Source: Chloroflexota bacterium (GTDB taxonomy: Bacteria; Chloroflexota; Anaerolineae; J102). Taken from it: a stretch of 36,722 nucleotides of DNA. The translations under genes were made by a program, and so were the position numbers. Shown piece by piece: positions 1 to 36,722 of this stretch. Location of the stretch: assembly GCA_013151415.1 (NCBI GenBank), contig JAADII010000135.1, forward strand, positions 1-36,722. Reading direction: 5' to 3'. Position 1 is the stretch's first letter. Every line of letters starts with the position of its first letter. The notes under the pieces were generated by a model, which ran no database searches, was not told where the DNA came from, and worked only from the letters and a program-made list of their open reading frames with translations.

Positions 1-2
1 CA

Positions 3-165
3 CGCCGAAACAGATGAAAATCGCTTCGCCGACCAACGTAGACCAAAGTAGACCAAGATAGACGATGGGCCTTTTGGTCTATGTTGGTCTGGCCGTTCAT
101 CACGACATGACCTGTCCGACCAATCTCGGATTGTGGACTTCGGACGTTGGACTATTTACAAAGCA
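3..165. repeat. Dispersed intergenic repeat, copy 1
   Basis: About 160 bp that recur at 31651-31809 in the same orientation with roughly a dozen differences and a few short indels (about 92% identical by eye). Internally it has three tandem decamers of the form GACCAACGTA (positions 31-60). An inverted version then gives a 14-bp imperfect stem (50-63 with 77-90, one mismatch, 13-nt loop). Near its right end is a run of three degenerate heptamers (133-153, TGGACT/CGGACG type). No ORF of plausible composition lies in it. It sits just downstream of the tRNA-Asp terminator. It is probably a MITE- or REP-like element of unknown family; transposition is not shown. Confidence 0.8.
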
Positions 166-181
166 TGAAACGCGTGCAAAG

Positions 182-214
182 AAAAAAAGTCGATCCTGTA
201 ACCACAGGACCGAC
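182..214 (-). terminator. Intrinsic terminator of tRNA-Asp
   Basis: Read on the minus strand, a 10-bp stem (214-205 pairing with 198-189) with one G-U pair and a 6-nt loop is followed at once by seven U residues (188-182). The G-U pair would be an A-C mismatch in the other strand, so the structure works only in the minus direction, matching the tRNA. Confidence 0.85.
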
Positions 215-230
215 TCTCGAAATATCGATA

Positions 231-303
231 CGGGAGCGACGGGATTTGAACCCGCGACCTCCGGCTTGACAGGCCGGCGTGCTGACCGCTGCACCACGCC
301 CCC
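231..303 (-). tRNA. tRNA-Asp (GUC)
   Basis: A complete 73-nt cloverleaf folds on the minus strand. The acceptor stem is GGGGGCG with CGCUCCC (one G-U pair), the D stem GUGC/GCAC, and the anticodon stem CCGGC/GCCGG around loop CUGUCAA, giving anticodon GUC. The T arm carries UUCAAAU. The discriminator base is G, typical of tRNA-Asp, and the 3' CCA is not encoded, so it must be added after transcription. The anticodon complement is at 268-270. The gene is flanked by its own promoter and terminator and appears to be a single-gene unit. Confidence 0.97.
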
Positions 304-324
304 AAACTGTATATGCTTATCTGC

Positions 325-354
325 ATCTTACCAGCAAGAAGCCGATTCTGTCAA
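325..354 (-). promoter_or_regulatory. Sigma-70-type promoter of tRNA-Asp
   Basis: On the minus strand a perfect -35 box TTGACA (354-349) is followed after 18 nt by a -10-like TAAGAT (330-325). Predicted transcription start would lie about 15 nt before the tRNA 5' end at 303. Position and direction fit the tRNA gene. Confidence 0.7.
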
Positions 355-499
355 ATTGGAAAAGGGGCGTTAGCGATGACCTTTCACCAGATCGCGGCCG
401 AAGTCAGGGCATTCGCTCTCGGCCATCGATGCAGGCGGCGACAAAAGCGCCCGACCACCGCGTTCGGCCCATGCAATGATCACAAGCCCGCTCAAAATA

Positions 500-508
500 T
501 GCTATACT
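500..508 (+). promoter_or_regulatory. Candidate extended -10 promoter for the DUF2304/GT39 pair
   Basis: TGC followed by TATACT at 503-508 is an extended -10 element. No good -35 box is seen 17 nt upstream, as is common for extended -10 promoters. The interval 304-602 holds this element, the tRNA promoter and no convincing gene. The leader to the ATG at 603 would be about 90 nt. Confidence 0.45.
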
Positions 509-602
509 TCATCGTTCGATCATCCGTTCCTCCTGGCTTCTCTAAAAAATCGGCAGATCTTATCTTGTCGGCCTGCGCTTGAGCATTCGCTTCTGGTTTC
601 AT

Positions 603-1022
603 ATGTCCCCTCGCGCTCGCGTCGTTCTCGTCATCATTGGGTTGATCGTTTTGGCCACCGTGATCAACCTTCTGCGCACGCGTCGTTTGAAAGAGGAATA
701 CGCGTTGCTTTGGCTGGCGGCCGCGCTCACGCTCGTCTTCGGGCCCTTGCTCATCGATCCGCTCGACCGCATTGCGTATTTTTTGGGCGTCGATTATCCT
801 CCCGCGCTTTTTCTTGGTTTGGGCATCGTGGGCTTGTTGCTCATCATTTTTCAGCTATCCCTTAACATATCCCGTTTTAGCGACCATATCCGCGTGCTCA
901 CGCAAGAGATCGCCATCTTGCGCGAACGCATTGAGCAGTTGGAAAACAACCGACGGTCAATAGTCCATAGTCCACACTCGAACCTCGAGGGCCGAGAGCG
1001 AGATCCGGCTCCCGACTCCTAA
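603..1022 (+). CDS. DUF2304 family small membrane protein
   Basis: The 139-residue product has three hydrophobic segments (about residues 6-24, 35-53 and 67-86) separated by the short charged stretch KEEYALLW (30-37) that is typical of DUF2304. A coiled-coil-like tail (92-116) follows. DUF2304 proteins are inner-membrane proteins of unknown biochemical role, often next to glycosyltransferase genes, and here a GT39-type gene starts 18 bp downstream. I chose ATG 603; an in-frame TTG at 579 would add 8 residues, and neither start has a clear Shine-Dalgarno. The last ~20 residues look non-conserved: the ORF reads through a degenerate heptamer run (955-975) before stopping, so the C-terminus may be repeat-derived. 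Confidence 0.85.
   Translation: MSPRARVVLVIIGLIVLATVINLLRTRRLKEEYALLWLAAALTLVFGPLLIDPLDRIAYFLGVDYPPALFLGLGIVGLLLIIFQLSLNISRFSDHIRVLTQEIAILRERIEQLENNRRSIVHSPHSNLEGRERDPAPDS
955..975. repeat. Degenerate heptamer run inside the 3' end of the DUF2304 gene
   Basis: Three consecutive 7-mers, GGTCAAT, AGTCCAT and AGTCCAC, in perfect phase. Similar runs occur at 1039-1052, 15884-15911 and 28222-28249. They resemble the short tandemly repeated repetitive heptamers known from cyanobacteria and other lineages. Confidence 0.6.
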
Positions 1023-1038
1023 CATCAGGAACTTAGCA

Positions 1039-1052
1039 CCGTGAACCGTGAA
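1039..1052. repeat. Heptamer pair containing the start codon of the GT39-type gene
   Basis: CCGTGAA is repeated twice in direct succession. The GTG used as start codon of the next gene (1041) lies in the first unit, and no Shine-Dalgarno precedes it. Confidence 0.55.
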
Positions 1053-2696
1053 TCAACTCCCAAACACCGTTTCCTCCCGCCCCTCATCCTGGTTCTCATC
1101 GCCTTTCTGGTGCGGCTGATTTACAGTGGTTTTGAACGCACTGTGTGGGGCGATGAGCCTTTCTATCTCTGGCTAGGACGCAATTGGTTTCGCGGCGATG
1201 GCTACACCTTCGCCTTCTCTGGTCATTGGGACTACCATCACACGCCCGGATATCCTTTCATCACGGCTGTGCTCACCTTTGTCACGGGCGACATGCGGCG
1301 GGCTTCCGAATGGTCTTACATTCTATTTGGCGCGCTGCTCGTCCTCGTCATCTACGCGCTTGCCACTCGCATCTATGGCTGGCGTAGCGGCTTCGCCGCC
1401 GGCTTGATCACGGCCCTGGCTCCGGCCACCGCGCTCATGCCGCTTTATTGGGGCACCATGACCGAACCCCCCTATCTGGCTTTGGCCTTCACGGGCATGC
1501 TTTTCGCCCATCGCGCGTATCGGCGTTTTCGCTTTCTCGACATTATTTTCGCGGCCATTTTCCTGGCATTCGCCTATTATGTTCGCCCAGAATCCATCGT
1601 TTTTTTGGGCGCGATGGGCCTTGTCCTCGGGCTTCGCGCCTTGGCCACCCCTCCGCGACTGCGCAATCTGGCCTATCCCGCACTTCTCGGTTTTGTCTTT
1701 TTCGTTCTCCTCTTTCCCTATCTTTACGAGGTCCGCCAGGCCACAGGCAAATGGACGGTTAGCCAAAAAGTTGGGGCGCACTTCGCCACGGCCAAAGGCT
1801 TGGCTACGGGGCGGTTTCAACAATTTGATATCGAAACCTGGGGGCTCGATAGCCAGGGTCGCAACGTTCGCTTTTTTAGCACCGAAACCGCCGATGCCGA
1901 TGCAGCTTCCTACATTTTGGCCGATCCCATCGGCTATGCCAAAGTCGTTTATGGCAACGCGCTCAAACTTCTCAATCAGATCACTTCTCCCCGGCTTTTT
2001 CCTGCATTTGGTCTCCTTTTTCTTGGCCTTGCGCTTTTCACGCGCGCTTGGAACCGTCGCCGCGGTTGGGACGAGCTCTTCCTGGCCGCCACCCTGCTCA
2101 CAGGCATTAGCTTCATCTTCTTCTTTGTGCAAGAGCGCTATCTCGCGCCTCTCATCCCCACCCTTTTCATCTGGTTCGGTCATGGTTTTGTTTTGATGGG
2201 ATTATGGCTTGGGCGCACCGCGCGCAATCTGATCAAAGGAGAAGACCGCCCCATCGCCGCGCAGGATGACGCCTGGGAAACGCGCGCGGTTTGGGCGCTG
2301 CTCATCTTGCTGGGGGCGTTCATGCTTATCTGGACGCCGCGGCAGATAGCCGGCGCGACCAATCCAGGCTCCACGCGCCCCGCCCACGACCTGGCGGCCC
2401 AGGCCCTGGCTCAATACGCGCAGCCCGGCGACATTGTCATGGCTCGCTATGTGTCCATTCCGTTTGAGGCGGGAACCGAGTGGGTTCCCACCCCGGCGGC
2501 CGACCTTGAAGCCGTGCTCAAATATGCTCGACTCAAAAACGCTCGCTACTGGGTTGTGGACGCGCTCGAAGCGCGCATTCTTCGCCCCCAATTCCTGCCC
2601 CTCATCGAAGACCCCGAAAACCCGCCTCCGGGCCTTCAATATCTCACTCAAGTTGACGATGGCTCCGGTCCGGTCGTCATTTATCGATTGGAATGA
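1041..2696 (+). CDS. GT39/ArnT-like membrane glycosyltransferase
   Basis: The 551-residue protein begins with a membrane segment (about 13-28), then a periplasmic loop with the acidic pair D38-E39 in WGDEPFY. This is the position of the catalytic Asp/Glu in the GT-C fold of GT39/GT83 enzymes (protein O-mannosyltransferase, ArnT). About ten further hydrophobic segments follow, and the last ~130 residues form a soluble C-terminal domain after WTPRQIAG. Such enzymes transfer a sugar from a polyprenyl-phosphate donor on the outer face of the membrane; the acceptor here is unknown. The start is GTG 1041, which lies in a heptamer repeat. It is probably co-transcribed with the DUF2304 gene. Family assignment is good, specificity is open. 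Confidence 0.88.
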   Translation: MNRESTPKHRFLPPLILVLIAFLVRLIYSGFERTVWGDEPFYLWLGRNWFRGDGYTFAFSGHWDYHHTPGYPFITAVLTFVTGDMRRASEWSYILFGALLVLVIYALATRIYGWRSGFAAGLITALAPATALMPLYWGTMTEPPYLALAFTGMLFAHRAYRRFRFLDIIFAAIFLAFAYYVRPESIVFLGAMGLVLGLRALATPPRLRNLAYPALLGFVFFVLLFPYLYEVRQATGKWTVSQKVGAHFATAKGLATGRFQQFDIETWGLDSQGRNVRFFSTETADADAASYILADPIGYAKVVYGNALKLLNQITSPRLFPAFGLLFLGLALFTRAWNRRRGWDELFLAATLLTGISFIFFFVQERYLAPLIPTLFIWFGHGFVLMGLWLGRTARNLIKGEDRPIAAQDDAWETRAVWALLILLGAFMLIWTPRQIAGATNPGSTRPAHDLAAQALAQYAQPGDIVMARYVSIPFEAGTEWVPTPAADLEAVLKYARLKNARYWVVDALEARILRPQFLPLIEDPENPPPGLQYLTQVDDGSGPVVIYRLE

Positions 2697-2765
2697 CAAC
2701 ATCCACCGAGGGCGGGCGCGCCAGCTCTGATACGGATATAACAACGAGAGGCTCGCGCTGTGGCG

Positions 2766-2798
2766 GCTTGTGCAGGTCTGGCCAGACCTGTGGCCGCG
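2766..2798. repeat. Long palindrome between the GT39 and radical SAM genes
   Basis: An 18-bp perfect palindrome (2773-2790, arms CAGGTCTGG/CCAGACCTG) is flanked by a second outer pair GCGGC/GCCGC. It has no loop as DNA and could extrude or bind a dimeric protein. As RNA it would need the centre to open. No T-run follows, so it is not a classical intrinsic terminator. Confidence 0.55.
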
Positions 2799-2842
2799 TC
2801 CGGCTTTCGGCGTTGGACATTGAATGCTATTTTTCGAAGTGA

Positions 2843-4147
2843 ATGAATTCCGCCATGCCCCTGCTCGTCAACCCACCCTCACCCCCTGAGTTCATCGCCA
2901 ATCGCGAGGGCACGGCCGGCTTTGGCGCTCAGTCCACCGGTTTCGCCTATCCGCCTCACACCCTGGCCGTTATAGTCTCGGCCTGTCGCGCGGCCGGTTT
3001 CGACGCGCATGTTATCGACGCGGTGGCCGAGAAATTGGATATGGCCGCGTTCATCGATCGCGTGCGCGCGGCCAAGCCTGATATCATCGGTTTGTTCGCC
3101 AGTTGGCAGACTCTTGACGCGGACAAGCTGGCCTTGCGCGCTCTGCGCAACGCCTTCCCGCATGCGCCCATTATCGCATTGGGCGCGGGCGTTCGCTTCA
3201 ATGCCGACGAGCCCCTCATAGCCGGCGCGTCGCACATCTTGTTGGGCGATCCTGAATTGGCTTTCCCCGCGCTTATCTCCGGCCCGCTTCCGCAGCCCGG
3301 CATTGTGCGCGTGCGCGACCTCCTACCCGAACAACACAACCACGCCGGGCTCATTCGCGACCCCGCCGCGCTGCCTCGTCCGGCATGGGATGCGGTTCCC
3401 TGGCGAAATTACGGCTTTCTCACCCTTTTTGGTTCGCGCGGGTGCGACGATCGTTGCAAATATTGCGCCTACGCCACCGTGCAAGGACGGGCGTTTCGCG
3501 AGCGTCCCGCTCACGATGTCGTGGACGAAATGCTCTGGTTGGCTCGAACCTTCGGCCCGCGACGCATTCTTGTGCGCGACCCGGTGTTCGCAGCCGGCTG
3601 GACTCGCGCCATGACCATTGCTCGCGACCTCGCGGCCGCCGGTTTCAGCACCTCTTGGGAATGTGAATCTCGTCCCGAACATTTCGATCGCGCGCTTCTC
3701 AAGCAATTGGCGCGCGGCGGCTGCACCGTCATCAAGCTGGGGCTGGAAACCACAGATCCCGAACTTCTCACCCAGATCGGGCGAATCGAGCATCCGGATG
3801 ACGCGGCCCACTACCTGGCCTATGTGCGAAAAGTTGTGGCCGACGCGCGACGATATGGCATACGCACCCGCGTTTACACCATGGTGGGTCTTCCTGGTCA
3901 GACGCTCGAACATGTCCAGGCTACGGCTCGCTACTTGCGCGACCTGCGTCCAGACTTCTATCATCCGCGTCCCTACGTCGCTTTTCCTCGCCTGCTCCTC
4001 GGTTCGGGCCAAACCCCAGAACAAATCCAGGCCTTGCTTCCACCGCTTCAGGCCATTGCCGAGGAGCGCCAGCGAGCGGCCCAACGCTCACTCGGCTTTC
4101 TCGGCCGCCTTCGCTATCGTTTTCGTCGCCTTCGGCTCATCGTCTAA
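2843..4147 (+). CDS. B12-binding-type radical SAM protein
   Basis: 434 residues. The N-terminal part (about 1-145) has the Rossmann-like layout of the cobalamin-binding domain seen in BchE-type proteins, beginning LLVNPPSPP and ending with LLGDPELAF. The cobalamin-binding DxHxxG signature is not evident, so B12 binding is uncertain. The radical SAM domain follows: C201, C205 and C208 form the CxxxCxxC motif for the [4Fe-4S] cluster. Later segments (KLGLETTD, MVGLPGQT) fit the radical SAM barrel. The reaction is unknown; relatives methylate, cyclise or rearrange lipids, cofactors and peptides. ATG 2843 was chosen; ATG 2855 is an alternative. The SDR epimerase gene begins 64 bp downstream, so the two probably act together. 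Confidence 0.87.
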   Translation: MNSAMPLLVNPPSPPEFIANREGTAGFGAQSTGFAYPPHTLAVIVSACRAAGFDAHVIDAVAEKLDMAAFIDRVRAAKPDIIGLFASWQTLDADKLALRALRNAFPHAPIIALGAGVRFNADEPLIAGASHILLGDPELAFPALISGPLPQPGIVRVRDLLPEQHNHAGLIRDPAALPRPAWDAVPWRNYGFLTLFGSRGCDDRCKYCAYATVQGRAFRERPAHDVVDEMLWLARTFGPRRILVRDPVFAAGWTRAMTIARDLAAAGFSTSWECESRPEHFDRALLKQLARGGCTVIKLGLETTDPELLTQIGRIEHPDDAAHYLAYVRKVVADARRYGIRTRVYTMVGLPGQTLEHVQATARYLRDLRPDFYHPRPYVAFPRLLLGSGQTPEQIQALLPPLQAIAEERQRAAQRSLGFLGRLRYRFRRLRLIV

Positions 4148-4211
4148 TCGCGCTTTTCTATTTGGCGCAGCCTTCTGGACGTTTCTCCAAGAGCTTCGCG
4201 CTTCCAATGCC

Positions 4212-5156
4212 ATGCTCACCGCATTTGTCACCGGCGTCAACAGCTTTTTGGGCGCGACCCTGGCTCGCGAACTGCTTGCTCAGGGATGGCGCGTTCGAGG
4301 CTTGCTGAGGGCTGAATCGAACGACATCCTACTCCAAGGTCTCGCCATCGAGCGCGTAATAGGCGATTTGCTCCAGCCCGAAACCTATCGTTCGGCCCTT
4401 CAGGGATGTGACGCCCTTTTTCATGTCGCGGCCATGTACACCCACGCGCCCCAAGACCTGGCCTTGATGAAGGCCGTGAACCAAGAGGGCGTTCGTCTCA
4501 TCCTGGCGTCAGCGCAGGCTTGCGGCGTCTCGCGTATGATTCACACCAGCACTATTGGCACCATTGGCCAGCCAGAGCGCGGGCTTGCCGATGAGACCAT
4601 TCCCTTCAATCTGCCTGCTCCCAGCCCTTATGTGCTGAGCAAACTCGCGGGTGAGCGCATTGCCGATGAATTTGCGGCTCGCGGCGCGCATGTGGTCATC
4701 GTTCATCCCACAGGCATGCTAGGAGCGGGAGACTGGCGACCTACGGCCAGCGGCAAACTTGTGCTCGCGGCGCTTCGAGGTCGGCGTCTCAACTACCCCG
4801 CGGGAGGCGTGAATTGGTGCCCGGTGCAAGATGTGGCCAAGGGCATGATTTTGGCCTTGGAAAAGGGTCGCCCAGGTCGTCATTACATCCTCGGCCATGC
4901 TCAGGGCAATCTCGATTACGAAGCATTTGTTGCGCTCGTTCACCGAGCGGCCGATGACCGCCTCTTTTCCAAAACACTGCAAAGCGTCCGCAACCGCATC
5001 ACCCGCCCATTTCATCGAACCCAATTCAGCGGTGGGCCGCAGCGGCTCACCTGCAATCCGGCTCGCGCCATTCGCGAGTTGAACATGCCTCAATCTGATC
5101 TGCTTGCTGCTGCCCGGGCTTCGGTGCGCTGGTATCGCGCCCAGGGGCGCTTGTAG
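4212..5156 (+). CDS. NAD-dependent epimerase/dehydratase (HpnA-like extended SDR)
   Basis: 314 residues with an N-terminal Rossmann fold: TGVNSFLG (7-14) is the TGxxxxxG dinucleotide motif. S113, Y140 and K144 (YVLSK) make the catalytic triad. Segments such as ALFHVAAMY and VHPTGMLG resemble the hopanoid-associated sugar epimerase HpnA and dihydroflavonol-4-reductase-like SDRs. A role in modifying a sugar or lipid head group is therefore plausible but not proven. The start is ATG 4212; the reading frame stays open upstream through the radical SAM gene in another phase, which is coincidental. No Shine-Dalgarno is visible. The C-terminus (about 250-314) is basic and may touch a membrane or acidic partner. 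Confidence 0.87.
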   Translation: MLTAFVTGVNSFLGATLARELLAQGWRVRGLLRAESNDILLQGLAIERVIGDLLQPETYRSALQGCDALFHVAAMYTHAPQDLALMKAVNQEGVRLILASAQACGVSRMIHTSTIGTIGQPERGLADETIPFNLPAPSPYVLSKLAGERIADEFAARGAHVVIVHPTGMLGAGDWRPTASGKLVLAALRGRRLNYPAGGVNWCPVQDVAKGMILALEKGRPGRHYILGHAQGNLDYEAFVALVHRAADDRLFSKTLQSVRNRITRPFHRTQFSGGPQRLTCNPARAIRELNMPQSDLLAAARASVRWYRAQGRL

Positions 5157-5253
5157 ATGGCGTTTCTTATAAGCATGGACTTTCCCAAACGTCCGGTCTA
5201 TACGCTCGATTGATTTCTCCCAAGCGTTGGCTTCACTGAAAAGGTTCACCGTC

Positions 5254-5338
5254 GAGCGCGCGGAGGACGCAGAGAGGAAAATGAGGTGAATTGAGCCATG
5301 TCTTTCTCTTAAAACTCCCACTTTTTCTCTGCGCGCTC
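5254..5338. repeat. Imperfect inverted repeat in the gap before the acyltransferase gene
   Basis: GAGCGCGC (5254-5261) plus AGAGA (5271-5275) can pair with TCTCT plus GCGCGCTC (5326-5338), leaving a 9-nt bulge on the left side and a 50-nt loop. The 245-bp gap 5157-5401 contains this structure and no gene I can support. It may be a small non-autonomous element or a transcript-end structure. Confidence 0.4.
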
Positions 5339-5401
5339 AGCAACCCAGCGGTGGAATAGCTTTTTTCAGGAAATCCAGCGTTGGTTTCATCGCAAAGCGT
5401 C

Positions 5402-6070
5402 ATGTCTTTTCGATTCCTCAAACTTCTTCTCGCGCTTTCCGTCTGGCCTGTCATTGGCGATCCGGCGTTGCGCTTGGCCATGCGTCTGGTTGGCCCTTAC
5501 AAAGCCCGTCGTCGTCTTATTCAGATCAGTGGACGTTCTTTCATATCGCCCCGCGCCGACATTCACTGTCCTGGGCTGGAGATCGGGCGTCGCGTATTCA
5601 TCGATGATTATGTCACTATTTATGCTCATCGCGATGGCGGTCGCGTGCAGATCGGCGCGGACAGCTCGCTTCAGCGCTTCACCATGCTCGAGCTGATTCG
5701 CGGGGGTGAGATCATCATTGGCGAACGAACGCATATTCAAGCGGGGTGTAATCTCACCGCAGCTTTGGGCAATATTCATATTGGCAGCGATGTGCAAATT
5801 GCGCCGCGCTGCGCGTTTTATCCTTATCAACACGGCTTTGCCGATCTGGAAACGCCGATGGCCAATCAGCCCATCACCAGCAAAGGCGATATCATTATCG
5901 AGGATGATGTATGGCTTGGCGTGGGCGTCGTCGTCATGGATGGCGTCACTATTGGGCGCGGGGCCATCGTTGGCGCTGGCGCTGTGGTTACACAGAGCAT
6001 TCCGGCTTATGCCATTGCGGCCGGCGTTCCCGCCAAGGTGATGGGTTGGCGAAACGCCTTCTCTGCATAG
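5402..6070 (+). CDS. Left-handed beta-helix acyltransferase (hexapeptide family)
   Basis: 222 residues. From about residue 48 the sequence follows the hexapeptide pattern [IV]G-x4 that builds a left-handed beta-helix (IGRRVFIDD, IIIGERTHI, IHIGSDVQI, GVTIGRGAIV, GAGAVV). H144 in YPYQHGF is the likely catalytic base, as in maltose and serine O-acetyltransferases, and WLG (171-173) plus the C-terminal AGVPAKVMG are standard for the WcaF/LacA group. It probably transfers an acetyl group from acetyl-CoA to a sugar or glycolipid. Residues 1-30 are hydrophobic and could attach it to the membrane. ATG 5402 was chosen over TTG 5381. The context (glycosyltransferase, epimerase) suggests envelope polysaccharide work. 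Confidence 0.88.
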   Translation: MSFRFLKLLLALSVWPVIGDPALRLAMRLVGPYKARRRLIQISGRSFISPRADIHCPGLEIGRRVFIDDYVTIYAHRDGGRVQIGADSSLQRFTMLELIRGGEIIIGERTHIQAGCNLTAALGNIHIGSDVQIAPRCAFYPYQHGFADLETPMANQPITSKGDIIIEDDVWLGVGVVVMDGVTIGRGAIVGAGAVVTQSIPAYAIAAGVPAKVMGWRNAFSA

Positions 6071-6114
6071 GCGCTTGGAACTGTATCGTCCTCTACATCG
6101 TCTGAGATGGAGTA

Positions 6115-6123
6115 TGATAGAAT
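6115..6123 (+). promoter_or_regulatory. Candidate extended -10 promoter for rseP
   Basis: TGA followed by TAGAAT forms an extended -10 element; no -35 box is obvious. The predicted leader of about 60 nt contains a small hairpin (CGCCC-TTT-GGGGCG, 6153-6166) and ends with the GGAG Shine-Dalgarno at 6180-6183. Confidence 0.35.
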
Positions 6124-6188
6124 AGAAACGACGTTCTTTTCAGGCAGACATTCGCCCTTTGGGGCGTTGACATAATATTGGAGTGACT

Positions 6189-7313
6189 ATGTTTGAAAGC
6201 TTTCGCATCACCGCCCTGGCCGTTGTGCCGGTCTTGGGTTTTCTTATTTTTGTTCACGAATTAGGACATTTTCTCGCCGCCCGCTGGATGGGCGTGCGCG
6301 TGCTGGAGTTTGGTTTTGGTTATCCACCTCGCATGCTCAAACTGTTCGAGCGAGATGGCGTGGAATATACATTGAATTGGCTGCCATTTGGCGGTTTCGT
6401 GCGCATGGCCGGCGAGGATGGCGATTTCGAGGCTGAGGGCAGTTTGGCCTCTATTTCGCCGTGGCGTCGCATCGTAGTGTTGGCGGCGGGGCCGTTCATG
6501 AATATTTTCACGGCCGTGTTTCTTTTTGCTTTGTTGCTCATGGTGGGGACGCCGCAATTCACCGGCGACCGCGCGCAATTGCCCGTGCTTATCACCGCGG
6601 TTGCGCCGGGCAGCCCGGCCGAGCAGGCTGGTTTGCAACCCGGCGATGTGATCGAGAGCGTCAATGGCGAAACCGTGCGCGGGCTCGAAGCCATTAGCGA
6701 GGTCATTCGCGCCCACGCCGGCCAAGAGATCGAGATCGTCGTGCTTCGGGATGATGAGCCTGTCGCCTTGCGTTTGCGCCCGCGGCTGCCTGAGGAGATT
6801 CCGGCAGGGCAGGGCGCGGCCGGCATTCAGATCCAAGAATTGATCCAGCCCGAGGATCTGGAGATCGTGAGGGCCAACCCCATCGAGGCCATCGTGGGCG
6901 GCGCGATCGAAACGGTGGCCGTGACGCAAATGATGGTGGACGCTTTGGCCAGCCTCTTGCGCGCCTTGATTTTGCCCCAAGAATCTGCGCCTGAGGGCGG
7001 CGTGGGCGGTCTGGTGGCCATTGGTCGCGTCACGGCTCAGGTGGCCGAACAAGGATGGCGTCAGCTGGTCAATCTTACCGCTTTCCTGAGCATCAATCTG
7101 GCCATCATCAACCTTTTGCCCATTCCCGCACTGGATGGCGGCCGCATTCTTTTCGCTTTGGTTGAAATCGCCCGTCGCAAGCGCATTCCCCCTGAAAAAG
7201 AGGCGCTCATTCACTTTGCCGGTTACGCTTTGCTCATCGCCCTTATGTTGGCCATCACGTTTGTGGATATCAGCAACTGGGTTGCGGGCAAACCGCCCAT
7301 CCCCGGTGGATGA
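6189..7313 (+). CDS. rseP: RseP-type site-2 zinc metalloprotease (M50)
   Basis: 374 residues, usual length for bacterial RseP. The first membrane segment carries the zinc site H23-E24-x2-H27 (HELGH). A further zinc-site motif, NLLPIPALDGG (308-318), lies in a later membrane segment, with D316 as third ligand. A single PDZ domain (about 125-205, PGSPAEQAGLQPGD) sits between them. The enzyme cuts membrane-anchored anti-sigma factors and signal-peptide remnants inside the membrane. ATG 6189 is preceded by GGAG at 5-nt spacing; an in-frame GTG at 6183 overlaps that site and is less likely. It stands alone, without the dxr/cdsA genes that often neighbour it, and converges with the regulator gene 17 bp downstream. 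Confidence 0.95.
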   Translation: MFESFRITALAVVPVLGFLIFVHELGHFLAARWMGVRVLEFGFGYPPRMLKLFERDGVEYTLNWLPFGGFVRMAGEDGDFEAEGSLASISPWRRIVVLAAGPFMNIFTAVFLFALLLMVGTPQFTGDRAQLPVLITAVAPGSPAEQAGLQPGDVIESVNGETVRGLEAISEVIRAHAGQEIEIVVLRDDEPVALRLRPRLPEEIPAGQGAAGIQIQELIQPEDLEIVRANPIEAIVGGAIETVAVTQMMVDALASLLRALILPQESAPEGGVGGLVAIGRVTAQVAEQGWRQLVNLTAFLSINLAIINLLPIPALDGGRILFALVEIARRKRIPPEKEALIHFAGYALLIALMLAITFVDISNWVAGKPPIPGG

Positions 7314-7330
7314 GTGTCATCGCCGGGCCA

Positions 7331-7867
7331 TCAAAAAATCGGCGGCGTGACAATGGAAATATAGCGCAGCGCGGAATCGCCCTTTGCCGCAAGGTGGTTG
7401 AGCATGGCACCTTCGAAATAGATGGCGTCGCCTTCCTCTAAAATATATATCTGATCGCCAACGCCGATCTCCAATACGCCATCGAGAACGATGATGCATT
7501 CCTCGGTGTGTGGATAATGCACCAACGGAATGCTGCCATCTCGCGGGTGCAATTCGGCCATGATCACTTCCATCTTGCGGTTCACGTCTGGCGTAAGCAA
7601 TTCATAGGTGACATTGGTGGGGAGTATGATCTTGCGGCGTTCGTTGCGCCGCACCACCGGGCTGGGACGGACATCTTCCATCAAAAAATAAAAAACCGGC
7701 ACATCCAAGGCGCGGCTGATCTTTCGCAATGAGTCTATTGATGGAGAAACCAAACCCCGCTCCACCTGACTGAGAAAACTGGCGGTCAAATCCACCTGCC
7801 TGGCCAGATCCCGCAAGCTCATGTCCTGCTCTAGTCGCCTGGCCCGAATACGTTTTCCTAGCTCCAT
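7331..7867 (-). CDS. XRE-family regulator with C-terminal cupin (PuuR-like)
   Basis: 178 residues. An HTH_3 domain (about 3-60; MSLRDLARQVDLTASFLSQVE is the helix-turn-helix core) is joined to a cupin_2 domain (about 105-175) with H117, H120, E123 and H158 as likely metal or ligand-binding residues. This two-domain layout is that of PuuR and related repressors that sense polyamines, amino acids or other small catabolites. ATG 7867 is preceded by GGAG at 9 nt. It is transcribed away from the oxidoreductase cluster from its own near-consensus promoter (7963-7991), 37 bp from the opposing -35 box. It is therefore the best candidate regulator of the downstream genes and of itself. The effector is unknown. 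Confidence 0.93.
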   Translation of the reverse strand: MELGKRIRARRLEQDMSLRDLARQVDLTASFLSQVERGLVSPSIDSLRKISRALDVPVFYFLMEDVRPSPVVRRNERRKIILPTNVTYELLTPDVNRKMEVIMAELHPRDGSIPLVHYPHTEECIIVLDGVLEIGVGDQIYILEEGDAIYFEGAMLNHLAAKGDSALRYISIVTPPIF

Positions 7868-7962
7868 GAGAAATCACTCCGGAGATTGATGTTCAGTCCC
7901 GCTATTATGGAGATTTGGGTGAGAGCGGGATGAAAATAGGGTGGCGTTTTCGACTGTTCTAA

Positions 7963-7991
7963 AGTATAGCCTAACATACAGTCCTGGTCAA
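7963..7991 (-). promoter_or_regulatory. Promoter of the XRE-cupin regulator gene
   Basis: On the minus strand -35 TTGACC (7991-7986), 17-nt spacer, -10 TATACT (7968-7963). This is close to the sigma-70 consensus and gives a leader of about 90 nt to the ATG at 7867. Confidence 0.75.
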
Positions 7992-8028
7992 GTGAAAATT
8001 AACAAATAGTTCATACGTTAACTCATGA
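7992..8028. promoter_or_regulatory. Inter-promoter segment, candidate operator
   Basis: These 37 AT-rich bases separate the two divergent -35 boxes. They contain TTAAC (7999-8003) and its inverted copy GTTAA (8017-8021) around a 13-nt centre, and the hexamer palindrome GTTAAC. A dimeric XRE protein bound here could cover both promoters. The site itself is inferred. Confidence 0.4.
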
Positions 8029-8057
8029 TTGACAGCAGCGGGCGAATATGGTAATAT
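8029..8057 (+). promoter_or_regulatory. Consensus promoter driving the catabolic run
   Basis: Perfect -35 TTGACA (8029-8034), exactly 17-nt spacer, -10 TAATAT (8052-8057). This is the strongest promoter match in the window. The first supported start codon downstream is at 8529, so the transcript would have a leader of about 465 nt. Confidence 0.8.
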
Positions 8058-8063
8058 GGATTT

Positions 8064-8528
8064 CACTTCATGATGAAAATAGCCGTTCGCCGTTGACATC
8101 GAGGATGCCCGATTCATGTCAGTTGCCCACGACCGACGGATTGTTTTATTTCATACAATGTTGCATTTGTGCGCCGGCCATGCGCGGCCGCGCGCGTGGC
8201 CCGGCGGGCGATATTGGCGGCGGGGCGGGGTGTGGGCGCAGGGCGAGCGGACCAAGAGCGTGTGCGATTGCATCATCACTTCTCGCGCGGGGCCGGATGC
8301 AGAGTTGGGTTGGCGGCGGAATGAAACAATGAAGATGTGGTTGGCGAGGGGGGGTGCTGGTGCGCGGGGTCGAGGTGAAAAAAGTGAAAAGGGCCTAATG
8401 CGCTGGGTGGGGAGATATTGGCAAAGGCCGGCCCGCAACGTTTGTAACATTCGTTCAAATCTCAACCTAAACCTTCTCAACCTGGCTTGAGCAAGCAATA
8501 TTCATACTTTGATATAAGGAGCGTGAAC
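8064..8528 (+). other. Long GC-rich 5' leader with hairpin and G-quadruplex motif
   Basis: No convincing gene lies here. Open frames such as 8116-8490 have unlikely composition. The stretch holds an 11-bp palindrome (TTCATGATGAA) near the predicted transcription start and a strong GC hairpin at 8173-8205 (arms GCCGG.CCA/TGGCCCGGC around the palindrome GCGCGGCCGCGC). A four-tract G-quadruplex pattern (GGGG, GGGG, GGG, GGG with loops of 1, 3 and 4 nt) lies at 8222-8243, and a G7 run at 8348-8354. The leader ends with AAGGAG (8516-8521), 7 nt before ATG 8529. No riboswitch class was recognised. Confidence 0.5.
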
Positions 8529-9551
8529 ATGGCGCAACGCATGGCCCTCTACATGCAAGACAAACACCCCATCCAATATGAGATCGAAATGGTCAAATAC
8601 GCCGAGGAAAAGGGTTTCTCGGAGATTTGGCAAGCGGACACTCGCCTGGCTCGCGATTGCGTGGTGATGATGAGCGCGTTTTTGTCCAATACAAAACGCA
8701 TTCGTTTGGGGTCGGGGGTGCTGCCAATCTGGACGCGCAACCCGGCCGTCATCGCCGCCACCTGGAGCACCATGTGGGAGCTGGGCGGAAAGGTGAATGG
8801 CCGGGGTCGAGTTATGTTGGGATTGGGCGCGTGGTGGGAGCCGATCGCCTCACGCGTGGGGGTCGAGCGCAAACGACCGTTGCGGGCCATGCGCGAAAAT
8901 GTCGAAGCCATTCGCGCGCTGTTCACCATGGAAGAGGTCAGCTACCACGGCGATTTCGTCCATCTCGAAAAAGTGAAGCTCGATGTGGCGTTTGGCGACG
9001 CCTCCCCGCGCGATATTCCCATTTACATTGGCGCCACAGGCCCCAAGATGTTGCAGCTGGCGGGTGAAATTTGCGACGGCGTGGTGCTCAATTATGTGGT
9101 TTCGGTGGATTATATTCGTCGGGCTGTGGATTTGGTGCGACAGGGCGCCGAAAAAGCCGGAAAAACATTGGACGATGTCGATCGTCCCGAGCTTCTCGTG
9201 TGTTGCCTTTCAGACGATGACCCCAAGGCCGCAATGATGGAAGGCAAAGCATTGGTGGCCTATTATTTGGGCACCGAGCCCCATATCATGAAAGCCAGCA
9301 ACGTGGATGAAGACCTGATCAAGCGCGTGCAAGAGTTTGTGGGTTGGCCCGCGACCGAAGCCGATTACCGACGCGCGGCCGAGATTATCCCCGACGACGT
9401 GGTGCGCAATCTCATGGCCGTGGGCACCACCCGCGAATGCCAGGATAAGGTGGCCGAATATATTGATGCAGGCGTTACTTGCCCTATCCTTTATCCCATG
9501 ATGGACGACATCAAACCGGTCATCGACGCCTTTGCCCATTGGTCCCCTTAG
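8529..9551 (+). CDS. Luciferase-like (LLM class) flavin/F420-dependent oxidoreductase
   Basis: 340 residues, TIM-barrel of the bacterial luciferase superfamily. It resembles the 5,10-methylene-tetrahydromethanopterin reductase (Mer-like) and F420-dependent dehydrogenase group: [25 protein letters not shown] and [12 protein letters not shown] are typical segments. Such enzymes use FMNH2 or F420; which one cannot be read here. ATG 8529 has AAGGAG at 7-nt spacing, which decides the start against an in-frame TTG at 8487. The gene is first in the run, directly behind the consensus promoter, and is followed after 8 bp by the Fe-alcohol dehydrogenase. That spacing suggests a shared oxidation pathway controlled by the XRE-cupin protein. 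The substrate is unknown. Confidence 0.9.
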
Positions 9552-9559
9552 GTGACGTC

Positions 9560-10714
9560 ATGTCATTCATCTTTCACCTTCCCACCAGGCTATATTTTGG
9601 CCGGCCGGCCTCTGTGGCCTTGAACCAGGCGCTTTCCATGCATCGCGCGCAACGCGTGTTATTGGTGAGCGATTCCGGTCTGGTTCGCCTGGGCATGGTG
9701 GAGGAGATCCGCGCCGGATTGGCGATCAACAATCGCTCGGTTCAGGTATTCGCCAATGTTAGCAGCAACCCCACCACGCAAGAGGTGGCCGAAGGCCTGG
9801 ACGCGGCGATGGGATTTCGGGCCCAAGCCATCGTCGCTTTGGGTGGGGGCAGCGTCATCGATGTGGGCAAAGCCATCGCCATGCTCATGACCAATGGCGG
9901 CGAATATGCCGATTATCTATGGCATGGCAAGCGGATCGTCAAACGCAGCTTGCCCATGGCGGCCGTGCCGACAACCGCAGGCACCGGTAGCGAGGTGAGC
10001 CGCGTGGCCGTGATTGTGGACCCCGAAAACCCTTTCAAAAAAGGCGTGCTCAGTCCTTTGATGTTTCCGCACGATGCGGTCATCGATCCAGAATTGACTC
10101 TGGGCATGCCTTTATGGTTGACCGCATCCACGGGCATGGACGCCTTCACCCATGCTCTGGAAGCCTATCTGGGCCATCGTTCGCATCCTTTCACCGACAA
10201 GCTCGCTCTCGCAGCATTGGAAACGATATGGTGGGCGCTTCCTGCGTCCGCGGCCGATGGACGCAACATCCATGCGCGAGAAGCGATGATGATGGCCGCT
10301 TTATGGGCGGGCATTGCCATGGATCACGCCGGGTTGGGCCTGGTTCATGCGCTTTCCGGCCCCATCACCAGCCGTTTTCATCTCCATCATGGCATGACCA
10401 ACGCCATGCTGCTGCCTCATGTGCTTCGTTTCAACATGATGGCCATTTCTTTGGAGCGGCGTCGCCACTTGAACCGCATTATGGGCCTCTCGGAAAACGC
10501 GCCGGGCGAAGCTCTGGTGCGTCACATCGATGACTTCATCCATGATCTGGGCCTTTCCACTGATCCGAAGCATATGGTTCCAGATATGGATGATGGGGTT
10601 CTCGACGCCATTGTCAAGGACGCCATGAAGATGGCGATGATGCGCAACAATCCCCGTCCTGTGGACGAAGAAAGCTGTCGCGCTTTATTGCTCGATATGA
10701 TGCGAGGCGATTGA
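9560..10714 (+). CDS. Iron-containing (group III) alcohol dehydrogenase
   Basis: 384 residues, the normal family length. The N-terminal NAD(P)-binding domain has GGGS (95-98) and PTTAGTGSEV (137-146). The C-terminal helical domain carries the four metal ligands D194, H198, H263 and H277 (GLVHALSGP and HHG segments). It converts primary alcohols and aldehydes, or related hydroxy compounds, with Fe2+ or Zn2+. ATG 9560 lies 8 bp after the preceding stop, and the aldehyde dehydrogenase start is 3 bp after its own stop. The alcohol-aldehyde-acid sequence is therefore probably carried out by neighbouring gene products. Confidence 0.93.
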   Translation: MSFIFHLPTRLYFGRPASVALNQALSMHRAQRVLLVSDSGLVRLGMVEEIRAGLAINNRSVQVFANVSSNPTTQEVAEGLDAAMGFRAQAIVALGGGSVIDVGKAIAMLMTNGGEYADYLWHGKRIVKRSLPMAAVPTTAGTGSEVSRVAVIVDPENPFKKGVLSPLMFPHDAVIDPELTLGMPLWLTASTGMDAFTHALEAYLGHRSHPFTDKLALAALETIWWALPASAADGRNIHAREAMMMAALWAGIAMDHAGLGLVHALSGPITSRFHLHHGMTNAMLLPHVLRFNMMAISLERRRHLNRIMGLSENAPGEALVRHIDDFIHDLGLSTDPKHMVPDMDDGVLDAIVKDAMKMAMMRNNPRPVDEESCRALLLDMMRGD

Positions 10715-10717
10715 ACG

Positions 10718-12208
10718 ATGACCATATCCTTGTCCCCCGCTGCGCGCGCATTTCTCGCCCGATCCCCTCTCAAGCTGCTCATCGGCGGCGAGTGGGCGCC
10801 CGCGTCTTCGGGGCGAACATTCACCAGCTTCAGCCCGTCGGATGGCCGCGGCCTGGCCGAGCTGGCGTTGGCCGGGGCCGACGATGTGGATCGCGCAGTG
10901 TCGGCCGCGCGGCGGGCCTATGAAAGCGGTTGGGCGCGGATGCTTCCGGCCGAGCGAGAGGCGCTCATGCGGCGGTTTGGCGATTTGATCCGCAAGCACG
11001 CGCGCGAGCTGGCCGAGTTGGAATCTTTGGACAACGGCAAGCCCATTCGACAGACCCAAGCCATCGACGCGCTTGTCGCGGCCAGGCAAGTTTATCATTT
11101 CGCGGGTTGGCCAGGAAAAATCCACGGCCTCACCCCCTCGGTTTCCATTCCCGAACATTTTGTCTACACCCGTCGCGAACCGTTGGGCGTGGTGGCCATT
11201 ATCATTCCCTGGAATTACCCCCTCATTCACAGCATGCAGAAGATGGCGCCCGCGCTGGCCTGTGGCAACGCGGTCATCATCAAGCCGGCGCAGCTGGCCT
11301 CGTTGGCCGTATTGCGGCTGGGCGAGTTGGCTCAAGAGGCCGGTTTTCCACCCGGCGTCATCAACATCCTCACCGGCCGCGGCTCGGTGGTGGGACAGGC
11401 CCTGGCCGAGCATCCCGGCATCGATAAGATTCAAATCACCGGCTCGACCGAAGTGGGTCGGTCCGTGATTCGAGCTTCGGCCGGCAACCTCAAGCGCCTG
11501 GCCCTCGAATTGGGCAACAAAGCCCCTAACATCATCTTTGAAGACGCCGATTTGAAAACCGCCATTCCCGCCGCGTTTTGGGCCGCGTTTGGCGGCAGCG
11601 GCCAAAGTTGCGTGGCGGGCGCGCGCTTGTTTGTCCATGCCAGCATCTACGATGAGGTGTTGGCGGGACTGCTGGAGATGACCAAGTCGGTTCGCATTGG
11701 TCACGCCCTCGACCCTCTCACCGAGCTAGGCCCCATTGTGGACGAAACGCAAACCAAGACCATTTTGCGTTACATCGAGAGCGGCCTTGAGCAAGGAGCG
11801 ACCTTGCTCTGCGGCGGCAAACGCATGATGGAGGGCGACTACGCGCGCGGGTTCTTCATCGAACCCACCATATTCACCCATGTGCGCGACGATATGATCA
11901 TCTCACGCGAGGAAATATTCGGCCCGGTGTTGCCCGTTTATCGCTTCGAGAGTGAAGAGGAGGTCATCGCTCGCGCCAACGACAGCGACTATGGATTGGC
12001 CGCGGGCGTGTGGACGCGTGACATTGCTCGCGCGCATCGCGTGGCCGCAGCCATCCGGTCCGGCGTCGTTTGGGTGAACACCTACGACATGTTCGATCCG
12101 GCTGCGCCTTTTGGCGGTTTCAAGGGCAGCGGCTACGGACGAGACAACGGTTGGGAGGTCATCGAGGCTTATACAGAAGTCAAATCCGTGTGGATTCATC
12201 TTTCCTGA
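10718..12208 (+). CDS. NAD(P)-dependent aldehyde dehydrogenase
   Basis: 496 residues, full-length ALDH superfamily member. Visible catalytic residues are N166 in PWNYP, K189 in IIKPAQ, E264 in LELGNKAP and the nucleophile C298 in SGQSCVAG. The cofactor motif GSTEVG is at 242-247. It oxidises an aldehyde irreversibly to the acid. The sequence is of the general ALDH2/betaine-aldehyde/gamma-aminobutyraldehyde type; PuuC-like function would fit the PuuR-like regulator but is not established. The start ATG lies 3 bp after the alcohol dehydrogenase stop, so translation is likely coupled. Confidence 0.95.
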   Translation: MTISLSPAARAFLARSPLKLLIGGEWAPASSGRTFTSFSPSDGRGLAELALAGADDVDRAVSAARRAYESGWARMLPAEREALMRRFGDLIRKHARELAELESLDNGKPIRQTQAIDALVAARQVYHFAGWPGKIHGLTPSVSIPEHFVYTRREPLGVVAIIIPWNYPLIHSMQKMAPALACGNAVIIKPAQLASLAVLRLGELAQEAGFPPGVINILTGRGSVVGQALAEHPGIDKIQITGSTEVGRSVIRASAGNLKRLALELGNKAPNIIFEDADLKTAIPAAFWAAFGGSGQSCVAGARLFVHASIYDEVLAGLLEMTKSVRIGHALDPLTELGPIVDETQTKTILRYIESGLEQGATLLCGGKRMMEGDYARGFFIEPTIFTHVRDDMIISREEIFGPVLPVYRFESEEEVIARANDSDYGLAAGVWTRDIARAHRVAAAIRSGVVWVNTYDMFDPAAPFGGFKGSGYGRDNGWEVIEAYTEVKSVWIHLS

Positions 12209-12229
12209 ACCGCCATGCGCCATAACGCC

Positions 12230-13021
12230 ATGACATCAAAACGCTTCGAAAATCAGGTCGTTATCGTCACCGGAGCCTCGCAAGGCATTGGCCAGGCCAC
12301 GGCCATCGCCTTTGCTCGCGAAGGCGCGTTCGTCGTCGTCAACTATCGCCAGAACGCGGAGGGCGCGCGCCAGACCTTGGCGGCGATGGAAACCGTGGGA
12401 CAAGGCGGCGGCGTCCTTGTTCAGGCCGATGTGGGCGCGCTGGAAGGGTGTCTGGCTCTGATGGAAGCGGCCGATGCGCTGGGGCCGGTGTCGGTGTTGG
12501 TCAACAACGCCGCATTCATCGCCCGCTCCTCTTTTCTCGATGCGCCCGTCGAGGAATTAACCCGCTCTTTCGAAGTGAATGTGCGAGGGCCTTATTATCT
12601 CAGCCAAATGGCCGCGCGGCGCATGATCAGGCAGGGCCGCGGCGCTATCATCCATATCAGTTCCATTTTGGCGCGACAAGCCATGCCAAATCGTTCGGCA
12701 TATATTGCCAGCAAAGGCGCTATCGAGGCGCTCACGCGCGCCATGGCCCTGGATCTGGCTCCATACAACATTCGCGTCAACGCGATCGCGCCCGGCTTGG
12801 TGGACACAAAAGCCTTGCGAGCGGGTTTTCCTCATCCTGAATTCGAGCGCGTGCTCGCGTCTTACATTCTGGCCAATCGCTTGGGTCGGCCCGAGGAGCT
12901 GGCTCGAGCCATTCTCTTTCTGGCGTCTGACGAAGCCTCCTACATCAATGGCATAGTGCTTCCGGTGGATGCGGGCCTCGCCATCACCGAAGCCGGCCCG
13001 GCCATTCATGGCGATTCGTGA
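12230..13021 (+). CDS. SDR family oxidoreductase (classical type)
   Basis: 263 residues. TGASQGIG (14-21) binds the dinucleotide; N117, S144 or S145, Y158 and K162 form an intact catalytic tetrad; NNAAF takes the place of NNAG, and the C-terminus ends in a VDAGLA segment as in FabG/glucose-dehydrogenase-like SDRs. The acidic or neutral residue after beta-2 is an N (VVNYR), which suggests NADPH use. ATG 12230 is chosen for normal N-terminal length; ATG 12215 would add five residues and lies 6 bp behind the aldehyde dehydrogenase stop. It is the last gene of the first tight block; an AT-rich gap follows. Confidence 0.92.
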   Translation: MTSKRFENQVVIVTGASQGIGQATAIAFAREGAFVVVNYRQNAEGARQTLAAMETVGQGGGVLVQADVGALEGCLALMEAADALGPVSVLVNNAAFIARSSFLDAPVEELTRSFEVNVRGPYYLSQMAARRMIRQGRGAIIHISSILARQAMPNRSAYIASKGAIEALTRAMALDLAPYNIRVNAIAPGLVDTKALRAGFPHPEFERVLASYILANRLGRPEELARAILFLASDEASYINGIVLPVDAGLAITEAGPAIHGDS

Positions 13022-13176
13022 TCGGCTATTAGCGCATAATTACCCTTTTTCTAAAAGCACTTGTAATATCTCTATTTCTGTTGTTTGTGTGCGTTATTTC
13101 GTTCTTGGTGCGCCAAATTGCGATATATTGATTTTTGTTCAAATCTCGATTTTTTAACGCTCTCGCTTCCACCCCC
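13022..13176. promoter_or_regulatory. AT-rich gap with a weak promoter candidate
   Basis: This 155-bp interval is much richer in A+T than its surroundings. A TATATT box at 13124-13129 has TTCTTG (13102-13107) 16 nt upstream, a weak -35 match, and could drive the flavoprotein genes. No gene is supported here. Confidence 0.35.
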
Positions 13177-14361
13177 ATGCTCAACTACGACGCCCTTGTC
13201 ATTGGCGCAGGTTACATAGGCTGCGCGGTGGCTCACGATTTGAGTGAAGCCGGATTGCGCACGGCCTTGCTCGATCGCGGGCCGGTGGCTGCGGGCGCGT
13301 CGCGCGCGAATTATGGCAACGTGCAGGTGCAGGATGCCGAATTGGAGCACAGCCTTTCCATGATCATGGCCGGATTTGAGCGTTTCGCCAACCTGGAAGC
13401 GCGCTTAGGACGAGACGTGGGGTTGCGTAAGCTGGGTAGTTTGTTGTTGATCGAAAACGAGGCGCAATGGCGACGCATGGAGGCGCGTTTGCCCGCACTG
13501 CATGCGGCCGGCGTCGAGGCCGAGCTGATCCCCGCCAAATATCTGCCAGAGGTGGAGCCTTTGCTCGATCCCGCATCAGCGCTTGGCGCGTGTTATCACC
13601 CTCATGAAGCGCAGGTGAATCCTTTCGCCCTGATCTGGGCCTATGTGGCCGCGGGCCAGGAAAAAGGGCTGGATGTGCACCATGGCGTCGAGGTGACCGG
13701 CTTCGAAATGCGCGGGGGGCGCGTCAAGGGCGTTCGCACCCATCAGGGAACATTTTCTTGCGACATGGTGGCGCTTTGCACCGGCGCCTGGACCCCGCAG
13801 TTGGCGCGTCTGTTGGGCCGCGAGTGGGCCATTTCTCATGTGCGCGGTCAGGCCATTGTCACTGAGCGCTCCCACTTGCGCTTGCAAAATCATGTCGCCT
13901 CGGCCGCGTTTTTCGAAGAGGCCCAACCCACCCTCTCGTCCTCTGGCCGCATCGTCGAAACAGAAGCTGCAAGCGAGAAAGCAATTTTGGCCATTTCGCA
14001 AACAGCCGAGGGTCATTTCTTGCTAGGCGAGGCCGCTTTGGTCACCGATCGTTTGGATTCGACCGCCACCATCGCAGGGCAATCGGCCATCGCGCGGTTG
14101 GTTGAGCGTCATTTCCCGGCTGTACGCGGGCTACGCGTGTTGCGAGGTTGGGCTGCTCCTGTGGCTTACACCGACGACGAATTGCCCTTCTTTGGCCCTG
14201 TGGATGGCATCGAGCGGCTGTTCGTGGCCGCGGCCTTCAAGTCCACCGTCATTGTGACGCCCTTGGTGGGCGAGACGGTGGCGCAATGGGCGCTTGATGG
14301 TCGCACCGATCTCGATCTCACCCCCTTTTCGCCCGACCGGAGTTTGCGTCATGTCCACTAA
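13177..14361 (+). CDS. DAO-type FAD oxidoreductase, beta-like subunit 1
   Basis: 394 residues of the DAO superfamily (glycine/sarcosine/D-amino-acid oxidase type). GAGYIG (10-15) is the FAD-binding GxGxxG, the acidic residue D31 follows beta-2 (LLDRGP), and LRVLRGWAAP near the C-terminus is the second FAD contact. It resembles HcnC, OoxB and other beta subunits of FAD-linked amine or opine dehydrogenases. ATG 13177 is preferred; a longer in-frame start at 13135 lacks support. It overlaps the next flavoprotein gene by 11 bp, so both are translated together. With the [2Fe-2S] and alpha-type genes downstream it likely forms a membrane-linked or electron-transferring dehydrogenase for an amino or imino compound. 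Confidence 0.9.
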   Translation: MLNYDALVIGAGYIGCAVAHDLSEAGLRTALLDRGPVAAGASRANYGNVQVQDAELEHSLSMIMAGFERFANLEARLGRDVGLRKLGSLLLIENEAQWRRMEARLPALHAAGVEAELIPAKYLPEVEPLLDPASALGACYHPHEAQVNPFALIWAYVAAGQEKGLDVHHGVEVTGFEMRGGRVKGVRTHQGTFSCDMVALCTGAWTPQLARLLGREWAISHVRGQAIVTERSHLRLQNHVASAAFFEEAQPTLSSSGRIVETEAASEKAILAISQTAEGHFLLGEAALVTDRLDSTATIAGQSAIARLVERHFPAVRGLRVLRGWAAPVAYTDDELPFFGPVDGIERLFVAAAFKSTVIVTPLVGETVAQWALDGRTDLDLTPFSPDRSLRHVH

Positions 14362-15499
14362 TGTCTATGACGTGATCATCGTGGGTGGAGGCTTCGCGGG
14401 TTTGGCCGCGGCCTATCACCTGGCCGGTCGCGGCGCCAAGACGCTGTTGCTGGAAGCGAAAGGTCTGGCCAGCGGCGCTTCGGGCGCATGTGCGGGGCGC
14501 GCTCAGGTGAGCGAAAGCCCGCGCGGTTTGCATCTGAGCATGGCCCTGGCCGGCTTGAAGCGTCTGGAAAGCCTGGAGGAGGAGCTGGAGTTTGAGTTCG
14601 AGTGGCGTCGTTTGGGCAATCTCATCCTGATCTATGATGAGGACAAATTGCTCTGGTGGCGCGAGCAGGTGGCCTTGTTGCAGCAAGAGGGCCTCGAAGC
14701 GACCATGCTCGAAGCGGATGAACTGGGCGAAGTGGAGCCGCACTTGCAGGCCGAAGGCTGTTTGGCCGCGGCCTGGGCCCTGGAAGGGCATCTCAATCCC
14801 TTCAAATTCGCCCGCGCCTATGCTCGCGCCGCACAAGAGCGCGGGGCCGACATTCGCGCTTATTCGTCGGTCACTGGTTTCGAGAGCAACGCGGGCCGGA
14901 TCGCGGCCGTGCGCGTGGGCGACGAGCGCTTCGCGACCGGGGCCGTCTTGGTGGCCGCAGGCGCATGGACGGGGCGCGTGCTTTCCATGGCGGGGGCCTG
15001 GCTTCCCGTGCAGTTTACCCACGCCGAGGCCATGATCAGCGAGCGTCTGCCCCAGACCTTGCACAATCATGTGGGTCTGGCCGATTTCTACGAAACCATT
15101 CATGCGCATTCCCGGGCCGTCTCCGTGGGCGCTGCGCAACAAAAATCGGGCGCATTGCTTATCACCGAGGCTGTAGAGCAGAGCGAGACCATCCATCGTC
15201 GTAATTCGACATGGGGCATGGCCGGCATGGCCCGCGATTTTCTCGGCCTCTTTCCCGATCTCGCCAATATTCGCATTGTGCGCGGGTGGGCTATCGCCAG
15301 CCCTTTCCTGCCCGATGAACAACCCGCGATAGGCCTTATGCCTGGTTTTGAAAATCTCTTTGTCGCCACTTGTTTTCTGTTGACCATCACCACCATTCCT
15401 CTGCTTTCAGAATGGATCGCCGCCCTCATCTTGGGCGATCCCGTCCCTCCCGGCTTGCATCTTTACTCTCCCGCTCGCTACGTCAGAGAATCTGGATGA
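14351..15499 (+). CDS. DAO-type FAD oxidoreductase, beta-like subunit 2
   Basis: 382 residues and clearly paralogous to the preceding flavoprotein: GGGFAG (12-17), LNPFKFARAY corresponding to VNPFALIWAY, and IVRGWAIASPF corresponding to VLRGWAAPVAY. It is shorter and has a different substrate-side region (WRRLGNLILIYDEDK). ATG 14351 lies inside the last codons of the upstream gene (11-bp overlap), which supports translational coupling. Two beta-like paralogues beside a single alpha/[2Fe-2S] pair could mean either a complex with two different flavin subunits or two alternative complexes. The substrate is unknown. Confidence 0.9.
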   Translation: MSTNVYDVIIVGGGFAGLAAAYHLAGRGAKTLLLEAKGLASGASGACAGRAQVSESPRGLHLSMALAGLKRLESLEEELEFEFEWRRLGNLILIYDEDKLLWWREQVALLQQEGLEATMLEADELGEVEPHLQAEGCLAAAWALEGHLNPFKFARAYARAAQERGADIRAYSSVTGFESNAGRIAAVRVGDERFATGAVLVAAGAWTGRVLSMAGAWLPVQFTHAEAMISERLPQTLHNHVGLADFYETIHAHSRAVSVGAAQQKSGALLITEAVEQSETIHRRNSTWGMAGMARDFLGLFPDLANIRIVRGWAIASPFLPDEQPAIGLMPGFENLFVATCFLLTITTIPLLSEWIAALILGDPVPPGLHLYSPARYVRESG

Positions 15500-15601
15500 C
15501 CATGCGCATGGTTGGAGGCTAGCGCGTATTGCGTATGCTTTCATCGGCGCGCGGCGTTTGCTGCGGCGGTGCAGGCAATGCGGAATACGCCATTTCGGAA
15601 C

Positions 15602-15895
15602 ATGTCACCCCATGCTTCTTCTCCTTCTCCATCCGCTCCCCGCGTGACGATCTTTGTCAACGGGGAGCCGGTCGCGGCTCATGAAGGCCAGTCGGTGGCC
15701 GCGGCCCTTTTGTCCGCGGGCCGGCGCATCTTCCGACGCACCCGGCTAGGCGCGGCCCGCGGACTCTTCTGTGGCATAGGCGTCTGTTACGACTGTCTGG
15801 TCACCATTGATGGCCTTCCCAACCGTCGCGCCTGCATGGCCTCGGTGCGCGAGGGCATGCGGGTGAAGATTGCCACAGCCAACCATGAACAGTGA
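15602..15895 (+). CDS. Small [2Fe-2S] subunit (HcnA/SoxA N-terminus-like)
   Basis: 97 residues with a Fer2_4 fold: a ubiquitin-like start (VTIFVNGEPVAAHEGQSVAAALL) and four cysteines C57, C62, C65 and C78 in CX4CX2CX12C. This is the pattern of HcnA, OoxX-like and sarcosine oxidase alpha N-terminal ferredoxin domains. It passes electrons between the flavin centres of the complex. I chose ATG 15602; in-frame ATG 15578 and TTG 15512 would add a non-conserved head. The stop codon lies inside a heptamer run and is 10 bp from the alpha subunit start, so the two proteins are surely partners. Confidence 0.9.
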   Translation: MSPHASSPSPSAPRVTIFVNGEPVAAHEGQSVAAALLSAGRRIFRRTRLGAARGLFCGIGVCYDCLVTIDGLPNRRACMASVREGMRVKIATANHEQ

Positions 15896-15911
15896 GCGCT
15901 GAATCGTGAAC
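15884..15911. repeat. Heptamer run at the [2Fe-2S]/alpha subunit junction
   Basis: Four units in phase: CATGAAC, AGTGAGC, GCTGAAT, CGTGAAC. The TGA stop of the upstream gene (15893-15895) and the GTG start of the downstream gene (15906-15908) both lie in the run. Confidence 0.6.
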
Positions 15912-17330
15912 CATTTACGCGTCGATATCGCCGTTGTCGGAGCCGGACCCGCGGGTTTGCAAGCCGCGCTGGCCGCGGCCGAAGCGCGCGTGCGCGTGGC
16001 GCTCATCGATCGTTATCCGCGACCCGGAGGACAATATTTCAGGCAACCTCGCTCCGAACCCGCGCTCGCGAGCGCGGTGGCGCGTCAGCCAAAGGCTCAG
16101 GCCCTGTTTCAGCGGGTGCATCGCGCTGAAAATGTGGTTTATTGGCCAGAAACCGGGGTGTGGGCCGCTTTTCCCTCGGATGGTGATGAGTGGCTGCTGG
16201 CGCTGGATGGGCCGGACGCGCCTGCGCGCTTGGTTGCTCGCTCGCTTGTTTTGGCCACAGGCGCTTACGACCGGCCTATCGCCTTTCCCGGTTGGACCAC
16301 TCCCGGCGTATATACGGCCGGAGCCGTGCAAACGTTGTTGAAGAGTGAGGGCGTTCTGCCCGGACGTCGCGTGTTGTTCACGGGGTCGGGCCCTTTGCAG
16401 TGGGCTGTGGCCGCGGCTGTAGCGGATGCCGGCGCCGAAGTCATCCTGCTGGAGGCTGTTTCGCGGGCGCGTTTGTTTTCATTGTCTGGCTTGTTGGCTT
16501 TGTGGCGGCAAGGTGAGCGTCTCCGCGAAGCGCGGGCTTATTGGCGTTCGTTGCGCAGGGGCGCCGCCGAGATTCGTTTTGGTTGGGCCGTGGTCGAGGT
16601 TCGGGGCGAGGCGGAGGTTGAAGAGGTCATAATCGCCCGGCTTGATGACCAGTGGCGCCCCATAGCCGGCACAGAGGCGTCTTGGGCGGCGGATGCGGTC
16701 GTCATTGGATACGGGTTCTTGCCCGAAAATCGTTTGGCCCAATTGCTGGGCTGTGCAGAAGATTTTGCGCCTCACTTAGGCGGTTACATTCCTCGTCGTG
16801 ATGAAACCATGCAATGCTCGCTGCCCGGCGTTTATGTTGTGGGCGATGCGGCCGGCATTCGCGGGGCTGATGTCGCCCAACTGGAAGGCCGTATTGCGGG
16901 CCTGGCCGCCGCCGCTCGCGTGCAGGCTCGAAGCGCGGTTTCATTGCAAGCCGCGTTGCGCCCATATCAGATTTCGTTGGCGCAAACGCGACGGTTCGCT
17001 CATTGGCTTGGCCGAACATTCACGCCAGGGCCGGGGCTTTATCGGCTGGCCCGCGACGACACAACGCTTTGCCGTTGCGAAGAGGTGCGTCTGGCCGACG
17101 TGCGCGCCGCGGTCGCGAATGGCGCCGGAAGCCTCGATGAGGTCAAGGCCATGACGCGTGCAGGCATGGGCTATTGTCAGGGCCGCATCTGCGGCGAGAT
17201 TTTGGTTCATGGCATGATGCGCTCCAACCCGCCAACCTCGACTTATTGGCGAGAATTTCAACGACTTGGGCGTTTTCGCGTGCGCCCGCCCCTGTTCCCG
17301 CTCACATTGCAATCCTTGGCTCAAGGATGA
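15906..17330 (+). CDS. FAD/[2Fe-2S] oxidoreductase, alpha-like subunit (HcnB/OoxA type)
   Basis: 474 residues. An FAD-binding Rossmann domain at the N-terminus (VGAGPAGLQAA, then PRPGGQYF) and a second nucleotide-type domain (FTGSGPLQW, about 158-166) are followed by GVYVVGDAAGI, a typical FAD contact. The C-terminal BFD-like domain holds C389, C391, C424 and C429 (CxC-x32-CxxxxC), a [2Fe-2S] site known in HcnB, OoxA and L-proline or hydroxyproline dehydrogenase alpha subunits. The start is GTG 15906 in a heptamer repeat without Shine-Dalgarno; translation is probably coupled to the [2Fe-2S] gene 10 bp upstream. Together with the DAO-type proteins it forms the electron-relay partner. Confidence 0.92.
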   Translation: MNHLRVDIAVVGAGPAGLQAALAAAEARVRVALIDRYPRPGGQYFRQPRSEPALASAVARQPKAQALFQRVHRAENVVYWPETGVWAAFPSDGDEWLLALDGPDAPARLVARSLVLATGAYDRPIAFPGWTTPGVYTAGAVQTLLKSEGVLPGRRVLFTGSGPLQWAVAAAVADAGAEVILLEAVSRARLFSLSGLLALWRQGERLREARAYWRSLRRGAAEIRFGWAVVEVRGEAEVEEVIIARLDDQWRPIAGTEASWAADAVVIGYGFLPENRLAQLLGCAEDFAPHLGGYIPRRDETMQCSLPGVYVVGDAAGIRGADVAQLEGRIAGLAAAARVQARSAVSLQAALRPYQISLAQTRRFAHWLGRTFTPGPGLYRLARDDTTLCRCEEVRLADVRAAVANGAGSLDEVKAMTRAGMGYCQGRICGEILVHGMMRSNPPTSTYWREFQRLGRFRVRPPLFPLTLQSLAQG

Positions 17331-17460
17331 AGGAATTCGACCATGATGTAAGGAAGCCGTCGCACGATCTTCATGAACATGGTCGCGTTCCATACGTTAT
17401 CCACCCAAATTCCAACCTCTCGTTCCAACCAAACCGACTCTCTCTCAGGAGGAGAACATC

Positions 17461-18882
17461 ATGAACCGTAAGCGGATCCTACTCACACTACTTGGCGTTC
17501 TGGCCTTGGTGTTCGTGGTGGCGGCTTGCGCTCAGCAACCGGCCGAACAACCAGCCGAGCAGCCGGCCGAACAGCCCGCGGAAAAGCCGGCCGAGCAACC
17601 CACCGAAGCGCCGGCTAAAGAAGTGGACTTCGTCACCTGGTATCAATATGACCAGAACAACGAAGACCCGAAGAGTGATGAGCGCGTCGGCAACCAATAC
17701 CTGCGCGACACCATCCCGCAGTTCAATGAGGCATTCGAAGGCAAGTGGAATTGGGTCAATCAGCCCAAAGCTTTCGACAAAATGACGGCTGAGTTGGTGG
17801 CCGCGGTGCAGGCCGGCGGCGATGTGCCCGACCTGTTCGAGATGAGCAACACTCAGGACATGGTTGATTTCTATCGTCATGGAACGGTCCAAGATCTGAC
17901 GGACTGGGCCATGGCGCAATCCTGGTGGAATGACCTGGACGCCAGCGCCATCGAAGCATGCAAAGGGCCGGACGGCAAGCTGTATTGCATTCCCATTTCC
18001 ATCCGTCCTCAGGTGGTCTATGTGTGGAGCGATCGCTTCCCCGATGGTTTTTCCAAGACTCCGGAAGCGTTCCTGGAAGATTCCGAACGCCTCAAGGCCG
18101 AAGGGTTGTATAGCATGACCTTCTTCGGCTCCACCGATAAAGGCGGCGAGGGTCTCACCCGCGCCATGTGGACCATCATCTCCTCGTATGGCGGTTCGCT
18201 GGATGACGGCCAAGGCAATATGAAGCTGGACTGGCCCGAGACCATCGAGGCCATTGAGTTCATTCGCCATATTGTCCAGCAGGGCTACATCCCCGAAATC
18301 GCTTTCGCGGGAGGTTTCCAGGAAGAGGAGGCTTTCAAAGATGCGTCGGCGGGCTCCTTCCCCACCGGTTTGTTCGGCTACCGCTATGTGAACCCGCTCA
18401 CCGCGCCCGATGGCACCAAGTATGACACGGGCTCGGCCGAAGACATGCTCAACGCCATTGCCGACGGCCAGGTGGTCATCACCCATTCTTTCGCTCCTGA
18501 AGGAAAGAAACCCGGCTGCGGCATCGATGTGGCGGGCTTCGTCATCCCTGTGGGAGCGAAGAACGTGGAGGCGGCCTATGATTACATCAACTGGATCATG
18601 AGCCCCGAGCAAAACCCGGCCTGGGTGCAAGGCCCCGGCGGCGGCTTCCCCGCGCTCAAGGCCACTCAAGAGCATGAGTTGTTCCAGACGCCTTTCTATA
18701 AGCAGGCGGCCGAGGCCGTGGGCGCCAGCGCTTGTCGCCCCTGGTTTGGTTCGCTCCAACGCCCCAACGAGGCGCAAGAGATGGTGATGCAGGTCATCTA
18801 CAAGCTGATCAAAGAAGACCCGACCCTCGACATCGCCACCGAGCTGCAGAAAGTGCAAGAGGAGTACAACGCCAACAATTAA
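17461..18882 (+). CDS. ABC importer substrate-binding lipoprotein 1 (CUT1 type)
   Basis: 473 residues. A basic start and hydrophobic core end in a lipobox (VVAAC) with C23 as lipidation site. Residues 27-50 are repeats of Pro-Ala-Glu-Gln/Lys forming a flexible tether. The rest has the extracellular solute-binding protein family 1 layout (FDKMTAELVAAVQAGGDVPDLFEM, then the MSPEQNPAWV segment). Such proteins deliver sugars, polyols or other small solutes to MalFG-like permeases. AGGAGG (17447-17452) is 8 nt before ATG 17461, the best ribosome site in the window. Two permease genes follow after a hairpin. The position behind the flavoprotein set suggests import of their substrate, which is an inference. 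Confidence 0.94.
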   Translation: MNRKRILLTLLGVLALVFVVAACAQQPAEQPAEQPAEQPAEKPAEQPTEAPAKEVDFVTWYQYDQNNEDPKSDERVGNQYLRDTIPQFNEAFEGKWNWVNQPKAFDKMTAELVAAVQAGGDVPDLFEMSNTQDMVDFYRHGTVQDLTDWAMAQSWWNDLDASAIEACKGPDGKLYCIPISIRPQVVYVWSDRFPDGFSKTPEAFLEDSERLKAEGLYSMTFFGSTDKGGEGLTRAMWTIISSYGGSLDDGQGNMKLDWPETIEAIEFIRHIVQQGYIPEIAFAGGFQEEEAFKDASAGSFPTGLFGYRYVNPLTAPDGTKYDTGSAEDMLNAIADGQVVITHSFAPEGKKPGCGIDVAGFVIPVGAKNVEAAYDYINWIMSPEQNPAWVQGPGGGFPALKATQEHELFQTPFYKQAAEAVGASACRPWFGSLQRPNEAQEMVMQVIYKLIKEDPTLDIATELQKVQEEYNANN

Positions 18883-18899
18883 GTTCATGGATGCCGTAA

Positions 18900-18934
18900 G
18901 AGATGGCGGGGCCGCGCCCCGTCCCCGCCATCTC
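18900..18934 (+). terminator. Strong hairpin between binding-protein and permease genes
   Basis: A perfect 12-bp GC-rich stem (18900-18911 with 18923-18934) and an 11-nt loop lie 18 nt after the binding-protein stop. No U-run follows, so it is more likely a transcript-stabilising or attenuating structure, as between malE and malF, than a full terminator. Confidence 0.6.
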
Positions 18935-18990
18935 GCTCCTCCCAGCCGAGACATGATTCATCACTTGCTCATACCACCGGAAAACTGCCC

Positions 18991-19944
18991 ATGACCCAAT
19001 CACAATCATCTTATTCACCATCAAAACCGCATCGCAAGCGCGATTGGTTGCCTTTTTGGTTGATTTTGCCCACCGTTGTTGTGTTATTGGCCATTCAGGT
19101 GTATCCCGCGTTGTATACGGTGTGGCTAAGCGTGCATGAGCGCAAACCGGCCGGCTGGACCTATGTGGGCGTGGATAATTTCAGGCGCCTGCTCAACATG
19201 GGCTTGTTCAAGGAAAGCATTGGTCACACCATCATTTTTTTGGTGGGCTACGCCAGCCTAACCATGCTCTTGGGCTTTATCGTGGCTATGCTGCTCAATC
19301 GCAAGATGCGGCTTTCAGGGTTTTACGTCACCTTGCTTTTCATTCCCTGGATCATCGCGGATTTGCTCACCGGCATTGTCTTTCGTCTGCTGGTGTTTCC
19401 CGATTACGGCATTTTTTCGGGCATCTTGCAAAATCCGGCCCTTTTCCCGCCCGATGGCATCTCCATTCTTACGGCGGCTCGACCCAAACCGTGGTTTGGC
19501 GATTTCCCCTTTCCGCCATCTCCGGCCATGATCTACCTGATTTTGGCCTCAGCCTGGCGCGCATTGCCCTTTATCACCCTCCTTCTCCTGGCCTCCATGC
19601 AGACCATTCCTCAAGAGGTTTTGGAAAGCAGCCGCATTGATGGCGCGAACGGATGGCAGATTGTTCGTCATATCATGATCCCGCTTATGCTGCCCACATT
19701 GGTGGTGGCGTTGTTCAGCCTTACGCTTAGCGGCATGAACGGCATTGGCATGGTGTTTAGTCTAACAGGCGGCGGTCCAGGCACATCCACCGAAGTGCTG
19801 AGCATGTTGCTTTACGCCATTGGTTGGCGGCAATTGTATTTTGGCCGGGCGGCCGCGCTGGCGTTGCTTATTGCCGTCATCAATTGGTTGCTTATTACAG
19901 GCACGCTGCGTTTCACCCGCTTACAAGAAAGGAGCATCTCATGA
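18991..19944 (+). CDS. ABC importer permease 1a (MalF/UgpA type)
   Basis: 317 residues with about six membrane helices, beginning near residue 22. The cytoplasmic EAA loop is present (SSRIDGANGWQIVRHIMIP, about 213-231), which docks to the ATPase. It forms the channel with the next gene product. The start is ATG 18991, with only a weak upstream purine tract. The stop overlaps the start of the partner permease in ATGA. No ATPase gene is in the window, so a shared MsmX/UgpC-like ATPase elsewhere must energise it, if it is functional. Confidence 0.94.
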   Translation: MTQSQSSYSPSKPHRKRDWLPFWLILPTVVVLLAIQVYPALYTVWLSVHERKPAGWTYVGVDNFRRLLNMGLFKESIGHTIIFLVGYASLTMLLGFIVAMLLNRKMRLSGFYVTLLFIPWIIADLLTGIVFRLLVFPDYGIFSGILQNPALFPPDGISILTAARPKPWFGDFPFPPSPAMIYLILASAWRALPFITLLLLASMQTIPQEVLESSRIDGANGWQIVRHIMIPLMLPTLVVALFSLTLSGMNGIGMVFSLTGGGPGTSTEVLSMLLYAIGWRQLYFGRAAALALLIAVINWLLITGTLRFTRLQERSIS

Positions 19945-20876
19945 CCACGACGAAATCGACGCGTAAGCGATGGGAAGGCATTGGGGTGAATCTCGCCATG
20001 CTCCTGGTGTTGGTCTTCGCGATGGTTCCGATTTTCACCACAGTGTTGATCTCGTTCAAAAGTGAGCAAGATATCATCCGCAAGCCGCCCAATATTTTCC
20101 CTTGCGACACGCCCGAAGGGTTCAAATGGAGCGAGTGTCGTTGGTCGGTGGAAGGGTATCAGCGCGTGCTTGCGCCCAAGCCATCTGAAACATCGCCCTT
20201 GGGCGTGGCCATCACCGGCAACATTCCTCGCATCTACATTCCCAATTCGGTGCTCTACGCCACTGCCACATCCTTGCTGGTCGTGTTCTTGGCCGGGCTT
20301 TCGGGCTATGCGTTCTCACGTTATCGTTTTCGGGGGCACGGTTTGCTCATGACCGGCATTCTGGCCATCACAGGGGTGCCGCTGCTCACCAACCTGTTGG
20401 CGTTGTATCAAATGGCCGCTACATTCCGGAAGGCCGATCTGCCGTTTTACGACGATCGCCTTTTCATCATCGCGGTTTACATGGGGTTTTATCTACCGCT
20501 CAGCGTGTGGATTGCCAAAGGGTTTTTCGACGCGATCCCGCGCGAGCTAGAGGAGGCCGCGCTCATCGACGGTTGCACGCCTGTAGGCGCTTTGCTACGC
20601 GTGACCATGCCGCTGGCGTTGCCTGGTCTGGCCGCGGTGTTTTTGCTCACTTTTGTCAGTGTTTGGAATGAGTTTATCGCCGGCTATCTGATCATCGCCA
20701 AGAATCAATACAAACCCGTGATGTTCGGGCTATATGATTTCTTGGGGCAAAACATCATCAATCTACAGGTCATTGCCGCCGCGTGCATCTTAATCGCCTC
20801 ACCCGTGGTTATTCTTTTCGTGTTCACGCGACGCAGCTTCTTCCGCGCCATGGTTGAGGGCGCGGTCAAAGGTTGA
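19941..20876 (+). CDS. ABC importer permease 1b (MalG/UgpE type)
   Basis: 311 residues with about six membrane helices and the EAA loop LEEAALIDGCTPVGALLRVTMP (about 205-226). AAAGGAG (19928-19934) is 6 nt before ATG 19941, which overlaps the upstream stop by 4 bp. A periplasmic insertion after the first helix (about 43-95, with two Cys in PCDTPEGFKWSECRW) is longer than in MalG and may be disulfide-bonded. It forms a heterodimer with permease 1a. The cyclodeaminase gene starts 4 bp after its stop and is therefore in the same operon. Confidence 0.94.
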   Translation: MTTTKSTRKRWEGIGVNLAMLLVLVFAMVPIFTTVLISFKSEQDIIRKPPNIFPCDTPEGFKWSECRWSVEGYQRVLAPKPSETSPLGVAITGNIPRIYIPNSVLYATATSLLVVFLAGLSGYAFSRYRFRGHGLLMTGILAITGVPLLTNLLALYQMAATFRKADLPFYDDRLFIIAVYMGFYLPLSVWIAKGFFDAIPRELEEAALIDGCTPVGALLRVTMPLALPGLAAVFLLTFVSVWNEFIAGYLIIAKNQYKPVMFGLYDFLGQNIINLQVIAAACILIASPVVILFVFTRRSFFRAMVEGAVKG

Positions 20877-20880
20877 AATC

Positions 20881-21453
20881 ATGAGCACCGTCACCACCCA
20901 AACCGTGCGCGAACTCGCCGATCACATCCCTCGTCAGGATCACGCCATGGCGGGCGCGACCATCGCCAGCTCGGCCGCGCTGGCGTGTAGCCTGGGAGAG
21001 GTTTGTGTGAGATTGAATATTTCGCAGGCCGAGCCTGAGTGGGCGCGCGAAAAGTTGACTCACTCGAGCCAGCGCTTGCGCGATATTCGCCTGGCCCTTT
21101 TAGACCGAGCCGATGAAGATGGCGCAGCCATCGCCAAGTTTGCGGCCCTGCGCTCGGCCGGCAAGACCCTGCAAGGGCAAGAATACCTTTGTCAATTGCC
21201 GGTGGAGATGGCCGATTTGGCCATCGAGGCGGCTCTGCTGATGCAAGATGTGCGTTTGCTTATGTGCAGCCAGGAGGACGATCTGGAGATGGCCATCCGG
21301 CTTCTCGACGCCGCGGCCCGCGCCGCAACCCTGCTTCTCGACTCCAACCTGCGCATCTGGCCCGAACCCGCTTTGCTCGAGACGTTTGAGCCAAAACTGG
21401 CCGAATTAAGAACGCGGCTCGAAGCATTGAAGCCGGTGGCCAGCGTTCGTTAG
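20881..21453 (+). CDS. Cyclodeaminase/cyclohydrolase family protein (FTCD_C)
   Basis: 190 residues, all-helical, matching the C-terminal domain family of formiminotransferase-cyclodeaminase and methenyl-tetrahydrofolate cyclohydrolase FchA. The opening PRQDHAMAGATIASSAALACSL corresponds to the glycine-rich folate-binding segment (PGGGSVAA...) but here lacks the triple glycine. Family members release ammonia from formimino-tetrahydrofolate or open the methenyl ring. It is a stand-alone domain, directly behind the importer permeases (4 bp). One-carbon units released by oxidation of N-methyl or formimino compounds could enter the folate pool here. The degenerate glycine loop leaves the activity uncertain. 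Confidence 0.8.
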   Translation: MSTVTTQTVRELADHIPRQDHAMAGATIASSAALACSLGEVCVRLNISQAEPEWAREKLTHSSQRLRDIRLALLDRADEDGAAIAKFAALRSAGKTLQGQEYLCQLPVEMADLAIEAALLMQDVRLLMCSQEDDLEMAIRLLDAAARAATLLLDSNLRIWPEPALLETFEPKLAELRTRLEALKPVASVR

Positions 21454-21464
21454 CCAAAGTGAGA

Positions 21465-21495
21465 CGCCCAATACAGGCTATGACAGCATTGGGCG
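21465..21495. repeat. Inverted repeat after the cyclodeaminase gene
   Basis: CGCCCAAT (21465-21472) and ATTGGGCG (21488-21495) form a perfect 8-bp stem with a 15-nt loop, 12 bp after the stop. There is no T-run. It may stabilise the 3' end of the upstream transcript or act as an operator. Confidence 0.45.
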
Positions 21496-21577
21496 GAAAG
21501 CGGATGGCCTTTGAGGCTTTCGCGATTTGTGTGGTTCTAGAAGCGTCATCGACGCATACGCGTTCATAGTCAATCTT

Positions 21578-22597
21578 ATGCGCACCTACAACACCCTTTT
21601 CACCACCGAACGAGGGCGACGGCACCAACAAGCTGCATTGGCGGCCGCGCCCGATATCCTCGATATCACCATGTTGCGCGATCCCGCTCGCGAGACGTTG
21701 CTCGAACATTTGCCCAAGGTCGAATATTGGATTTCCGAGCGCGTGGGTCGCATCGACTCGGGTCTCATCGAAGCCGCCCCTCATTTGAAACTGATTCTCA
21801 GACTGGGCTCGCTGACTTATGATATCGACGTGGACGCGGCCAGAGCTGCGGGCGTGGTCGTTTGTCGCTGGCCTGTGGCCACAGTGATCCGCGTGGCCGA
21901 GCATGTCATTTTGCAAATGTTGGCCCTGAGCAAGAAGTTGGGGCGCTCAGAGCGCATCGCTTTAGAGGCCAGTGATCGATGGGGCGAGAGCAAACGCACC
22001 GATGAGGATACATTCGCTTACAATTGGGCCGGCCTGACCGATGTGGACGGCCTGTGGCGCAAGACCATTGGCGTCGTTGGTTTTGGCGAGATCGGCGCAG
22101 AGCTGGCGCGGCGTTTGCAGGGTTGGGATGTGCGTCTGCTTTACAATAAACGTCGGCGTTTGCCCGAAAGCGTGGAAACCGAACTCAGTTTGCAATACGC
22201 CGACCGCGAGACCGTATTTCGCCAGAGCGATTTTATCGTAAATCTATTGCCCTATTTCCCCGCCACTGATATGAGCATCGGCGAGCGCGAGTTTGACATG
22301 ATGAAGAAGGGCGCGTGCCTGGTCAGTTGCGGCAGCGGCAGCGTCATCGATGAAGCGGCCCTGGCGAGGGCGGTCGAATCGGGTCGCTTAGGCGGCGCGG
22401 CCCTGGATACATATGAATGGGAGCCCATCCGGCCGGACAATCCCCTCATCCCTTTGGCCCGGGCCGGATATAACGTGTTGCTCACCCCTCACATTGCGGC
22501 CGGCGCGACCGCCGCGGCCGCGCAACAGCGCCGCGATGATTACAGCAACATCCTCCGCCACATACGCGGGGAGCCTGTTTTGTATCGCGTGGCGTGA
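21578..22597 (+). CDS. D-2-hydroxyacid dehydrogenase-like protein lacking the catalytic Arg
   Basis: 339 residues with the two-domain D-isomer 2-hydroxyacid dehydrogenase layout. VGFGEIG (167-173) is the NAD motif. H305 (TPHIAAG) and E280 (DTYEWEP) are the conserved His/Glu pair. The usual N-x-x-R-G segment, whose Arg binds the substrate carboxylate, reads SCGSGSVID (250-258), so S253 stands where Arg is expected. A normal 2-hydroxyacid reaction is thus doubtful. ATG 21578 is chosen; an in-frame GTG-type start at 21527 would add 17 residues. It lies between the first importer operon and the amidohydrolase gene. Substrates could be uncharged or the protein could have lost activity. Confidence 0.88.
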   Translation: MRTYNTLFTTERGRRHQQAALAAAPDILDITMLRDPARETLLEHLPKVEYWISERVGRIDSGLIEAAPHLKLILRLGSLTYDIDVDAARAAGVVVCRWPVATVIRVAEHVILQMLALSKKLGRSERIALEASDRWGESKRTDEDTFAYNWAGLTDVDGLWRKTIGVVGFGEIGAELARRLQGWDVRLLYNKRRRLPESVETELSLQYADRETVFRQSDFIVNLLPYFPATDMSIGEREFDMMKKGACLVSCGSGSVIDEAALARAVESGRLGGAALDTYEWEPIRPDNPLIPLARAGYNVLLTPHIAAGATAAAAQQRRDDYSNILRHIRGEPVLYRVA

Positions 22598-22697
22598 CCC
22601 AACGTCATGACGAGGCGACAGCCGAAGCCATCTCGCTGTCCATGTACGGTAATGAAAGGCCTCTGCGGTTTCGCAACGACGAGATGAGACGCTTGCT

Positions 22698-24050
22698 ATG
22701 ACCACCATCCTTATCGAAAACGGCGCGGTCATCACGGTGGATGACGCGCAACGGGTGTTGAAGCCCGGTTATGTGTTTGTCGAAAACGACCGGATCGTCG
22801 CGGTGGGCGCGGGCGACGCGCCGGCCGCCATGCGCAAAGCCGACACCGTCATCGATGCATCGCTCATGGCGGTCATGCCGGGCATGGTCAATGCGCACAC
22901 CCACCTTTTCCAGACATTCATTCGCGGTTTGGCCGATGACAAGCCGCTACTCGAATGGCTGAAAGCCGCGATCTGGCCTGTGGCCAAAGCTCTGACCGAG
23001 GAGGAGGCTTATGTCGCGGCCATGATCGGCATGATGGAGAATGTGCGCGGAGGCTCCACCGCGGTCATTGATCACCAATATGTGCACACCCAACTCACCA
23101 ATGACGACGCGGTTTGTCGCGCGGCCGAAGAGGCGGGCCTGCGCTTTTTGCTCGCGCGCGGCTGGGCCGACACCAACTATCACCCCGCGTTCATGGAGAC
23201 GCCTGAGCAGATCATCGAGGAGACGACGCGTTTGCGCCAGACCTGGCAGGGCCGGGGTGAAGGCCGAATTCGGGTGGAGTTCGGGCCGCTGATCCCCTGG
23301 GGTTGCACCGACGCAACCATGAAGCGCACCCACGACATTTCCCGCCAGTGGGGCGCGGGGGTCCATATCCATGTGGCCGAAACCAAAACCGAGGTGGAGA
23401 TGAACCTGGAATCGCGCGGCAATCGCCATATTGAATGGTTGGCCGATTTGGGCGCGCTTGGCCCAGAGATGCAGCTTGTGCACAGCGTTTGGCTGAGCGA
23501 TCGCGAGCTCGATCTCATTGCCGAGCACGGCGCGGTGGTTGTGCATTGCCCGGTGAGCAACATGTATTTGGCCTCGGGCGTGGCGCGCGTGCCCGAGATG
23601 AGAGCGCGCGGCATCACCGTGGCTTTGGGCACCGACGGCCCCGGCAGCAATAACAGCCAAGACATGATGGAGACATTGAAGACCGCGGCTTTGCTGCATA
23701 AGGTGAACACGCTTGACGCCATGGTTCTATTGCCGGAGGATGTCATTTGGATGGCCTGTCGCGGCGGCGCGGTTGCATTTGGCCAGCCCGACGATATTGG
23801 TTCATTGGAGGCGGGCAAGAAAGCCGATATGGTTCTCATCGATTTGGATACGCCCCTGGCCATGCCTGTGCATCGAGTCGTTTCGGCCGTGGTTTACAAC
23901 GCCAGCGCTCGCGATGTGGATACAGTCATCGTAGATGGCAGGCTTCTTATGCGGCGCAAAGAGCTTCTTTTCGTGGATGAGAAGGCCATGTTGGCCCGTT
24001 CGCGCGAAGTGTGTCGGCGGCTTTTCGAGCGCGCCGGCGTCACGGTTTGA
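22698..24050 (+). CDS. Amidohydrolase, 8-oxoguanine deaminase/TRZ-ATZ type
   Basis: 450 residues of the cytosine-deaminase-like amidohydrolases (SsnA, MtaD, hydroxyatrazine hydrolase, 8-oxoguanine deaminase). A small beta-sandwich surrounds a TIM barrel. The metal and catalytic residues are intact: H67 and H69 (NAHTH), H223/H225 with E228 (HIHVAE), H262 (VHSVW) and D313 (GTDGPGSNN). HLFQTFIRGLADD after the first motif is typical for the 8-oxoguanine deaminase branch. It removes an amino or other leaving group from an N-heterocycle. ATG 22698 follows a 100-bp gap with no obvious promoter. A second, altered paralogue is encoded at 31823-33145. Confidence 0.92.
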   Translation: MTTILIENGAVITVDDAQRVLKPGYVFVENDRIVAVGAGDAPAAMRKADTVIDASLMAVMPGMVNAHTHLFQTFIRGLADDKPLLEWLKAAIWPVAKALTEEEAYVAAMIGMMENVRGGSTAVIDHQYVHTQLTNDDAVCRAAEEAGLRFLLARGWADTNYHPAFMETPEQIIEETTRLRQTWQGRGEGRIRVEFGPLIPWGCTDATMKRTHDISRQWGAGVHIHVAETKTEVEMNLESRGNRHIEWLADLGALGPEMQLVHSVWLSDRELDLIAEHGAVVVHCPVSNMYLASGVARVPEMRARGITVALGTDGPGSNNSQDMMETLKTAALLHKVNTLDAMVLLPEDVIWMACRGGAVAFGQPDDIGSLEAGKKADMVLIDLDTPLAMPVHRVVSAVVYNASARDVDTVIVDGRLLMRRKELLFVDEKAMLARSREVCRRLFERAGVTV

Positions 24051-24147
24051 AAGGAGCGCAGAGCAGCGTTCATCGCAGCCGCAAGGGGTGAACGCATCAT
24101 CATCTTTTCCGTTCAACGTTCGAATCCCCGCATTTTTGCAAGCATTC

Positions 24148-24900
24148 ATGGATCCAAAAGACAAAGTCGCCCTGATCACCGGCGGCGCGCACCGCGTGGG
24201 CAAGGCCATTACATTGGGATTGGCCCGCGCTGGCGCGCATGTGATCATCAACTATCATTCCTCCGCCAAGGCCGCGCTTGTCACTGCACAGGAGGCCAAG
24301 GCTTTGGGGGTCGACGCCTTGCCCATCCAGGCCGATATTTCCGATCCCGTTCAGGTTGCGGATATGGTGGAGCAGGCCGTGGCGCGTTTCGGTCACATCG
24401 ACATTTTGGTGAACAGCGCGTCCATTTTCAAAGAGACGCCTTTTCCTCTGCAGCGGTTAGAGGATTGGCACGAAGTGATGGGCATCGCCTTGCATGGCTC
24501 CTTTTATTGCGCCAACGCCATTGCGCCGTTGATGCTGGCCCGCGAGGAGGGGGTCATTGTCAACATTGTTGATCTTTCGGCCTGGGAGCCGTGGCCCAAT
24601 TTCGCCGCTCACAGTATTAGCAAGGCGGGTTTGCTGGCTCTCACCCGGCAACTGGCCTTGGAGCTGGCGCCCACCGTGCGCGTGAATGCGGTCGCTCCTG
24701 GCCCGGTGCTGCCTCCACCCAACTACGATGAAGAGCGCATCGCCCGCACCGCGGACAAGACGCTGTTGAATCGTTGGGGCGCGCCCGAAGACATTGCCGA
24801 AGCTGTGCTCTATTTCGTGCGCGCGGATTATGTCACGGCCGAGGTCATCGCAGTGGATGGCGGCGAGCGCTTCGGCCATCGCAAATACGACATTGGCTGA
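24148..24900 (+). CDS. Pteridine-reductase-like SDR with altered catalytic tetrad
   Basis: 250 residues. TGGAHRVGKA (11-20), the NYHSS segment after beta-2 (NADPH-type) and VNSASIF resemble bacterial pteridine reductase/FolM-like SDRs. S144 and K159 of the tetrad are present, but the expected Tyr is H155 (AAHSISK) and the expected Asn is A114 (IALHGSF). The intact SDR at 12230 has N117 and Y158 at these sites. A subfamily with His at this place may exist, so it need not be inactive, but normal proton transfer by Tyr is excluded. The start is ATG 24148; the frame is open upstream but not coding-like. A pterin or folate role would fit the nearby cyclodeaminase, as inference. Confidence 0.87.
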   Translation: MDPKDKVALITGGAHRVGKAITLGLARAGAHVIINYHSSAKAALVTAQEAKALGVDALPIQADISDPVQVADMVEQAVARFGHIDILVNSASIFKETPFPLQRLEDWHEVMGIALHGSFYCANAIAPLMLAREEGVIVNIVDLSAWEPWPNFAAHSISKAGLLALTRQLALELAPTVRVNAVAPGPVLPPPNYDEERIARTADKTLLNRWGAPEDIAEAVLYFVRADYVTAEVIAVDGGERFGHRKYDIG

Positions 24901-24928
24901 AAAAACCAACCGCTTGCAACCAATGGCG

Positions 24929-24949
24929 AACGGTGACTTGCACACCGTT
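24929..24949 (+). repeat. Hairpin before the second ABC importer operon
   Basis: AACGGTG (24929-24935) pairs with CACCGTT (24943-24949) around a 7-nt loop. It overlaps the -35 region of the promoter candidate at 24938, so it may be an operator as well as a transcript-end hairpin of the SDR gene. Confidence 0.4.
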
Positions 24950-24965
24950 AGCTGTTGAATATTCT
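24938..24965 (+). promoter_or_regulatory. Candidate promoter of the second ABC importer operon
   Basis: TTGCAC (24938-24943), 16-nt spacer, TATTCT (24960-24965). The match is moderate. A start near 24972 would leave about 20 nt including the GGAGG ribosome site (24980-24984). Confidence 0.4.
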
Positions 24966-24991
24966 TACATTTAGTCCATGGAGGAAGAACC

Positions 24992-26353
24992 ATGCGCAAC
25001 AAAACCACCTTTTTCAGCCTTGTGTTAATCATCGCTTTACTGGCGATGATGTTGGCCGCATGCGCGCCGGCCCAACCGGCCGAGCCGCCTGCGGAGCAAC
25101 CCCCGGCCGAGCCGCCGGCCCAGCAACCCACCGAAGCGCCCAAAGAGGAGCCGGCCGCGCCCGAAAAGCCCTTCGCCGGAACCGAGCTGGTGCTGGCGTC
25201 GATGACCGACCAATACGTCGCGGCTTTCCGCTACCTGATCCCCAAATTCGAAGAGGAAACCGGGATCAAGATCACGTTGGACGAGCTGGGCTATGTCGAT
25301 CTCTATCAGAAACTGACCGCGGATTTCGTCGGCCACACCGCGAATTATGATCTGATGACGGTCGACATTGTATGGTCGGGCGAGTACGCGCAAAACAAGT
25401 ACACGCTGCCTCTGGATGATTTCATGGAGCGCGATAAAGATGAATTGCAGCTCGATGATATCATGCCTGTGGCCTGGACTCTGGGCGAATGGGAAGGCCA
25501 ACACTGGGCCTATCCGCTGGCCGGGTATGCCAATGTGTTGAACTATCGCAAAGATGTGTTTGCGGACGCGGGTTTGGAGCCGCCCAAAACCCAAGAGGAG
25601 CTATTGGAATATGCCAAGATGCTGACCAAGCCGGAAGAGGATTTCTACGGAATCGCCCTGTTGGGTGCAAAGGGTCCTGCCGTGGCTCAAGACTACATGG
25701 TGTTTGTGCAGCAGCATGGCAGCAGCATTCTGGATGAGCAAGGCAATGTGGCCATCAATACGCCCAAGAATGTGGAAGTTTTGAAGTTCTTTGGCGAGCT
25801 CTTCAAGTATGCGCCGCCTGGCGCCACCGATTATTGGTGGGACCAGCGCGAAACCGCGTTCCGTTCGGGCAATGTGGCCATGATGGAGGGCTGGAGCATC
25901 GCCCGCGCGGGCTATGAAAATCCCGACATCTCCTCGGTTGTGGGCAAAGTGGATATCGCGCTCGCGCCTGTGGCCGAGGGCATGGAGCCAAAATATGGCT
26001 TCGGCGGTTGGGGCATTGGCATCAACGCGGATTCGGAAAACGCGGAGGCGGCCTGGGAGTTCATCAAGTGGCTCACCAGCCCCGAAGTGCAAAAGGATTG
26101 GATCCTGAACGACGGCGCGCCCATTCGCCGTAGCACGCTGGAGGACCCGGAACTCAATGAGAAATTCCCCTGGTTCCCGGTGTTGCTGGAATCCTTCGAG
26201 AAAGGCGATGGCGACTATCGGCCGCGCATTCCCGAATACAGCATCATTCAGGACGCGCTGGGCACCACTGTAAACGCTTACCTGGTGGGCGAGATGACCG
26301 CCGAGGAGGCGCTGGAGCAGGCCCAGGCCCAGGTCGAGGCCGCCCTGAAGTAA
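24992..26353 (+). CDS. ABC importer substrate-binding lipoprotein 2 (CUT1 type)
   Basis: 453 residues with a lipobox LAAC (C24 lipidated), then a Pro/Ala/Glu/Gln-rich tether to about residue 60. The extracellular solute-binding family 1 domain follows (YLIPKFEEETGIKI, MTVDIVWSGEYA, FGGWGIGINADSENAEAAWEFIKWLTSPE). The segment WDQRETAFRSGNVAMMEGWS is typical of sugar or polyol binders. GGAGG (24980-24984) is 7 nt before ATG 24992. It is only distantly similar to the binding protein at 17461, so the two importers probably take different solutes. The two following permeases complete the translocator; an ATPase is missing. Confidence 0.95.
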   Translation: MRNKTTFFSLVLIIALLAMMLAACAPAQPAEPPAEQPPAEPPAQQPTEAPKEEPAAPEKPFAGTELVLASMTDQYVAAFRYLIPKFEEETGIKITLDELGYVDLYQKLTADFVGHTANYDLMTVDIVWSGEYAQNKYTLPLDDFMERDKDELQLDDIMPVAWTLGEWEGQHWAYPLAGYANVLNYRKDVFADAGLEPPKTQEELLEYAKMLTKPEEDFYGIALLGAKGPAVAQDYMVFVQQHGSSILDEQGNVAINTPKNVEVLKFFGELFKYAPPGATDYWWDQRETAFRSGNVAMMEGWSIARAGYENPDISSVVGKVDIALAPVAEGMEPKYGFGGWGIGINADSENAEAAWEFIKWLTSPEVQKDWILNDGAPIRRSTLEDPELNEKFPWFPVLLESFEKGDGDYRPRIPEYSIIQDALGTTVNAYLVGEMTAEEALEQAQAQVEAALK

Positions 26354-26365
26354 GATCGTTTCTCA

Positions 26366-26462
26366 CGTCATTGCGAGGGGCGCTGGCCCCGAAGCAAGCC
26401 TTTCGCGAGCGCGTTCTCACGAGGGATTGCTTCGACCCCCTTCGGGGGGTCTCGCAATGACC
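26366..26462. repeat. Palindromic repeat element between binding-protein and permease genes
   Basis: The outer arms GTCATTGCGAG (26367-26377) and CTCGCAATGAC (26451-26461) are exact inverse copies. The inner arms GAAGCAA (26391-26397) and TTGCTTC (26427-26433) are also inverse copies. Next to them, GACCCCC-TTCG-GGGGGTC (26434-26451) is a 7-bp stem with a UUCG tetraloop. Elements with this CGTCATTGCGAG...GAAGCAAT pattern are widespread REP-like repeats in many bacterial genomes. Here it may dampen expression of the permeases relative to the binding protein. Its right end reaches in-frame upstream start codons of the permease gene. Confidence 0.8.
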
Positions 26463-26489
26463 TCTGCGGCGTCACGTTCATTTCCAGCC

Positions 26490-27392
26490 ATGAGTCATTC
26501 CAAAACATTCTGGCGGCGGGCGACGTTTGTCGAGAAGCATTATCTTATGCTTCTATCCCCTTTGTTGATCTTCATCGTCGTCATCGCCATTTACCCGCTC
26601 TTCTTCTCGTTTTATATTAGCTTCTTCAAGTATCGGCTGACCGATCCCAACCAAACGCGGACGTTTCTGGGGTTGGCCAATTATATCAACGCGTTCAAAG
26701 ATCCCCAGGTGACGGGCGCCATCGCCAACACATTGATTTTTGTGGCGGGCACGGTCATTGTGGAGATCGCGCTGGGGTTGGGATTGGCTTTGCTCTTCGC
26801 GGCCGAATCGCGACGCACGCAAATGTTGCGCTCTTGGATGTTGATCCCCATGGCTTTGCCGCCCTTGGTGGTGGGGTTGGTGTGGAAGTCGTTATACAAT
26901 GTCGATTTTGGCGTCATTCCCTATTATCTCAAACAGTTGGGGCTGGATATGGGGCGCGGGCCGTTGGGCGAGCTGCAGTGGGCCATGCCCGCGGTTATTC
27001 TCATCGATGTGTGGCAATGGACGCCGCTGATTATGGTCATTTTTTTGGCCGGATTGAAAAGCCTGCCGCATGAACCTTATGAGGCCGCGCGCGTCGATGG
27101 CGCGACGCGGTGGCAGAGTTTTTGGTATATCACCCTGCCTATGCTCAAGCCCACGTTTTTGGTGGCTTTGCTTCTGCGCACCATGCAATCGTTCAAAGTG
27201 TTCGATATCATCTACGCGACCACGGGCGGCGGGCCGGGCAGCGCCACCACAGTGCTCAACTATCATATCTACACCGTGGGCATGGTCTTCTTTAAGATGG
27301 GCTACGCCGCGGCTTTGGCCAATATTTTGCTGATCATCGTCGCGGCCCTGGCCATCCTCTATATCATTGTGCTGGAAAGGCAACAGATATGA
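26490..27392 (+). CDS. ABC importer permease 2a (MalF/UgpA type)
   Basis: 300 residues with six predicted membrane helices and the EAA loop YEAARVDGATRWQSFWYITLP (about 200-220). It pairs with permease 2b to form the channel for binding protein 2. I chose ATG 26490 because the earlier in-frame starts (TTG 26427, ATG 26457) lie in the palindromic repeat and would encode a non-conserved head. No clear Shine-Dalgarno is present. Its stop overlaps the next start in ATGA. Confidence 0.94.
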   Translation: MSHSKTFWRRATFVEKHYLMLLSPLLIFIVVIAIYPLFFSFYISFFKYRLTDPNQTRTFLGLANYINAFKDPQVTGAIANTLIFVAGTVIVEIALGLGLALLFAAESRRTQMLRSWMLIPMALPPLVVGLVWKSLYNVDFGVIPYYLKQLGLDMGRGPLGELQWAMPAVILIDVWQWTPLIMVIFLAGLKSLPHEPYEAARVDGATRWQSFWYITLPMLKPTFLVALLLRTMQSFKVFDIIYATTGGGPGSATTVLNYHIYTVGMVFFKMGYAAALANILLIIVAALAILYIIVLERQQI

Positions 27393-28216
27393 CCCCATCC
27401 CGCACCGAACGAATCATTCGCGTTGCGCTCATGGCCCTGGCCATGTTCTTCTTCATGCTGCCCATTTTTTGGTTGATGACCACGGCCTTCAAGTTTGGCC
27501 GCGAGGCGTTTGCCATCCCGCCCAAATGGATTTTCTTCGATTGGACGCTGAAAAATTTCCAGGAGGTGCTGGCCAATTCCAAAACGCCCCGCTACATCAT
27601 GAACAGCATCATTGTCTCGGCCGGCGCGACCACGTTTTCTCTGCTTCTCGGCGTTCCGGCCGGATACGCCATCGCCCGCAGCCGCTCCCCGCTCATCAAC
27701 TCCTCCTCCTATTTCTTCTTGCTTCTGCTCATGATCCCGCCCATTGCCATGCTTATTCCCTTCTATCTGGTCATGCGGGATTTGCATTTGCTGGGCACTT
27801 ACGCCGCGCTCATCACCCTCGACACCGTGTTCGACGCCGCGTTTGTGGTGTGGATGATGCGCAGTTATTTCATGGATGTGCCGCAAGAGATGGAGGAGGC
27901 CGCACTGGTGGATGGCGCGTCCCCCTTGCAGGCTTTCACCAAGATCGCTTTGCCTCTTTCCGTTCCGGGCATTGTGGCTTCGGCCCTCTATTGCATCATT
28001 TTTTCCTGGAACGACTTTCTCTTCGCGCTCATGCTCACTTCGCCCAAGACCAAGACCATCCCTTTGGGCATTTTGGCCAGCTTCAGCGCGGTGGAGATCA
28101 GTTGGGGCCGTATGGCCGTCATGTCCATCTTCGCCATTATTCCCGCGCTTATCATCGCCCTGTTCCTCAACCGTTACTTTGTTCAGGGTCTCACTATGGG
28201 CGCGGCAAAAGGCTAA
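27389..28216 (+). CDS. ABC importer permease 2b (MalG/UgpE type)
   Basis: 275 residues, six helices, the normal length for MalG-like subunits. The EAA loop is EEAALVDGASPLQAFTKIALP (about 169-189). The ATG overlaps the upstream stop by 4 bp, so translation is coupled. The C-terminus ends VQGLTMGAAKG, the usual family ending. A heptamer run follows directly after the stop, then the Zn-alcohol dehydrogenase gene 81 bp downstream. Confidence 0.95.
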   Translation: MTPSRTERIIRVALMALAMFFFMLPIFWLMTTAFKFGREAFAIPPKWIFFDWTLKNFQEVLANSKTPRYIMNSIIVSAGATTFSLLLGVPAGYAIARSRSPLINSSSYFFLLLLMIPPIAMLIPFYLVMRDLHLLGTYAALITLDTVFDAAFVVWMMRSYFMDVPQEMEEAALVDGASPLQAFTKIALPLSVPGIVASALYCIIFSWNDFLFALMLTSPKTKTIPLGILASFSAVEISWGRMAVMSIFAIIPALIIALFLNRYFVQGLTMGAAKG

Positions 28217-28221
28217 CGAGC

Positions 28222-28249
28222 AGTCAACAATCGATAGTCAATGGTCCAC
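28222..28249. repeat. Degenerate heptamer run after permease 2b
   Basis: Four 7-mers in phase, AGTCAAC, AATCGAT, AGTCAAT and GGTCCAC, begin 5 bp after the stop codon. They are of the same type as the run at 955-975 (GGTCAAT/AGTCCAC). Confidence 0.6.
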
Positions 28250-28297
28250 AGCAAATAAAACACGCACTACGCCATTACGAAACACATAACAAACCTC

Positions 28298-29323
28298 ATG
28301 AAAAAACAACTCATGCGCCAGATGTGGTGCGAAAAACCCGGCCAGCTAGAACTGCGTTACAACCCCATCTTTGAAGTGGGCGACGATGATGTGCTGGTCA
28401 AGGTTGCGTACACGGGCATTTGCCCCTGGGATGTGCGCGCGTTCTCGGGCAAATCATCGGTGGCTTTCCCGCGCGTGCTTGGCCACGAAACATCCGGCCA
28501 TGTGGCCGCGGTGGGAAAGAACGTGACCCATGTTCAGGTGGGGCAACCGGTGGTCGCGGATTTCATCGTCAAGTGCGGCGTGTGCCGGGCCTGCCGGAGA
28601 GGGCGTCCCAATCGTTGTCAAAACCCCACTTACCAACAATTTGGCGGCGGCTATGCCGACTATGTCCGTCTGCCCGCCAAAAATATCTACCCGCTCAAGC
28701 CGGAAACGAGCCTGAAGGCCGCGGCCTTTATGGAGCCGTTGGCCTGTGTTTGGCGGGGTCAGCGGATGCTGCAATTGCAGCCTGGTGATGTGGCTTTGGT
28801 TGTGGGCGTAGGGCCTATTGGGCTCATGCACGCGCAGGTCGCGCGTCGCTTTGGCGCTCGGGTCATTGCCTCGGATGTGCTGCCCGAACGTTTGCAAAAA
28901 GCGCGCGAACTAGGCGCAGACTGGGTGGTCAATCCCCAAGAAACCGATCTCAAAACATTCGTGCAAGAAATCACCGAGGGCTGGGGTTTGGACGCCGCGG
29001 TGGTCGCGGTTGGCTCCGCGCGGTTGGTGGAGCAAACGCTGACATTGCTCGCCCCCGGCGGACGGCTGAACATCTTCGCAGGCGTTTACCCGCGCGATGA
29101 ATTGCGCATCGATCCCAACCTTATCCATTATGGCGAATACGTGCTCACCGGTTCGGCCGACAGCGCGCCCGAGGACATGCAGCGCGCGTTGGATCTCATC
29201 GAAGGCGGTCTGGTGAACACCGAAAGTCTCATCAGCCATGTGTTGCCCCTGGAGGAGCTAGGCCGCGGTTTCGAGCTGGTCAAGCATCGCGAAGGTCTCA
29301 AAATCATGATCGAGGTGGCATGA
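28298..29323 (+). CDS. Zn-dependent medium-chain alcohol/polyol dehydrogenase
   Basis: 341 residues of the MDR superfamily (sorbitol/threonine dehydrogenase-like). Catalytic zinc ligands are C42, H63 and E64 (GHETSG), with E146 in MEPLAC. The structural zinc lobe has C93, C96, C99 and C107. GVGPIG (170-175) binds NAD(P), and D191 after beta-2 (ASDVLPER) favours NAD. It oxidises a secondary alcohol, most likely a polyol, to a ketone. ATG 28298 is chosen; ATG 28313 is a shorter alternative. The FGGY kinase starts directly after its TGA, and a DhnA-type aldolase follows, so the three probably act in sequence on a sugar alcohol brought in by importer 2. Confidence 0.93.
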   Translation: MKKQLMRQMWCEKPGQLELRYNPIFEVGDDDVLVKVAYTGICPWDVRAFSGKSSVAFPRVLGHETSGHVAAVGKNVTHVQVGQPVVADFIVKCGVCRACRRGRPNRCQNPTYQQFGGGYADYVRLPAKNIYPLKPETSLKAAAFMEPLACVWRGQRMLQLQPGDVALVVGVGPIGLMHAQVARRFGARVIASDVLPERLQKARELGADWVVNPQETDLKTFVQEITEGWGLDAAVVAVGSARLVEQTLTLLAPGGRLNIFAGVYPRDELRIDPNLIHYGEYVLTGSADSAPEDMQRALDLIEGGLVNTESLISHVLPLEELGRGFELVKHREGLKIMIEVA

Positions 29324-30808
29324 GTGGCGTCTGCTGCATCGCATCCCTACGTGATGGCCATCGACGCGGGCACATCCGCTCTGAAGGCGGTGTTGTTCGA
29401 TGCGAGAGGCCGCGTGTTGGCCAGGGCCGAGCGACGGCTTCATCATCGCTCACCGCGTCCGGGTTGGGCCGAGGCCGATCCCGAAGATTGGTGGCGCGCG
29501 CTGGTCAGGGTTGTGGCCGAGCTACGCGAAAAAGGACACCTTTTGAAACATGTAGCGGCGCTGGGGCTCACCGGACAAATGCACGCCGCGGTGCTGCTGG
29601 ACGAACGCGCCCATCCGGTCCGTCCGGCCATCCTGTGGCTCGACCGTCGCGCCGAAAGCGAGACCGACGAGTTGCAAGCTCGTCTGGGCCTTCCTCCTTA
29701 CCAGCTCAATTCGACTTACACTTTGCCCAAATTATTGTGGCTGAAACGTCACGAACCCGAAGCCTTGGCTCGCACCTACACCTTGCTTTGGCCCAAGGAT
29801 TATCTTCGGCATCGTCTGGCCCCTGCTCGCGTGACCGATATGACCGAGGCCGCAGGCGCCGGTTTGCTCGATTGGACGCGCCGCGAGTGGTCTCGCGAAC
29901 GTTTGACTTTGGTGGGCCTTTCCGCTCATGTGCTACCCAAACTGCGAACGCCTTCAGACATCGTAGGCCCCATACGCCCCGATGCGGCCAGGCGATTAGG
30001 CTTGAGCTCTTTGGTGAGGATTATTGTGGGAGCCGGCGATGTCATTGCTTTGCTGGGCGCGGCGCCGCCGCAAGCGGGTCGGCTCACCTGTTCGCTTGGC
30101 AGCTCGGCCATGCTCGCCCTGCCTCTCGCTCCGGGTCAGACGATCGTCGATCCCGCCCATCGTCTCTATATCTACCCCTTCCTTGTCCGACCACTTCTCA
30201 ATGGCGTCCTTTCCAACGGCGGCGCCGCCCTGATGTGGATTTCTCGCACCCTTTTTGGCCAGGATACGCCTTTGGCCGTCGCTGTGCAGGCCGGGCTTGC
30301 CACTCTGCCCGGTGCAGAATCGCTGCTCTTTCTTCCGTTTCTGGCAGGAGAGCGTTGCCCCTATTGGAACGACCGCCTGCGCGGCGGGTTCTATGGTCTG
30401 ACGGCCTCGCACACGCGAGGGCACATGGTGCGCGCAGTCATGGAAGGAGTGGCGTTCAGCGTGCGACGATTGGTGGAAATAGCCGAAGAATTGGGCGCCA
30501 CCGTGCGCGAGATCGCTCTGGCGGGCGGCGGAGCCGCTGTGGACGGTTGGCCGCAGATATTCGCGGATGTTTGTCAACGCCCTGTGCTCCGCTTCACGAC
30601 CACGGACACGGTGACGCGCCCGCTCTTCGCCTATTGTATGACCGCTCTGGATGCAAACGTCACCTTTGATGCCGCGTTGACCGCCACTTTCACCAACCCA
30701 CCCACCTATCTCGAGCCTCGTATTCACATGGCCCCAATCTATGACGCACTTTATCATCGACACCGTCGCATGGCGGATTTTCTGAATGAAATGGAGCGAG
30801 GGACTTGA
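29324..30808 (+). CDS. FGGY-family carbohydrate kinase (xylulokinase-like)
   Basis: 494 residues, two actin-like domains. D14 in AIDAGTSALKAV is the phosphate-binding loop, GQMH (84-87) is the xylulokinase-type sugar contact, and D239 in GAGDV is the catalytic base position. ALAGGGAAVDGWPQI near residue 403 is the adenosine motif. It phosphorylates a ketose or polyol at a terminal hydroxyl. The GDV instead of GDN at the catalytic loop is unusual for xylulokinases, so the sugar may differ. Start GTG 29324 immediately follows the dehydrogenase stop; ATG 29354 is possible but would cut close to the phosphate loop. Confidence 0.9.
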   Translation: MASAASHPYVMAIDAGTSALKAVLFDARGRVLARAERRLHHRSPRPGWAEADPEDWWRALVRVVAELREKGHLLKHVAALGLTGQMHAAVLLDERAHPVRPAILWLDRRAESETDELQARLGLPPYQLNSTYTLPKLLWLKRHEPEALARTYTLLWPKDYLRHRLAPARVTDMTEAAGAGLLDWTRREWSRERLTLVGLSAHVLPKLRTPSDIVGPIRPDAARRLGLSSLVRIIVGAGDVIALLGAAPPQAGRLTCSLGSSAMLALPLAPGQTIVDPAHRLYIYPFLVRPLLNGVLSNGGAALMWISRTLFGQDTPLAVAVQAGLATLPGAESLLFLPFLAGERCPYWNDRLRGGFYGLTASHTRGHMVRAVMEGVAFSVRRLVEIAEELGATVREIALAGGGAAVDGWPQIFADVCQRPVLRFTTTDTVTRPLFAYCMTALDANVTFDAALTATFTNPPTYLEPRIHMAPIYDALYHRHRRMADFLNEMERGT

Positions 30809-30858
30809 GCCGCGTTGATTGTTCCATGCTTCATCATAGCGCAGAGGAGCCATACAAT

Positions 30859-31608
30859 ATGATTGGAAAACAAAGACGCTTGAATCGCCTCTTTGTAGGC
30901 GAACAAAAACGTTGTTTGCTTAGCCCGTTGGATCATGGCGGCTGGTTAGGCCCGGTAAAGGGCATCGACAGGCCGCGTGAGATTGTGCAAAAGGTCATTG
31001 CCGGCGGAGCCAACGCTTTGCTCATTTCCCCTGGCTTTTATCGCTCAGTGGCCGATGTGGTTCCGCCGTCCGTAGGCGTCGTATTACGCCTGAGCCTCAC
31101 CGCGGGACTGAGCCAACAAGGAACTCAAGAAACGCCTATCGCTTCCCTGGAAACCGCGTTGGCCCTGGATGCGGACGCGGTCGCGGTTTCGGTTTTCTTT
31201 GGCCGCGATGGCGATATCGACATCTATCGCTGGTTGGCGCAGCTCATCGACGCGGCCCGGCCCTACGACATGCCGGTGGTGGCCGAGATGATGCCGCCCG
31301 GCGATCGCTATTATCAACCCGAAGCCATCGCCCACGCCGCGCGCATTGGCATGGAAATCGGCGCGGATGTGATCAAAACCAACTATTCGGGCGATGTCGA
31401 GTCTTTCAGGCAAATTACTGCTTCGGTTTCCGTTCCCATCATCGTGGCCGGCGGCCCCAGCAAAGGCGATGATAGCAGCACCGTGGATATGGTGCGCGGG
31501 GCCGTGGCCGGAGGCGCGGCCGGCGTGGCCATTGGCCGTCGCGTTTGGCAATCTCCGGATCCGCAGGCCGTCACCCGACAAATTTGGGGAGCTTTGCATA
31601 AACTTTGA
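30859..31608 (+). CDS. DhnA/LsrF-type class I aldolase
   Basis: 249 residues forming a TIM barrel of the DeoC/FbaB/LsrF family. D25 in LSPLDHG and the Schiff-base lysine K173 in GADVIKTNY are the catalytic residues, and AGGPSK (about 205-210) plus GVAIGR bind the phosphate. Relatives include archaeal-type fructose-1,6-bisphosphate aldolase, the AI-2 thiolase LsrF and the sulfofructose-1-phosphate aldolase YihT. GAGGAG (30844-30849) 9 nt before ATG 30859 decides the start. It follows the FGGY kinase by 50 bp, which suggests cleavage of the kinase product to DHAP and an aldehyde. The precise substrate is unknown. Confidence 0.9.
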   Translation: MIGKQRRLNRLFVGEQKRCLLSPLDHGGWLGPVKGIDRPREIVQKVIAGGANALLISPGFYRSVADVVPPSVGVVLRLSLTAGLSQQGTQETPIASLETALALDADAVAVSVFFGRDGDIDIYRWLAQLIDAARPYDMPVVAEMMPPGDRYYQPEAIAHAARIGMEIGADVIKTNYSGDVESFRQITASVSVPIIVAGGPSKGDDSSTVDMVRGAVAGGAAGVAIGRRVWQSPDPQAVTRQIWGALHKL

Positions 31609-31650
31609 TTTCGTCGTCTATGCTCAGAACAGGCGTCACCGGCGGCGGCC

Positions 31651-31809
31651 CGCCGATACCAATGAAAATCGCTTGCGCCGACCAACGTAGACCAACGTAG
31701 ACCAAGATAGACGATGGGCCTATTGGTCTATGTTGGTCTGGCCGCTCATCACGACATGACCTATCCGACCGACCTCGGACTTTGGACTTCGGACGCTATT
31801 TACAAAGCA
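31651..31809. repeat. Dispersed intergenic repeat, copy 2
   Basis: Same orientation and nearly the same sequence as 3-165, including the three decamers (31680-31709) and their inverted partner. It lacks 5 bp (TTGGA) in the heptamer part. It fills most of the 214-bp gap 31609-31822 and ends 13 bp before the amidohydrolase ATG, so it forms most of that gene's upstream region. No other regulatory motif is seen in the gap. Confidence 0.8.
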
Positions 31810-31822
31810 AACGCACATCATC

Positions 31823-33145
31823 ATGCCTTCACAGATCATCCTTCCCGACTGGCTTATCATCACCCCGCACGAACCGCCTAAAGCGAACTGGGGCGCGCGC
31901 GTGGTCGGCGACCGCATCGACGCGGTCGGCCCCAACGCGGAATTGCAAAGCGCGTATCCCGACGACGATGTCATCGACGCGTCCGGCCATGTGCTCGCGC
32001 CCGGCTTTGTCAACGCGCACACCCATCTTTACGGCGTGCTCGCTCATGGCATCCCCCTGGATAAAGCGCCCTCCGATTTTTGGGCCTTCCTGGCCGATTT
32101 TTGGTGGCCGTTGGTGGAGGACGCGCTCGACCATGAAATGATCTGCGCGGCCACCGACTGGGCCTGCATCGAGATGCTGCGCAGCGGCGTCACCGGATTT
32201 TACGATTGCCTGGAGGCGCCTTACGCCATCCCCGACGCGCTCCTGGCTCAAAAGGAGGTGGTGGACCGCCGCGGCCTGCGCGGCATTCTTTCCTTCGAGG
32301 CCACCGAGCGGGTGAGCAAGGCCAACGGGCAGTTGGGTTTGCAAGAGAACGCCCGCTTCATCGACCATTGTCGCCAAGAGGGCGGCCTGGTTCAGGGGCT
32401 AATGTGTTTTCACACCACGTTCACCTGCTCGGCCGGATTCATCCAACAGGCGTTCGAGATGGCGGCCGAACGAGATGTTCTCACCCACATGCATTGTAAT
32501 GAGGGCGTGCACGAACCGAACTACGCGCTGGAGCATTTCGGCATGCGCACGCTGGAATATTACGAACAACTCGGCGTCACCGGCCCGCATATGCTGGCTT
32601 CGCAATGCGTGCAGCTTTCCGAACGCGAGCGCGCCATCATTGCCGAGCGCGGGATCAAAGTGACGCACATGCCCCTGAGCAATTGTGAGGTGGGCGGCGG
32701 CATCGCGCCCGTGCCCGAACAACTGGCCGCGGGCGTCACCCTGGGCCTGGGGTCGGATGGCTACATCAACGATTTCTTCGAGGTGATGCGCGGCGCGTTT
32801 CTCATCCACAAGGCGCACCATCAAAACCCGCAAGTGATGCCCGCGCATGAAGTCTGGCATTTGGCCACCGAGGGCGGCGCGCGGGCGCTGGGCTGGGAAA
32901 AGGTGGGGCGCATCGAACCGGGATGGGCCGCAGATCTGCAGATTATTCGCGCGGATTTGCCCACGCCCCTGGCCGAGCACAATCTCTATGAGCAGTTGTT
33001 GCTTTGGCGAAACCACGCGCATGTGCGCGATGTGATGGTCGCGGGCCGCTGGCGCGTGCGCGACCACGCGGTTTTGGATGCCGACATCCCCGCCATCCGC
33101 GCGCGCGTGCATGAAAACGCCCACCGCATGTGGGCGAAGGCGTAG
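31823..33145 (+). CDS. SsnA-like amidohydrolase with altered catalytic His
   Basis: 440 residues, same superfamily as the protein at 22698. Metal ligands H66 and H68 (NAHTH), H222/H224 with E227 (HMHCNE) and D312 (GSDGY) are present. GSDGYINDFFEV resembles SsnA-type proteins. At the strand-6 site, where the relatives have a catalytic His (AHC or VHS; H262 in the paralogue), this protein has Q261 (ASQCVQL). It may therefore hydrolyse a different group or have low deaminase activity. ATG 31823 has no strong Shine-Dalgarno; the repeat element ends just upstream. The E1 dehydrogenase genes begin 46 bp downstream and are probably co-transcribed. Confidence 0.9.
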   Translation: MPSQIILPDWLIITPHEPPKANWGARVVGDRIDAVGPNAELQSAYPDDDVIDASGHVLAPGFVNAHTHLYGVLAHGIPLDKAPSDFWAFLADFWWPLVEDALDHEMICAATDWACIEMLRSGVTGFYDCLEAPYAIPDALLAQKEVVDRRGLRGILSFEATERVSKANGQLGLQENARFIDHCRQEGGLVQGLMCFHTTFTCSAGFIQQAFEMAAERDVLTHMHCNEGVHEPNYALEHFGMRTLEYYEQLGVTGPHMLASQCVQLSERERAIIAERGIKVTHMPLSNCEVGGGIAPVPEQLAAGVTLGLGSDGYINDFFEVMRGAFLIHKAHHQNPQVMPAHEVWHLATEGGARALGWEKVGRIEPGWAADLQIIRADLPTPLAEHNLYEQLLLWRNHAHVRDVMVAGRWRVRDHAVLDADIPAIRARVHENAHRMWAKA

Positions 33146-33191
33146 ACATTGCGTAGCCTCCGTTTCAATGTTCAAGAGGCCGGTGACTTTC

Positions 33192-34187
33192 ATGACTTCT
33201 CTTAAACATCACCCTCTCGACCAACTCCTCGCGTTCTACCGGCTCATGGTGACGATCCGCGAGTTCGAGCTGCGCGCGGCCGGCGAGCGCAAGGCCGGTT
33301 TGGTTCCGGGGTTTTTGCATGCTTGCGTGGGGCAAGAGGCGACCGCGGTGGGCGCGTGCGCGGCCCTGAACGCGGAGGATGTCATCACCAGCACCCATCG
33401 CGGGCATGGGCATCTCATCGCCAAAGGCGGCGACCCGCGCTTTATGATGGCCGAGCTGGCGGGCAAGACCAGCGGTTATTGCGGCGGCAAGGGCGGGAGT
33501 CTGCACCTGGCCGACTTCGATCTGGGCGTCCTGGGCGCAAACGGCATCGTCGCGGGCGGGATCCCCATGGCCGTGGGCGCGGGGCTGGCCTTTCAGATGC
33601 GTCGCGAGCCGCGGGTGGCGCTGGCCTTTTTCGGCGACGGCGCGGTGAACGAGGGCGCGTTTCACGAGGCCGCGAATCTGGCCGGATTGTGGAAGTTGCC
33701 GGTGATATTCTTTTGCGAGAACAATCTCTACGGCGAGGGCACGCCCCAACACAAGCAAGCGCCCATTCGCGATTTGTCGTTGCGCGCGGCGGGTTATGGC
33801 TTTCCGGGCGTGATCGTGGATGGCAACGATGTCGTGGCCGTGTACGAGATCACCCTGGACGCGGTCGAACGGGCGCGAAAGGGGGATGGCCCCACGTTCA
33901 TCGAGGCCAAAACCTACCGTCAGCGCGGCCACTATGAAGGCGATCCCATGATCTATCGCACCGAAGAGGAGATGGCCTATTGGCGGGCGCGCGACCCCAT
34001 CCTCGGTTTTAGAAAACGGTTGGAGGAGGAAATGGAGGTGGAGCCGGCCGCGTTGGACGCGGTCGATGCGGAGGTGAAAGCTCTGCTCGATGAGGCCGTG
34101 CAGTTCGCCATCCACAGCCCCGCGCCGCGGCCCGAAGCCGCTCTCGAGGGCGTTTATGCCGATGATCACGGCGGGAGGGTGTTCTGA
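33192..34187 (+). CDS. Thiamine-diphosphate-dependent dehydrogenase E1 alpha (AcoA/PdhA-like)
   Basis: 331 residues. The thiamine-diphosphate motif GDG (148-150) to NN (177-178) is intact, HRGHGH (69-74) supplies active-site His residues, and GGKGGSLH (98-105) is typical of the alpha subunit. The C-terminal RGHYEGDP segment fits acetoin and pyruvate dehydrogenase E1 alpha. It decarboxylates a 2-oxo acid or cleaves acetoin and passes the acyl or acetaldehyde unit on. ATG 33192 is chosen; ATG 33168 would add eight residues. Its stop overlaps the beta subunit start by one base. No E2 or E3 gene follows, which is unusual for this pair. Confidence 0.93.
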   Translation: MTSLKHHPLDQLLAFYRLMVTIREFELRAAGERKAGLVPGFLHACVGQEATAVGACAALNAEDVITSTHRGHGHLIAKGGDPRFMMAELAGKTSGYCGGKGGSLHLADFDLGVLGANGIVAGGIPMAVGAGLAFQMRREPRVALAFFGDGAVNEGAFHEAANLAGLWKLPVIFFCENNLYGEGTPQHKQAPIRDLSLRAAGYGFPGVIVDGNDVVAVYEITLDAVERARKGDGPTFIEAKTYRQRGHYEGDPMIYRTEEEMAYWRARDPILGFRKRLEEEMEVEPAALDAVDAEVKALLDEAVQFAIHSPAPRPEAALEGVYADDHGGRVF

Positions 34188-35173
34188 TGAAGCGCGAGAT
34201 CACGTTTGCTCAGGCCATCAACGAGGCCATGGCCGAAGAAATGCGCCGCGATCCGTCCGTGTTTCTCATGGGCGAGGATGTAGGCGTGTTTGGCGGCGTA
34301 TTCGGCGTGTCGGAAGGGTTGCTGGCCGAGTTTGGCGAGGAGCGGGTGCGCGACACGCCCATCTCTGAAGCGGCCATCGTGGGCGCGGGTTTGGGCGCGG
34401 CCCTGGTGGGCATGAGGCCCATCGTTGAGATCATGTTCGCGGATTTCGTCACCGTGGCCATGGATCAGGTGGTGAATCAAGTCGCGAAGGCGCGCTACAT
34501 GAGCGGCGGCAAGGCGCGCGTTCCTCTGACCATCCGCATTGCCAACGGCGCGCCGGGCGCGGCCGCGGCCCAACATTCGCAAAGCCCCGAAGCCTGGTTT
34601 ATGAATGTCCCCGGCCTGAAGATCGCCATCCCCTCCACGCCGGCCGACGCCAAGGGCTTGCTAAAAACGGCCATCCGCGGGGATGATCCGGTGCTCTTTT
34701 TCGAGCATAAGATGCTCTATAGCCGCGCCGGCTCGGCGCCGGAGGGGGAATATCTCATCCCCTTTGGTCGGGCCGCGGTGCGCCGCGAGGGCGAAGACGC
34801 GACCATCATCGCCATAGGCGGGCCGGTGAACGCGGCTCTGAGCGCGGCCGAGCAATTGGCGCGACAAAGCGTCTCGGTCGAGGTCATCGATCCCCGAACC
34901 CTGGTTCCCCTCGACCTGGACGCATTGATTGCTTCGGTGCGGAAGACCGGTCGCGCGGTCATCGTGCACGAAGCGCATCGACGCGCGGGGCCGGGCGCGG
35001 AAATCGCGGCCTTGCTGGCCGAAAAGGCCATCGATTACCTCGAAGCTCCCATCCTGCGCGTGGCCGCGGCCAATGTCCCCATCCCCTACAATCCCGACCT
35101 CGAACGCTTCGTCCTCCCCACCGCGGAGGATATTGTGGAGGCCGTCATGAAATTGATTCGTTACGAAATATAG
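34187..35173 (+). CDS. Thiamine-diphosphate-dependent dehydrogenase E1 beta (AcoB/PdhB-like)
   Basis: 328 residues, full-length transketolase pyrimidine-binding plus C-terminal domain. Visible family segments are ITFAQAINEAM, VFLMGEDVGVFGG (about 25-37), with the activating Glu, AAIVGAGLGAALVGMRPIVEIMFADF, and EVIDPRTLVPLD in the C-terminal domain. It forms an alpha2-beta2 heterotetramer with the preceding gene product; start and stop overlap in TGATG. The gene run ends here: no lipoyl acyltransferase follows, and the next gene is on the other strand. Confidence 0.94.
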   Translation: MKREITFAQAINEAMAEEMRRDPSVFLMGEDVGVFGGVFGVSEGLLAEFGEERVRDTPISEAAIVGAGLGAALVGMRPIVEIMFADFVTVAMDQVVNQVAKARYMSGGKARVPLTIRIANGAPGAAAAQHSQSPEAWFMNVPGLKIAIPSTPADAKGLLKTAIRGDDPVLFFEHKMLYSRAGSAPEGEYLIPFGRAAVRREGEDATIIAIGGPVNAALSAAEQLARQSVSVEVIDPRTLVPLDLDALIASVRKTGRAVIVHEAHRRAGPGAEIAALLAEKAIDYLEAPILRVAAANVPIPYNPDLERFVLPTAEDIVEAVMKLIRYEI

Positions 35174-35191
35174 CGCGCGGTGGATGCACGC

Positions 35192-35428
35192 TTATGCAGC
35201 TTCGAGCACGCGAGCGTGGAGGATTTCGTTTCGGCCCATCGGTCGGATGTCGCGTTCGGTCAACGTCACCAAGGCCACGGTGCGTCCGCCGCCTTCGACA
35301 AATTCCACCTCATAAGCGCGCTTGTCTCGATAAACATGAACGATGGCGCCAATATCTCCACGTTTCAGGCCGTGTTCCGGGATGTCATGTAGGAGGATGA
35401 CGGTATCGAGTTCGTTCTTTGTGTTCAT
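35192..35428 (-). CDS. DUF4926 small protein
   Basis: 78 residues. The sequence (LDTVILLHDIPEHGLKRGD, GAIVHVY, YEVEFV, VALVTL, DIRP) matches the DUF4926 pattern, a small beta-rich, KOW/SH3-like fold of unknown function found in many bacteria. ATG 35428 gives the usual family start; a GTG at 35479 would add 17 basic residues. It lies antisense between the E1 beta and carbamoyltransferase genes, with a CTAAAC/GTTTAG inverted repeat in its upstream region. Such genes are often paired with another small gene as possible toxin-antitoxin-like modules, but no partner is visible here. Confidence 0.82.
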   Translation of the reverse strand: MNTKNELDTVILLHDIPEHGLKRGDIGAIVHVYRDKRAYEVEFVEGGGRTVALVTLTERDIRPMGRNEILHARVLEAA

Positions 35429-35445
35429 TGGTTGTTTCTTTTTTG

Positions 35446-35470
35446 CTAAACTGACTTTGATTTGTTTAGT
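35446..35470. promoter_or_regulatory. Inverted repeat in the divergent DUF4926/carbamoyltransferase gap
   Basis: CTAAAC and its inverse GTTTAG are separated by about 13 nt in the 83-bp gap between the two divergent genes. The position is right for an operator, but no regulator is known. No convincing promoter was found on either strand. Confidence 0.35.
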
Positions 35471-35511
35471 CTCATTCACCCAATCTTCTTTCTGTTGGAG
35501 GCGCGTTATCC

Positions 35512-36504
35512 ATGAACACCAAACTCTTCCAAAAAGACTTCATCACCACCCAGGATTGGTCGGTGGAAGACCTGAACACCATGCTGGACGTGGCCTATCG
35601 CTTGAAAGCGGATTTCGCGACGGGCGTCCCTCATGACCACATTTTGCGGGCCAAAACCCTCTACATGCTTTTTTTCGAGGAAAGCACGCGCACGCGCAAC
35701 TCCTTCGAGACCGGCATGACGCAACTGGGCGGGCACGCGGTCTATCTCACGCCCAAGGCCACGCAGATCGGGCATGGCGAAAACGCCAAAGATACGGGCA
35801 TTGTACTCAGCAGCTATGGGCATGGCATCGCGATTCGCGATTGCCGCACCAACATCGGCCAAAAATATCTTTACGAAATGGCGAAATGGGCCGACGCGCC
35901 CATCTTCAGCATGCAAGACGACGTGGATCATCCCTGTCAGGCCATGGCCGACCTGATGACGCTGACCGAGCTGTTCGGTCGCAATTTGCGGGGCGCGAAG
36001 TTCGTCATTTCCTGGACTTACGCGCCCAAATATGTGCGACCTCTCAGCGTGCCGCAGTCGCTGATCATGCTCATGCCCCGCTTTGGCATGGACGTGACCC
36101 TGGCCTATCCTGAGGGCTATCAGCTTATGCCCCACATCATGGACATCGCGCGCAAAAACGCGGAGGAAACGGGCGTCAAGTTCGAGGTGGTGCACGACAT
36201 GGACGCCGCGTTCGAGGGCGCGGATTTCCTCTATCCCAAATCCTGGGGTCCGATCATGGTCACGGAAGAGGAGGCCGAGGTGGAGGCCATGGCCGCGCAG
36301 CACAAAGACTGGCGCGTGACGACCGAGCGCATGAAGCTGGCCAAGAAACACGCGGTCTATATGCATTGCATGCCCATCGACCGCGGCCACGAGGCCGACG
36401 ACGAGGTTATCGACGGCCCGCAGTCGATCATCTACAAGCAGGCCGAGAACCGCCTCCATGTGCAAAAAGCGCTCATGGCCCTGACCATGGCTGGGCGCGC
36501 ATGA
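35512..36504 (+). CDS. YgeW-type carbamoyltransferase (OTCase family)
   Basis: 330 residues. The carbamoyl-phosphate site is intact: S58-T-R-T-R62, H140-P-C-Q143 and H285-C-M-P288. The N-terminal part resembles ornithine carbamoyltransferase, but the middle (SWTYAPKYVRPLSVPQ, RFGMDVTLAYPEGY, LYPKSWGP, AQHKDW) matches YgeW and other knotted carbamoyltransferases. The ornithine-binding D-x-x-x-SMG loop of OTCase is replaced by YPKSWG, so ornithine is an unlikely substrate. YgeW-like genes lie in purine-catabolic clusters with SsnA-like amidohydrolases, as here. The ribosome site GGAG (35497-35500) is 11 nt before ATG 35512. The second substrate is open. Confidence 0.9.
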   Translation: MNTKLFQKDFITTQDWSVEDLNTMLDVAYRLKADFATGVPHDHILRAKTLYMLFFEESTRTRNSFETGMTQLGGHAVYLTPKATQIGHGENAKDTGIVLSSYGHGIAIRDCRTNIGQKYLYEMAKWADAPIFSMQDDVDHPCQAMADLMTLTELFGRNLRGAKFVISWTYAPKYVRPLSVPQSLIMLMPRFGMDVTLAYPEGYQLMPHIMDIARKNAEETGVKFEVVHDMDAAFEGADFLYPKSWGPIMVTEEEAEVEAMAAQHKDWRVTTERMKLAKKHAVYMHCMPIDRGHEADDEVIDGPQSIIYKQAENRLHVQKALMALTMAGRA

Positions 36505-36532
36505 GTGTTGTTGATGAAACGCGGATCATGAT

Positions 36533-36565
36533 GGCCTGACGCATGTCCCCATCATACGTCAGGCC
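36533..36565. terminator. Bidirectional hairpin between convergent genes
   Basis: GGCCTGACG (36533-36541) and CGTCAGGCC (36557-36565) form a perfect 9-bp stem with a 15-nt loop. On the plus strand it is followed by GCCTTTT, a weak U-tract. It overlaps the last codons and stop of the minus-strand gene and lies 28 bp after the carbamoyltransferase stop. Confidence 0.6.
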
Positions 36566-36722
36566 GCCTTTTCCGCTTCCATGGCCAACCGTTCGGCCAG
36601 CCACAGGTTGACTAGCGTTTCGGGTAAGAGGCCCCGCGCCCGCGCCTGCGTCTCAAGCTCGGCGTAGAGCTCCGGCGCCAACGTTACTCGTCGCCGACGT
36701 CTGGCTCTCACTTCAAATTCAA
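36559..36722 (-). CDS. Partial ribbon-helix-helix-like small protein
   Basis: An open frame on the minus strand enters at the window edge and ends at 36559, giving 53 residues of the C-terminal part. It has a basic stretch (RARRRRR), then a beta-strand-plus-two-helix pattern (VTLAPELYAELETQARARG, then ETLVNLWLAERL) like CopG/RHH DNA-binding proteins or antitoxins. The start lies outside the window, so length and partner gene are unknown. Codon choice and length of the open frame support a real gene. Confidence 0.6.
   Translation of the reverse strand, partial: EFEVRARRRRRVTLAPELYAELETQARARGLLPETLVNLWLAERLAMEAEKAA

Follow-up and report, generated by a model that had tools for sequence, protein, structure and literature searches.

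A conserved dehydrogenase, FGGY kinase and DhnA-type aldolase module in Anaerolineae as a candidate pentitol catabolic operon

The window analysed here, the whole 36,722-nucleotide stretch of a Chloroflexota contig, carries three enzyme genes behind a CUT1 importer: a zinc MDR dehydrogenase, an FGGY sugar kinase and a DhnA-type aldolase (Table 1). As an earlier note on this DNA had reported, all three are complete open reading frames on the plus strand, preceded by the solute-binding protein (SBP) and two permeases of the importer. The kinase gene starts with a GTG codon at 29324, immediately after the dehydrogenase stop codon, and the ATG of the aldolase gene lies at 30859, 50 bases past the kinase stop. 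None of the three enzymes reached the cut-off of a curated NCBIfam equivalog model. The interpretation offered in the earlier note, of polyol oxidation, phosphorylation and aldol cleavage, is partly supported; its name for the dehydrogenase and its claim about the aldolase's partner are corrected below.

Table 1. Features of the importer and enzyme genes, with two aldehyde-related genes elsewhere in the window
Feature	Position	Strand	Basis
CUT1 solute-binding lipoprotein (SBP)	24992..26353	+	SBP_bac_1 165 bits; homologue of ribitol-bound 5iai
CUT1 permease 1	26490..27392	+	ORF; orthologues 68-85% identical, SBP adjoining, about 20 loci
CUT1 permease 2	27389..28216	+	ORF; orthologues 71-85% identical
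Zinc MDR dehydrogenase, probable NAD-dependent polyol/pentitol dehydrogenase	28298..29323	+	341 aa; Pfam and conserved residues
FGGY sugar kinase, XylB-like, probable pentulose (1-)kinase	29324..30808	+	494 aa; Pfam and conserved residues
DhnA/LsrF-type class I aldolase, probable ketose-1-phosphate (ribulose-1-phosphate) aldolase	30859..31608	+	249 aa; DeoC/LacD, fold and residues
Fe-ADH, window's own cluster	9569-10714		Named from sequence by eye and similarity only
ALDH, window's own cluster	10718-12208		Named from sequence by eye and similarity only

The dehydrogenase scores far over the Pfam cut-offs for ADH_N (102 bits) and ADH_zinc_N (97 bits). Its best NCBIfam matches are the IolM and threonine dehydrogenase models, with IolM at the top (185 bits, cut-off 450). 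Residues C42, H63, E64 and E146, the catalytic zinc ligands of this family, are kept in 29 orthologues, as are C93, C96, C99 and C107, presumably the structural cysteines, and D193, presumably the NAD-binding aspartate, whose conservation suggests NAD as the cofactor. The enzyme thus has the zinc ligands, structural cysteines and aspartate of a zinc MDR polyol dehydrogenase. It had been called sorbitol-dehydrogenase-like, a label that fits loosely at best: the enzyme is a zinc MDR of the polyol/threonine dehydrogenase type, and none of the curated models names it a sorbitol dehydrogenase.

The kinase is likewise far over the Pfam cut-offs, with 191 bits for FGGY_N and 89 bits for FGGY_C. Against the XylB model TIGR01312 it scored 333.4 bits, below the cut-off of 380.25 and hence outside XylB, and against the LsrK model 126 bits (cut-off 528). 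Residues Q85, M86 and H87 and the catalytic D239 are kept in 33–34 of 34 orthologues. The residue following D239 is V240, confirming the earlier reading of GDV instead of GDN; since valine occupies this position in 31 of the 34 orthologues, with methionine in two and isoleucine in one, GDV is a mark of the clade and no oddity of the window genome.

The aldolase belongs to the DeoC/LacD family (PF01791; 136.7 bits, cut-off 23.8). It fell below the ADH synthase models TIGR01949 (204.6 bits, cut-off 299.45) and PRK07226 (227.1 bits, cut-off 241) and the LsrF thiolase model PRK08227 (150.9 bits, cut-off 297), so that curated models place the module's enzymes outside XylB, LsrK, LsrF and ADH synthase. 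For the LsrF fold it is described which residues serve as Schiff-base lysine, as base and in phosphate binding (PMC2728841). LsrF residues Lys203, Asp57, His58, Gly226-227 and Gly253-Arg254 correspond to K173, D25, H26, Gly198-Gly199 and Gly226-Arg227 of the window enzyme. All of these are conserved, K173 and Gly226-Arg227 in every row of the alignment and D25 in all rows except one, and the enzyme has the strand-6 lysine, the strand-1 aspartate and the phosphate-binding Gly-Gly and Gly-Arg pairs of a class I (Schiff-base) DhnA-type aldolase. The strand-5 catalytic tyrosine of archaeal FBP aldolase (FBPA) and ADH synthase is absent from it: residue 145 is methionine or isoleucine in all group-A orthologues and tyrosine in the archaeal rows and MJ0400. 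Two residues ahead of this column, every bacterial row but LsrF has a glutamate, which is E143 in the window enzyme. The column of LsrF Asp251 holds an alanine, A224. An AF2 model built from 32 sequences (pLDDT 90) has a predicted fold that matches ADH synthase best (Z 36), followed by FBPA and LsrF (Z 32) and, lower, by sulfohexulose-1-phosphate, SFP and tagatose-bisphosphate aldolases (about Z 25). By sequence and fold together, the top solved relative is the ADH synthase MJ0400 (181 bits, 37% identity).

In a midpoint-rooted tree of DhnA enzymes with three references, the bacterial enzymes associated with FGGY share a group with LsrF (support 1.0) that is separate from archaeal ADH synthase and FBPA. 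The T. tenax representative in this tree, chain 1w8s, is a variant in which residues 144 and 146 were engineered; the Glu and Phe that it shows in the Tyr and Glu columns are therefore not to be read as wild type. The claim that this aldolase type is not the usual partner of xylulokinases stands in that a DhnA enzyme is not XylB's partner; however, an FGGY–DhnA pair is known in LsrK/LsrF, and it is with LsrF that the bacterial enzymes cluster.

The SBP is a close homologue of a ribitol complex. It aligns with PDB chain 5iai_A at 393 bits, with 190 of 390 residues identical (48.7%); the runner-up solved chain scored 144 bits, 250 bits less, and the sorbitol SBP 4rya 103 bits. An AF2 model of the SBP built from its one sequence had low confidence (pLDDT 38). 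Structure 5IAI contains ribitol at 1.6 Å, and work on ribitol conformation takes it as a ribitol structure (PMC8468352). This ribitol may stem from ligand screening and differ from the natural ligand. The closeness of the two proteins makes a pentitol of the ribitol type the substrate with the best support, and it strengthens the earlier guess of a pentitol. Rhizobial homologues of the SBP have among their neighbours an FGGY kinase with a BtpA/SgcQ TIM barrel, and amidohydrolases, isochorismatases and an allophanate hydrolase lie around them. The open-licence literature that we searched yielded no description of Arad_9887/EFI-510945, of an FGGY–DhnA polyol pathway or this operon, or of a bacterial class I ribulose-1-phosphate aldolase.

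Close loci numbered 31 across 84,980 named species genomes. Most belong to MAGs of Anaerolineae and other Chloroflexota; three are clostridial, among them that of Ca. Formimonas warabiya DCMF. By family-level search, the order SBP-permease-permease-MDR-FGGY-DhnA recurs in other genera at 54–86% identity. The kinase gene lies directly upstream of the aldolase gene, on the same strand, in 33 of 34 aldolase loci (the window counted), and the MDR gene precedes it in 27 of those 33, contradicting the possibility, which would have told against the pathway, that the orthologues never co-occur. The single locus lacking the kinase (L082/L043) belongs to a genome with a second FGGY–DhnA pair (L046/L098). 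Two further loci, L053 and L136, retain the SBP, MDR and FGGY genes with a nearby aldolase from a different DhnA subgroup, the L136 kinase running off the contig edge, and L135 retains the transporter alone. Across 298 genomes of the class, the SBP occurs in 10, the aldolase in 11 and both in 7 (Fisher p ~1e-9, a nominal value as the genomes are related). Distance correlations were 0.65 for FGGY–DhnA, 0.94 for MDR–DhnA and 0.38 for SBP–FGGY, a weak test of co-evolution in which shared ancestry is still included. The gene arrangement, shared by about 30 genomes, is far beyond chance. DhnA matches in Streptomyces and on a Rhizobium plasmid (32–34%) lie in unrelated biosynthetic or PfkB contexts and were set aside.

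The genes around the module vary. In 14 group-I loci, a deaminase-superfamily amidohydrolase, nearest to model PRK07213 (268–278 bits, cut-off 294), lies between permease and MDR. Group-II loci have a DadD-like amidohydrolase (in most loci), an FTR homologue and GlcD/GlcF-like proteins, to which those of Anaerolineae add MttB, MtmB, corrinoid proteins and an AcsE/MtrH-type methyltransferase; their CUT1 SBP is closest to MalE3-like proteins, not to 5iai. The CUT1 importer is swapped for an ECF-looking one, named from its sequence, in two Clostridia (L096, L101), and for a polyamine/PLP-type importer in L091-L092. The small membrane subunit of the ECF-looking importer gave no family match, and a search for solved relatives of this S-component yielded none naming a ligand. 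Aldehyde-handling enzymes also adjoin the module: an ALDH in L094-L095, an Fe-ADH with an aldehyde ferredoxin oxidoreductase in L090-L092, and a GlcD/GlcF-like oxidase in nine loci. These could take up glycolaldehyde.

We put at about even the chance that 24992-31608 is a catabolic operon converting a ribitol-type pentitol, via a pentulose and its C1 phosphate, to dihydroxyacetone phosphate (DHAP) and glycolaldehyde. The general scheme is likely; the substrate and the position of the phosphate are predictions. The CUT1 transporter would take up the polyol, and the zinc MDR enzyme, with NAD+, would oxidise a secondary alcohol to give a 2-ketopentitol (D-ribulose, if ribitol is oxidised at C2). 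The FGGY kinase would then phosphorylate C1, the primary alcohol beside the ketone. In the DhnA fold the phosphate site adjoins the Schiff-base carbonyl (PMC2728841), which places the phosphate one carbon from that carbonyl and makes a ketose-1-phosphate the cleavable form. Lys173 of the aldolase would form the Schiff base with the ketone, the phosphate being held by Arg227 and the Gly-Gly/Gly-Arg loops, and the C3–C4 bond would be split into DHAP and glycolaldehyde with Asp25 as the base for C–C cleavage. Glu143 probably carries out carbinolamine dehydration, the tyrosine's job in archaeal FBPA and ADH synthase. What is observed is the gene content, the conservation of active sites and of co-occurrence, and the closeness of the SBP to a ribitol-bound protein; we infer the position of phosphorylation, the substrate, the products and the role of Glu143. 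The order of oxidation, phosphorylation and aldol cleavage fits the active sites and the co-occurrence that are conserved. If right, pentitols would have a route around the pentose phosphate pathway. A clade of class I aldolases whose present annotation is ADH synthase or FBP aldolase would gain a function, and operons of many uncultured Anaerolineae and of Ca. Formimonas warabiya would be linked to a defined substrate class.

The main rival keeps the same enzymes and enlarges the substrate to a 1-substituted 1-deoxyribitol, a ribityl compound of which flavins, deazaflavins, lumazines and amino-ribitols are examples. Here C4' would be oxidised and C5' phosphorylated, after which aldol cleavage to DHAP and R-CH2-CHO would strip the side chain from R. 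The amidohydrolase of the 14 loci has no role in plain pentitol breakdown, and sister loci carry quite different importers; both observations count against the pentitol. Because these amidohydrolases, in group-I and most group-II loci, and the ECF-type or polyamine/PLP-type importers are unneeded for a plain pentitol and needed for a 1-substituted ribitol, we keep this reading, unlikely as we consider it. The amidohydrolases, isochorismatase and allophanate hydrolase near the rhizobial SBP homologues favour it too, as do the MttB, MtmB, corrinoid proteins and FTR homologue of the group-II loci. However, the window's own module has no heterocycle-acting gene and no amidohydrolase between permease and MDR, and the solved SBP homologue accommodates ribitol itself.

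More broadly, and in our judgement rather improbably, the module could be a general ribityl side-chain clipper that converts R-CH2-(CHOH)3-CH2OH to DHAP and R-CH2-CHO, with neighbouring genes processing R. R would be a heterocycle or methylated amine (flavin, deazaflavin, lumazine, methanopterin-type cofactor remains or amino-ribitol), and its candidate processors are the deaminase-type amidohydrolases, the ECF/polyamine-type importers, the FTR homologue and the methylamine methyltransferases. If true, this would be a new route of side-chain removal and would point to anaerobes that feed on cofactor debris.

A classical pentitol route, in which the kinase feeds the pentose phosphate pathway with a pentulose-5-phosphate and the aldolase has some other role, seems to us doubtful. 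The usual product of XylB-like FGGY kinases is the 5-phosphate, made at the far end of the sugar. The window kinase comes near the XylB cut-off and retains the XylB QMH motif, which counts against phosphorylation at C1. The window genome encodes ribulose-phosphate epimerase (rpe) and transketolase, so a 5-phosphate would also be usable, and Klebsiella-type ribitol loci combine ribitol dehydrogenase with D-ribulokinase (PMC12307932). The aldolase, however, stays beside the kinase in all but one of the 34 loci, unlike a spare enzyme.

We rejected, as very improbable on curated scores and residues, an LsrK/LsrF analogue acting on a dihydroxypentanedione-type signal as in AI-2 processing: LsrK/LsrF is the sole known FGGY–DhnA pair and the bacterial DhnA rows group with LsrF, but the window enzymes score below the LsrK and LsrF cut-offs, alanine replaces LsrF Asp251, and the module has a dehydrogenase and a CUT1 rather than Lsr-type importer. 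Scarcely credible, and rejected on the same kinds of evidence, is a biosynthetic ADH synthase (the archaeal-type aromatic precursor) or gluconeogenic FBP aldolase, for which MJ0400 as top solved relative and the near-threshold PRK07226 score speak, but not the shortfall against both ADH-synthase models, the loss of the tyrosine to Met/Ile or the setting in a catabolic transporter operon.

Returning to the preferred pentitol reading, one of its closest parallels is LsrK/LsrF, which likewise pairs an FGGY kinase with a DhnA-fold enzyme, places the phosphate beside the carbonyl that meets the Schiff-base lysine, and yields DHAP (predicted here). Unlike the module, that system has no polyol dehydrogenase, and LsrF ends in a thiolase-type step and has the Asp251 that the window aldolase is missing. 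In the RhaB-RhaD and FucK-FucA pathways, an FGGY kinase makes a ketose-1-phosphate that an aldolase splits to DHAP and an aldehyde; there, however, the aldolases are class II metal enzymes, the substrates are deoxyhexuloses, and an isomerase takes the dehydrogenase's place. The structurally closest solved enzyme, M. jannaschii MJ0400, shares the fold, Schiff-base lysine and phosphate site, but is biosynthetic, with its Tyr column occupied by Met145 in the window enzyme and its Met column, two earlier, by Glu143. Klebsiella ribitol and D-arabitol loci also convert a pentitol to a pentulose ahead of an FGGY kinase (a ribulokinase), but there the 5-phosphate enters the pentose phosphate pathway without an aldolase. 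The cleavage predicted here, of ribulose-1-phosphate to DHAP and glycolaldehyde, occurs in the haloarchaeal non-carboxylating pentose bisphosphate pathway; there, however, ribose-1,5-bisphosphate and a phosphatase supply the ribulose-1-phosphate, and a FucA-type class II aldolase with zinc splits it (PMC9700705). The chemistry is thus known in pieces, and what looks new is a DhnA-type aldolase for five-carbon sugar alcohols, previously undescribed for such sugars. By analogy, the working logic of the module resembles that of LsrK-LsrF and RhaB-RhaD/FucK-FucA, and its key cleavage would resemble that of the haloarchaeal ribulose-1-phosphate aldolase.

Sister modules, in which adjacent FGGY sugar kinase and DhnA/LsrF-type class I aldolase genes (FGGY-DhnA) lie beside other neighbours, have an FTR homologue as a conserved neighbour in Clostridia and Anaerolineae; these bacterial homologues score under the curated cut-off (see table). 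At one clostridial locus, L096, a response regulator follows a three-part fusion protein, and the two together are a possible methyl-corrinoid sensor.

Coordinates of features in the window and at compared loci
Feature	Locus	Position	Strand	Remark
Opine-oxidase-like set	window	13180-17330		
SsnA-like amidohydrolase, E1 alpha/beta dehydrogenase pair, carbamoyltransferase	window	31823-36504		
FTR (formylmethanofuran:H4MPT formyltransferase) homologue	L096	15761-16630		
FTR homologue	L101	10732-11616		
FTR homologue	L075	4030-4911		
Corrinoid-binding domain, PocR sensory domain and histidine kinase in one fusion protein	L096	2984-4816		
MtmB (monomethylamine methyltransferase, PF05369) homologue	L075	12418-13833	-	adjoins FGGY-DhnA
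Second FGGY-DhnA pair with its neighbours	L090-L092	about 11100-20700		right behind first pair
Third DhnA subgroup with its neighbours	L053	9606-12658		
Third DhnA subgroup with its neighbours	L042	2790-6476		
Third DhnA subgroup with its neighbours	L047	2813-6486		own genome, C175

The second FGGY-DhnA pair, which shares 25-31% identity with that of the window, is accompanied by an SDR, an oxo-tetronate-isomerase-like protein, a HAD phosphatase, an Fe-ADH and an aldehyde ferredoxin oxidoreductase. With the third DhnA subgroup occur a 2-hydroxyacid dehydrogenase and a protein resembling 5'-nucleotidase by sequence, and in the window's own genome adenosine-deaminase-like and nucleoside-transporter-like genes lie nearby.

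Within the window, the opine-oxidase-like set comprises two DAO-type FAD oxidases, a 2Fe-2S protein and an HcnB-like FAD protein, and is followed by a second CUT1 transporter (17461-20876). The amidohydrolase block is kept together in related genomes (L052); its carbamoyltransferase is ornithine/putrescine/YgeW-like, under every curated cut-off.

Homologues of the window's ribitol-type binding protein occur on Rhizobium plasmids (L119, L122, L124), clustered with an FGGY kinase, a BtpA/SgcQ TIM barrel, an SDR, an FAD oxidoreductase, amidohydrolases, isochorismatases and allophanate hydrolase. This set of genes is a candidate locus for the breakdown of an N-heterocycle or a ribityl compound.

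The MtmB homologue of L075 has orthologues at L097, L102 and L103. Because its 471-aa frame reads through with no in-frame stop, it apparently lacks the amber/pyrrolysine codon that is usual in MtmB.
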